DNA of 64,000 nt, from NCBI GenBank assembly GCA_026874595.1, contig CM049322.1, forward strand, positions 43,772,840-43,836,839. Reading direction: 5' to 3'. The stretch is from Sipunculus nudus (taxonomy: Eukaryota; Annelida; Sipuncula; Golfingiida; Sipunculidae). The stretch's first letter is position 1. Each line of letters starts with the position of its first letter. A program made the translations under genes and the position numbers. Below the pieces are notes generated by a model that was not told the DNA's origin, did no database searches, and worked only from the letters and a program-made list of their open reading frames with translations. This document shows, one piece after another, positions 1 to 64,000 of the stretch.

Positions 1-229
1 CGAACCTCCATCAAGAATCTCCAAATTAGTCATTCGAACATACGTGCACGTTTCATGTAATTCATGTACTGCTCAATGAAACACGGGTTCACCTGTTCAG
101 TGGCAGAGCAATGATATACGAATGGACGGCTCCGACATTGGGGAAAGCGGAGTAGTCCTATGGAATGAAGGCGCCGTTGATGGGTATACATAGAAATGGT
201 GAGTTTTCCGTCCGTCCGTCAAAGATTTA

Positions 230-770
230 TGGTAACGCAATAACGTAAAACAAATTCACATGCAGTTACCGTACTCACATGATATGCTATGTCACGTTCG
301 AATACGGATGATGACCTTGACGCATTTTAAAGGTCAATAGGCGTTATTGGTAAAATACTCTTAACGCAATAACTAATAAAGAAAATGGAGACACAGTCAC
401 CAAAATTGCAGCATTGATATACCTTACATAGGACTAGGTCAGGTTAGAAAATGGAAGACCTTGACGCAATTGTTCAAGGTCACAGAAGTGATAATGCTAA
501 AATAATCTTAACGCAATAACCTGAGAAAAATATCAAGGCACAGTTACCAAGCTTGCTGCAATGAGACACCTCAAGAAGTGCTAGGTCAAGTTGAAGATGG
601 ATAACCTTGATGCATTTTTCAAGGCCAGAGAGGCGATAATACTAAAACGATTTAAATGATTTAACGCAGTATCTTGAAAAGATTTTGATTTCATGAAGCG
701 CTAGGTAGAATTTAAACATGGATGACCTTGATACATTTTTGAAGTCACAGAGGCAATCATTGTGGTTGCA
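230..770. repeat. Tandem repeat, about 121-147 bp unit, 4 decayed copies
   Basis: The phrase 'ccttgacgca' or close variants recurs at about 312, 459, 603 and 724. Each time it is followed by 'aaggtca' and 'taacgcaata'. Spacing is 147, 144 and 121 bases. Copies are clearly diverged. No reading frame runs through them. Confidence 0.65.
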
Positions 771-840
771 TTGCCCATCTCAAATTTCATACAGGTATTC
801 ACAGCCTTTTTTCTAGCTACTTCCACAACAGGTGTGGAAA

Positions 841-1290
841 ATACCAGATCTGTTGTATAGATCAACCTTTTTACCAGACCCGTTGTATAGATCAACCTTT
901 TTACCAGACCCGTTGTATAGATCAACCGTTTTACCAGACCCGTTGTATAGATCAACCGTTTTACCAGACCCGTTGTATAGATCAACCGTTTTACCAGACC
1001 CGTTGTATAGATCAACCGTTTTACCAGACCCGTTGTATAGATCAACCGTTTTACCAGACCCGTTGTATAGATCAACCGTTTTACCAGACCCGTTGTATAG
1101 ATCAACCGTTTTACCAGACCCGTTGTATAGATCAACCGTTTTACCAGACCCGTTGTATAGATCAACCTTCTTACCAGACCCGTTGTATAGATCAACCTTC
1201 TTACCAGACCCGTTGTATAGATCAACCTTTTTACCAGACCCGTTGTAAAGATCAACCTTTTTACAAGACCCGTTGTATAGATCAACCTTT
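841..1290. repeat. 30-bp minisatellite, 15 copies
   Basis: Fifteen head-to-tail 30-base units share the core CCCGTTGTATAGATCAACC. Because 30 is a multiple of three, both strands stay open across the array: the plus frame reads a 10-residue unit with DPLYRST, the minus frame one with RLIYTTGLV. Central copies carry 'accgtt' while copies at both edges carry 'acctt', so the middle looks homogenised. I read it as non-coding satellite, not a gene. Confidence 0.9.
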
Positions 1291-2144
1291 TTCTTGTGAG
1301 AATTTATGGCATTTGCGGGAAATATATATTATGGCGATTCTGATAACCTAAAATTGTAATGGATATGGTTTATCCTACGCCTCTACAAAATTTCAGAAAA
1401 ATCTGGTCATAAGTTCTTGCGTGAATTTGCTAAAAGACAATGCAACGAACCAAGGCTGAAGCTGTTTCTTTGCCATATATACTTTTACTGAAATGTGTTA
1501 ATCTGCTTTATTTTTATGTAGGTGAGTTCTCAGTTTTGGCTCAGACCTGCTAATTCCTTGACAACTAGCATTACTCAAACCAAACATTACCAAACATTAA
1601 TACTATTGAAATATATTTCTCTGAACCTGTATATTCACATTGGCAACTATACGTTTCGCGTACAAGAGATTTCAACAACATATGGATGTGTTTACTCATA
1701 ACGCATGTGTCTGTTAATATGCCTAAGACTACCCTCGACTGACTACATTGAATAAAGATCGTGTTTCACTATGTCGTCTGAGCTTCAATTATTACAAAGT
1801 ATCTTTCATGAACTTTCACTCTGTTATATGCATATAATTTCACAGCAGACTGCTTCATTATACAACAGTTACATGTACGACATTTCGAAAGCAATGATGC
1901 TGTCAGACCGATCTTATTTATTAGAAAAGAAGTTCTAACATTAAAATTCGTGCAACCTGTATATGCCTCAAGTCTCTTTCTAAAACTTATTTTATATCAG
2001 GTTTCTAGAATGAAATAATTTGCATTCTATGTTGATATTTTTGGGTAGGGGATTTCCTGTAGAATTCTAGGATAATGATCTTAATATGATGTTAGTGAAA
2101 CACATGACAACAGTTTCTTAGCAATAAACTTGAATACGGGTATT
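1291..2144. other. Unassigned sequence
   Basis: AT-rich sequence with stops in all frames. I see no repeat, exon or RNA signal in it. Confidence 0.5.
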
Positions 2145-2965
2145 TGACAAGCGACTAAGTGTGTCCACCAAATTCAGAGTAGGATTGGTGAAGTGAGGCA
2201 TGGATTGAGTGGCAAGGGGAAATAGAGTTAGATGTGTTACATATTAGCATGAATGTCTGCCACGTTAAATGATTGTAGGTGGCGCCACCAGTTATTTGAA
2301 TGAGAAACTATCCAAGATGCATACACATGCGAAATTTCAGGTGGAAAAGTCTAACCACTGCCTAGATATGAGTGATTTTATACCACAGCAGACAAACGGA
2401 TGGACGCTGTGCAAAAAGGGTTGCAGATGGCGCCACCAGTTGTGTGTATGATAAAGAGCTATGTGAGGTCCAAACACATGCAAAACCTCAAGCAGATACG
2501 TAAAACCAGTCCGGAGATATCAGCATGAATATATGCAGCATGAACGTGAATGTAGGTGGCGCCACCTGTCATAGAATCAAGAAAGCTATCTAGGATGTAT
2601 AAGCATGTCAGTCGAACCACTGCAGAGATAGGAGTAATTTTAACCCAAGGCAGACAAACAGATGGACGCTGTGAAAAAAAAATGTTTGCAGGTGGCGCCA
2701 CCATTTTTGTGTATGTTATGCGGCTATCCAAGGGCTATATTTGTGCAATTTATTTTTTTCTTATTGGTCAAATGAGTCCGAAGATATGTTGGTTAATGTG
2801 TCAAAACAAACGCCCAGATGGACGCACTGGAGAAAGGAAAGGTCAGAGAACAACGCCGAATGGTCAGGCACCAGTTCACATAGGACCTGATAATTGGTGT
2901 AAGTTTCAGATAAATCTGTCCAGTGGTCTCAGAGGATTTCTCCGGAAACGAATACGGCGACCATA
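2145..2965 (+). repeat. Interspersed repeat family A, copy 1
   Basis: The left end (GACAAGCGACTA, then GAAGTGAGGCATGGATTGAG near 2192) and the right end (near CCAGTGGTCTCAGAGGA) match the copy at 10333-11467. Inside are four units with the palindrome core TGGCGCCA, at 2278-2289, 2426-2437, 2555-2566 and 2691-2702, each near a 'cagacaaac...ggacgctgtg' segment. Short frames through it change from copy to copy and are not genes. Confidence 0.75.
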
Positions 2966-3625
2966 GTGAAATACATTCTTAGTTTGAACCCTTTCAACTC
3001 ATCTTATTTGATACATATTATGAAACTTTATTTCACGTGAAATGTACACATTAAACAGTATATTCTAAGTAGATATATATTAACTGTACCAGGGGTGACT
3101 GTCCGATATGTAACCTTGCCGGTAGAGGGCAATTATCAGGGTTATTGTCCGGGGGTAATTGTCCTGTGGCCCAAAGGCTTCTACCATTATTAACCTATTA
3201 AATCACAGAGAGCCATGCAGATTTTATGGATGATTGATCGCAAATAAAAATTTAAATATAAATTATAAGAACACACACACCCTCACACACACACACATAT
3301 ATATAAATGCGCTCAATTTCATGTTATTGTCTGTGTATCATGTGTATTCACAAACACTTAAAGTAAGAACTCGGGAAATTTGCATTATTAAGTTTAATGG
3401 CTTAATCTTTCTGTGTTTACTATTTGGTTTACATAACTAATGCATATCAATTTAATGTGCAATAGTAGGAATTTATTCATTTAGGGTTCTAGTTGCATTC
3501 TAGTTAACCTGCGCATCTATATATTTACTACTGCTATTTTAAGTAATATTGAGTGGCCTTATGTTATAACAGAACTGTGGCACAAATTAAGTTTGTCTAT
3601 TTCCCCCAGATATGGGCATATTAAT
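2966..3625. other. Unassigned sequence
   Basis: AT-rich and without long frames. It holds a short CA-rich run (about 3272-3298). Nothing else recognised. Confidence 0.45.
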
Positions 3626-6178
3626 AAAACAAGGGACATGTGGGTCACGGCGCTCAGCTTGAAATTGATTATGATAATATTTTTATAATCAGTTGAGTTT
3701 GTATTTAAGGATATGAGCTTTGTGAGTCCTGTGATCAAGTTTGAAGCAAATCTGTCAGCCCAAACTGGAATTATCATATGTTCACAAATGTGTGAATGGA
3801 TGGGCCCTATGACCATAACCTTGACCTTATGACCCCAAAATTAACCAGGCTCACCTCCTATTCGCAGGTTACCTATATGTGCTACTTGGAAGCTTTGATA
3901 TGAATTGTTCGGCTTAAAATGCATCCACAGTCTTTCTTAATAAGTGGGTCTTAAGTGTTAATAAGTGTGATCTTGACCTTTGATATCATGACCCAACAAG
4001 TGACCCATGGCTCATGACGCTCAGCCGACTGGCATGTTGACAACATATCCTTGCACAGGCAACTAATTAAGATAATGTAGGTGGCATCATAAATCATGCA
4101 TATTAGTTGAGGTTCATCAAGACCCATAAGCACACTAAATTTGATGACAATCCGTCCAGCCGTTCCTAAGTGTTCTAGCAATTTGTGTGTGGCCTTTACA
4201 TTACATAAAATAGGTCACAGTGACCTAATTTCAGGTTTCTGAGAACTTTGAAGGAACTCTCAGGATGTGAAGTAAGAAGATTCTAGGTCCAATGATAATG
4301 ATATGTGCCCTGCTTTGGTATCAAATTTTCAATCATTCTGGGGGTTGTTTATAAGCCCCATAGCTTGATTTGGGTAACAGAGGCCTAATTTAAGGTTTCC
4401 AAAAAGGTTTTTCATGGACCTCCCTGTATGTCAAAATTAAAACATTCTAGGTCCAATGGCGCCACCAGTCTGCAGAAACTGATGAAACACTCCTTGATCA
4501 ATATCCATGCAAAAAATCATGGTGATTAATGCATTAGTTGTTCAGATGCTTGAGCTTTTGTATCAAAGGTTCCATTATTCTGGGTGGGTACTTCGAAGCC
4601 CCATAGCTCTGAGGTTATGGGTAACAGAGAACTAGTTTTAGGTTTCCAAGGAGACTTTTCATGGGCCTCCCTGCATGTCAAGATGGAATATTCTTGGTCT
4701 ATTCGTTACGATTTGTGTCCTGTTAACAGATGACCGCATATTTTAAGGTCTCAAAAATAGAGCAAAAAATTGTAAAAATATGAAAAAAAATACAGGTGGC
4801 GCCACCAGTCTGCAGAAACTGTTGAAACACTCCATGGTCAATATCCTTGCAAAGAATCATGGTGATCAATGCATTACTTCTTCAGATACTTTAGCTTTTG
4901 TATCAAATTTTTCATTATTCTTGGCGGTACTTCGGAGCCCCACAGCTCGAAGAATATGGGTAACAGAGACCAAATTCCAGGTTTCCAAGGAGATTTTTTT
5001 CATGGACCTCTCTGGATGTAAAGTTAGAAGATTCCAGGTCCAGCAGTTATGATTTGTGCCCTGTTAAGGTTCAAAGAGTGATTGCTAAAGCTGAGATGAC
5101 TTACAGTCAGCTGAGCTAAAAATGAGTCTCGCTTTAGAGGTGGGCTATATATAACTCAAGTTTTGAATCGTTCCAAATTGATTTGTCAATCCTAACTGGA
5201 GTTATCATCAGGAAACAAATTTGATGGACATACAGAAAGACAAACAGATGGAGAGACGGACGGAAAGGGTGATTAACATAGAGCATCCGCTAATTCATGC
5301 GGGGCCCTAATAACACTCAAGGTTTCAGGACACTAGATGACAAACCGAGTTCCACATCTGATAGTATCAATATAATTCGGATGTATCAAAATGTAGGGGA
5401 AAAATCATTAAAGAATATAAAAAAATATATGTGCGCCACCAGTCTTCAGTAACTGAAGAAACCACTCATAAACAGGGGCGGATACAGGAATTGGCCGGGT
5501 AGCGGGTGAGCCTAGGCGCGAAGCCGCGGGAGGGTAGGGGGGAGGGTAATGGCCCTTGTGTAGAAATTGCTTAAAGATATAGGTTGTAATCGTGCAATCT
5601 TGGGTCGCTTAAATGAATTTTAAGCAAAACATACATTATTACAGTTGGTCCACTTGGTGTACCATGAGTTTTTTGCCCAGAATGTTTTGGTTAGGTTGAA
5701 AAGGGGGGGAGCACCAGGTTTCGGAACACTAAATGAAACAACAATTGAGAAACTGTCATAATTGCTGTCATTTGATGGTCTAAAAAAACAGAAAAAAAAA
5801 TCGTAAAAATTAGAAAAAAAATGTAGGTGGCGCCACCAGATTTTGGGAACTGACAACCTACTGGTCAATATTCAAGGCAAGATTAGAGGCGATTCATGTA
5901 TTAATTATCAAGATACTTGAGGTTTTTTATCAAATTTTAAATTATTGTGAGGGGTACTCACAAGCTCAATAGCTGGGAGGATATAGGTCAGAGTGACCTT
6001 ATTTCAGTTTTCCAAGGAGATTTTACCTCCCAGGATATTCAGTTGCACGTTTCTAGGTTCTTCGGTGTCAAAATGTGCCAGTCTAACTTACGGACGAACA
6101 GACAGACAGCTTGACGGACGTCGGACGCTGACCGATCAGTATAGCTCAGTTGACTTACAGTCAGCTGAGCTCAAAATA
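3626..6178 (-). repeat. Interspersed repeat family B, two overlapping or nested copies
   Basis: Two left ends (3626, AACAAGGGACATGTGGGTCA; 3993, CAAGTGACCCATGGCTCATG) are followed by two right ends near 5122 and 6175 (CAGTCAGCTGAGCT). This suggests one copy inserted in, or joined to, another. Inside are 'ccttgacctt...atgacccc' modules, palindromes TGGCGCCA at about 4459, 4798 and 5827, and runs of GACAGACAG type. Relative to the copies at 35378 and 55583 the orientation is reversed. Confidence 0.65.
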
Positions 6179-8116
6179 TATTGTGTTCATGGCATAGGTA
6201 GTAGACTTTAACCATTAACTATTTACATTAACCAAGCATGCCTCAGTTCTTTGAAACCTAGCCTGTAGAAATGAAAGCCCACTGGAGAGGTCAAATAGAT
6301 TTTAAATCTGTGTTTGAAAAAAGAGAGACACTGGTTCCATGCAATGTTAAATGATAAAGAAAACCAAAACGTGTATCACGACCTTTTTCGAGTGTAGACT
6401 CGACCTTTCCGAATGTGAAATGTAAGCATTCGTTCTGATTGCTACCTCAAGCAAAGTATTCTAAATTTTGTTAAATTATTTACATTGTAATTATGGGAAA
6501 TGGTCAAAAAAATTTCCTGAAACAATCTGCTTAATTTAATTAAGGGAAGACCTTTACATTTTGTTCGGATCTTACTGCTTTCAAATATACTGTAAAACCG
6601 GAAATTTTCGCGTGAGCACAATTTTTGCAGCAGTGTATAAATCCTTTTTTTTTAATACAAGATTAACAAGCCGTGACATAAAACAAGATGGACCAAGGGT
6701 CAATTTAGATCATTTTCCTTTAAACATCAAATTGAACCTATTGACTCGTGACGGTTATGGTAAGCCGATAATAAGGTTCAAACTCCGAGTAATTATTTGC
6801 GAGAGCCTCTTTTGCGCTAAATACTTAGTATGCGGGGGCAGCCACTTTTTTGTAAACCATTACTAGTTTGACCATTCATCTATTCTCATTGTTGGTGCTT
6901 GTTGATGCAATAATCTATAAACATTTAGTAAAAAAGAAATCCAATCCGATTCGAGAATATCTCATGCTCGAGAAATGTCGATCTACATCAATAAGCGAAA
7001 TTTGAGGTTTCGCGAAAATAACATGCTTTACATTATCAGGTAATCTAATAAACTTAAATCTAGTGCATATCCCGATATTTAGATAAGGTTCTTTCGCAGA
7101 GATCCACAAGCTTGTATTCACGTTGTGTGTTTCTAGGGCTACCCAGCCAACCTTAACATTGAGCACTGGCGTTCACAAGCAATTAGGTCAACCGAGGTTT
7201 GTGTATTCCTGTGTCAGTGTAAAGTCTTCATATCTATTTGCGTGTCACGGGGTAACTATGTCAATATAAGGGAAAAAACTTATTACAGCGTGTAGATTTT
7301 CAATTCTGTTGACACTGAGTGAGTGACCCCGAATCACCACTTTAGTGATAGAGGCATGCATGAGGCATAACAACTAAGCTATTAGAGTTATAACAATAAT
7401 GAAGGTACACGCGGAGAGCTAGTTCCTGTCCTGACATGTAACTGAGGTCACCTTGAAACCATTACCTTGAAAGCGTCACCTTGAACCTGACTACAGTGCA
7501 GTATTTAGTATACATATATATTCGCCAATTTACGCGATCTGACTGGGATTTCACGGAGCTTGACAAAGCTTGACAAATGACCACTATCTGTCCTGCTGAT
7601 CGGCCATTTTGTACCATTCAGCGGAAATTATAATTAGTTTGACTTTTCTTATCATGATCTGACCCTTTTTCTAGCTCTGATCTATACGAATAATATATAC
7701 ATAAATCTAGTTTACCAATAAATACGTGTTGCGGACAAGGATTCGGTCTGCTTAGCAATAACGTTTTATCTATCTAAACTGTATGCAGTTATGATGTTGC
7801 TGCTAAAATGTAAATATCAATTAAAACCGAGTTTAACTCACCGGTATAAAATACAGCAAATGAAATTTTCCTCGAGCAGAGTGGTATATGTTATGATGCT
7901 GAACCCGGAACTAACGACCAACAGAAACTTGGAAAAAAAAAAAAAACTGGGCAAAAGAACAAGATTACACTGACATCTATCGGTTATGTGATAAACTGTC
8001 TGTGTATTCTTGATACTGCTCCTGTGAATAAAATATGGTTGATCTTCCGTTTTAATATTTATTTATCACGAATAGTATGATCAGATAATAATATTTTTTT
8101 TTCTGCTCTTAATATT

Positions 8117-8119
<3 letters not shown>
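6179..8119. other. Unassigned sequence
   Basis: About 1.9 kb without a credible gene. Around 6590 'tgtaaaaccggaaattttcgcg' resembles the edge of a dispersed element and 'tttcgcgaaaataac' occurs near 7009, but I could not pair them as inverted ends. Small frames here have no recognisable content. Confidence 0.4.
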
Positions 8120-8164
<45 letters not shown>

Positions 8165-8306
8165 GGAGTTCTTGGTAATATTTCTTGAATGAATTTTTGA
8201 GTATTTCAAGTTGTCGTGTATATGCCCTGTCATACCTCTCGCTTTCTTGCACTATTGTTTATGTAAGATATAATATATGTAGATATGTATGTATATATAT
8301 ATATAA

Positions 8307-8349
<43 letters not shown>
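8120..8349. repeat. AT microsatellites
   Basis: Two long TA runs, 8120-8162 and about 8291-8349, separated by unique sequence. Frames crossing them give only I/Y repeats. Confidence 0.9.
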
Positions 8350-8354
<5 letters not shown>

Positions 8355-8621
8355 ATATATTATAGGCACACATGTAAGTACAAAAGTTGTTCCGGTTAAG
8401 CTTTTTAGCTCTTGATGCTGTGAGATACATGCAACACCACAGGCACTTGACGCAACGAACGGGGGGGGGGGGGCAATGTAAATTAAGCACTGGAGGACCC
8501 CTTTTTCGTCTTTTTCAAATCTTTTCGTTAATCAAATTGATTTTCCTGATTGTGAGTGCCTATATACTGAAATCATACCGTTATCCGCTCAAACACGCCT
8601 TAATTATAATCAGTTATTCAT

Positions 8622-9831
8622 ATTTCCCAGAATAAAACGATTTAACTGACGTCTGTGAGTTGTGCAATAAACTAGGCATGCTAAACAAGTACAGCTGTTG
8701 CATTGTCTGACACGGGATACATTTCTGTTTTTTTTTTTTTTTTTTAACAAAGTTAGGCCTGTTCCTTGTTTACATTTTACAGGGAGAATGTTATGTAGAT
8801 TGTGCCAAGTGACCATGATATTTTGGAAATGTCCTTTTTTGACATTCATATTTGATACTTTATATAAGTTAAGAACGGTTGTACTTAATAAATGTTCGTA
8901 TTGACCACAGTCACCTGACCTGTGAATTCAGAATAAATCAGTAGTATTTCTAAACATAAAATATATATGCATTCTCTGAGTAACCTAAGCCTACATATAC
9001 TCGGAGGCTCCATATGTCATTTAGGTTTAGAAAATTATTGTTGTTATTGTTCATGAGCGGATCCAGGGGAGAGAGGGCAAGGGGTCCGGACCCCTTTTCG
9101 AGCCGTAACCTTTTAAGAATTTCACAATCATTGCAGCATGGACCCCCCCCCCCCCCCCCGCTCAAATACGCCTTAATTATAATATGTTACGATCCCCCCC
9201 CCCCCCCCAACAAGGTGTCAAGTGCCGGTGGCATGCATCTGATCTTCATAAAACATGTCTGACTTACCTGGATATACTAAGCTCTCAAGGAAGATTCCTA
9301 CTAGCAGAGGGATGCCTATTATTAAACGCAACATCCACTAAATGGTGACTCAGGAATGAACACTTAACCGAAAACTGCAGGAAATCCCGGTTTCCATATT
9401 TCCCAGAATGAAACGATTTAACTGACATCTGTGGGTTGTGCAATAAACTAAGCATGCTAAACAATTGCAGTTGTCTCACACATGATACATTCCTGTCTGT
9501 TCACAAAGTCAGGCCTTTTTTTTCTTGTTTATATTAAACAGGGAGAATGTTATGTAGATTTGTGCCCCGTGACCATGATTTATTGGAAATGTCCCTTTTT
9601 GACATTCATAGTTGCTACTTTATATAAGATAAGAACGGTTGTAGTTAATGAATGTTCATATTGACCACAGGCACCTGACCTGTGAATTCAGAATAAATCA
9701 GTAGTTTTTCTAAACATAAAAGATGTATGCATCCTCTGAGTAACCCAGGCCTACATATACTCGGAGGCTCCATATATCATTTAGGTTTAGAAAATTATTG
9801 CTGTTGTAATTGTTCATCAGCTGATCCAGGG
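8622..9831 (+). repeat. Tandem segmental duplication, about 760 bp apart
   Basis: Copy 1 (about 8622-9066) and copy 2 (about 9396-9831) share landmarks 759-760 bases apart: GGGAGAATGTTATGTAGATT at 8782 and 9541, and TACTCGGAGGCTCCATAT further on. By eye they differ by roughly a tenth. Between them are C-runs (9145-9159, 9194-9208). No convincing coding sequence; paired short frames simply reflect the duplication. Confidence 0.8.
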
Positions 9832-10041
9832 GGGGGGGGGGGGGGGGGGGGGGGGCAGGGGGTCCGGACCCAATTTTCAAGCCGTCACCATTTAAAGGCT
9901 TTCACGCCATTCATTGCAGCCTGGAACCACCCCCACCCCCCCCCCCCCCCCCCCCTTCCTGAACTGGGGACTTATTTTTGGGTTTATCATTCATCCTCCT
10001 CAGTTGGACCCCCGTCCTTCTTAAATCCTGGATCCGCCCCT
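9816..10041. mobile_element. hAT-like MITE with G-run and C-run core
   Basis: The left edge CAGCTGATCCAGGGGG and the right edge CCTGGATCCGCCCCTG are imperfect inverted copies of CAGGGGCGGATCCAGG, a hAT-like end. The inside has a G run (about 9829-9855) and a C run (about 9936-9954). No target duplication could be fixed. Related fragments are at 5475, 9058 and 20030. Confidence 0.5.
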
Positions 10042-10112
10042 GTTATTGTTTTTATTTTTATTATTGATCTTGTTATTATTATCATTCTTATTTTTTATGA
10101 TCATAAATATAA

Positions 10113-10113
<1 letters not shown>

Positions 10114-10152
<39 letters not shown>

Positions 10153-10166
10153 TCTATTATTATTAT
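10114..10166. repeat. ATT microsatellite
   Basis: A run of TTA triplets with one interruption near 10152. Confidence 0.9.
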
Positions 10167-10332
10167 GGGTATTTTTATAAGGGCTGCGTATCGGTCAGCG
10201 TATATGGGTACAATATGAATCGCGATATCCGATACGTGTTGACGATACGCTTATTTTTTTCTGTATCATTTCTGATTAAAATGTTCGTGGATAAACTTTT
10301 TCCTAAACAAAGAAAAACTACAAAACGGGTAG

Positions 10333-11467
10333 TCGACAAGCGACTACGTGTATCCGCCGAAATCAGAGTGGGAAGGGTGAAGTGAGGCATGGATTGAGTG
10401 GCAAGGGGAAATAGAGTTAGGTGTGTGGCATATTAGCGTGGATGTCTGCAGCCGAAATGTCTATGTAGGTGGTGCCACCTACCACAAAATCCAGAAAGCT
10501 ATCCAAATTGTATAAACATGCAAAATTTTAGGCAGATAGGTCAAACCACTACTGAGATACTAGTATCACCACTACTGAGATACGAGTGATTTTATCCCAC
10601 GGCAGACAAACAGACGGACACCGTGCAAAAATGGTTGCAGGTGGCGCCACTTCAGTTTGCGTAAAATAAAGAGCTATGCGAGATCTATACACATGCAAAA
10701 TTTCAGGAGGATACAGCAAACCAGTCCTGAGATAAAAGCCTGGATGTCTGCAGCGTGAACATAAATGTAGGTAGCGCCACATGCCACAAAATCCAGAAAT
10801 CAATCCAAGATGAATAAACCTGCAAAATTTAGGCAGATAAGTCAAACCACTGCCGAGATATGAGTGATTTTTTTTCCCACGGCAAACAAACAGAGGGACG
10901 CTGTGTAAAAATGGTTGCAGGTGGCGCCACCTATTTTTCGTATGATAAAGAGCTAGGTGAGATATATATATACACATTCAAATATATTAAAGGATATGTC
11001 AAACCAGTCTTGAGATATAATCTTGTATGTCTGCAGCCTTAACGTGATTGTAGGTGGCACCACCAGTCATAAAATCAGGAAAGCTCTCGTGGATGTATAC
11101 ACATGCAAAAATTCAGGTGGATTTGTCCAACCAATGCAAAAAATATGAGTGATTTTAAGGCCAATTAACAGATGGTCGCTGTGCAAAAATGCCTGCAGGT
11201 GGTGCCACCATTTTTAGTGTATGTTATAAAGCTATCCAAGGGCTACATTCGTGCAAAATTGTTAGCCTTATCGGTCAAACGGTTTCCGAGATATGTGGGT
11301 TTATGTGGGGAAACAGACGCACAAATGGACGCTGGGTAGAGAGGACAGGTCAGAGGTCAACCAAAAATGAAGGCGCAGCAGTTCACATGTGACTCGATCA
11401 TAATTCTGAATTAAAAAAAAAATGCCCAGTGGTTACGGAGGAGTTCCCCGGAAACCTATGCAACGGC
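10333..11467 (+). repeat. Interspersed repeat family A, copy 2
   Basis: Same left end (GACAAGCGACTA, GAAGTGAGGCATGGATTGAG) and right end (CCAGTGGTTACGGAGGA) as the copy at 2145-2965, but longer: six palindrome-bearing modules instead of four. The cores (perfect or one base off TGGCGCCA) are near 10474, 10643, 10774, 10924, 11054 and 11200. The difference in module number suggests expansion by unequal exchange. Confidence 0.75.
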
Positions 11468-12861
11468 GTGCAACTGAAAACATAGTATCCACAAAACTGC
11501 TTTGGAGGATACAAATATTAGTGTAACATCATTCACACGTGCCGGTTCTCATGGATAGCTGTATATATTTATATGTGGGGCATTTCATAGTATCTGTGAC
11601 ATAGAAGTAAGAAAAAAAGATTGTAAGAATCCTTTAAAAAATTTGATCTAATTGAACAATAAGCTTTAATATTTCAGCACAGAACACCAACGATAAAACA
11701 TTGATATTACACATCACGTACGGGACAAATTTCAAATTGAAGTCATTATCTAAGGAAAACTGCTAATTACGTTAGCGTCATACTGACAACGTGATTTAAG
11801 GTACTTAAATATTCATGCCATGTTAATTATATATAATTTTCTCTTATCAAGCTGTATTCTTCATCACAGTTTTTATCCCATCTGTTACGTTTAAATTAAA
11901 AAAAAAATCAATGTTTTTTATTTCAAAAAGGCTGTTCTTGGCTTAAACTCTTAGTATCTCCTCCTAGGATTGAATTACAAAATAACTGCAGGTCAATGTT
12001 ATCAAATTTTGGAAAGTTAACTTAATAGTGATAGATTTAAATTTGTCATGGACGGGACACTATGACTCGGAGCGTGTTTATGGAACAGAACATGGTACAA
12101 AAATTTACTGCGATATCACAAAAGACAACATTTGACAAAAAACATTAACACTTTGCATTGGCATATTCGTTAAACAGTGATAAAATTTATAAACTTATGT
12201 CATATATACGGCACATGATTTCACGGACAGGACAAACATATATAGATCTTATCAGTGACATGACATTTTATAACTAAAAGAAACAAGATAACATCCACTG
12301 GATGGTGCTTTCATGGTTGAGCTGGGATAAGATTGTAGACTCTTCACAGTCAATACATTTATTAAACAAACAGTAGCAACATCACATTGTCATGGCCACG
12401 TCCTCAATATATTAAATGCTTATGGGTAATGATTTTGCAACAGCAAAAAAACCAAACATCTACTTAACTAGTCTAAGTTGAACTCTTAATCTCTTTTTAA
12501 TACGTACATCTTAATATAAATAATATGAAAAAATATTTTACATTAAAACCATATTAGTCAGGATATTGGTCTTTATTTCAGAAAGGGAACCAAGGCAGCA
12601 TTAAAAAGTGATTTGTGATTAGTTGCCGTTTCAAAGTAGATGCGACATGTCTCACTTTATAATGTGTTTAAGATAGAAACATGTTTTAAACATGTGGTAC
12701 GGCCCTGTTATTTTAATTTTTTTTTTAGTTCTTGGACGTTTCAGCATGTGGACCCACGTTTCGCTGCAAATCAAATCGAACGGGTGGGCTTTTTCGGTGC
12801 ATTAACGGACACTTTATGACGGAAACGTGCAGTTAACGGATCGGATGAAAGTAAGAGCTAG
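11468..12861. other. Unassigned sequence
   Basis: AT-rich, about 1.4 kb, stops in all frames, no repeat structure that I can see. Confidence 0.45.
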
Positions 12862-12984
12862 GACAGTGGAAAACTACCTGTCAATAGATATGGAATGAGG
12901 AAGGAATCGTCAGTGGACGAAGTCGAAGCATGGGCTCAACGCACATTCAAATTTGGAGAAGCTGCATACAGACTGAAAGGTTAA
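12862..12984 (+). pseudogene. Coding-like fragment, 40 codons, unknown family
   Basis: A 40-codon frame with balanced, protein-like composition (it includes RKESSVDEVEAWAQRTFKFG) runs from just after a TAG to a TAA at 12982. It has charged and aromatic residues in an amphipathic pattern, unlike the surrounding AT-rich noise. A weak donor-like 'aaag|gttaat' lies at its end. It could be a stray exon or a leftover of a mobile-element protein. I cannot name the family. Confidence 0.3.
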
Positions 12985-14160
12985 TTACCGCTGTTCACCC
13001 CAAACACCTCTATTATCACTCAGTCATGACCACTGGATTGACTATAACTAGGCTTCCTCATACCTTCTATAGCCAGGGGCTTCCAATTGCCTTAATCCGC
13101 CACTAATCTGAATAATCCGATTTCGGATTATCTTAGTTGTGAATACATGACTGAGTAGGAATTTATATCGGGTTGGGAAGCATACTTAAGTCGTGACATC
13201 AGCGATAGTCTCCCATCCTGTTTATTTGATATTATGATAAACAGCCGACAGTTAAACCATTAGGCTATTAGTGATAACCGTAATTAACAGACAAATTCAT
13301 GTGATTTTACAAAAGTTAAGATCAATCTCTATGGTAACAAGTCATTTTCTGGATCGCATATAAGTTGGCTATCGTCCAGAGAAAAATGCTCACTATGCTT
13401 GAATACATACGGTCAAAAGTTCAACAAACCTGAGTTATACAACAAAAGTTTTCTCACACAAGGTAGGTCTGGTTAGAAAGTGTATTAGAAAAGCCAATGA
13501 CTGGTTTCGTTTATGTCAAGTGGTAGCGTTACTGTGGGTCATGAGGCATTGTCAAAAATGACGAAAATATTTACATCCTCTTCGAGGGTTACAGTATAGG
13601 TCCTCAAAACAACATGTAATGGCACTCTGACGCTGGGTGTAGACTCTAATATCAGAGGGCTGAAATGGATTACCCCCGTTGGAAGGTTATGTAAGTGATA
13701 AATCTGATGGTTTAAATCGTGATATACCAATTGAATAAATAATTAACATATATGAAAAAAATCGCAATAATTTTATAGTATTGTTAATTATAATAATATT
13801 GACTAACACACACGTTCGCATGACACCTTGCTTACAAACATAAGCAACAGACAGATTGAAAACAGAATAAAGAAAAAACAATTTTAAGTCAATCAAGTTT
13901 AAGAAACCATTTTTAAGGTTCGTAGAGGGTATATGATTTCAAACTTCCCGTGAATCTGAAACAGATTTCAAGTTACCAATGAACACATGAATGCGATTTT
14001 ATGTTCCGGGGGGGGGGGGGGGTAATTTGAAACGGGGATAAACTGAAATCACTACACCAATACGTACGTATACCCTTGGTGTCCAGGTAACATAGGCAAT
14101 GTCTCTGATCAATAACTGACATCTGTCAGGTAGCTGACCGACATCCCCTTTTAATTAGCT
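12985..14160. other. Unassigned sequence upstream of the Ig gene
   Basis: No gene or ordered repeat seen. A G run lies at about 14009-14022. This would be the distal 5' flank of the Ig-superfamily gene. Confidence 0.4.
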
Positions 14161-14163
14161 GAT

Positions 14164-14181
14164 GGGCGGTGCCTATATATA
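14164..14181 (+). promoter_or_regulatory. Candidate GC box and TATA box of the Ig gene
   Basis: GGGCGG (14164-14169) is followed at once by TATATATA (14174-14181), about 290 bases before the proposed ATG at 14467. A TATA box here would place the start site near 14205 and leave a 5' leader of about 260 bases. That leader contains a short upstream frame beginning at the ATG at 14213. The call depends on exon 1 being correct. Confidence 0.35.
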
Positions 14182-14466
14182 CATGCAAATACACGGGTGG
14201 CTAGCTGCCGTCATGCTCTACGTTTCACAATAAAGGTCAACCACCCGCACACGGTGGTCACGGCCATCAGTGGACCGCATAATTAATGACTTGCGAAATG
14301 TACATGAGTGAAGAATTCTCTGGCGACTAAGCGAGGCCGAGGTCACAAGAATAGTTTGTGCTGTTGTTGAATGTTCCACTGACCAGGAGCCTGTAGACGC
14401 CGGTCGCCATTTTTATTTATCAAGCCCCTGCCCTCGTATTCACATCTGGCAAGAAAGGCGACCAAC

Positions 14467-14500
14467 ATGATCCATTGGTACTCACTACTCATACTTACAG
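14467..14500 (+). CDS. Ig gene exon 1: start codon and first half of signal peptide
   Basis: ATG at 14467 opens [11 protein letters not shown] and stops in phase 1 at 'acttacag|gtaaat'. Joined to exon 2 (GFIICGSS) it forms a classical signal peptide: short polar start, hydrophobic core, small residues before the mature chain. I chose this start because it alone gives a leader in the right phase; the ATG at 21397 lies upstream of a good acceptor and would add an implausible N-terminus. The 7-kb intron makes this exon the least certain of the set except for the alternative last exon. Confidence 0.6.
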
Positions 14501-14702
14501 GTAAATTTACGTTATATGTGTATGTGTGAGATGGTGTGTGATGGTGCGTGAGTGTTATGCTGTGTGTGTGTTTCGGGGATTTAGTTATGAAAGTGCTTAC
14601 TTTCACTCCCCTTGGATTTACCAATCCCCATGTTAGATGAACAGATAAGTGTTTGTTAGAATAGATGGTCATTTACAGCAGCTGACTATAGAATATCATT
14701 GA

Positions 14703-14757
<55 letters not shown>

Positions 14758-17700
14758 ACAAATGAATGTTATTGGGCTTACCTTTGATATGCATATCTAT
14801 CTAATCGGTATAGTGACAACGGTCTTAAAACTTGTACACTATGTTACATTTATAGTTTTAATTTTTCGTATAGTCATTGTTCTAACAATGTTTGCCTATT
14901 TTGATCCACAGTAACATCACTCTAAATGTTTATGAAATCAGTGGTATGGTAATTACTGAAACAACCTACAAAGGTACAGGTGCCAGTCCAATTTAACTGT
15001 CTGGGCTTTACCCGGTATGTGAGCTTATGGACACAAAACCAGAGCTCACTAATGAAGTGCCAACAGCCTACTGATAAGGACTCTTAGCCAGTTTATTAAT
15101 CAAGTTATGTTGAAATCCTCCTCATCCTTCATATGCTTCTTTAAGTTAGTTCTCGGGATCCAAAGATAAATTTTCAAAATGACTAAACAACTAGACCAAC
15201 AATATTTATTTGGCACTGCAGGAAAATATAAATCTATCATGTCTTTGAAATTTTTTGGTTAATATAAATGTAATATAATTGTCAGGGGATACTCTGCAAA
15301 TCGGTAATGTTTTAAACTTTGAGGTTAAATGCTTTTAAATGAAATGCATTTCAATCTAAAAACTGAAAAAACTCAATTGTTTAAATAAATTAGTTCTAGA
15401 AATGTGTAACTGTGTGTCCCTATTGCGTCTATAGAAGTACTTGAGAGAAGATTTTGTAAAGAAAAGCAATTGTTAAACTACCTTTATCACGGGAAAGAAT
15501 GAACACCCAAGTTTTGGCCACTTAAACTGCAAAAATACTCAAGAATGTACCAGCTTTTATCACACGGGGGAGTGGAATTAAGCATCCCTTATTACCTCTC
15601 CCCCCAGGGGGAGTGGAAATAAGCATTCCTTTTTTACACTCCCCCGGAGTGGAAATAAGGCCTGCCTTTAGTAATATATGTATCTGAGTGCTTCCTGCGA
15701 AGGGGGTCTGTCCGGTGAAGCGTATTTAATCTCCTTCATACGACGGCGGTCTGACCTTCTGGGTCACGTTCTTAACCTGAATGATGTAACGCTAACACAA
15801 ACATTGAAGGGGTCAAAGTGGCGATGATTTAGGGCCCTAATGACCTACACCACGACAACAGTTGCAAATGTTCTTTCGAGCGACTTAGGTTTCTTATATA
15901 TGTACATGTTAACAACTATATTCACAAACTTTCATTGCGTTCGCGCAACATTCGATCCAAGTATTATAAAGTGTTACACATATGGTCACTTTGCTCGTTC
16001 ATAATCAATCCCCATATGTCCAATGTATAGTCATTAGTGTTAATTAGTGACGATCCCAGAACCCAGTCGCACATAGGAGGCGTCTTCCTTCGACCCCCCC
16101 CCCCCCCCCCGTCGTAGGAAGGACGGCCATTAATATATGGAAATCTTCACATGGAGCCAGTCATGAAATATAGAAATTATATAGGTAGTCATCAGAAATT
16201 TATATTTAAATAGAAAAAGCGTTTTAATAACGCTTTTCTTTCCACCTTTTATTCATTAATGGATATTATTTCATCGCTGATTAACGGAATATATTCCGGG
16301 TTTCTAAATAATGGACTATATTTAGGTTTGCTGATTAATGGAATATATTCAGGGTTTGCTAATTTATTGAATATATTCCAAGTTTGCTACTTAATGGATT
16401 ATATCCAGGTTTGCTGATTAATAGACTAAAGTCTGGGATTGCTGCTATGTGGAATATATTCCACCGTTCTACGTTTGCTAATTAATGCACTATATTCAGA
16501 TTTATTGATTAATCGCATATGTTCCTGGTTTTCTTATTAATGACCAATAGTCCGGGTTTGCTGATTAATGAAATATACCCCATGTTTGCTAAATAATGTA
16601 CTATTTCCAAATTATGATGATTAATGCAATATATTCCTGATTTGCTAATTAATAGACTTTAGTCCGGGATCGATTATTTATGGATTAAAGTCAGGGTTTG
16701 CTGTTTAATGAAATATATTCCAGGTTTGGCGATTAACGGACTATATCCAGATGTTGATGATTAATGGAATATTTTCCTGGTTTGTAAGTAAAGGGACAAT
16801 AGTCCGGGGTTGCTGATTAATGAAATATATTCCAGGTTTGTGATTAAAGGACTTTCGATCGGTTTTGCTTGATTAATGGGCTTAATTTCTTTTAAGTATT
16901 GGACATCATCTGAGCAATATTTTCAGGTAAAATAAAATGAGGAATATTTGTTCTGGTATGTGTATGCATCAGAAGAATGTTGTCCAGGTATGTTTATCAA
17001 AGGAATATTCACTCTAAGAAAAAAGGGTTACATGTAGAACCCTTAAGGGTTCTTTAGAGTGGATCCAGTGGGGAACCCTTAAAGGTTCCAGGTAGAACCC
17101 TCTTGTCAGGGTTCTTCATAGAACCTTCTCTAAGGGTTCTTCATGGAACCCAAAGGTTCCATATATAACCCCAGCAAAGGGTGCTTCTTAGAACCCTACT
17201 GAAAGGTTCGTCAGGGTTCTTCATAGAACCCTCTCCTATGGTTCTTCATAGAACCCCAAGGGTTCTTTGTATAACCCTAACAATGGGGGTTTCTTGTAAC
17301 CCTACTAAAAGGTTCTTTCTGGAACCTACTAAAAGGTTCTTTCTGGAACCGATTCTTCAGATAAGGTTTCTTACAGGGCCCTGGTATGACAGGTTTATTG
17401 ATGATTACTCCATTTTGTATTCATATTAATTTACGAAATATTCTTTAGGATATGGGTTCTCTTCATTTAAACCAATCGGATCTTATACATTTAGGGTATA
17501 GCTTTAAGTTTTGATGTGATGATGACATTTGTGTTAAAGCAACTGCATTGTAGAGATGCACAGTTGGGCAATTCATGCAAAATATTTGGCAATATATGTC
17601 TTAGGATCAATTTCATTTCATAGCTTAAATGTAAAAAGCTGTTCTTGTGCTGTGTTTGTTGTGGTTTAAATATGCTTTGATTGTTAACTGAAAAAAAGTG

Positions 17701-19121
17701 CTCCATGTTAAAACATTTTAATTTGCATATCATAAACAACTGTAAAAAATTATATAAAACATGACCATGCGGCATGGACTGATGATATTGCATATCTTAA
17801 TATCGCAAACGACTCTTTCAAACAGTACGGGATAATGTCCATTCTTCATATTCGGCAACTCGGTCAGTCCTAAGGTAAAATATATTGAGTTGAAGTAATA
17901 TAATCCATGACACATGCAACGGATCCATTTTATGTAATTTAATTGCCTATTTACTTCCTTACAACAAGACCGGATTACACCAATTAAACACCTATAATTA
18001 TGCCCATCACTTTCATCACTTACTGGCCTAGGTAACAACAATAATTAAACTTGTATCCTAATAACCAATTACTGATCTTTCTAACAGTGTTTATTTTATG
18101 GAAATATTCAAGAGGTGTGATGATCAATATTTCATTAAAAATGATCCCTAAAACGTTCGATTTGAGGGGTTGATTTCAAACTTTTTCACACCGAGCATAT
18201 CACACAGCCGCACCAGTTTAATCTTTTTTTTTTGTCGCCTTCGATCTTTAATCACAATCCTAGGGCCCCACGGACCCTTACTGTTGGCCTTTGTGTTTGG
18301 GTGGCTCTGGCATGTTCATGACCTGTGCATGGAGAAATTCCAACGTGTTTGTCAGTCCCTTGGGATAAACTGTACTAAACAAAGTACAACCCAATGACAC
18401 AACATAAGGCTGTTGTCGCGTCCATAGTTGGCTGCTCGTCCACGACGGTGACGCGATCTACCAGGATTTATGCCCTCTTGGCAGTCAATGGATTCCCTTC
18501 CTGACAATCCTTAAACAGTACACACGGCGTCAGTTTGGCATCAGCCTGCAAAAGAAAGAAGGAAACAATAAGTAATCAATCTGAACATGGAAATCTGTGG
18601 ACATTGTCCTCTAACTCACTGTGACCAATGTCTCATCTTGTTAAAATATGCGACACAGGTGGGATACAATGTATAATATGTACAATCTATGCATTACCTG
18701 GTAACACTGTTAAAAAAATATATAACCAAGCAACAATGAATAAATGATCCAGAAAAAAAACTCTTTCATTGTAAAACATGCCTGTGCTTGAAGTTTCAAT
18801 TTTAATAAAAAAAAGTTTAAATTTTGAAGGAATAATGAGACATTCAATAATGCAGACCGCTCCTGCCCACACCTACCTTATTCAGGACAAACAGCTCTTC
18901 ATCTTTCTCTTTAAGCAGCCTTGTTAGTTATACTGCCGCAGCGTTGATGGTCAGTTCTGAAAAGAACAAATTTTGATATGCCATATAAATTATGTCAACA
19001 ACATAACACATTTCTGCCTTTCTGAAAAAATGCTGACAAATATATTGCTTCTTTGATCATGTTTTCTGGAAGAACGATAAGTTAATGTTATAAACATATA
19101 TATATATATATATATATAAAT

Positions 19122-19178
<57 letters not shown>

Positions 19179-19489
19179 GATAAAGTCATAATCAGTTCAT
19201 TATTTCAAAATGGTGATTATTTATCAATGCAGAGGCAATTAAACTAAGACTATTAATGTAAAAGAGATAATTACTATTTATACTCGAATCTATAAATACA
19301 CAGAAAGTAAAGAAAATTAATATGAATTATACACATATTATAATCCAATATGAATTATGGTCTATATCAATGCAATGCTACCCATAGTAATAAGGCGAAA
19401 CAAATCCACATACATATATTAGTATACTCATTTGTGCGTTTATTGTGCGTTTATTGTATGTCAGTGTACTTATATACACACGCACGCAC

Positions 19490-19530
<41 letters not shown>

Positions 19531-20182
19531 AATTTAATGTAAATTTAATGACGCAGAGTTGTACTCCTGATAGCGGGCCTTAGTAAGGGATCAACCATAC
19601 AGCAACTTACCCGTACTCTTAGTCTTCTTTTTTCAGCAAATTTTCACTGTTCAAGAGGGACAGGTAAAGCATGTTCAAAATGGCCGTTTTGGATGTCTTC
19701 GTTCAAAGCTGTTAGACATTCGAAAAGGCCGCTGAGATGCTGCCACGTAACAGTAGCCTGCGAATGGCAGCACACAAGAGTGACCAGATGCTGCCAGGCG
19801 CCCCCCACTGTTTGCGCCCGACCAGGCAACTCGTCACAGGCAGCCCGCCTCCCGCTGCTTGGACTAACCCATCTGGGTGATGAGGGCTCTGGCGGGATAA
19901 CTTCTTCTCTTTTCTGACGAGTTTAGGGAGAAAATGTCCAGTTTATGTTGTCAGTGTAATGTTAATCTTGCCTTGCAATATGAACAAAATCGATAACGCC
20001 ATTTATATATATATATATATACATATATATAAAAGGGGCGGATAATGGATTTTGGAAAGACTAAATGTAAACCTAAAAAAAATGTCGCAAATGTCAGGGT
20101 TTGATCCCCCATGAAAAAAGGTTATTTTGGCTCAAAAGGGGATCCGCCACTGCATATATCTATATATCTATATATCTATATA

Positions 20183-20264
<82 letters not shown>

Positions 20265-23200
20265 CATATACATATATGTATGTATATATATTTTTATATT
20301 TGTGGTGTGTATATATGTATATATATATGTTTTATAATATATAATATGCAATTATGATTTAATATTATATCATATTATATATTTCTATATTTCTATTAGT
20401 TTTATTATTTATAAATATAATATAACATCAGGTAAGATAAAAAATGAAACTACAATACGATTTAATATAAGATAATATAAGAAATGATGGGATAAGATAA
20501 GATAATGACATCATTTATCACACAAAGTCAGTGAATACTGATTCATAGTGCAGCTGGGAACAGTGACCCACACACGTATTGGTACTGTAGGGTTCTATCA
20601 GGCACCCTCACTTCGGGCAGAACACACGAAGAACCTTAAGTGGGCTATCTGGAACCCATTGATATCAAAAACGGTTCTAAGTTGAACCATGGTTCCAGCT
20701 GGAACCATACAGGTTCTGCATGGAACCCCCAAGAACCCTTTTTTCTTAGAGTGTTGTTCTGGTATGATTAGCAAAGGAATATTTTCAAGGAATGTATTTC
20801 AAAGGAATATTGTCCAGGTATGTTTATCAAAGGAATAATGTTCAGGTATGTTTATCAAAGGGATATTGTTCAGGTATGTTTATCAAAGGAATATTTTCAA
20901 GGTATATTTATTAAAGGCACATAGTCCAAGTATGTTTATAAAAGGAATATTGTCCATTTGCTAAAACGGTCTTAATGGCCGGAACTGCAAGCATAAAATG
21001 GCTCTCGGCTCGAAGCTCTGTCGTTTCACAAACTGAGTTTGGCTCTCGATTGGCATGGTTGGGTCTTCGCTGCTGGGATCGGTGAAGGGAATGTATGCTG
21101 CTTCTGCCTTTGTGGCTGTCGGTGCTGTGGCTTTCCTGTAAAGTTACCGGTACGGGTAAAAAGGTGGCGGTCTCTCGCGGCTTTCTGCTTGGCTTGGTGG
21201 CATCAGTTCTATTGGCTCTTAAGAAGCGCATAGGGCTTGGGGCTTGGCCAGAGCAACCTGTAGCTGCTCGAAGAAGCGAGAAATAATTTAAATAAAAAAA
21301 ATCAGGTATGTTTATCAAGGGAATTTTGTCCAGGCTGATGTATTTGGCGATTTTAGTCCACGTTTATTTATATAGGAATATTTTTCAGGTTCAGGAATGG
21401 GGAAATATTCTCCATGTATTATGTATTTATTGAAGATTATTTCCTATGTTTCTTTATTTTTCGTTAGACAATATTTTCTTCGTATTTTCATATTATATTC
21501 GTATTTTTCAGGTTTTATTATTTGTGGTTCATCTTATGAGTCCACGTCTACCACCGTCACGGACGTTCAGATTAACCCGGCGTCCGGTCGGACAGAGGAA
21601 AACAACGTCACAATTACCTGTATCTCAGATGGCCCAGACCTCTATTACAACTTCACGTGGGTCAGGTACACGGGGGAGCGTGTCCACATTGCCGCCAAAA
21701 ACGACGAGTTGTTATCTCCGAATGAAAACCAGTTCTCTTTTTATAAAATTAACGGAAATCTCAACTTTAAGCTGAAGGTGTCAGGTACGTACAAATTAAG
21801 AATGTATAATTTACTTTTATTTTATCGGTATTTCTCCCTAGAAGGCCCCTATTCCATTCTAAAAAAAATCGCGCTGAACAGAGCTTTTCCATTTGCGCGG
21901 AAACGCGCGCGTTTTCGCAGAATCCCTCCTTTCCGTGACCTGTTTTCACAAGGTATTACCCGTCCCACAGCCTTCCCGGCATCATGTCAAGCATGTGTCT
22001 GTTCACTTTATGCATGTATACATTTAAAATTTCGTTATATTTGCAGGAATGTATAGTTCTTATTACGGTAGTGTACTATTGACAGGAAGGCGGGGATCGT
22101 ATATAGGTTATATATGAGAAGATTATTAACTACCCCAGTCGGTAATAAGATATTTAGCACCCCCGCCGCACATATATATGTTTATATAATAAACATCTTC
22201 ATTATAATAATAATGCATTAAAGTAGACAAGCAGAACAGCAGTTAAGTATGATTTGTCGCCATGCATGACAGAGGCCTATGCTGGGGCGTCCTCAAGCAG
22301 ACTGCATTCGCGTCCTTGACCTCCACAAGCAGGCTCACCCGCGTGCGTTTCCGCGTGCATGGAAAAGGGACACATGAAAAATCGCGCATCGCACGATGTT
22401 CATTTCACACTCCGCGCGCGTTTCCGCGTGCATGGAAAAGAGACACATGATTTACACTTGCGCGATTTTTTGAGCGCGCGGGCGCGCGTTTCCGCGCGCA
22501 TGGAAAAGGGGCCGAAGGGTCTATTCCCATATATAACGTCTATTAACTAATGATAACCCCTTAAACTATTTATTAAAATGGACAGAAAAAAGCACCCTAT
22601 ACCAAGCACAGGCTGTTCGTTGAGTTTATATTCACGTGTTTATAACATGTGGGTAGCCGGAAAAATAATCACAACACAGTCAACAAGGACATTTTTTTCG
22701 GCAAGGCAGACGAAACAATGTTTTGCAACTAGTTACTTTACTACTTCCGCATAATAATATGCTGCCAGGCACCTTAGATTTTTATTTTGTAAAAATTGAT
22801 ATGTTTACTGAAAGCTTGTAGACAAGTCCATACATGTTTTACAAAGGCGCTATAAGAACTTTACATACCAGGTATTATCAAGAAATCATACTCCGAGTGG
22901 CCAGATATCAGTTCTATAAAATAAGCAGGCAATAGCTGGCTCTAAATAAATGCAGAAAAACCTACAGCTACATGTTTATTATGCAATACAGGCTAAAGTT
23001 ATTTTACATTATATTATGTTTAATTCATGGTGTCTTTTAAATATTTCCAAGATATAATATTTTATTTATTCAACATAAATTACTCTGTCATTCTAGGTGT
23101 TGCTCGTTGGGAAACTGGACTTTTTGGATGCAGGCGAGCTCAGACGGTGGAAACACAACTTTCAAAAGGTAAGTCAGATTTGACCGATAGGGCCTAAACT

Positions 23201-23538
23201 TTGAGTAGTGAAACTGTAAACTGCACTACAATGTTCTTCCACACCGTGACATAGACATCTCTATACAAAGTCATTAATCATATGATTTGGCTATTACACT
23301 GGATTTAAATACTAAGAAGTCCCATCGACATCTCTATACAAAGTCGGCAATCATATGATTTGGCTAATACTCAGAATGTATACACTAAAAAACACCCAAA
23401 CCAAACTTTAAATCACCCCTATATGGTGTCTGCCGTCTTTTCCTGCACCTCCTACAACTCAGATGTCAGTCACAGATACGCCGCTGGGGACATGCTCGTA
23501 TATGCGCTCAGAAATCTTACAAACGTGAAGAGAAATTT

Positions 23539-23590
<52 letters not shown>

Positions 23591-25076
23591 TCCGAACATA
23601 CATTGAAGTTTTCGGCATATTAGTTATATCATGTAACATATTTAAGTTCCTAAAACAAGACTTTGTCCAGCCAATATTTGTCATTGAAGCAATAATAAAG
23701 GAAAGCAAAATACGACAGTATGAGGAGTAATAAAATATGAATACATGAATATTTTTGAATACAAAATTTCCGTTTCCTCTTAAATATTAACGTATGACAG
23801 TTTTTTTATTATTGTTATGGTTGTTATACGGCTTTATATTGAATATACATGAGCTATATAGAGCTAAAGCGCTGACGTAAATAGCGTGACATTTTGGACT
23901 GCAATGATTGTCAACGTAAAGTGTGAAACATTTATGTTCTTAGAAATAAATCCCAATATTTAATCTACTTGTAGTGAAAGCTGCCTCAACTGAGATTGAA
24001 GACTACCAAGAGAAACTGATTAGCCCGACATTCCAAAAAGCGTGTGAGCCCAACGTGACGGATCCATCTCTCACCGACAGGTATTTTTTTAGACATGATC
24101 TTGATGAGCTAATTGGTCTTATATAATTCACATGTCGATTATCAGGGACATATATGTACATGTATATATAATTGTGCACAACCGGCGACCATTTTTATTT
24201 CTTCTCTTCTGCCCATTGGATTTTCAAAACGACTAATTTGTACAGCCTAAGAGGCACGCATCTGATATTTATTTTAAACTAAAGGTCAATATCATATCCC
24301 TTATTATCGCTCAAAATTTCTTTTAATTTTGATGGGGGAATCTAGTTCCCTGCCGGAGCCTGTGTCCCTTCCTCCCCCCCCCCCCCCCGCCTCTCTTACA
24401 AGGTCAATTTTATTATTTTTTAAATCGATTGTACAACTTGTTATAATAACTAATACAAGGCACTCTCCATGGCTCGGATGGTGGCGTTCGGTAGTGTATG
24501 GAGGTCGCGGTAACCGTTGGTCCCGGGAAAAACCAACCAACCTTGAACGGGCCACCACAACCCACTCTCAAAGCCACACTGTGAATCGAACCCGGGTCGC
24601 CAGGGGAGAAAGCCGACGTATTTAACTCCTCGTCTGTCCAGGACCAGTGGACCTCCCCGGACTTCCTTTTAGTTTTCCTCGGTTGGACCACCCTCTCATT
24701 TTTCAAAATCCTAGATCCGCCCCTGCAGTTTGTATTGGTGTTGTCATGTGTTAAATGTATGTTCTTTCTTCCGTTTGTTTGTTTTAGAGAAGCTGCTGTT
24801 GGCGTGTACAGGGTGCACTATTATGGCGAGAATGATCCGAACTTATGGTACATAAAATGTGACGATGACGGAGATGAGCTAGAGTGTACAACCTCATACA
24901 CCGACGACACATTTTTCCTGGAATTTAAAAAGGTTTTCCTGCCGACAAATCTAACAGGTAAAATACAATAAACTAATTTTTTTCTCTGTGCTATAAAACG
25001 AATGAGTTTAATTTTTGATTGCAAATGGTGAACATTAAATCAAGCATGCACTTTAAGTTGTAAGAGACCGTGAAAC

Positions 25077-25125
<49 letters not shown>

Positions 25126-28100
25126 GAGGGGGAGCGAAAAAAAGAGAGAGGAAGGGACAGATAGAAAGAGATATAGATGGACAGGCACAGAGAGACGGGG
25201 AGAGAGAGAAAAAGAGAGATATAAGGCCAAAAAAAAAATAAGGTATGGTTCTCAGGCACTTTTTATCAGAAATCAGTGCGGGCGGGCGGTATTTTATTTT
25301 TGACCTTTTTTTGGATGTTTCGATAAAAATGTCATATAATCAGGAAAAAGCATGAAAACAACAATTTTTTTTCTAAACACTACATAAATTGTATTATTTA
25401 TCTTCTTGAAAGATAAAAATCAAAATAAAAATTTTTGATGCGGGGGGTTAAAATTGACGCGGGCGGTGCCTGAGAACCATACCTTTTATTTTTTTGACCT
25501 AAAACAGAGGAACAAAGTGAGACAGTGAGACCTAGAGAAATGGTCCGGCAGCCAAAAGTCATTTTTTCAGCTAACCTTGTTTTATGGTCTTAAGTTTTTA
25601 AGTATCATGTGTAAGAAATAAGTTGGTTGGCCCTCTATCAGCCTTTTGCAATTTTTACTAATTAGCATAAAACAAAATGGCCGCCAAAATAATGCTAAAC
25701 AGCAAAAAATGCCATAATTACCTTTACATTTGACTTAGAGGGTCATCCAATACATTAATTCTAGGGTATCATGACCCAGAGAATTCTTTTTTTGGTATTG
25801 TTTTAGTCATAATGACCACCATTTTTAAAGTAGCTGTTGTCCCATTTGAAATAAATGTAAATGTACTGGACACATGATTTTGTTAGTACCCATGTTCCAA
25901 AGCATTCTGCAAATCGAGAGTAATAAATTAAACTAATTAAACACTCAAGTATATATGAAGATGAGATGATCAAACGTTCCGGAAAAACGGCTGTTATACA
26001 TTTTGAAAATAATATGCTTTTCTGTGACCTATGTATGGCCTTCATAATGAAACAGTAAGAGTGAAACTGCCGTTATCCACAGTTTTTATTTCTCCCCCCC
26101 CCCCCCCCCCTTGTGTCACGACGAGGCCCGATATTTACAATTTAGGCGAGATTTTGCTTGGTTGGGGGTGGATTATGTGAGCATGATCTGCGTCCTTTTA
26201 AATAAAAATGGCACCTTTGCAGAAATAACATGGGAACATGGGGGGGGGGGGGGGGGATGAGAACAGTTGCAGCCGGCCTCTTTCATAATACAGATTAAAA
26301 CAAGTACTTAAAGAAACTATTAACACGGTAATATTACTATTTTTTTCATTATTGATAAATATTGCATGACAGTGTAATGAAATTTTATGCATGGGTTCGA
26401 ATGAAATATTTGATGGGGATTGTCTTTTCATTCTTAATATAAAGAATATTCATATAATAATAGAGGTGATCTAGAATGATTAATAATATAATATTTTCCC
26501 CGTTTCTATATCAAACAAATAAAATTATACAAAAAAATCTTTTATACGAATATGCTTACTTATATATTCATTATTCAGATTCTTGGTCACGAGGCATAAG
26601 AAATTGCTTTTCATTTTTATGGGAACCAATAACATCAAAACACGTTTAGCACTTCAGGGAAGTATACGGTGACCTAGTCCTCTCAAGTTAAACACGGGGC
26701 ACAACATAATCTCCTTGGATGAGATAATTATAATATCCAGAGCTAAAAACATGTTTGTATTTGACAGGCGCGGTAAGATGCGAGTACAAACGTATGTTCG
26801 ACATCCACTCCAGCGAAAAAGGGAAAGTCTTCGCCAAAAAACGCTACTACCCAGAGGGGACGACCTTGACCTTCAAATGTCTGTCAAAGATAGAATCTGG
26901 GATCACGTGGATGTGGAGACGTTCTGACGAAGGCGTTGAGAATGTTCTCGCCAGAGACGGCTCGCTACTGTCCGGGGTGAAGATATTACTTGAGGACCGG
27001 TACACCATTTCCCAACTGAATTCTAATTATGACTTACAAGAGAATACGCTCACTATCACAGGTGGGTTTGCTTTGCGAATAAGGGTGAATCCAACATTCT
27101 CAATCAGTGTTCCGTAATTTTTCTTTGAGTGAAGACATTGTGGAATAGAGGTGCGGACCGGACCGCTTAATCCGGTCCGGTCCACAGTTTTGCGCTTGAC
27201 CGAACCAGGCCGGTATTACAAAATACCGGACCGCCTACCCCTGGACCGGATCGGTCCAGACCGTCCCTTCTGAAATTTATTGGTTTGTGTAATTGCTGAA
27301 TTTTGTTCAAGTTCACCCTGCAACTCTTTGTTTTGAACATTGTGCTTGGGTTTGTAGGTAGCTTACAAGTAAAGACACATTATCCCCAATTAATGTACTG
27401 AACCACTGGCAGAAATTTTGCTTCAAGCAATTTTTCCAGCTAGTTTAGAAATAAAATTTCAGGGTGTATAAAGAGGGTTTTTTTTGGGGGTCAGTAGAAT
27501 GATTTACTGATTAATAAATCATTTTTGTGGCGACAGCATGTATAATATCATTTAAACTGTTTTTAATTTTAATTAAATAAATGGAGCGGGCCGCTTTGAC
27601 TGGTCCATCTTCAGTAACGGACCGCCTACAGCTGGACTGGGCAATGATTAGACCGCTGTGGTGATGGACCGGACTATGAGGGGGTGGTCCGGTTCGGTCT
27701 GCACCTCTTTTGTGTTGTCTATGCTCTGTCCTGTGTCCACGTGGTTTTTCGCAATAATTGTTTTACGATCATTTTGAAAAATACACTTCGGCCTCATATT
27801 AATATGCAGAAATTCTACGAAATTTTGTAGAATTTAAGGACCTGATTTAATGCAAAATTACGATATTTACTTTGCGACACAGTCTAATTGTTTTTAATAA
27901 GAAAACCTCTGCCCGATGTAAGTCACTCCACAGAGGTCAAGGTAAGACATTTAAGCGCAAGAAAGACGTTATTCCTTATTCACTCTTTGGCAATCGGCGG
28001 AATATTTCCTGCAATGTGTGTACAGGCCAGAATATTTTAATGGCTCAAATGACTAACCCCCTCGCCCCTAAATACCCTTTTTACGAGCAAATTAAACATT

Positions 28101-28518
28101 AATTAACATGGATATTTATATTGAATTGGGTTTTACCTCATATCCATTTCTTTTAATGAGCAGATGCCAAGCCTTATGACAGTGGGACCTACATTTGTCA
28201 GACATCAAACGAAGGGACTGCCTTCAGCTCCAGAAAAATCACCGTAGCAGGTAAAGGACGGCCATCTCAGGCAAAAAGAACTTACCTGTAACTGGAAAAG
28301 AAAATTATTACAACATTTACACATGTGGATTTGTAGGGTAAATTTTTACTTTTGCACTTGTATGTGTGACTTATTTCTCCAATGGAATGAGATTTTCAAC
28401 TAATATTCTAGCATGATGATATACAATTTATCTACTTTTTGTCAAAATAGTAAAATTTCCCTCTATAACTGCAATTATTCTGTACGTGGTAGTATTCTCA
28501 GCTGTTAAAACGTAAGAC

Positions 28519-28583
<65 letters not shown>

Positions 28584-28725
28584 TTATTTATATTCATACA
28601 TATTGTAAAAATGTATATATATAATGTTAATATTATACCCATACTTATAGGTACACGCAAATGTATTATATATTATATATTATATAACATTATATTAATG
28701 TATTTGTTAATATAGTTTATTTAGC

Positions 28726-28760
<35 letters not shown>

Positions 28761-31700
28761 ATATATATAAATATATAGGGAAACTGAGCGATACGTCTGT
28801 GACGATGACAACCAGCGCCCCTCTGAAGGCGGCCGGTCAGGTGGAAATTACCAACGGTGATAAAATCACAGTCACGTGCGTTACTCACGCTGCCAATGTG
28901 CAGCCAACCGTAGTGGTGCTCCTTGGTAACAGGACCCTTCAGAAGTACATGGAACCAAATCCTGTTGTTCAAACGGACAAGGGCGAAGGGTAAGCTATAA
29001 CTAAGGTTATATAGCTATTTGATCATTGTCATGGAGAGAACTGTTTACCTTTTTGTCATGGTATAATTTCGTAACACTTTAACACTTTTTTTTGCATATA
29101 AGATACATATATATTCAGCTCGTTGCATCTTTTTTGGTTTTCATGAACGATGGACTTCCGTATATTTTAATATTACATGCAAAAATAACATGCACTGAAA
29201 TAATAAAAGAAAAAAATCAATGTACAAACACTGTTTCTTAAGACTGTTAACTAGAGAAATTTGTTTAATAAAATGAAGGGGACTTTTTTTTTATTCAAAA
29301 CAGTTTGTTTCTGATGAACCAGTCTTTGAGACAGAACTTTAACATTTAAGCGGTTACGAAGAATTTCGGAACACTTACTGTTAAACAGTTTAAAAAAAAA
29401 CATAAGGACATCACAATGGCGTATTCTGTTCATCACCTTCACAGAACAAAAAGTACATAAACCATTCACAGCACTCTCTCTTAAAAGTTGCCTATACAAT
29501 TCAGTATATTAAATGGACTAGCCTGGATTATATCATCGATTACTTATCTGCTATGTTAAACTACTATTGCAGATTGTTAATTACCTAACTAGAATTTTGC
29601 CTTCTAAGTGTTTCGTAAACGTTTTCATATGGGGAAATACATGGCCGATCACAGATTTACACCCATGTCGGTAACACACGTATCCGGCGTACCAACCGCT
29701 TTGCTATTGGAGCAAGCTTCATCAGCGAAACCGTTCGGTCCGCTTTTATATGCACCCTGTTTCAAGACCCCTCTTAAAGAGCGTGCTGCTGTCAGAACAA
29801 GCATAGTTATCCTTGGAGTCACACTTTTTGTGAACTAGGTGGCGGCAATTACCCAATTAACTGAAACCATCATTCCCCTGGCCCATCCCTTGGGTGTCAT
29901 CCCGGACGAGCCCCCATTTGCTATGTAAACAACTTGTTAAGGGGAAATATATGGCAGTTAGCGGATTCGAACCGATGTCAGTCGCGCACATGTCCGGCGT
30001 TCCAACCGCTTCGCTAGAAAAGCAAGCTTAACAAGCGAGACAGTTTGCTTCGCTTTTATATGCACCCCTTTACATAAGGAATGCAATTCGTCGTCATGTG
30101 AGGGCCCTTATTGTGAAATGCTCCCCAACCCGTGTTTCCACTAACTTATTCTGCCCATATTCCCACTTTCGTTCGCGCATAAGTGATTGTACATCTGTGA
30201 ATATTCCTTAATGACTTTCCTGAAACCAGTCAATGTTTATCAAAATCTAACCGGTTCTTCATTGGCCAATTCCCGAAATAGTCTGGTTACGCGAGTTATA
30301 GTTGTTTACAAACACACAAACAAGATTACCAGGGGTCACGCGCTTGCCGGAAATGGAAATAATACAGACAAACAGAGAGACTGTAAAACAGAGTGTAACT
30401 GTAAAATTTGCCGAGTTATAAGCATTTACCTGAAATCTTGTTTCCTCACGTTTGAAGAGATAAAGTGCGAGATTTGGCGTGACTTGCAGTGATATCTTGT
30501 CAAGCTGGTCATATGTTACGATATGCCGACAACTACACCTGTGTAACTGTAAAATTAGCCGAGTGATAAGCATTTATCTGAAATCTCATTTTTTATCGTA
30601 TGATGAGATATACTGCGAAATTTGGCTTGACTTGCAGTATTATTTTGTCAAGCTGGTCATACATTACAATAAGCCGACAACTAAACCTGTGTAACTATAA
30701 ATGTCATCGAGTTATAAGCATTTCCGTGAAGTCTCGTTTTTATCTCGTTTGACGAGATATAGTGTGAGATTTGGCGTGACTTGCAGTGTTATCTTGTCTA
30801 GTTGGTCATATATTATGATACGCCGACAACTAGACATATGTAACAGTAAATTACGCCGAGTTATAAGCATTTGTATGAAATCACTTTTTTTCTCGTTTGG
30901 CGAGATTTAGTGCGAGATTTGGCAAGACTTGGAATATTATCTTGTCAAACTATATGTAACGAAATGACGAAAACAAAACCTGTGTAGCTGTAAACGTCAC
31001 CGAGGTATAAGCATTTCCGTGAAGTCTCGTTCTTTTCTCGTTTGTTGGGATATGGTGCGATATTTGAACAATCTTTAGTCTTATCACGTCCAGCTGACCA
31101 AATGTTGCGAAATGCCAAAAACTAGACCCGTCTAGCTTAAAAAGTCGCCATGTTATAAGCATATCCGTGAAGTCTCGTTTTTTTTTGCGTTTGACAAGAT
31201 ATAGTGCAATATTTCGCGGGACTTCTAGTTTTAACATGTCAAGCTAGCCATAAGCTACCCAATGACGAAAACCCGGTCTCTGTAGCTAAAAAATTAACAA
31301 AGATATAAAAAATGTAGCATGAATATTTTAATATTATCAAGTTTTTACCCAAAAATGCGTAACCATGGTAACCGCAAACGAAGCTAGCTACATATCATAT
31401 GAAAGACCATAAGATGTCCAACAAAATGAGCTATAGTTTATGTTTGTAACATATACAATTTTGGAGATATGGCTCGAAACGTATATGTCGTAGGTTATTG
31501 ACTGCAGCGCCTCCAAGCGGCCATATTAAAAATGAGAAACAATTTCGAAGTCGAGGCCTCTAGGGTATCTGTAAGCGAAATATCGCCAAGTCACGTTTCC
31601 TTGACTTTCGACCGATGTAGACCAATAACAATAGGCGGCCAGGACTTCTACAAGCTACGAAAGCGATTGATTCAAAATTGTGACCTGTAGAGATGGGACA

Positions 31701-32816
31701 TACAAACAAACAGACAGACAGACGGGTATACGGAACTGAAGAATATGCAAATATGCAAATACACGTGGATGATTCTGGCATAGGTAATAATGGTGTTGTG
31801 TCGACATACATGAATGTGATACAGTGAAAGAGTAACGAAGACTGCATTAAGTGAAATGTATTAACTCGGTTACCCATGCAGAAAGTTTTACACAGGTACA
31901 TGTGTGTGTGTTCTAATTATTATCAACATACTGTCAAATTAATATTACCGTCAAATTTAGAATACGAGATTTGGAAATGTACGAAGACAGACATCGTGTT
32001 ACAGTGACTGCCACAGAGGTTCCCATTTCCTGTGACGATGACGACAAAACGTTAACCTGCACAGCCACAGCCCCAGTAAACCAATTCGCTAACAAAGATA
32101 TGAAGATCAAGGTCACAGGTAGGTCTCACAATTCATACCCACAGCATTTCTTTTTTTTCATCTGTATCCAATCAATATAATCATGTGTCGTGGGTGCTAC
32201 ACCTACATCGTCAAACATTGTACGACTTATTCCTGATTTTGAATTATAATGATTTCTTACAAATATATACGATATTTGGTTTTAGTGCCATATACCACGT
32301 AAGGTTAATAATCGAGTCTTTGTGGTACATATGTACAGAAAAACCGTCGAATGGTTCGAAAAGGATTCGTATGCAGCCCTGCACAAATAACTCAACTTGT
32401 ACAATTTACTATAGTGGTTTATCCATAATTTTCACATGCGACCTGTATGTGACATCTGGGTTGCAGTGTTTATGTTTAGTGGCAGCCTCCATGAACGGAA
32501 GCGAAACAGCGACTTGTGACATCTGGCAGCCCCCGTAAATGGTTTCGAGAAACTGGGAGATAAAACATTAGGGTTCGATAAGGGCCATTGGATGCGACAT
32601 TTCTCGAACAAATGTTATATGCATTACGAATATTATAATGTACATTTTAAAATGATATATGACTTAAATTTTCTACATGCTTGTTTTTTAGCATTTTTTA
32701 ACACTTTTATCTTTGTTTCAGGTTGCGGTGATAATACAGGGGCAGCCACTGTCGTTTTCGCCACAAGGTTGTACTTACTGCTGTCCATGATACCGCTGTT
32801 GTTTGTTGTCTTGTGA
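14467..32816 (+). CDS. Four-Ig-domain cell-surface protein, probably GPI-anchored (10 exons, 499 aa)
   Basis: Joining 14467-14500, 21512-21784, 23097-23168, 23975-24080, 24788-24957, 26768-27061, 28164-28250, 28779-28989, 31961-32118 and 32722-32816 gives 1500 bases, one frame, ending at a TGA. All junctions are GT-AG and all phases agree. Seen in the product: signal peptide at residues 1-19; Ig 1 with C48, W61 and C114; a short atypical Ig 2 with C150, C186 and C195; Ig 3 with C256, W266 and C328 in DSGTYIC; Ig 4 with C379, C440 and C449 but no core Trp; and a hydrophobic tail (about 484-499) ending the protein. Family knowledge: such proteins act at the cell surface in adhesion or recognition. 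The GPI anchor is inferred from the tail. No orthologue is recognised. NxS/T sites suggest glycosylation. The exon and domain pattern suggests duplication of an Ig 1-Ig 2 block. Confidence 0.75.
14707..14754. repeat. AT microsatellite in intron 1
   Basis: Uninterrupted TA dinucleotides. Confidence 0.9.
14755..16257. other. Intron 1 sequence with a small GGGGGAGTGGAAATAAG repeat
   Basis: Mostly featureless intron. At 15565-15662 the phrase GGGAGTGGAAATAAGCAT and its C-rich complement recur about three times. A C run lies at about 16085-16110. No exon in the needed phase was found. Confidence 0.45.
16258..17009. repeat. Degenerate tandem array, about 33-bp unit, left part
   Basis: The phrase 'ctgattaatggaatatattc' followed by a variant of 'caggtttg' recurs roughly every 33 bases with many substitutions. 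The same type of array continues at 20754-20955 and 21300-21390, so insertions have split one original array. Confidence 0.75.
18468..18956 (-). pseudogene. Two decayed exons inside the transposon
   Basis: On the minus strand, 18956-18877 and 18545-18468 are joined by a good donor (aataag|gtaggt) and acceptor (ttttgcag|gct) in phase 0. They read [17 protein letters not shown], then [19 protein letters not shown], up to a TAA. One in-frame stop interrupts the first exon. The helix-forming, charged sequence looks protein-derived. It may be leftover transposon protein or a captured host exon; family unknown. Confidence 0.35.
19644..19917 (-). pseudogene. Coding-like frame inside the transposon, unknown family
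   Basis: The minus strand is open without a stop from 19917 to 19644 (about 90 codons) and is GC-richer than its surroundings. It includes [20 protein letters not shown] and [15 protein letters not shown]. It ends shortly after the latter with a stop. It may be another exon of the element's former gene. Nothing is recognised by family. Confidence 0.3.
20029..20152. mobile_element. Small hAT-like MITE flanked by AT repeats
   Basis: Left AGGGGCGGATAATGGATTTT and right GGGGATCCGCCACTG are imperfect inverted ends of the CAGGGGCGGATCC type also seen at 9816-10041. It lies between TA microsatellites, which hides the target duplication. Confidence 0.45.
20153..20262. repeat. TA and TG microsatellite
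   Basis: A long ATATCT/TA run passing into a TG run (about 20234-20261). The two frames through it are low-complexity only. Confidence 0.9.
20956..21292 (+). repeat. GC-rich retro-inserted block with A-rich tail
   Basis: About 330 bases of GC-rich sequence interrupt the AT-rich 33-bp array and end in AAATAAAAAAAATC, as if a transcript had been reverse-copied. The minus strand is open along the block (R/S/T-rich) but this frame runs out into the array, so I do not call it a gene. Source transcript unknown; it could be a SINE or a processed fragment. Confidence 0.4.
21512..21784 (+). CDS. Ig gene exon 2: rest of signal peptide and first half of Ig 1
   Basis: Acceptor 'gtatttttcag|gtt', donor 'gtcag|gtacgt', phase 1 to 1, 273 bases. 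It encodes the B-strand cysteine (NVTITC) and the core tryptophan (NFTWVR) of an Ig domain, plus N-glycosylation sites NVT and NFT. The second Ig cysteine is absent here and comes from exon 3. Confidence 0.8.
22285..22510. repeat. GC-rich near-tandem repeat in intron 2
   Basis: Three copies of TTTCCGCGTGCATGGAAAAG (near 22347, 22424 and 22488), each followed by GACACATGA or GGGG, lie within sequence rich in GCGCGC. An inverted copy lies at 21884-21910. Confidence 0.6.
23097..23168 (+). CDS. Ig gene exon 3: second half of Ig 1
   Basis: Acceptor 'cattctag|gtg', donor 'caaaag|gtaagt', phase 1 to 1, only 72 bases, encoding [16 protein letters not shown] and onward. The cysteine in LFGC lies 66 residues after the exon 2 cysteine, the usual Ig disulfide spacing. 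The exon was too short to appear as a frame with a start and was found from this requirement. Confidence 0.7.
23543..23589. repeat. AT microsatellite in intron 3
   Basis: Uninterrupted TA run. Confidence 0.9.
23975..24080 (+). CDS. Ig gene exon 4: first half of atypical Ig 2
   Basis: Acceptor 'cttgtag|tga', donor 'accgacag|gtattt', phase 1 to 2, 106 bases. It encodes [15 protein letters not shown] and a cysteine (QKAC) followed by an N-glycosylation site (NVT). It is much shorter than exon 8, its counterpart in the second block, so Ig 2 may lack some strands. Confidence 0.65.
24340..24727 (-). mobile_element. Interspersed element in intron 4, with tRNA B-box-like motif
   Basis: The right edge ends AATCCTAGATCCGCCCCTG, the hAT-like end seen elsewhere in the window. 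Inside, the minus strand has GGGTTCGATTCAC, a match to the polymerase III B box, suggesting a tRNA-derived segment. A C run lies at about 24364-24387. The left boundary is not clear. Confidence 0.35.
24788..24957 (+). CDS. Ig gene exon 5: second half of Ig 2
   Basis: Acceptor 'gttttag|aga', donor 'ctaacag|gtaaaa', phase 2 to 1, 170 bases. It contains [10 protein letters not shown] and the motif [10 protein letters not shown]. The same C-DDD-xxx-L-x-C spacing is repeated in exon 9, which marks exons 5 and 9 as duplicates. Confidence 0.75.
25079..25215. repeat. GA-rich microsatellite in intron 5
   Basis: A pure GA run at 25079-25122, then degenerate GA/GGGA sequence. The long frames on either strand here are low complexity. 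Confidence 0.9.
25240..25485. mobile_element. 246-bp MITE with perfect 19-bp inverted ends
   Basis: AAGGTATGGTTCTCAGGCA at 25240-25258 is exactly complemented at 25467-25485. The copies point outwards around an AT-rich core with GCGGGCGG near both ends. Flanks are A/T runs, so the target duplication is unclear. No coding capacity. Confidence 0.75.
25486..26767. other. Intron 5, remainder
   Basis: Unique-looking AT-rich intron with a C run (about 26094-26110) and a G run (about 26240-26256). No further exon seen. Confidence 0.4.
26768..27061 (+). CDS. Ig gene exon 6: first half of Ig 3
   Basis: Acceptor 'atttgacag|gcg', donor 'atcacag|gtgggt', phase 1 to 1, 294 bases. It carries the Ig cysteine (LTFKC) and core tryptophan (GITWMW), then the strand pattern ending NTLTIT. 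An extra cysteine (VRC) sits near its start. The layout is the same as exon 2. Confidence 0.8.
27147..27708. mobile_element. 562-bp hAT-like MITE in intron 6
   Basis: Left end AGAGGTGCGGACCGGACCGC and right end GGTTCGGTCTGCACCTCT are inverted with about two mismatches. The ends are packed with CCGGACC words while the middle is AT-rich. The size, ends and lack of coding suggest a hAT-type MITE. No clean 8-base duplication is seen. Confidence 0.65.
28164..28250 (+). CDS. Ig gene exon 7: second half of Ig 3
   Basis: Acceptor 'atgagcag|atg', donor 'gtagcag|gtaaag', phase 1 to 1, 87 bases. It encodes the textbook Ig F-strand DSGTYIC, followed by a G-strand ending KITVAG. The cysteine is 72 residues from that of exon 6. 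Confidence 0.8.
28522..28777. repeat. AT microsatellites up to the exon 8 acceptor
   Basis: TA runs at about 28522-28579 and 28726-28777. The second reaches the AG that starts exon 8. Confidence 0.9.
28779..28989 (+). CDS. Ig gene exon 8: first half of Ig 4
   Basis: Phase 1 to 2, 211 bases, donor 'gaagg|gtaagc'. It encodes KITVTC (Ig B-strand) and VVVLLGN at the place where the core Trp is expected, so this domain lacks it. The acceptor AG lies directly at the end of a TA microsatellite, with no pyrimidine tract. Confidence 0.7.
29630..30090 (-). mobile_element. Two tandem tRNA-derived SINE copies
   Basis: On the minus strand the second copy has a polymerase III A box (TAGCGAAGCGGTTGG, about 30015-30002) and B box (GGTTCGAATCC, 29973-29963) about 40 bases apart, as in a tRNA. 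The first copy (about 29650-29715) has the same layout with a decayed B box. Both share GCAAGCTT and CGCTTTTATATGCACCC on the plus strand, roughly 310 bases apart. This looks like a SINE and not a working tRNA gene, as no full cloverleaf closes. Confidence 0.55.
30390..31290 (+). repeat. 148-bp tandem array in intron 8, about 6 copies
   Basis: The landmark GTGTAACTGTAAA (and variants) recurs at about 30391, 30540, 30689, 30837, 30983 and 31130, followed each time by GAGTTATAAGCATTT and GTGCGAGATTTGGCGTGAC-like words. Divergence rises toward the right end. Confidence 0.85.
31961..32118 (+). CDS. Ig gene exon 9: second half of Ig 4
   Basis: Acceptor 'aaatttag|aat', donor 'gtcacag|gtaggt', phase 2 to 1, 158 bases. 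It contains [14 protein letters not shown] and [14 protein letters not shown]. The second cysteine is 70 residues from that of exon 8, a normal Ig spacing. Confidence 0.75.
32339..32538 (+). CDS. Alternative last exon of the Ig gene (secreted form?)
   Basis: Acceptor 'atgtacag|aaa' in phase 1 matches exon 9. The frame encodes 66 residues rich in cysteine ([26 protein letters not shown]) and ends at a TAA. Joined to exon 9 it would give 534 residues without a membrane tail. A good donor (ccccc|gtaaat) overlaps the stop; spliced to 32722 it would be in the wrong phase and stop within three codons. It may be an alternative 3' exon or a relic of a further Ig half-domain. Confidence 0.4.
32722..32816 (+). 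CDS. Ig gene exon 10: hydrophobic C-terminal tail
   Basis: Acceptor 'ttgtttcag|gtt', phase 1, 31 residues from [17 protein letters not shown] through a 15-residue hydrophobic stretch to a TGA. The pattern of small residues, a short spacer and a terminal hydrophobic run with no charged tail fits a GPI-attachment signal; a bare membrane anchor is the alternative. No AATAAA is seen just after the stop. Confidence 0.65.
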
Positions 32817-32877
32817 TCAACTTGATTTACTCCGTAATTCATAACAGAAGAGAATGAATCAAACAAAGGACCCATAG

Positions 32878-32930
32878 GTCAGGTTGCTCAGCTGGAGAGC
32901 ATAACTTGTAACACGCGGGCCTGATATAAA
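32878..32930 (+). repeat. tRNA-like fragment (A box only)
   Basis: GGTTGCTCAGCTGGAGAGC matches a tRNA D-arm with the A box, followed by an anticodon-arm-like stretch. No B box (GGTTCGA) follows, so this is a decayed tRNA-derived element and not a tRNA gene. It lies just after the Ig gene. Confidence 0.35.
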
Positions 32931-33099
32931 ATGTGACATTTATATTTTAGAGGAAGGTAACAAATTTTGAAACAGCACGAACTAGTCACACCGAAAGAAA
33001 CAGAAAATCTCTAAACATTATGCATAATAGATGGACCCAAATATTTCCTAAAAAAATGCAGTGGGACTAATTTTTGCTGACAGATGTTGCATGCTGGGT

Positions 33100-34760
33100 C
33101 AACATTAAGCAAATTGTCTTAGGCCAAAAAAGACAGGTTTCTCCGGCTTTTTTCGGAAATCATGGCAGTTTGATATAATCAGGGGGTAACATGATAATAA
33201 CGAAATTGTTTTTTGGTGGAAAGGTATACGTATACCATATAAAAAGGCAATTTACTTCAATTAGAATATTTCATTTTCCTGATAGAAATGTCCCAACGAC
33301 AGGAACTCAAACTCGGTAAAATTATAATAAAAAATAAAACATGTTGATGTGGGTTTCTAAATTGACCTTTTGCAAGAAACCAACTTTTTTGGTCTGATAT
33401 GTTTCTGTTTAAATACCAATTGTGAGACATTTATGAGACACAATGTTATCAATCAAATGAAATGATAAAATTTAAATTTCCATTAGACAGAATTTTGAAA
33501 ATATTAAATTCAATTCTTACTCTGTATTAATTTCCCCTTGCTTTAAAGAATTTCTTGAAATACTCATAATATGAAACATGCTATTCTTTTTCTGATTCAT
33601 CCATGAAAATATGGAAAAGATAATTTTGAACAACGCCGTTCGCCACCTATAGCTAATAATTAGATATTAGGTACATTATAAATATTTCTATCAAATATGA
33701 TACTTTTGGTTGCAGCTGTTTCTGGAACATTTGGTAAAAAAAAACATGCAAAATTAGAAGTCCATCGAAGACGCCATTTTGAGAATAATTCTATTTGATT
33801 CATACCTATTTATCACCCCTTGCTCCAAGGAACTGTCCACTTTGAACTGATAGTTAAAGTTTTACTCTCTTGAGATTATTCTATAGAAAAGCAGAAAATT
33901 TTGCTTAGGCTCCCAGAAAAAAAATTAACAGAAGAGGCGCCACCTGCACGCAAAAATTACATAGCAGGCACATAGTTAATTTTTCAGTGAAATTTATCGC
34001 TAGAGACTTTGGGCATACCTGAGATACCTAATAATAAACAAAATACAAACAAACCAAGGTGTCAAATTTTGAGATTTTATGTTCCAGAGAGATGCCACCC
34101 TGAAAAATAATTTACCTGAATTTATACTCATTTTATTCCCCTTGCTTTTAGAAAACGATGAGGTTATATTATGAAAGCAAGAAAACCAATACTTTATGAT
34201 GTATATTATAATAAATAACTTTAAAACCATTTTAGCACGCAGAAAGTAGGGCAACATAGGGGCGCCACCTACAGCTAAAAGTCACACAAACATATAGCAG
34301 TTATTCGAACAATACTTCAGTAATCTGTGAAATTTGATGCTGGTGGCAACGGCATATCTGAGATATATAATACACAAAATATCCTTTGTCGAATGTTGCG
34401 ATTAACAAAATTTTAGGTTCGATAAGGACGCTGTTTTGAATATAATTTGACCGAATTTATGCTAATTATATTCCCTTGTCCGAAAAATGAAAACCAAGAT
34501 ATTAATACTTATATCTATACTTATGACTATCAATCGGTAAAAACGGGAAAGGACATTCCGTCCGGAGAAAGTAGGTCAATATCGGTGGCGCCACTAACAC
34601 CTTATTATTGCAAATTCTTCACATGCTAAATAAGTCTGCAAACCTCAATAATGACAGCTGTAGCGGCTGTTGAGATATTTGGTAACAAATGGAGAACGGC
34701 GGATAGTGGTCGGTGGACGCGGTTAACGGCGGACGCTGCACCATGGAGTAAGATCACAAT
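33100..34760 (+). repeat. Interspersed repeat family C, about 320-bp modules
   Basis: Modules with 'GCGCCACCT' followed by AAAA/CACA text and 'GAGATA' recur: the palindrome half or whole is at about 33641, 33937, 34261 and 34584. The block ends in a GGCGGA/GGACGC-rich tail at 34690-34740, like the tail of family A. Confidence 0.6.
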
Positions 34761-35377
34761 CACAGCGTGACCAAAAAACGGGTTGCTTGATTTGAATAAA
34801 ACTATATGTCCATATCAGGCATATTCCATTTTTAAAATTCCGTGCAAAATATTCTCATATTCAGCGAGAGGTGTGACAAAAGCCTGTTTATTTATACATA
34901 TATGTGTGTGTGTGTGAGACCGGGTATACCTCCATTAGCTGCGGTTGTTATTTAATTGTTGTGATCCGTTTTCAGGAATGTGCACACTGCGTTAAAATTC
35001 GCCTGAAAGCATCGCGCCCACGTTGTAATCCCTCTCGGTGCAAAGCACTTGGGTTATAACCTTTGGCCTGGTAATTAATATTTGCTACTTTATGGTTTGT
35101 ATGCAGTAACAAGGTATAATTATATATATGATGTAATAGCAAGCGTTATATTCAATATCGGAACGTCAGCAGTGCCCAATTCTTGTACGATTTTTTGACA
35201 CATTGAATAAACTTAATTATATATATTTTATAATAATATTGTTCTTTTGTGTGTATATAGTATACCTGGTTTTGCCGCAAAGTTTGCCAATTAACGTCAC
35301 TTGGAAGGCATAATTGGAACTGGAAAGTTCATGTTTTTTTCTTGATTTCCAGGTAAGCAAGTTTCAGTGTATGAGTT
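34761..35377. other. Unassigned sequence
   Basis: AT-rich, with a short TG run near 34902-34916. Nothing else recognised. Confidence 0.4.
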
Positions 35378-38300
35378 TTTAGCTCAGCTGACTATAAGTC
35401 ATCTGAGGTATAGTCGTGGTCCATTGTCCGTCGTCCGTCCGTCTGTCTGTCCGTCCGTCCGTAAGACTGGCACGTTTCGACACCGTTGGACCTACGAATC
35501 TGAAATTCGGCATACAGTTAGATGTCTCTAAAATCTCCTACCATGCCGAAAATTGGGTCAATAGGACTTCGTTCCTTCGAGATATTAAGGAAAAACCTCA
35601 ATTTTTTATTAGAAATCTATTTTCACACTTCAGGACTGCCTAATATCAAAACCACTCATCTGGTTTTCTTCATATTTACCATAAATATTCCTCTATATAG
35701 TTTCTATGTACATGCCAGATATTAAGTCAGTATTATATCATTTTAAAAAAGTTATGGGCCCAAACATAATGGACTTTGTAAAAAAAATCAGGAAGATATT
35801 TGGTCACTTAAGACCAAAAGTGATAAAGGTAGGGACTTTTTTTCCAGTAATACAACTTTAATTAATCAAAATTTAATTGTATACCAAAAATTTGATCAAA
35901 ATCTGTTAAATTTTTTAAAGTATTGGCAAAAATATAAAATTGGTACCTTAAATTTTGCCCAACTTTGGTCACGGCACGTTTTTTTTCCTGTAAGTACTGT
36001 GGATTTAATTTTCACAGCATGTATACATAAGGATTTAATCTGTTAAAATCTGAAATTTGAAAATAAAAGCTGCAAAATTAGGCTAGTTATTGATTTTTTT
36101 TGGAGGCTCTGTTGTATTCCCTTTCATTGTCAAGCAGTCCACTTTGATGACTGTAGGTCATTCAGTGCACATCTCTATGCTCCCCAGGCTGTTGGCATAA
36201 TATTAGATGTCCCCAAAATCTCCTACCATACCAAGAATTGGGTCATTAGGACTTTGTTCCTTCGAGATATTACGGAAAAAAACCTCCGTTTTCCATAAAA
36301 AAGCCATTGTTACACTTCAAGGCTGCCTAATATCAAAACCACTGATCTGTTTTTGATTGTATTTGGTATTCACATTCTTTTATACATTTTCTATGAACAT
36401 ACCAAAAATAAGGTCAGTATTGGGTATTATTTTGAAGTTATGGGCCAAAACATAATGCAATTTTTTAAAAAATCAGGAAATATATTTACTCACCTAACAT
36501 GAGAATTGCTGAACCTAGAGACTTTTTTTTCAGGAATATAACTTTATTTAATCAAGATTCAATTGTTTACCCAAAATTAGATCTGAATTTTGCAAATTTT
36601 TCAAGTTATTAGCATAAATAAAAAATCAATACCTTAAATTTTGTCCAACTTTGGCACTGTTGATTTAATTTTCACAGCATATATACATAAGGATTTAATC
36701 TTTTAAAATCTGAAATTTCAAAGAAATTGATTGGAAAGTATAGCTTTTATTCATGTTTTCATACACCATGTCAAGTGTTGTTTACATCTAGCCCACCAAG
36801 TAGTACAGCCTTCACTTGCATTATGTAACCTACCCCAGGCAACTTGCCTTGGGTCAGCTTGGCCACTACCAGCAGGCTTCCCCTCTGCCCTGTACTCCCC
36901 CGCCCCCCAGATGGTGCGTAAACTAGATGAATGTTATTATTTTCTGTATTTGATTCATTCTTATTCTAGGCTATGTTACATTTTAGATTTTGTATTGTAC
37001 CACCAGGGTTACAATGATTAAAGTGTACATTTAATTGTGTCCACAAAGTGGTGTATTGCTATGAAAGTGTGGATGTTCATGAGATAAGTAATTCCTTACT
37101 TCAAAGGAGTAAAAACTTTACCAGGTGTGAAATTGACTATTAATTCCAGTGATAAATTAAAACTGGGATAGTAATTAGCACATTGATATTGTTTGTCCCT
37201 CATTCAACCAACAGTGTGTATACTTAATTTGAAAAGATGTTTTATTTTATCAAATTTACTGAATCTTTTATTTTATTTTGGTGAATAAAATTAAGCATGT
37301 ACTGAAAACTCCAATGTGCAAAACTTTTTAATAGTGATTCAAAGAATATTCTTGTAGATGCCATGTTGTGTCATTATTTTCTTTAAATTCAGTTTAAACA
37401 TTTATGATTTAAAAATAATAAAATATATGTGTATGCATAATATGACCCAATATGAGCTACACTCTGGATATATGATGATTGCAACTTTTGCAACAATTCT
37501 AATATTTTAACTTATAGTTTCAGTTTTTAACTCTGTATATATAATGATTGCAACTTTTGCAACAATTCTAATATTTTAACTTATATTTTTAGGTTTTTTT
37601 TTATTAAAAATTTATAAAACCTGTAAATAAAAAAATTATTCAGATAAAAACTTCTTAATGGAAAAAGTGGATATGCTTAAAAAAATAGGATTATATATAA
37701 ACTTAAATGCATTATTCCCTTGAAAGTGAAATAAAGGTATGAGTCCATACTGTCAACTTCCCTGTCCATTTGTAAATTTTCATATGCATCACAGTATCTC
37801 AAAACTTTTACTGTTTTTCTTCATGACAGTCTTGTCAGAGTATTAGTTTGCAATCACATATTTAGAACTTTACTATAACCAAGTAGGAGGGCCCCTTTCC
37901 TCTTAGCTTTTCATATTCTTATATAAATGAAAAACATTACAATAGGATATTTCTATACCCATCTTCGTGCTGCCCTCACTTTTCCCTTCTCCGAACCCCA
38001 TCCCAAATCAGCCTCAGTAAGCAAGAACAAGATGAATCAGATATATTCATACTTTAATATTTTGTATAACTATTCGTCCATAGGTACCTATGTACATGCC
38101 AGAAATTATGTCAATATTGTGTAATATGTAGACATAGTGGGCATCACAATAATGTACCTTGTCAAGATTAAAGAGATATTGTGTCATACAGTCACAAATT
38201 CATAAATCACTTCATCAGCATAGTTTATCATAACATCATATCTGTCAAATTGAAAGCTTGCAGACTACCATTCACTTTAGATCCTTCAACAAATAGCCTT

Positions 38301-38605
38301 ATCATCATTCTACTACTGCTTATTACTGCTGTCATTGCATTCATATTTGCTCAAATATATCACAATTTTCAACCCCTCCTATATAAATAAAAAAATAAAC
38401 CACTATATTTGACTCTATTAATCCATCAGTCAGGTAATTTCATTGATCATTTACTCACATATTACATTACATTCCTTTATAATAGCTTAACATGTACATG
38501 ATATTCATAAGCTTTATCGACTCGATATAGTATCACAGTGGAGAAACATTTATAGTCCCAATCATGATCAGCTGAGCGCCGTGACCCATGGGTCCCTTGT
38601 TTTAA
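35378..38605 (+). repeat. Interspersed repeat family B, long copy
   Basis: It starts with TTTAGCTCAGCTGACTATAA plus CCGT/CTGT runs (35418-35460) and ends with CAGCTGAGCGCCGTGACCCA and CCCTTGTTTT. The palindrome GACCCATGGGTC is at 38583-38594. Inside, a segment at about 35515 is repeated directly near 36202 (TCTCCTACCAT, TTCCTTCGAGATATTA), and a roughly 70-base tandem pair lies at 37480-37600. No coding frame stands out. Confidence 0.65.
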
Positions 38606-38949
38606 TTAATGTGTAAATGTTATTACGGTAGAGTATGTCAGTTATTGTATTATCATAGTAACTACTACATTCTTATTTTGCTAAATGTTGGAATATAGGA
38701 AGCAGACTATTCTATGGTCCAATGTGGTCGTCTGTAATATTAAAATGGAACAATGATGAAAGAAGTCCGAAAGAGACTTCTGTTTGGTGATATGACTGAG
38801 TGACACTGATCTTTGTTTGGGCTCAATGATTTAAAAAAATATATTACTGTCCAAGGTCCAAATTAAAGCAAAATGCCGTAAAAGACTGCTGAGAAGTCAA
38901 ACTTCCTCCTAGGTCTAAGGATAATTCTATAAAGAAATATACACAGAGG

Positions 38950-40501
38950 ATGGATACGGATAATGCGTTATCTGACGCAGAGGTTGAAGGAGACATGGGC
39001 GTGAAGGCACTACGTGATATGGAGAGCGCCTGTCCACGCTCATTGTCAAAACAAGTGAGGACACGTTAAACTTGTGCAGAAAGATGAATGATGAACCGAG
39101 AAAGACTAAGAAAAAATAATAAACACGAAACTAAACACTGTGCAAACAAGTATGGAAAATACACAGAACAGCTGATGCAGCAGGTACGTGCAGTTAAGAG
39201 AACTTGTTACGGAACCTAATATCAACAGATCACGTAGTCATGACGAGGATAAATTTTTATCATGGAGATAAAAAAAATTAGATTCTGTAACACTAGGCAG
39301 CGTGAAATGTCTAGGGGAATGAATAAAGAAGTCAGTGGTTTCTTGTTAACAAATAATTATAATTTATTCTTAAAACAATCTTAACATTACAATGCACTAA
39401 ATCAATACAGTTACACAGTATAACAACAGTACAACAGCAAATCAATATAATTACACAGTATAATAAAACAAAAGTGTACAGTACCTGGATACCACCACTG
39501 TCACAGCGACAACAAGTCCTTTAAAACTAATAATCCATGTAAACAGTTCAAATAGTCCAAAGTAAAGCTCTTATAATAATCCCAAAGCAAACTGGAGACA
39601 GGCCGCAATAAATCTGCATAGAGTTCGTAGAATCCTTGACACTACTGCAATTATTGGATAGGTCCAAAAACTGGCTCACACTCTTCCGTGTACGCTGGAA
39701 TATTTCTCCTTCCCCTCTCTCGGCTCTAAAACACAGCCCCTTATAAATTTTCACCCCAAGCCGAAAACTTTCCATTTCACGAACAATCCAAAAGAACCCA
39801 ACTATACATAATACACACGCTCAAAGAACATTACAAGACACGTGCTCGTAAAGCGCAACCACCCCAGAAATTTCCAGATTAGCATGACCGCTGTGTTTCT
39901 ACACTACAGACCACAAACACGGGCTGGGCCAGCTCGCGCGTCTCCCGTGGCAACGGACAATGTAAGACTGCTGCACACAATAAAAGGAACATCTGTAACA
40001 AACTTAACAAGTCACAGAGATATACTAGAGAGTAGAATGCGCGGTTGGTGGGTGTACAAGAAACTGAGAGAGAGAACTGTAAAGAGAAAGCTGTGAGCAT
40101 GCTTGCTAAAAAACGGAGTGGGAAGACCACAGGATATTGTTAAACAGATAGACGTGGCACACCGAGTTGGTATGAAAAGAGAGGGTAAACAGAGACACAT
40201 TCTGGTAAAATCCTACATTAAAGAGTATAGAAATGAAACCATAAAGAAAGCTGAAGGCAGAGGACCCGCAGGTTCGAAAATTGTGCTGGAGGACTTAACA
40301 CCGGCCGACCTGGCCCTAAAGAAAATGGCAAAACCGCAAATGACGCAAGCGCATCGAGACCACTTGCCGTTGAGGTTATATGGAGGAAAACTCATAATAG
40401 ATGGAAAGGTGACTAAAATCAATGAACAAATAAAATCCCTATATGTGAACGGACCTAGTGATTTTACTTGTTTTTACAAGATAGTTTTAATTTACCAATA
40501 A
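38950..40501 (+). pseudogene. Decayed L1-type ORF1 protein gene, interrupted
   Basis: ATG at 38950 opens MDTDNALSDAEVEGD, stopping at 39067. Coding resumes at about 39200-39292, is broken by a 708-base insertion, and continues from 40001 to 40501. The last part holds VAHRVGMKREGKQRHILVKS and LTPADLALKKM followed by GGKLIIDGKV. These resemble the RNA-binding and C-terminal parts of ORF1 proteins of L1-like non-LTR elements, which coat the element RNA. One frame shift and stops at 39067 and 40097 show that it is dead. No reverse transcriptase partner is present. Confidence 0.55.
39293..40000 (-). mobile_element. 708-bp insertion, solo-LTR-like
   Basis: The 9-base direct repeat TCTGTAACA lies at 39284-39292 and again at 39992-40000. 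Deleting 708 bases rejoins the ORF1 frame (LDSVTNLTSHRDILE). On the minus strand the insert has a TATA-like TATAAGGGGC, then a polyadenylation signal AATAAA, in the order seen in an LTR. Ends TGTTACA and GTGTTACA fit TG...CA, but the direct repeat is longer than the 5 bases usual for LTR elements, so the class stays open. Confidence 0.5.
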
Positions 40502-41589
40502 TTTAGTTACGAGAAGTTTAATATATATTTTATAGTTAATACTTGGCAAGAATTTAAGATAAGCCCTGGATTATACGATTTGGTAATATTTGAAAGAATT
40601 CAATAATGGTGAGACAAAGTATTTTGGTTAAAAACGTATACTGTACGAATATTGTGTTGTCATGGGCCTTTGCTGAGAAAAGACGTATATTTTAATTAAA
40701 TATCACATTGATTCCACTGTCACGGGTAGGACAGTTATGATTACCGAGATCTATCTTTTCAGATGAAACACTTTATTCTTATTTATTCAATTTATATGTA
40801 CCCCAGACTCGAATGAAAATTAATTTTGCTTCTATTCTATTCTAACACAGGTTAATAATCATGATATTGCAGCACAGCCTGTTATGGGTGGGATAAAAGA
40901 CATTATTTTATTTTTGACAAAGACACCATAATGAGTACCAAAATTTAACTTACAGATTTCTGTAACCAAATGAATTCCACAATTAATCTTTCAACCCTAC
41001 TACACATTTTAAATTCATACAGCAGTAAATATGCAGCTAATTATTAGGGTCTACATGGTCATAAAATTCATGGATTAAACTGTGGACACATTACGGGTGG
41101 GACAAAATGCCATACAATTTGCTGCATGTGGACATAAATCTCCTTTCTTACACTCTAAAAAGTGACGGATGTTACTGTCCTGATCATCTGTGTTATTCTT
41201 AAGTACTAACTGCATGATAAACACTTTTATTTTTCCTTCTATAACTAAAGACACAGCCATGTACAGATTTAGCACAATTGGCTATATTTGAATTTTGAAT
41301 TTTATTTTTATTTATTTTTGAATTTTGCAAAATAATAAATATCTGAAAATAACATATGATTCTGGAAAAGTAGTATACATTGGGTCGGAAACAGCAATGT
41401 AATTAAAGAATGTAACTAGTGCAACATATCCGGTTGGGTGCATGGGGATGGGAGGGCAGGGTTGCCACATGTGATTTTACATTTGTGACAGCAGAGTTGC
41501 ATCACTAATACGTTTACCCAGACAAGGCTGTAGGGACCAGACATGTCTGGTCTGGAGGTTCAAAATGTAAATACATTAGAGCCTCAGAA
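40502..41589. other. Unassigned sequence
   Basis: AT-rich, frames short. No feature recognised. Confidence 0.4.
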
Positions 41590-41654
41590 AAACTTCAATA
41601 ACTGGAATAATTTTTTAGCTTTTACTTTCAAATTTCAGAATTTAACAGATTAAA

Positions 41655-41694
<40 letters not shown>

Positions 41695-42080
41695 GACTGT
41701 GAAAAGTACATCAAATATTCTCCCAAGAAAAAACGTGCCATGGTCAAACTTGGGCAAAATTTAAGTTACCAATTTTATGTTTTTGCCAATACTAAAAAAA
41801 TTAACAGATTTTTATCTAATTTTTTTTGTATACAATTAAATTTTGATTAATTAATGTTATATTACTGAAAAAAGTCCCTAGCTTTAACACTTTTTCTCTT
41901 AAGTGACCAAAGATCTTTCCTGATTTTTTACAAAGTCCATTATGTTTGGGCCCATAACTTTTTTAATTCATTAAATACAGACTTAATTTCTTGCATGTAC
42001 ATAGGAACTATATAGAGGAATATTTATTGACAATATGAAGCAAACCAGCTGAGTGGTTTTGATACTAAGCAGTCTTAAGT
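41590..42080 (-). repeat. Inverted partial copy of the 35.5/36.2-kb repeat
   Basis: Read on the minus strand it follows the text of 35640-36070 (AATGGACTTTGTAAAAAATC, GTGACCAAAGTTGGGC-like words, then TTCACAG). A TA microsatellite (41657-41692) is inserted in it. At about 42080 it changes abruptly into retrotransposon integrase sequence, marking the 3' truncation of that element. Confidence 0.6.
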
Positions 42081-42084
42081 TTTC

Positions 42085-42643
42085 AACTGGATCAAAGACG
42101 TGCTTCAACAGGGCCCTCTTAAGGATCTGTACAGTGCGCTCAGCTGAGCCATTTGAGGCTGGTTGGTTTAAGAGTAAACCCTGACATGCTCAATACCATT
42201 CAGTCTGAAAAAGCCTTAAAATCCTCAGCAACAAACTTTGGTCCATTGTCACTCAAAATCATCTAAGGAAATTCAAATGTGGCAAAAACATTTCTCAAAG
42301 CCTCAATAGTTTCCTCAGCTGTAGTGCTTGTCATATATATTACCTAAACCCATTTTAAGTGTACACCAATTGGAATTAAGAAATTCACATCATCCTTTAC
42401 AGCAAACTCTACGTGAACTCTTTGACACACTCGCCCGGGCCATGGCCATGTAAGTTATTGCGCCACAGGTGGTGCATTCCTGACTAAAGAACATTGCTGA
42501 CAACATCTGGCCTTGTTCTCTATATTCTTATCAATATTTGGCCACCATACAAAACTCCTTGCTAAAGCCTTCATTCTACACGTCCCTGGATGCTGTTCAT
42601 GTAACTCTTCCAACAAACAATCTCTTAAATCAACTGGTATCAC
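42085..42643 (-). pseudogene. pol: Integrase remnant, truncated
   Basis: The HHCC zinc finger is readable (LHEQHPG then CCQQC). The core after about 42455 has several stops but keeps ILSDNGPKFVAEDF and an ASNGSAERTVQ-like stretch. The element ends at about 42085, before the integrase C-terminus. Confidence 0.75.
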
Positions 42644-42648
42644 AACCC

Positions 42649-43254
42649 TTAATCCCCAAAGTATACAACCTTGTTTAACAGATAGTTCCTGTCTTCTGTT
42701 AAATTTGGTTTCAAATCATCATCATCCAAATGCCTTTGCCAACCCATCTGAGTAAAGTCTAAAACTCTAGCGACATCTTTCCTGGTGGCGTCACTAATCT
42801 GCCGAGATGTTACAGGGAACTCTCTTACATATGACACATTATATGCTTCTGTCTCTACTGAACCTACAACTTGTTTTAGAGGTAAGCGAGGGAGCGAATC
42901 TGCATTTGGATGCTCAACTGACCTGGGGAACTTTACATCATATTTATACGCTGACAAAACCAGAGCCCATCTCTGCATACGGGCTGCCGCAAGTGTTGGC
43001 ACCGCATTATGGGGACCCAATATAGTATTAAGGGGACGATGGTCAGTCACCAAAGTAAACTTCATATCATACAAGAACTGGTGAAATGTCTTTACTCCAG
43101 AAATTACACTAAGGGCTTCCTTTACCAAATGAGCATAGTTTTTCTCGGCCTTAGACAGGGTTCTAGATGCGAATGCAATATGTCGCTCCGTGCCATCCTC
43201 ATGCTCATGGCTAAGTACTATTCCTGACCCATATGGAGACGCGTCACATTGCAA
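42649..43254 (-). pseudogene. pol: RNase H domain of the retrotransposon
   Basis: The longest open piece of the element, 201 codons. It begins at CDASPYGSGIVLSH (first catalytic Asp) and includes FASRTLSKAEKNY and VTDHRPLNTIL, typical of the RNase H of Ty3/gypsy elements, then the linker to the integrase. It degrades the RNA of RNA-DNA hybrids during copying. Confidence 0.8.
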
Positions 43255-43331
43255 TACAATAGGATTCTCTGATCATAGTGAACCAGCAATTGATTATGAA
43301 GTATCGGATGTTTGCATTCTCTAAAAGCATG

Positions 43332-44090
43332 TTAACAATCATTAGACCTAAACCGTTTTCGGTTCTTTTCCAGCAGTTCATTTAGTGGCTCAGGCACTGT
43401 TGCAACATTAGGCAAGAATTTGCCATAGTAATTCAATAATCCTAGCCAAGACCTAAGCTCAGAAACATTAGTGGGTCTTGCTGCTTGTGTAATGGCCTTG
43501 ACATCATCATCAGTGGGGCTAATACCCTCCTTGCTGAATGTATGTCCCAGGTATACAATGCTATCTTGATAAAACTGACACTTCTTTAGCTTTATCCTGA
43601 CATTAAACCTGTTCAGTCTCTCCAAGATATTTTATAGGAGTTTATCATGCTCCTCCAGGCTTCTATCGGCAATAAGTATGTCATCTTGATGACATAGCAC
43701 ATGATCAATGCCCTGCAAAATCTGTTCCATCACTTTCTGAAAAATCACGGGTGCACTTGCTACCCCGAAACTAAGGCGATTGTAACAATACAACCCCTTG
43801 TGAGTATTTACTTACAAATATACAAGCGGATCGTCATCAAGCTCCAACTGTTGAAAAGCACTTGTAAGGTCTATCTTTGAGAGGACCTGTCCACCTGCTG
43901 GTGTGGAAAATAAATCCTTGGCGGATGGTAATGGAAACTGGTCCATATGCGAGCATTTATTTACCGTAGCTTTATAATCGCCACAAATTCTAATACCATC
44001 CGTCTTTGACACTACTACTATAGGAGAGCTCCATTTACTTGTGGTGACCTGTGTGATTATACCTAATGTCTCTTATACGTCAAGCTCTTT
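43332..44090 (-). pseudogene. pol: Reverse transcriptase remnant
   Basis: Recognisable parts are GIRICGDYKATVNK, the LSKIDLTSAFQQLELD block (palm), the catalytic box read as HQDD (43680-43691) where Y-x-D-D is usual, and the YLGHTFSKEGI connection. Two frame breaks lie in the domain (near 43800 and 43630). The two catalytic aspartates of the box remain. Confidence 0.8.
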
Positions 44091-44640
44091 CTAAACCCGA
44101 CTCTTCAACGCATAGGGCACTGGCCTAGCTTTATTAAACACAGGCGGGTGGCTCTTGTCCACCTTAATACTTGCCTTTTGGCCTCTTATGGTGCCCATAT
44201 CTTGCTTTACAACATTTGGGAATTTGTCTAGTAATCTCTTTACATTACTCTCCCCTTTCTCTGCATAATTAGTTCTGAACACTGTTTCCCAGTTTACCTT
44301 AATTTTCTGCAACCAACTCCTACCAAGCAATGCAGGTCTTGATGCACCTGCAGAAACATACATTGGCAATGTGTACATATTATCATTATACATGATATTT
44401 GCATCAAGTTTACCTAGAACATTCAACTTTTCACCACTGTAGGTTTGCAAAACCACCCCTGCTGGTGCTAATACACAATCATGAAAATGTTGAGCGTCCT
44501 CTGAAATTCAGGAAACAGCAGAACCTGTTTTCAGCTCAATAGGAATCTGGCCACCATTAACAGTCATATCAATAACATAACCTTTAGAGTCCAAAGAATA
44601 CACAGTTAAATAATGCATGTCCAAAAAGTCCTCGTCACTA
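44091..44640 (-). pseudogene. pol: Aspartic protease remnant
   Basis: The active-site triad expected as D-T/S-G reads K-T-G here (the Lys codon at 44529-44531 replaces the catalytic Asp), and a stop follows after GSAVS. The later LLGRSWLQKI motif typical of this protease family is preserved. The frame then runs into the KARPVPYALK linker before the reverse transcriptase. Inactive. Confidence 0.7.
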
Positions 44641-44799
44641 TCCCCATTATCTGCAGGAGCCACTGAGGAGTCTTGACCTTGACCTGTCGACCACCCTCTT
44701 TGGCCTTCGACTGTTTTGGCTTGCCTGTTTGCTGGGGGATCCCCTTTTTGTTGCACCGACGGGCTGCATGTCCCTTTTGAATGCAGACGTGACATTACT

Positions 44800-45466
44800 T
44801 CTCTTTAAACCAACAATCATCAGGACGATGCTTGTCTCCACCACAACGGAAACACACAGACTTCTTTGTATACTCTTCTTGTGGGTATCACGATATTAGG
44901 TTTAGAAACATGAGCAACTGTGGCAGGTTTCCTGTCCTGCACCCTAGCCTTGGCCTGTAACTCGGCCCTGTCCATAGCTGTAGCTATCTCTATAGCCCGC
45001 TTTAATGTCAAGTTTTCCTCAGTGAGACGCTAACGCTGAATGGCAAAAGTGCTCAGTCCCTATACGAGCCGATCTTTAATGGCATCTTCTAAAAACGACC
45101 CAAAAGCACAAGTGTCTGCCAATTTACGGAGTTCAGCTAAAAACTGCTGTACACCTTCATTGTCCTTCTGACTCCGCTGGTGAAACGTAAATCTCTCAAC
45201 AATAATCAGTGGTTAAGGCTCAAAGTGGTGCTGTACCACTGGAGCCAGCTCCTCCAACGACATGGTATCCGGTTTGGCTTGGGCTATAAGCGACTTTAGG
45301 AGACTATAGTGTTTATTTCCTATCACAGTTAGGAAATCACCCTCCGCTTGGCGGCGCTGTCGTCACCAGTGCAATCATTAGCTATGAAAAACTGATTAAA
45401 CCACTCTACATATTCTGACCAGTCCTTGCCCTCATGAAACACATCAATACGACCCCACGTAGGCAT
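44800..45466 (-). pseudogene. gag: gag remnant with CCHC zinc knuckle
   Basis: The probable start is the minus-strand ATG at 45466 (MPTWGRIDVFHEG). Stops interrupt the capsid part several times (for example near 45330, 45210 and 45060). The nucleocapsid motif C-x2-C-x4-H-x4-C is intact, with its cysteine codons at 44852-44854, 44843-44845 and 44813-44815. Gag packages the element RNA; this copy is broken. Confidence 0.75.
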
Positions 45467-45644
45467 AATCACTTAACGTTCTCATCAAATAGACTGTCAC
45501 TCACCAAAACAACGTGTTTCAGGTCACAAATTCACGCTCATGTAGCGCTACAAAATTCAAAATGTCCGTCCGGCGAGACCGCCACCACATAAGTCCGTAC
45601 CTCGTCGCCATGTCTGTCTTTTTTTTTTTGGGGGGGGGGGGGGT

Positions 45645-46500
45645 TCGAAACGGCTCGCACTGGACAAGACAAAACCAACAACTCCATATTGGTATCCTAG
45701 AATGCCTTTATTCTCATCAACTTTCGTCACATCAATTGCCGCTAGATGTCAGCACCTACTCAGATACCACATTTATGACCATTAACAGACCAATATAAGA
45801 TGTTAACTTTTGACTTCCCTTCAACTGCGTAAAGAGACTATTTGATTGCTCAAACATGCTGCTTACACTATATTATGTATATATTTTATTATTTTTTTTA
45901 GTCAGTATAATATGCATTTACACATTTCTTTTAGTGTATAATATAAAATAATATAAATAATTTGCTGTTTGAATCTGTACTGCACCTGGTGGCCTGGCAG
46001 CAACCCTCATTTCCACTCTCAGCATATTCGCTGTCTTTGGATGCTGAAACAGCTCGCACTCGACAAGACGAAACCAGCAACTTCATATTGGTATCCTAGA
46101 ATGCCTTTATTCTCGACTTTCGTCACATCAATTGCCGCTAGATGTCAGCACCTACTCAGATACCACATTTATGACCATAAACAGACCAATATAAGATGTT
46201 AACTTTTGACTTCCCTTCAACTGCGTAAAGATACTATTTGATTGCTCAAACATGCTGCTTACACTATATTATGCATATATTTTATTATTTTTTTAGTCAG
46301 TATAATATGCATTTACACATTTCTTTTAGTGTATAATATAATATAATATAAATAATTTATATATAAATACTTATGCTTATCTTGCAGAAACAAAAAAAAA
46401 TGGCAGCATGCTGTTTGAATCTGTACAGCACCTGGTGGCCTGGCAGCAACCCTCATTTCCACTCTCAGCATATTCGCTGTCTTTGGATGCTGAATTTCTT
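45645..46500 (-). repeat. Tandemly duplicated LTR-like block
   Basis: GCTCGCACTSGACAAGAC through TAGTGTATAATATAA (45653-45960) recurs at 46052-46350, offset 399. The flanking phrase CCTGGTGGCCTGGCAGCAAC recurs at 45986 and 46432, offset 446. On the minus strand each copy holds AATAAAGG, a polyadenylation signal, and it lies just upstream of gag, so it is probably 5' LTR material. TGGCGACGAGGT (minus, about 45613) may be the primer-binding site. Confidence 0.55.
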
Positions 46501-46945
46501 CATTCATTATACATAAATAGTCATTATATGCATTTTATATATGAAATTGTTTTTTTCTGAATAAAGATATTTATTTTAAAAGAATACACTTTTATTTTTT
46601 CAATATTCTGCAAGATTTATGAAGTTTGTCAGATGCATTAGGTATCGGTAGTCGTCTCTTTCTTTCTTGATTGGCCGCACTGTTCTGAAATAAATTCTGT
46701 TCATATATAGACATGTTTGTTTAAAAAAAATTCTATACCTTGCAATAACTTGTTATCCTCTTATAACACATACTTTGTATAATTATTTAAAAAATAGAAA
46801 AAAAACATTAGTTTTAATTAGTCTTTAATATTTTAAATGTGGCCGGCTTTTAAAATTGACTTAAATTACCAAATTTTAACTGTGACTTTTCGAACATCCA
46901 GCTTTCGAGTTTCACACATGGCCTGTTTTATGACAGGTCTAGGCT
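46501..46945. other. Unassigned sequence
   Basis: AT-rich; nothing recognised. Confidence 0.4.
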
Positions 46946-46949
46946 AGTT

Positions 46950-48950
46950 TCTCTGGGCCTAAAATGTCCATAAAATATGGATTGCATTGGCATGTAGATT
47001 TTCCATATTGTGCTGGGTGATTTGTCCATAAGAGTGGGATGCATTGGCATATCTGCAAGATGAGTATTAAATGTAACTGTCTGTTAGTTTGGGGATGATT
47101 TGTCCATAGATGGTGGGCTGATTTGCCCATGTTGTATGGGGTGCATTGGCATATAAATTGTCCATGTTGTGCAGTATGATTTGTCCATTAAAGTGGGGTG
47201 CATTCGCATATCTACAAGATGAGCATTAAATGTCAATGTCTTAGTTGGGTAATGATTTGTCCATAGTTAGTGGGGTGATTTTTCCATAGACATGGGGTGC
47301 TTTGGCATATCTACACGATGAGTATTAATTTTAAATGTTAATGTCTGTTAGTTGGGGGATAATTTGTCGATAGATAGTGGGATGATTTGTCCATTAAAGT
47401 GGTGTGCATGGCATATTAATTGTCCATGTTGTGCAGGATGATTTGTCTATAGACGTGGGGTGCTTTGGCATATCTACAAGGCGAGTATTTAATGAAAATG
47501 TCTTAGTTGGGGCATGATTTGTCCATAGATAGTGGGGTGATTTGTCCATTAAACTTGGGTGCATTGGCATATAAATTGACCATGTTGTGCAGGATGATTT
47601 GTCTATAGACATGGGGTGCATTGGCATATCTACAAGGCAAGTATTAAATGAAAATGTCTTAGTTGGGGATGATTTGTCCATAGATAGCGGGGTGATTTGT
47701 CCATAAAAGTGGTGTGCATGGCATTAAAATTGTCCATGTTGTGCGGGGTGAAATGTCCATAAAAGTGGGGTGCATTGGCATATCTGCAAGATGAGTATTA
47801 AATGTAAATTTCTTAGTTGGGGAATGATTTGTCCATAGAAAGTGGGGTGATTTGTCCATAAAAGTTGGGTGTATTGGCATATAAATTCATGCTGTGTGGG
47901 GTGATTTGTCCATAAGAATGGGGTACATTGGCATATCTACAAGATGAGTATTAATTTAAAATGTAAATGTCTGTTAGTTGGGGATGATTTGTCCATAAAA
48001 GTTGGGTATATTGGCATATAAATTTTCATTTATTGTGCAGGGTGATTTGTCCAAAAGAGTGGGATGCATTGGCATATGTACGAGATGAGTATTAAATGTA
48101 AATGTCTTAGTTGTGGAATGATTTGTCCATAGATAGTGGGGTGATTTGTCCATTAAACTTGGGTGCATTGGCATATAAATTGTCCATGTTGTGCAGGATG
48201 ATTTGTCTATAGACATGGGGTGCATTGGCATATCTACAAGGCGAGTATTAAATGAAAATGTCTTAGTTGGGGGATGATTTGGCCATAGATAGTGGGGTGA
48301 TTTGTTCATAAAAGTGGTGTGCATGGCATATCTACAAGATGAATATTAATTTAAATGTAAATGTCTGTTAGTTGGAGGTGATTTGTCCATTAAACTTGGG
48401 TGCATTGGCATATAAATTGTCCATGTTGTGCAGGATGATTTGTCTATAGACATGGGGTGCATTGGCATATCTACAAGGCGAGTATTAAATGAAAATGTCT
48501 TAGTTGGGGGATGATTTGTCCATAGATAGTGGGGTGCTTTGTTCATAAAATTGGTGTGCATGGCATATCTACAAGATGAATATTAATTTAAATGTAAATG
48601 TCTGTTAGTTGGAGGTGATTGGTCCATAAAAGTTGAGTGCATTGGCATATAAATTGTCCATGTTGTGTAGGATGATTTGTCTATAGACTGGGGGGGGTTG
48701 GCATATCTACAAGGCAAGTATTAAATGAAAATATCTTAGTTGGGGGATGATTTGTCCACAAATAGTGGGGTGATTTGTCCATAAAAGTGGGGTGGATTGG
48801 CATATAAATTGTCCATGTTCAGCAGGGTGATTTGTCTTAAAGAGTGGCATATCTGCAAGATAAGTATTAATTTAAGGGTAAATGTCTGTTCGTTGTGGGA
48901 TGAGTTGTCTATTTTAGAGGGGGGCACAGGCATATTTACAAGATGAGTAT
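46950..48950. repeat. 2-kb satellite array, about 100 to 155-bp units
   Basis: The phrase GATGAGTATTAAATG (and GGCGAGTATTAAATG) recurs about 15 times between 47061 and 48943, at intervals near 155 or near 100 bases. Each unit also has GATTTGTCCATA and TGCATTGGCATAT. The minus strand is open over parts of the array and gives peptides with MDKSPHYLWTNH and FNTRLVDMPMHP. I take these as chance frames of a satellite. Confidence 0.85.
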
Positions 48951-48953
48951 TAC

Positions 48954-49790
48954 ATGCATATGTCTGATGAGCTATCCACACATCAGTCCAAGAATCAGCA
49001 AGTGGAGAGTGAGCTATCAGAGACTGGAACTTCCAGTTTATCCGGAAGTCTGCCATTTGTGAGTCAGTCATCAGGGATTCAACATGATGAGAAGCCATTT
49101 TCCGGGAGACAGCTGTCAGAAAGTCTACTTTCCACACGCCTTGACCTGGGAGTTTTTCACATACGGGTCAATGCACTAATCCTCAAACTAAGAGTCCATT
49201 ACCTGCAAGTCTTCCCAAGAATCCTCTACCTGAGAGACGTGCACCGAGTCCTCTACCTAACGTCCAAATACCTGTGAGTCCCCCCACAAGACCTCAGACT
49301 GAGAGTCAGCTTTCAGCAAATCAGTCAGTGAGGTTGTCTGTTAAAACTGAGTCTAGAGATAGCGAAGGGAGCTTGTACAGTCCAGCAAATGATAGCAGTG
49401 ATGACAGTAGTTGAAATAGTCATGACGCATATCATGCTAAAGACAGAAGTCGTACACGAATCAGGACCACAAGGGTTTATAAAACAAAAAGGCAGATAAT
49501 TTCTGAACGTGATAAATTGGGCAGAAATGGAATAAAATCAATAAAAAAAAATGGTCTCTTAGCCAAATTCTGAAGCTATTTCTGATTCATGTAACATGAG
49601 TGACATAAATGAAGTGATACCGATTTTCAAAGCTTGCAGTAAGGAAAATGTAATTCAGAAGATGAATCAGAATATTCTGAATTAGACAAAGACCAAATCA
49701 TTCGCGATGTTAAACACTCACCCATTTATATTAAAAAGATAGAGAGATCTTGCATGAAGATGAATCTTATAATTTCTGTGCTTTATGAGT
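48954..49790 (+). pseudogene. Decayed Ser/acidic-rich coding region
   Basis: It opens with MHMSDELSTHQSKNQQVESE. After a frame shift near 49160 the text continues as SPLPNVQIPVSPPTRPQ, TESRDSEGSLYSPANDSSDD and SRTRIRTTRVYKTKRQIISE, then SEDESEYSELDKDQIIRDVK in yet another frame. Composition (Ser, Asp, Glu, Pro, basic patches) is that of a disordered nuclear protein segment. It is likely the N-terminal part of the decayed gene whose protease end is at 51640-52110. Family unknown. Confidence 0.45.
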
Positions 49791-50029
49791 ACTTAAGGAG
49801 TGTTTTTTAGTGCTTTTATAGTGCTTTCTGTCCTGCGCTAACATTTTCAATGTGTGGTTCCAATTCCAGTACCATTTCAGCACATTTGATGTACACACCT
49901 CAATTGTACTAAAAGTGTTCTACATTATTTACTTCTTAGGTGCTTTTTCTGTGCTGCCTGAGTGTGCTTCAAATGTGCTTATAGTTTCAAACCGAGACTA
50001 ATGAATGGTCATTGTTCGTTGAAGAGTGG

Positions 50030-50480
50030 CCAGTTTTGCCGTCCATCGCCAATACAAATTATGTCTCCATGACGCCTCAGTGACCATCTTAAAGATTCCT
50101 TGCCGTCTCTGTCATGTCTCTGCCCCAAACTCCCAGGTCTTCAATTGTTTCTACTATGCTTCTGCGCCCAGCTCCGAAGTCTTCATTCGTTTGTACTACG
50201 CCTCCGCTCCCTGCTCTAAGTCTTCAATCCTTTCTACTTAGCCACCACACCAAGCTCCGAGGTCTATTATTGTTTCTAATACGCCTCCACGCCCAGTTCC
50301 CAGCTCTACTATCGTTTCTAATACAACTCCGCGCACAGCACCCAAGTGTTTGACCGCCTCCAACACGCGTCCACGCCCAGCACCCATGTGTTCGACTGTC
50401 TCCACCTAGCGTCCATGCCAAACACCCAAGTGTTCAATTGTCTCCACAGCGCGTCCACATCCTCTCACACGCGTCCTCAA
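50030..50480 (+). repeat. Degenerate minisatellite, about 55-60-bp unit
   Basis: CCAAGTGTT/CCCAGCTC with GTTTCTA and ACGCCTCC words recurs about seven times (for example near 50140, 50195, 50250, 50300, 50350 and 50410). It lies between the two halves of the decayed gene around it. Confidence 0.6.
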
Positions 50481-50639
50481 CATGCAACCAGCCCTTCAGA
50501 GTAATCATCTACTAATATGTTCTCTTCGAATGGGAGCCTTTCTACCCGTCTGCATGACTATGGTTCCCGATTTCGTGTGCCAGAGGAAAAATTACAGAAT
50601 ATCTGCCTGAATCTGCCGAAATCGAGCAAATGCAGTTTG

Positions 50640-51600
50640 GTGATAGAAGTGACATTCCAAAACAGCAATCTAAAATATGCAAAAAGAATAGGTTGTGTTT
50701 GAATAATAGGAACCTACCAAGGACAATGATCAAAAGATACTTGGTAATCAAGACAAACCCCTTATATTGGAGGATATATAAACATACATGGACAATCCGG
50801 ACCCGATGCATATCATAACGGAGGCAAAGGCGGGTGAAATTTACATTTTCTCTTCAGAGGCTGACAAAGGAAAAATAATGTGAAATGTCACGTTTATTAA
50901 TAGTCAACGCCTGTGTCCCCAAAATAACCCCCTATTTTATAAGACTTTTATAAGTGTAAGAACAAAATAAGGTGTCAAAAGATTTTCCTAAATGTACATA
51001 AATGTACATTGACAATCTAAATTTGGTTATGGTTTAATATTTCGGCGATCATGCTATAGTCTAATGTTTCCCATATAGCAATAATAAACTTAAAAACATG
51101 GAACACAAAAGAACATACCCATCGGTAATCAACGATTCATCAAAAAAGTACTGTATTACAAAAACCCAATAAAGTTACAAAGAGATGATAACTAGTGACA
51201 ATGTAAAGGATAGGCAGGGGTTAGCAAAACCCCTGGAATTTAAAACAATTTGATTGTTTAAAAAAGGGCAATTGATTGCGCAGTTTTGTCCTCCCATCAC
51301 CTGAAAAATTATTATTACCAGGAAATACTCCAGGTTTTTTTGCGGCAAAGGGAAATATGTTTTACCTGAAGAAGATACTTATGCGAAGAAACAGGAGGTC
51401 GAAGTTCAATGGCCTCAGACTGTTTGCAGACCAAATAAAACTGTACAGTTAGAGACACACAACTAGAGAAGCATATGTCCTATGACGTTGAAATGAAAAA
51501 TGAAGAAAACATTAATGCCACACATTTAAATGAGGAATTTGAATTGAAAAGTAAGGAGAAAAAAATCTCACCTGTCTATGGCTCACTGCGTTATACAGGA
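50640..51600 (+). pseudogene. Decayed middle part of a protease-type gene
   Basis: Short coding-like stretches in one or another frame, separated by stops: NPDPMHIITEAKAGEIYIFS, NVTFINSQRLCPQNNPLFY, and MSYDVEMKNEENINATHLNE near 51477. The last is followed by KISPVYGSLRYTGNTNY. I infer that they belong with the protease remnant that follows. Confidence 0.35.
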
Positions 51601-51639
51601 AACACAAATTACATTAGTACATGAATAGGCCACTTTCCT

Positions 51640-52110
51640 TGTAACGGGGTCGACAAATAAGTCATATGCGGTGCAATTGTTCCAAAAAGAATCTTGTCAA
51701 TGTGGCTCCTCTTCAATTTGGCTCAGGTTAATGGTTATCAAAGCACGTTGTTGGCTAGCTCCAATATATAATCCCACGCCCTAGGTGGAAAATTCAAACC
51801 ACGGTTCAATGGAACCAGAACAGCCACTACCTGCCAAATTCACTATACTGGAAACAATTAATTGGTAACTTCCTTAAAAAGGAACGTAATGGACCAATTT
51901 ATTTAACGGATAGTCTAAATTCCAAGGTTGAAATACCGACATGTTTATGAATGTATCACTGTACAGCTGTACAGCTGTGATAAAACAAACCTTGAGGTAA
52001 TAATACCGGTCATTAACCAACAAAGAAATATTGATGACTGTGGGGTTTTTGGAAAGTTATGTGTATATTCTATCATGGTTGTTGCGCCCACATTTGATAA
52101 AATGTCCTAA
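51640..52110 (+). pseudogene. Ulp1/C48-like cysteine protease remnant
   Basis: 51928-52110 is open and contains INQQRNIDDCGVFGKLC. Gln followed by D-D-C-G-V-F is the oxyanion-hole and catalytic-Cys signature of Ulp1/adenain-like (clan CE) proteases; the Cys codon is 52039-52041. Upstream, NGYQSTLLASS and then QIHYTGNN followed by a stop and LVTS align with the usual HWVT box, where the catalytic His-Trp codons are destroyed. Such domains occur in large families of invertebrate element-linked proteins. This copy has several stops and is inactive. Confidence 0.55.
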
Positions 52111-52135
52111 AGCTGGAGAGATGACTCTATTCCCA

Positions 52136-54060
52136 AGGAAACTAGGGACCCATGGGTCTTGATGCTCAGCTGCCTTTGTCTATCAGGATATGTGTTTATG
52201 AGGTTTTCCAATTTATTGGTCCTGTGATCAGTTTGAAGCCAACCTGTCTACCCAAACCTAAGTTATCATCCATAAACTAACTTGCGAATGGATGGGCCCT
52301 GTGACCTTAGCCTTTGACCTTATGACCCCAAAATCAAAAGGAAACTTCCCCTGTTGGCAGGTGCCCTAAATGTTGATGATAGAAGGATTTAGATGAAAAG
52401 TTTGGCTTAAAATGCATCCACAATCATTCTAAAGTAGTGGGTCCTGTGACCTTGACCTTTGATCTCATGACCCTAGGATTAACAGTTCTTACTTTAGTGG
52501 TGGGCCATATATAAGTCAAGTTTGAAACCAATATTTCAAACCACACATGTGTTATCATCTGGAAACTAATATGTGGAATGATGCCCCCATGACCTTGACC
52601 TTGTGACCCCGAAATATATCTGTTACTTCCACTATCGGCAGGTGATCGAGCAACATCTTTGGGAAGAATGTTTCGGACAGAAAGTTTGGCTAAAAATACA
52701 TCAACAATCTTTTTAAAGAAGTGGGTCCTGTGTCCTTGGACTTTTGGTCTTACGACCCCAAAATCAAAAGGGTTCTTACATTATTGGAGGGTCATATACT
52801 AGTAAAAATAGAAACCGATATGTCAGTCCAAACTGGTGTTATCATCCAGAAACAAATATGTGTACAGATAAGCCCCTGTGACTATGACCTTTGACCTTGT
52901 GACCCCCAAATCAATAAGTTTCTTCCCCTACTGGCAACTAAGCTATCCGTGCAAAATGGAAGGTTTTGGATGAAAAGTTTGGCTTAAAATGCATCCACAA
53001 CCTTTCTTAATAAGTGGGTACTGTGACCCCAAAATTGAACAGAATCTTCCCCTATTGGCAGCTTAGCAATATCTTGAAGATGGGAAGGTTTGGGATGAAT
53101 TTAAGCTTCAAATGCATATGCATTTTTTTTTAAAGAAATGAGTCCTATGACCATGACCTTTGACCTGTCCAACCCCAAAATCCACACGGTTCTTACTTTA
53201 GTGGTGAGTCATATATATGTTAAGTTTGAAACCAATATGTCAAACTAAACTGGGGTTATCATCTGGAAACTAATTTGTGAAAAGATGGCCCAAGTGACCT
53301 TGACCTTTGACCATGTGACCCAAAATTCATTTATGCTCTCCCCATACTGGCAAGTCAGCTAAATGCGCAAAATGGAAAGTAAGCGATAAAAAGCTTGGCT
53401 TAAATGCAGCCATAATCTTTAAAAAAAAAGTGAGTCCTGTGACCTTGACATTTGACCTCATGACCCCAAAATCATATAGGTTCTTACTTTAGTGGTGGGC
53501 CATATGTAAGTCAAGTTTAAAATCCATGTGTCAATACAACCTTATCATCTGGAAACAAATTTGTGTGGATGGACGGATGGACAGACAGACAGACAGACAG
53601 ACAGACAGGGTGATAACTGATCCGCTTGTGATCAATAAACACACCAGGTTTTGGGACACAAGATGTAATTACAGCTGAGAAACTGACATGATTGTTGTCA
53701 TTTTATAGTAAAAAAATTTTAAAATATACGTTAAAATAAAAAAAAGGTGGCGCCACCACTTTTCGGGAACTGACAAAACTAGTCATGGTTAATAATCAAG
53801 GCAAGATTCATGACAATCCATGCATATATTATCAAGATATTGGAGGTTTTGGATTATATTTTTTATTATTCTGGGGGGTACTTTCAGGCCCCATAGCTCG
53901 GATGATATAGGTCGCACTGACCAAATTTCAGGTTTCTAGCGAGATTTTATATTGACCTCCCTGGATATTCACATAGAAGTTTCTAGGTCCAGCAGTTAAG
54001 ATTTGTGCCCTGCTAACGGATGGCCGGACAGCCAGACGCCTAGAGGGCCGGACGGCTGGA
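52136..54060 (-). repeat. Interspersed repeat family B, copy with about 145-bp modules
   Basis: It begins at AGGGACCCATGGGTCTTGAT (palindrome 52147-52158) followed by GCTCAGCTG. Roughly nine 'tgacctttgacctcatgacccc' modules follow between 52300 and 53470, then an ACAG run (53581-53608), a GGTGGCGCCACC palindrome at about 53747 and a GGACGG/GGCCGGACG tail near 54020. The CAGCTGAGCTAAAA end is missing. Confidence 0.65.
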
Positions 54061-54686
54061 CGGATGACATACAAAGCTCCATTCCTAAAGCGGACCAGAC
54101 CCACATGCTTAACTGCTCATAAAATATATATAGATATTAACTGAAGATGTTGTCAGCCTGACTGCATTGAAAACATGGTTCCCTGTGACAATGTACAATT
54201 GTAACAGGTTGCATCATCTTACATGTGCAAATGATTTTTGTTCGGGCAAGATTTGGTTCTGTGTAGAATATAAATCTGGTGTCGATCTACTTGATTTTAA
54301 AAATTATAGTTTTTTTATTTGAGAAGTCATTGTTTTTTTTTGTTATTTTGTGTATCTTCATATTTTTGTTGTTTGCTTGAGAAGTTCTGCGCTAATAAAT
54401 AATTCTGTCCCTGGTTTGTAGTTTTTTATTTAATTTTTTCAGGGTATTTTTTTATTTCTAAATTTTGTCCTATCAGGCCGGAATATTGTTCCAGATGTTA
54501 AACTGAAATATCATTATAACTCTTTGGCTACACACATTCATATGATACAACATATGATTCGGTGCCGTGCTTTTCTGTTTCACGGGGCACCGCACCGGGT
54601 AATGCGTTTTAGTAAATGTGTAAAGCATGGGATTCTGCGTGCACGCACTTGCGCACGCACGCACGTTTTATTGACAACATGGTTTA
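54061..54686. other. Unassigned sequence
   Basis: AT-rich, T-run-rich; nothing recognised. Confidence 0.4.
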
Positions 54687-54785
54687 CCTGATAAGATAGA
54701 TCAGAAACTAGACGAGCTGTTATCAAACAATATCATTGAGCAGGTACTTGTCTCGTCCAAATTAGGACGCTTTATTCTGATCCCC
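54687..54785 (+). pseudogene. Small retrotransposon reverse transcriptase fragment
   Basis: The frame reads PDKIDQKLDELLSNNIIEQV, which resembles the segment just before the first reverse transcriptase block of Ty3/gypsy elements ('x-LDELLxxxII-x-x-V'). It ends in unrelated sequence within 100 bases. Confidence 0.4.
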
Positions 54786-55037
54786 CCCCAGTACGGGTGA
54801 TGCGTGTGCCCTCTTCAGCCAACGAGCTCAAAACACACTGACTCCACGAGTCTTTAAAATTTTTCACAGTCACTTGCTCTACAGAAGGCGCACTTAGCAC
54901 ATGCGTTCTGCGCACTTGATAAGAGCGTGGTCCTTGCTTACTTGGCACTTCCCATGTTCAACTGTCCAATGAGCACATAAAACTCATGTTAACCGTACCG
55001 AGTAAGCTCGTCCTCAAACTTGAGTGCCAAAATTTCT

Positions 55038-55500
55038 TATCTAAGATGTCTAAGAAGACACAAAATACAGGGTCAGCTGCATCTGCAGCTTAAAAGGCAG
55101 CGGATACAGCCAGGGAAGCCCAACAAAAACTGGCCGCGTAAGATAAAGAGGGCCAGAGAAGAAGAGGAGAGGAGGAGCGAAGAAGAGTCAGATGGTAACG
55201 CCATCTGCTCGTTCTCCACGAAAAAGGAAGAGCAATTGGTATTGTCATTAATTTGGTACTTTCTTTTTCTGTCCCACAGAAAAACAGATCCAGGGCTGAT
55301 ACAAACACATGCAGACTTCAGTGGGAAAACTCTATAAGACCAAGTCAGGCCAGGCTACACAACCTCTCACAGCAAGGAAGAAATGGCAACTCCAGAAATT
55401 CACCTTCCTGAAGGCCCACATTGTCTTACGCACCTATACTGTAGAGAAAACACCGGTAAAGATTTCATACAGAGTTATGACATTGAAGGACGTTTCTAGT
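55038..55500 (+). pseudogene. Decayed coding-like region, unknown family
   Basis: From 55047 the frame MSKKTQNTGSAASAA, then a stop, then KAADTAREAQQKLAA reads like a helical protein start. Another frame continues as RAREEEERRSEEESDGN, and a third ends with a stop near 55497. The mix of frames and stops suggests a dead element gene, perhaps a gag. No domain is recognised. Confidence 0.3.
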
Positions 55501-55582
55501 TGTTAAACATGACAACATTACAATACCTAATTGTACTTTTTACATGTAATATGTTATGATACAAACATGTAATCCTTCATTT

Positions 55583-58237
55583 TTAGCTCAGCTGACTGAA
55601 AGTCATCTGGGCTTTAGCAATCACCCTTTGTCTGGTGTCAGTCCGTCCGTCTGTCTGTCCGTTAACCAGGCACAAATCATAACCACTAGACCTAGAAATC
55701 TTCTAACTTGACTTCCTGGGAGGTCTATAAAAAATCTCCTTGGAAACCTGGAATTAGGTCTCTGCTACCCAGATTCTTCGAGCTATGGGGCTCCAAAGTA
55801 CCCCTTAGAATAATGGAAAATTTGATACAAAAGCTCAAGTATCTGAAGAACTAACGCATTGATCACCATGATTTTTCGTAGGATATTGATCATGGAGTGT
55901 TTCATCAGTTTCTGCAGACTGGTGGCGCCACCTGTATTTTTTCTATTTTTTATGATTTCCTTTCTCTATTTTTGAGACTTTAAAAGATGCAGTCATCTGT
56001 TAACAAGGCGCAAATTGTAACGACTGGACCTAGAATCTTTCTTAAAATGCAGAAAAGCCCATGAAAAGTCTATCTGGAAACCTGAAATTAGGTCTCTGTA
56101 ACCCATATCCTCTGAGATATGGGGCTGTGAATTACCCCTGAGAATAATGGAAAATTTGATACAAAAGCTCAAGAATCTGAACAACTATTGCAATGATCAC
56201 TATGATTCTTTGCATGGTTATTGATCATGAAATGGGGCAAAATTCAAAACCACTGGACCTGGAATTTTCTTACATGACATCAAAGAAGGTTCATGAATAT
56301 ATATCTGTGGAAACCTGAAATTAGGTCTCTGTTACCCATATTCTCCAAGCTATGGGGCTCAGAAGTACGCCTCAGAACTGGATATTTCTTGGCACCGCAG
56401 GTGCCATAGTATCCCCAGATAATTAAAACCCCCCCTCCCCCTTTAACATCTTCAGCAACAATTAATATCAGACCACTGTCATAGAGAAGGTCACTCTCTT
56501 AGAAAAGGGTTGTAACATTCTTGCCCTTTGACCCGGCAAGGGGTGGGGCATCAACACTGATTGACAGTCAATATAGAGATGCCCCATAGCCAATCACAGG
56601 CAGCTAAGGAATTCGTCCTCTGCCCTTCTGGGATAAAACCCCCTTGCCCTGGCAATTCCAGCTCTCTCTTGGATCATCGAGCAGTGGACCCCTATGCCTG
56701 CCCTCTGTGGCAGGCAGAGGGTATATGGCTTCTTTTTCACCTTAGGGTTGGTTTTACGACAGTGTCGGCTGAAGAGTTACCCACTACCAAAGAGCAGTCC
56801 TTTTATCTAGCCTGGTAAGTATCTTTCTGTTCCATTTATAAGTTTAGATAATAATATGCAGTCCTGATAATTTGAAGGTTAAGGCTCTAAATTTTATTCC
56901 AGTAAAAAAAGTGTTATTTTATCTCTTTAAATTGTGCGAGTGCAAGTTGCCCAAGCGGAATTTCCTCCCAGAATAAATAAGCAGCTACAAGGTCATGACC
57001 CCAATTTCAATATACATCATCCCCTAACCAATGTCTATGTATATGCATAATATGAAAGAAATCTGTCCATTAATTTTTTACTTATAATGCTCACAGTAAA
57101 AAGGCAATGATGGGGTATTAAATGGCACTAAACCAAGTAAAAGATTAACAGGTGGCGCTACCAGTTGCTGGTACATGACAACACTATCCAAGATCTTTGG
57201 TCAAGTTGATTTTTGGACCAATCCATGCATCCCTTATTGAGATATGAATGATTTTGTGTAATTTTCACCATATATGGCAATATTCAAGGTCAAGGCCACT
57301 CTCATAGGAAAGGTCATGACCCCAATTTATATATACATCATCCCATAACCCATGTCTATGTATATGCATAATATGAAAGAAATCTGTCCATTAGTTTTGT
57401 ACTTATAATGCTCACAGTACTGTTAAGTGGCAATGATAGGGGTATTAAAAGGCATGAAAACAAGTGAAAGAATTACAGGTGGCACCACCAGTTTCTGGTA
57501 ATGACAATACTATCCAAGATCTTTGGTCAAGTTGATTTTTGGACCAATCCATGCATCCCTTATTGAGATATCAATGATTTTGTGTGATTTTCACGATATA
57601 TGGCAACATTCAAGGTCAAGGCCACTCTCACAGGAAAGGTCATGACCCTAATTTCAATAAACTTCCCATAACCCAGATCTATGTAAATGCATAATATAAA
57701 AGAAATCTCTCCATTAGTTTTTGACTTATAATGCTCACAGTACTGCCAAGTGGCAATTTTGGGAATATTAAAAGGCAAAAAACAAGAAAGGAACAATAGG
57801 TGGCGCCACCACTTTCTGACACTTATCCATGATCTTCGATCAACTTGATTTTGGGATGAATGCATGCAAGATTTCTTGAGATATTTAAGAATCTGTGTGA
57901 TTTTCCCCCAAAATTTGACTTATTAAAGGTCAAGGACACTCTCCTAGTAAAGGTCATGACCTCATTTTAAATAGGCGTCGTCTTCTCACCCATATCTATA
58001 CATGTACCAAGTTTGGTAAAGATCTGCGAAATATTTTTTGAGTTATCGCCCCAACAAGATTTATATGTGGCGTTGGCACGGGGACCGTCATGAAAACGTA
58101 GTATCCCCTGACTTTGTCTCAGGATACAATAATTATAAATTTGATGCTAATTATTTTTCAAATACATTTTAAAAAACACTCTTTGTATTTTCAAGTTCAG
58201 CTGAGCATCATAGCCCATGAGCCACTTGTTTTAATTT
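55583..58237 (+). repeat. Interspersed repeat family B, copy with nested unit
   Basis: It starts TTTTAGCTCAGCTGACTGAA with CCGT/CTGT runs (55640-55662) and ends near CAGCTGAGCATCATAGCCCA and CACTTGTTTTAAT. It has a GGTGGCGCCACC palindrome at 55922-55933 and three about 323-base modules at 57140-58080 (cores at 57151, 57479 and 57800). A second repeat type starts at about 56385 (TATTTCTTGGCACCGCAGGT) and recurs at 63830. Confidence 0.65.
56590..56814 (+). promoter_or_regulatory. Promoter-like block with first-exon donor
   Basis: CCAAT (56590-56594) and ATAAAA (56634-56639) are followed, at a typical distance, by GC-richer sequence ending in a strong donor (cctg|gtaagt, GT at 56815). It could be the start of the small locus at 58299-58937 or the promoter of an element. 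Support is from spacing only. Confidence 0.25.
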
Positions 58238-58298
58238 CAGAACATGTAATTTGACGAAAAGAAACTATTTAATGTGTAAAACTTATTTTCACTTTCAG

Positions 58299-58660
58299 CT
58301 GGAGGAGACAGGAGAGCAAAGCAAGGATGAGGAGTCACTACACTCGATCCCCACCAGGCCAGCATCTGCATCTCCCTTCACCTCTGCATCTGCCTCCTCC
58401 TCTTGATCCATTGGTGAACCCACCATCTCCTGCGTCGGAGTTTCTGTTGCGGCTCCTTTTCCTGTATCAATTAAGGCAAGTAATGCTATGTCGTGCTCAT
58501 GCGCTGCAACTTGAAGCTGCTCTTGCAGCATCAGAACCTGGAGCCTTTGCAGTGGATTGGCATCTTGAGCCGCAGCAGCAGAGACTTCTGGAGAACCTTG
58601 TAAGGTCGTCCTGTAAGATACCACCCCCACCACCCGACCCCCCAACATTGGGCGAAAAAA
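58299..58660 (+). CDS. Coding-like block open on both strands
   Basis: A clear acceptor (cactttcag|ctg) at 58298 is followed by LEETGEQSKDEESLHSIPTR up to a TGA (about 35 codons). A second plus frame (58327-58701) is open for 124 codons, and the minus strand (58648-58295) for 117 codons with LQRLQVLMLQEQLQVAAHEH and a Glu/Asp-rich end. The block is much more GC-rich than its flanks. A third reading (LLLQHQNLEPLQWIGILSRS, ending at donor 'acctt|gtaagg', GT at 58602) joins in phase to 58787. I cannot decide which strand or frame is real. Confidence 0.3.
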
Positions 58661-58786
58661 CTCATGTTAATCGCATTTGCTTGCACTTACAAAAATGCTA
58701 AAAATGTACAGCTGCCAGTTGTTGTGAATTCTAGAACAGACCTACCAACTAGACAGATTTAGTCCTATTTAATGTGATTTTTTTAG

Positions 58787-58937
58787 GTTTATGCAATCAG
58801 AAAATCTTATTTGTAAGATTCTGAATATTTTTGGAACAGAAAACTCATTCTGCAAATCAGTAGATTCCTTACTTGAACTACCACCTGATATGATAGATGA
58901 TCTTGAATCTTATTTTAAAATGTACCATTTTGAATAG
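58787..58937 (+). CDS. Candidate terminal exon, 48+ residues
   Basis: A good acceptor (tttttttag|gtt) leads into a frame FMQSENLICKILNIF, then SVDSLLELPPDMIDDLESYF, ending at TAG 58935. Sequence composition is protein-like in an AT-rich region. It starts in phase 2, which matches the donor at 58602 (exon end ACC-TT). No domain recognised; it could be part of a small host gene or an element gene. Confidence 0.35.
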
Positions 58938-59559
58938 ATAGCAGCATTCAGTTCAAGGATGATTTTGTGCATTGATATGCAGTGGCATGAGTTTCAGGTG
59001 GCGCTGCCATAATGTTGACCCCAGAAAGTAGGCCCCTGGACTCAACTTATAAATATGAATGGCGAGCGTAAAGACTCTCCAATTGAGTAAGATTTCCAAG
59101 TTTAGATGTTAGCTGGTCTGCTAGTATATCAGGGAACTATTTCATGAGTCACTAGTTTGAAATTACACCAAACCATTCACAGTTGCTTTACTGTCACTGC
59201 TGGTCAGTTAAGGGTGAAAGCATGGTGAACGCCCCAATTGATTTTTGAAAGACAAAGCAAGTCTAAGCCCTTTGCTTTTATATCCTGTGAGACATTTTCT
59301 TTCTCTGACAGATTTATCATTATACCCTGGTGAAAATCTGTAATCTGTGAAAGTTTTATAGGCCTGTGACGAATAATAAAACAAGGCCTACAGGCCTAAT
59401 GTGAACTTGTGCATTGGGAAATCCACCAGGTATAATGCTTCAATGTTGGACCATTACTTTTCATGTATATGAACAATGCAAGTACTAACCATTTTGAATA
59501 AGAAACAATTACACAAACATCACTGCTGAAATTCTGGCATGGGTGCACACAACACTAAA

Positions 59560-59765
59560 AAGATAGTAGCTGGCACCACCAGTCTTGTATACAACAAACC
59601 TATTAGAGATATATACATATGCCCAATTTCAACTGATTTATCAAACCCCTCCATTGAAAAACGCAGGGACACAGAAAAGTCATTGTAGGTGGCGACACCT
59701 GTTTTGTGAGCGAGAAAGCCATCGAAGACACATAGACAGGTCAAACTATTAGGCCAGTACATCAA
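59560..59765 (+). repeat. Fragment of repeat family A
   Basis: CTGGCACCACCAGTC (59572) and GTAGGTGGCGACACCTG (59685), about 110 bases apart, are joined by 'gatttatcaaacc' and 'acacagaaaagtca' text like the modules at 2145 and 10333. The palindromes here carry substitutions. Confidence 0.5.
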
Positions 59766-59859
59766 ACTTACCTGAGTCTGATGTATAGGGCTGACCAGGC
59801 TTAGGTTAGAAAGGCAGTTGCCCTGAGTGAACTGTAACTAATTGCTTGCTTAGGCTACT

Positions 59860-60210
59860 GCACTGAGTGAACTCATGACCTGCACCTAGCTAACTGAGTG
59901 AACTTTTTACCTGTACCTGGCTGCACTGAGTGAACTCTTGACCTGTTGCCTAATCTGATACAGTTGGCATACCATTGCATAAGCTCTCAGACTGGCTCCA
60001 CATGCAGCCCTGAGGGGCATGACACACATGAGGTGATCACATGATACTCATGAGGTGATCACATGCTACCTATGAGGTAATCACATGGTGCCCATGAGGT
60101 GTTCACATGTCACCCATGAGGTGATCACATGCCTTGTGCTTGGCTGCACTGATTGAACTCTTGACCTATATCTGGCTGCACTGAATAAACTCTTGATCTG
60201 TTGCCAAATC
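59860..60210 (+). repeat. Two interleaved minisatellites
   Basis: CTGCACTGAGTGAACTCTTG and variants recur about six times at 40-60-base intervals. Between them, five 22-base units starting ATGAGGTGATCACATG fill 60028-60137 (GATCAC forms part of a TGATCA palindrome). Confidence 0.75.
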
Positions 60211-60965
60211 TGAAACAGTTGGCAATTTCTCAACCTATTTAAAGTTACTGATTCAATCTTTGCCTGTTGGTATATCTGTTTACAAATACTGAAAGACTTT
60301 TGCTAAAATGCTTTTTTTCAAACTGACATATTCATAAACTTTTTATCAAAATATCTTGAATAATAAAAGATGCAATACTTTCATTGTTAAAGGTCCAATA
60401 GTTCTGCCAAAAATCATTCTAGTAAACTTGAACAAAGGCCACCTAAGAATAAATTTTGTGCAATGTTACAAGTGATATAATTGAAACAATAATTTTGTAG
60501 AAGAACACTATTGCAGTCCTCAGTTTGAAAGAGACATAATAATGGCCATAAGACCAACTTAAGCTTTTCACAACTCAACCAAAATCAACAAACTCAATCT
60601 ATTCTGATATGATTGAAAGAACCATGTCCTAGGATAATTCTTTTGAAAAAATTGAACAATTCAAATTGACAGTTTCATTATTAACATTTTAAGCTGAAAG
60701 AGGCTATAATTATTAGGTTTTTGCCCATAAATAACAGGTCAATGAAGATGCCAGGCACAAGGAAAATTGCAACTTCAAATGACTAAGTTCAAATTATTGT
60801 AACTACGCTAAAATTCATCAAATGCAAATCATTTGAACAAATTTGAGAGGGCTTGCCTCTGGGATCATTTCTGTAAAATATTGAACAATTTGGCTGGACT
60901 GTTTACAAGAAGAAGACTTTAAAAGGTTTTTCAGCTTTTTCCCTATAAAATCTAAGTATATGCAG
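60211..60965. other. Unassigned sequence
   Basis: AT-rich, no recognised feature. Confidence 0.4.
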
Positions 60966-60969
60966 ACAG

Positions 60970-62680
60970 CAAACTAGATGTGTCGGAACGACACGAATGT
61001 CCCCGCCTGGGGCAAATTAGAAACATTTGTAAAATTTTGAAAATTTTTTTAAGTTCAGGAGGTGTCGTATGGTCAAAAGTAGGTCAACAAGGGCAAAATG
61101 CAAACTCGATCTGTAACAGGTCATTATCAAGCAACACACCAAAAATCATGCCAGTATATGCAGGCATTGTGAAAAAAAGTCCATACATGTGCATTTTCCA
61201 TAAAAATTTCTGTCTTTCACCAAATTTTCTATGTTTAGGAGCTGTAAAACAATCAAAAGTAGGTCAACCGGGATGAAACGCGAACTCCATCTGTAACTGT
61301 CATTATCTGCCCACACATAAAAAATCAGGGTGGTATCTGCAGGCATTGAGGAAAAAAATCAGTACATATGCATTTGTTATGAAAATTTCTATTTTTCATG
61401 AAACTTTCTATGTTCAGGAGCAGTCAAATGGTCAAAAGTAGGTCAACTGGGACAAAACAAGAACTCGATCTGTAACTGGTCATTATCTGCCTACACACCA
61501 AAAATCAGGCCCGTATCTGCAGGCACTGCGAAAAAAGTCCATACATGTGCACTTTTTTATGAAATTTTCTATGTTAGAGCACCGTCAAATGGTCAAAAGT
61601 AGGTCAACTGGGACAAAACGTGAACTCGATCTGTAACTGGCCATTATCTGCCCACACACCGAAAATCAGGCCAATATCTGCAGGTATTGCGAAGAAAAGT
61701 CTGTACAAGTGTATTTGTCATGAAAATTTATATTTTACATGAAATTTTCTATGTTCAGGAGCCGTAAAAAGTGGGACGAAACGCGAACACGATCTGTAAC
61801 TGGTCAATATCTGCCCACACACCAAAAATCAGGCCAATATCTGCAGGCATTGCAAAAAAAAGTCCGTACATGTGTATTTGTCATGAAATTTCATATTTTT
61901 CATGAAATTTTTTATGTTCAGGAGCCGTAAAACGGTCAAAAGTAGGTCAACTGGGACAAAACGCAAACTCGATCTGTAACTGGTCTATATCTGCCCACAC
62001 ACCAAAAATCAGGCCAATATCTGCAGGCATTGCGAAAAAAAGTCTGTACATGTGTATCTGTCATGAATATTTCTATTTTTCATGAAATTTTCTAAGTTAA
62101 GGAGGCGTAAAACGTTCAAAATAGGTCAACCGGGACGAAACGCAAACTAGATCTGTAACTGGTCATTATCTGCCCACACACAAAAAATCAGGCCAATATC
62201 TGCAGGCATTGCAAAAAAAAGTCCGTACATGTGTATTTGTCATGAAAATTTCTATTTTTCATGAAATTTTCTAAGATTAGGAGCCGTAAAACGGTCAAAA
62301 GACGGTCAACTGGGACAAAATGTGAACTCAATCTGTAACTGGTCATTATCTGCCCACACACCAAAAATCAGGCCAATATCTGCAGGCATTGCGAAAAAAA
62401 ATCCGTACAAATATGTATTTGTCATGAAATTTCTATTTTTCATGAAATTTTCTAAGTTTAGAAGCTGTTAAACGGTCAAAAGTAGGTCAACCGGGACGAA
62501 ACGCGAACTCGATCTGTAACTGGTCTATATTTGCCCACACACCAAAAATCTGGCCAAGTTCTGCAGGCTTTGCAAAAAAAAGTCTGTACAACTGTTTGAT
62601 TTCGGAATGACGGAAGGACGGAATGACGGACATGGGTAAAACTAAATGCCCCGGCCACTTTGTGGCGGGGGCATTAAAAA
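60970..62680 (+). repeat. Element with hairpin ends and about 180-bp internal array
   Basis: Near the left end GTGTCGGAACGACAC can fold back on itself; near the right end GCCCCGGCCACTTTGTGGCG plus GGGC can too. Between them a unit with GTAGGTCAAC, GATCTGTAACTGGTC and ATCTGCAGGCATTGC repeats about nine times at 160-180-base spacing (for example 61078, 61258, 61438 and 61598). A GGAATGACGGA run (62605-62630) precedes the right hairpin. Confidence 0.75.
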
Positions 62681-62800
62681 AATAAGCTGAATCTCACAAC
62701 ATTTGATATGTGACAGATTATTGCAAAAAATCTGGGGATGGTTGCTCCTGATTTTCCTCAGAAATTATGGGTTAATGTACAGATGACCAATGACCCCCAA

Positions 62801-63654
62801 TACAAAACAAGGGACCCATGGGTCACGGCGTTCAGCTGTTATATATGATAAAAAAATATGATTTGGGAAAGAGGCACATGCTTGTTTTGTGTGGTAATAA
62901 CTATAAGCTTTATTATGAGTTGTTGGTGTTTAGCCTTTGTATGATTTTGATAGTATCTTTGGAGACAGGGAAGAGGATTGATTTCATTTATTTTATTAAC
63001 AAATGGAGCGCTACTGTCACACAGATTTTGACTTGGCCATATAACTTATAATCAGCACATATAATAAAAGAGTTTAACTATTTATTAAAATTTAATAAAA
63101 AAAATTGTGCCAATATAATTTTATTTAAAAAAATAAGGAAATCATATGATTTTTTAAAATAAAATATAACTGGAATGATTATTGAAATAATATTACAGAA
63201 TATATTCATGAAGGCATTCATGAATACATTTTGAAAGTATCTGCACTGGTATTCAAATACTTTCATTTTTACCTGAATTCCCATTCTTATGCAATAAAAT
63301 TTTTTAATGCAGTAAATATTCATATTTGTATTAAACAAAAATTTGTAAAACATACGCACCATGTCTAGTATTTATTCAGTTTTAGCCAAACAATGATGAT
63401 GAGAATCCAAAATATACAAAATTCACAAATTTAAATAATGATCATAAGTACCTGGTTTTATGGCTTTTATTTATGTTAAAAAAAAATGTAATATATTCAC
63501 TTTAGGCTACTTTCACATCAATCTACACACTAGACACAGTAGGAATCTAGATTAATATTATCAACTGCATCTTTGTCTATCATTAATTTCCTTCATATGA
63601 TCCCTAATGATTAGTAATGAATAATATGATTTATTTTTTATCATTAAAATTGAA
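62801..63654 (-). repeat. End of a family B copy followed by AT-rich sequence
   Basis: ACAAAACAAGGGACCCATGG then GTCACGGCGTTCAGCTG is the family B end (palindrome 62813-62824). The rest of the stretch is AT-rich without another landmark, so the copy seems broken. Confidence 0.5.
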
Positions 63655-64000
63655 CTGAACAAGTGACCCATGGGTCATGACGCTCAACTGCCAAGCATGA
63701 CCTGCAACATCATGGGCTGGGATTCACAACTAGTAAAATTGATGCAGAACCTATATGCCAATTTTTTTTAAACTTTCTACATTGCCATAAATTCTTATCA
63801 TATATGTCTGGTTAAAACATAGTGAACTAGATATTTCTTGGCACCGCAGGTGCCAGAGTATCCCCAGACATAGTAGCCCCCCCTTTAAGAATGGGCCCCC
63901 ATTTTTAGCAGCATATACTGACACTTGGCAAGCAATTATTGTTTCTTCCATCTATCAATGTTGGTCCTGTGACCTTGACCTTTGACCTCATGACCCAAAA
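63655..64000 (-). repeat. Family B copy running off the window
   Basis: GAACAAGTGACCCATGGGTC (palindrome 63665-63676) and CATGACGCTCAACTG start another copy. At 63830 it is interrupted by the TATTTCTTGGCACCGCAGGT repeat also seen at 56385. The text after that returns to CCTTGACCTTTGACCTCATG modules at the window edge. Confidence 0.6.

Follow-up and report, generated by a model that had tools for sequence, protein, structure and literature searches.

A Sipunculus nudus immunoglobulin superfamily gene with signs of an old four-exon duplication

Exon chain, splice sites and the 5' end

The window analysed here is a stretch of 64 kb from the Sipunculus nudus contig CM049322.1. Exon assembly in this window joins ten exons (Table 1) into one frame of 499 codons and a stop, with nine introns that are all GT-AG and with no stop or frame break within the 499 codons. 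The intron phases are, in order, 1, 1, 1, 2, 1, 1, 1, 2 and 1. This chain and its phase series, proposed in an earlier note on the same DNA, can be read in the sequence exactly as they were given there. The GC content is 0.474 in the exons and 0.361 in the introns.

Table 1. Positions in the window of the predicted exons and of associated features.
Feature	Position	Strand	Content
Exon 1	14467..14500	+	GT donor, phase 1; 12-residue start of a predicted signal peptide; least certain exon
Exon 2	21512..21784	+	Ig1 first part, V-like; Cys48, core Trp; Ig_3 E 0.047 alone (below cut-off)
Exon 3	23097..23168	+	Ig1 second part; ETGLFGC, Cys114
Exon 4	23975..24080	+	Second unit, short first part
Exon 5	24788..24957	+	Second unit, second part; Cys186/Cys195; ungapped match to exon 9
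Exon 6	26768..27061	+	Ig3 first part, V-set; Cys256, ITWMW
Exon 7	28164..28250	+	Ig3 second part; DSGTYIC, Cys328
Exon 8	28779..28989	+	Ig4 first part, C2-like; ITVTC, Cys379
Exon 9	31961..32118	+	Ig4 second part; Cys440/Cys449
Exon-like stretch	32339..32534	+	Phase 1 acceptor; 66 residues including the split codon; followed by a TAA (32536) or by a phase 2 donor
Exon 10	32722..32816	+	16 residues, 15-residue hydrophobic tail, stop; putative GPI-attachment signal
Two AATAAA motifs	33326..33338	+	First ones downstream of exon 10; possible poly(A) signals

The predicted splicing differs in quality along the chain. Between exons 2 and 4, a strict splice filter, which yields 0 candidates where the real exon 7 lies, leaves exon 3 as the sole phase 1-1 candidate in the size range 54-149 bases. 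Exon 3 carries G-x-[YF]-x-C close to the expected distance, and such an exon was found in 0 of 400 first-order Markov sequences. A two-site splice-score filter is passed by exons 2, 3, 5 and 6 and failed by exons 4, 7, 8 and 9, the sites of which are weak by that score; the acceptor of exon 8 has no pyrimidine tract, and an AT repeat lies just upstream of it. Searched singly against Pfam, exon 7 has an Ig match with E 0.0011 and exon 6 matches Ig_2 with E 0.07. The best V-set stretch of the joined product, residues 247-342 with E 4.1e-11, spans the junction of these two exons at codon 317.

The assignment of exon 1, which is separated from exon 2 by an intron of 7 kb, is uncertain. Ten start-exon candidates pass a loose filter; exon 1 is the most hydrophobic of the ten and has the second-best donor score. 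A closer candidate at 21095-21149 passes the same filter, and in-frame ATGs at 21397 and 21421 also open into exon 2. The candidate at 21095-21149 sits opposite a minus-strand ORF, 20911-21363, which looks repeat-derived and has no Pfam match. The sequence at 19344 resembles the last part of an Ig domain but was discarded for want of fitting splice sites and of a Pfam Ig match.

Ig domains and the C-terminal end

Seven Pfam families match the product up to E 10 and every one of them is an Ig family. The Ig3 unit is a clear Ig domain, matching V-set as given above and Ig_3 with E 2.7e-10 (best stretch on Ig3), above the curated cut-offs. Recognition of this domain from its sequence makes the 499-residue product a member of the Ig superfamily (IgSF). 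The four Ig domains named in the earlier note are not equally recognisable. Ig3 stands; Ig1 is weak, with Ig_3 at E 0.012 when exons 2 and 3 are joined, and Ig4 (exons 8-9) is very weak, with only C2-set_2 at E 0.14 in Pfam, both below cut-off. Ig2 is unrecognisable, exons 4-5 giving no Pfam match at E 10 or below, whether joined or separate. A profile of Ig1 and Ig3 matches antibody scFv (best E 2.8e-7), carcinoembryonic antigen, DIP and neurotrimin chains. A profile of Ig2 and Ig4 has two PDB matches at E 10 or lower, and no Ig chain is among them. Exon 6 folded alone has a pLDDT of 42, which is uninformative.

Exon 8 is twice as long as exon 4, in which the first Cys has no counterpart; judged from the sequence, Ig2 apparently lacks its first strands together with this Cys. 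The region 23309-23620 was tried as the absent part of Ig2 and rejected, with no Pfam match and no phase 1-1 exon except a simple repeat.

The product has 13 Cys and five N-glycosylation sequons as candidate sites. Exon 10 resembles a GPI signal: inspection by eye finds a C-terminal hydrophobic tail, and the small-residue site and the absence of a cytoplasmic tail were likewise judged by eye alone. Upstream of exon 10 lies an exon-like stretch that fits phase 1 following exon 9, is open to its own TAA and encodes six Cys. Its GC content is 0.444 and that of its flanks is 0.336 and 0.295. Its match to DUF7496 stays below cut-off throughout, with E 0.0045 alone and, as part of longer sequences, E 0.03 and 0.36. 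By eye, the frame stops within three codons whether the stretch uses its TAA or splices in phase 2 into exon 10. It is possible that the stretch provides an alternative protein end without the hydrophobic tail.

Evidence for a duplication of the two-domain block

Shuffling tests of the six domain pairs single out Ig2-Ig4 (0 of 500) and Ig1-Ig3 (1 of 500) as the strongest; Ig1-Ig4 comes next (5 of 500), over a short stretch. The intron positions repeat to the residue. The codon that is split lies 11 residues ahead of the second Cys in both Ig1 (Cys114) and Ig3 (Cys328), and 33 residues ahead of the last Cys in both Ig2 (Cys195) and Ig4 (Cys449). The common phases of these splits, phase 1 in Ig1 and Ig3 and phase 2 in Ig2 and Ig4, had been pointed out before and are borne out, and the duplication of an Ig1-Ig2 unit that had been proposed from them agrees with both the best pairs and the intron positions.

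Exons 5 and 9, aligned without gaps and anchored at the junction, are identical at 11 of 54 positions and have the same Cys spacing. Their score of 19 was equalled in 0 of 5000 shuffles (1 of 5000 in a repeat run), and the eight registers shifted by 1-4 score from -15 to -61. For exons 4 and 8, 40 of 2000 shuffles were as good. In the gapped exon test, exon 6 is a poorer partner for exon 2 than exons 4 and 8 are, and the pair 3-7 is absent among the nine pairs listed. At the DNA level, no match between the two blocks is better than E 0.18.

The repeat of the phases is by itself weak evidence for a block duplication. Class 1-1 borders are described as usual for Ig modules, in the part of the literature drawn on here, so that only the two intra-domain phases are free; these two would match by chance in about 1/9 of cases, assuming that the three phases are equally frequent. 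The protein-level comparisons support a duplication of the two-domain unit, probably long ago.

Comparison with known families and interpretation

The internal splits had been taken to mark a lineage-specific gene family. Split Ig domains are known in FGFRL1 and NCAM and are therefore no such mark. NCAM has two exons per Ig domain, and the present exon map fits the NCAM1 type, except that exons 4-5 are not recognised as an Ig domain. It also has two fibronectin III domains, none of which was found in the product by the Pfam scan; the comparison with NCAM covers exon plan and domain content. Splitting over exons has been reported for Ig domains of NCAM in the literature drawn on and for those of FGFRL1 in Lottia, Capitella, nematodes, Drosophila and Daphnia, with the third Ig domain over two exons in the lophotrochozoans Lottia and Capitella and phase 1 borders in human and Nematostella (PMC2754479). 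FGFRL1 is unlike the product in its three Ig domains, transmembrane segment and cytoplasmic part.

In the gastropod FREPs, or VIgL lectins, the Ig domains are followed towards the C-terminus by a fibrinogen or lectin domain, with an interceding coiled-coil region. The Pfam scan found no fibrinogen domain in the product, which ends in a hydrophobic tail and has second and fourth units that look C2-like. FREPs are described as secreted proteins whose N-terminus carries one V-type Ig domain or two (PMC7588048). Among solved structures, the product matches Dpr4 best (E 0.00024). This match and those of DIP and neurotrimin to the Ig1 and Ig3 profile are generic Ig-domain matches, in a comparison of sequences; IgLONs are GPI-anchored. 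CEA and CEACAM1 chains match the same profile. The CEACAMs are a vertebrate family with V and C2 domains and, in some members, GPI linkage, and their Ig domains come as a rule from single exons.

We consider it fairly probable that the gene encodes a protein of the secretory pathway, probably N-glycosylated and GPI-anchored, in which two V-like/C2-like repeats go back to the doubling of a block of four exons long ago. Adhesion or recognition is the most likely role of this IgSF product. The ectodomain would consist of two tandem repeats, in each of which a C2-like unit comes after a V-like domain, and the duplicated block would have comprised the first and second parts of V and the first and second parts of C2. 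Its duplication would have been made easy by the phase 1 introns that bound it. The second unit of the first copy would then have lost, or never possessed, its first strands. By analogy with other GPI-linked IgSF surface proteins, the V-like domains may bind a partner that sits on another cell or is free in the fluid, with the C2-like units as spacers; signalling would need a partner because a cytoplasmic tail is absent.

The short exon 4 without its Cys, the ten start-exon candidates and the length of intron 1 would also fit an incomplete gene model, one that overlooks either the true first exon or an exon for the first strands of the second unit, in which case the protein has four complete Ig domains and maybe a 5' end other than the one given here. 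This is somewhat doubtful: in the range 45-399 bases, the one candidate with GT-AG borders and phase 1-1 that lies between exons 3 and 4 is a simple-repeat stretch. The same exon 4, short against exon 8, could instead be a relic in a decaying or pseudogenised copy that gives no working protein. The exon-like stretch would be another relic, since it shares the possible phase class of exon 8 (1 in, 2 out) and no open phase 2-1 exon of at least 30 bases occurs in 32501 to 32720. The unbroken 499 codons, the nine GT-AG introns and the equal Cys spacing of exons 5 and 9 make such decay improbable.

A tentative possibility is that two forms exist, one GPI-anchored through exon 10 and one secreted that ends in the exon-like stretch. 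The phase compatibility of the stretch with exon 9, its open frame and raised GC, its six Cys and the termination by either route point this way. However, its GC is uneven (0.33-0.53 in 60-base windows), the DUF7496 match is weak and depends on context, there is no PDB match up to E 10, its single-sequence fold is uninformative (pLDDT 59), and neither AATAAA nor ATTAAA occurs in 32301 to 33325. A rough estimate is that about 1/100 of random frames at this place would be open over the same length, and the open frame by itself is therefore nothing rare. The V-like domains and surface anchoring are compatible with the fast-changing immune or allorecognition receptor that was suggested earlier, and Ig-only recognition proteins of the oyster have been reported in the literature drawn on. 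Such a receptor is unlikely in view of the search for further copies: with the four Ig queries, phmmer on six-frame segments of at least 15 residues in the 64 kb window found below E 2 solely the gene's own exons, and hence no mutually exclusive half-domain exons were seen in the window. Quite unlikely, too, is a lineage-specific V-C2-V-C2 recognition family in which half-domain exons are gained and lost and a switch of the last exon, from exon 10 to the exon-like stretch, turns a GPI-anchored protein into a secreted one.

The protein is plausible as an ordinary member of a very large superfamily. New with respect to the earlier note are the GPI-like signal of exon 10 and the possible alternative end without that signal, perhaps of a secreted form. 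The present standing of the gene is that of one more plausible IgSF gene, and it illustrates, on a small scale and fairly cleanly, how a protein can grow when an exon block bounded by introns of matching phase is duplicated. If both a secreted/anchored switch and a diverse family were true, it would bear on recognition proteins in animals without antibodies.

Exon chain, splice sites and N-terminus

The gene, a ten-exon candidate, was rebuilt from the window with GT-AG borders throughout. The spliced frame has 499 codons and a stop, and the intron phases are 1,1,1,2,1,1,1,2,1, in exact agreement with the exons, frame and phase series of the earlier note. GC content is 0.474 in the exons and 0.361 in the introns.

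Exons of the gene and other features, by position in the window
Feature	Position	Strand	Remark
Exon 1	14467-14500	+	Putative signal-peptide start
Exon 2	21512-21784	+	Ig1
Exon 3	23097-23168	+	Ig1
Exon 4	23975-24080	+	Ig2
Exon 5	24788-24957	+	Ig2
Exon 6	26768-27061	+	Ig3
Exon 7	28164-28250	+	Ig3
Exon 8	28779-28989	+	Ig4
Exon 9	31961-32118	+	Ig4
Exon 10	32722-32816	+	Hydrophobic tail and stop
Exon-like open stretch	32339-32534	+	In last intron; phase 1 acceptor, compatible with exon 9
AT-rich repeat tract	28522-28777		Reaches up to exon 8 acceptor
148-bp unit	30393-31252		About 5.8 copies, in intron 8
30-bp tandem repeat	842-1292		Fifteen copies, 97% match; several frames open, both strands
Retrotransposon remains	42649-44507	-
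RNase H-like domain of reverse transcriptase	42649-43272	-	Pfam E 4.4e-31
Resembles further piece of same retrotransposon, by eye	44091-44507	-	Sole Pfam match unrelated (WC-rich, E 0.019, below cut-off)

Under a strict splice filter, exon 3 alone survives as an open phase 1-1 candidate in the interval from exon 2 to exon 4, and it carries the F-strand motif. A candidate with this motif occurred in 0 of 400 first-order Markov sequences and any candidate in 39 of 400. Around exon 7 this filter yields nothing, as the splice sites of the real exon are weaker there. Among the 20 rows of a two-site splice-score filter, exons 2, 3, 5 and 6 were retained and exons 4, 7, 8 and 9 were not. The exon 8 acceptor has no pyrimidine tract, since the AT-rich repeat abuts it. 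Searched by themselves against Pfam, exons 6 and 7 reached E 0.07 (Ig_2) and E 0.0011, respectively; the joined product gave V-set at 4.1e-11, with the best stretch (247-342) spanning the exon 6/7 junction at codon 317.

The weak point of the gene model is exon 1. A loose filter on donor and hydrophobicity was passed by ten candidate start exons in the region 8000-21400; exon 1 ranks first among them for hydrophobicity and second for donor score. Upstream of its acceptor, the reading frame of exon 2 stays open and contains in-frame ATGs at 21397 and 21421. This extension (21397-21511) encodes a very hydrophobic stretch and is a possible alternative N-terminus.

Pfam scanning of open reading frames covered 16 of the 30 in the window with at least 110 residues.

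Probable duplication of a two-domain block

The best evidence that an Ig1-Ig2 unit was doubled, as the earlier note proposed, is the position of the split codons relative to the cysteines. Codons 103 and 317 lie 11 residues ahead of Cys114 and Cys328, respectively (Ig1, Ig3), and codons 162 and 416 lie 33 residues ahead of Cys195 and Cys449, respectively (Ig2, Ig4). Borders of class 1-1 are usual for Ig modules (PMC8001218), and repeated phases alone are therefore weak proof.

The proposal was supported when the six domain pairs were compared with 500 shuffles each. The strongest pairs were Ig2-Ig4 (z 6.6, 0/500 shuffles as good) and Ig1-Ig3 (z 4.7, 1/500). Ig1-Ig4 followed with 5/500 over a short stretch, then Ig1-Ig2 (12/500), Ig3-Ig4 (38/500) and Ig2-Ig3 (427/500). 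An ungapped alignment of exons 5 and 9, fixed at the junction, has 11 identities in 54 positions (score 19; 0/5000 shuffles as good, 1/5000 in a repeat run). Displacing the register by 1 to 4 positions (eight alternatives) lowered the score to between -15 and -61. Treated in the same way, exons 3 and 7 have 3 identical residues in 25, with a shuffle fraction of 0.0022.

Similarity between single exons appears less tidy than between domains. Exons 2-9 and the open stretch of the last intron form 36 pairs. For nine of them, under 100 of 2000 shuffles equalled or beat the real score (counts in brackets): 2-4 (1), 2-8 (2), 5-9 (2), 2-6 (19), 2-9 (30), 4-8 (40), 6 with the open stretch (54), 6-9 (65) and 8-9 (99). 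Pair 3-7 is absent from these nine. No match between the two blocks at the DNA level was better than E 0.18, and the duplication, if real, is therefore old.

Domain content and split Ig domains

Four Ig domains had been claimed, of which Ig3 stands clearly, whereas Ig1 and Ig4 fall under the cut-offs and Ig2 is unmatched. The whole product passed the Pfam cut-offs for V-set, Ig_3, Ig_2, ig and I-set, with the best stretches on Ig3. Ig1 alone gave Ig_3 at E 0.012; in the joined product exons 8-9 gave C2-set_2 at E 0.14 and exons 4-5 no Pfam family up to E 10. A two-sequence profile of Ig1 and Ig3 matched PDB chains of antibody scFv (best 2.8e-7), carcinoembryonic antigen, DIP and neurotrimin; at E values up to 10 the profile of Ig2 and Ig4 had two matches, and neither was to an Ig chain.

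In Ig4, Cys379 and Cys449 are 70 residues apart, as expected for a full domain, with an additional Cys440. Cys186 and Cys195 of Ig2 have the spacing of Cys440 and Cys449 (9), and no counterpart of Cys379 was found among the cysteine positions of the product. The local alignment of Ig2 and Ig4 begins only at TFQK/TLQK; in the global alignment the eight N-terminal residues of exon 4 pair with the beginning of exon 8, and a 30-column gap spans the Cys379 region. Between exons 3 and 4, where a missing Ig2 exon would lie, the one further single exon that is open and of phase 1-1 consists of a simple repeat. On present evidence the product would have three Ig domains at most, one of them clear.

The internal splits had also been taken as the mark of a lineage-specific family, a view that does not hold. 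In NCAM, Ig domains are generally encoded by two exons each. The third Ig domain of FGFRL1 is divided between two exons in Lottia and Capitella, and split Ig domains also occur in genes of nematodes, Drosophila and Daphnia (PMC2754479). No molluscan family with this exon plan was found in the literature (mainly open-access; titles and abstract openings).

Last intron and likely nature of the protein

The open stretch in the last intron, missing from the original exon set, encodes 66 residues with six cysteines. Three readings are possible: an alternative terminus that yields a secreted protein, a relic, or chance. By eye, the stretch ends in TAA or a phase 2 donor, and with either ending the frame stops within three codons without a hydrophobic tail. 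No AATAAA or ATTAAA occurs from 32301 to 33325. The stretch has the same possible phase class as exon 8 and nearly its length (196 vs 211 nt). Its GC content of 0.444 exceeds that of the flanks (0.336 upstream, 0.295 downstream) and is uneven by 60-base windows (0.33-0.53). DUF7496 was matched below the cut-off throughout (E 0.0045 alone, 0.03 and 0.36 in longer contexts), and no PDB chain was matched up to E 10. A single-sequence structure model of low confidence (pLDDT 59) has strands and loops only.

The product is probably a surface protein with a GPI anchor, to judge from its N-terminal hydrophobic peptide, Ig units, five N-glycosylation sequons and C-terminal end, where a stretch of small residues precedes [15 protein letters not shown] and the stop. 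If it works as IgSF proteins in general do, binding would most likely fall to the V-like domains. Adhesion and immune recognition appear indistinguishable on the present sequence evidence. The Pfam scan of the product found no fibrinogen domain, which is part of the definition of a FREP (PMC7588048), and the product is therefore not a FREP by definition. Recognition proteins with Ig domains only, CgSiglec-1 and CgJAM-A-L, are described in oyster (PMC5877582), so that by analogy the present protein might have a recognition role.
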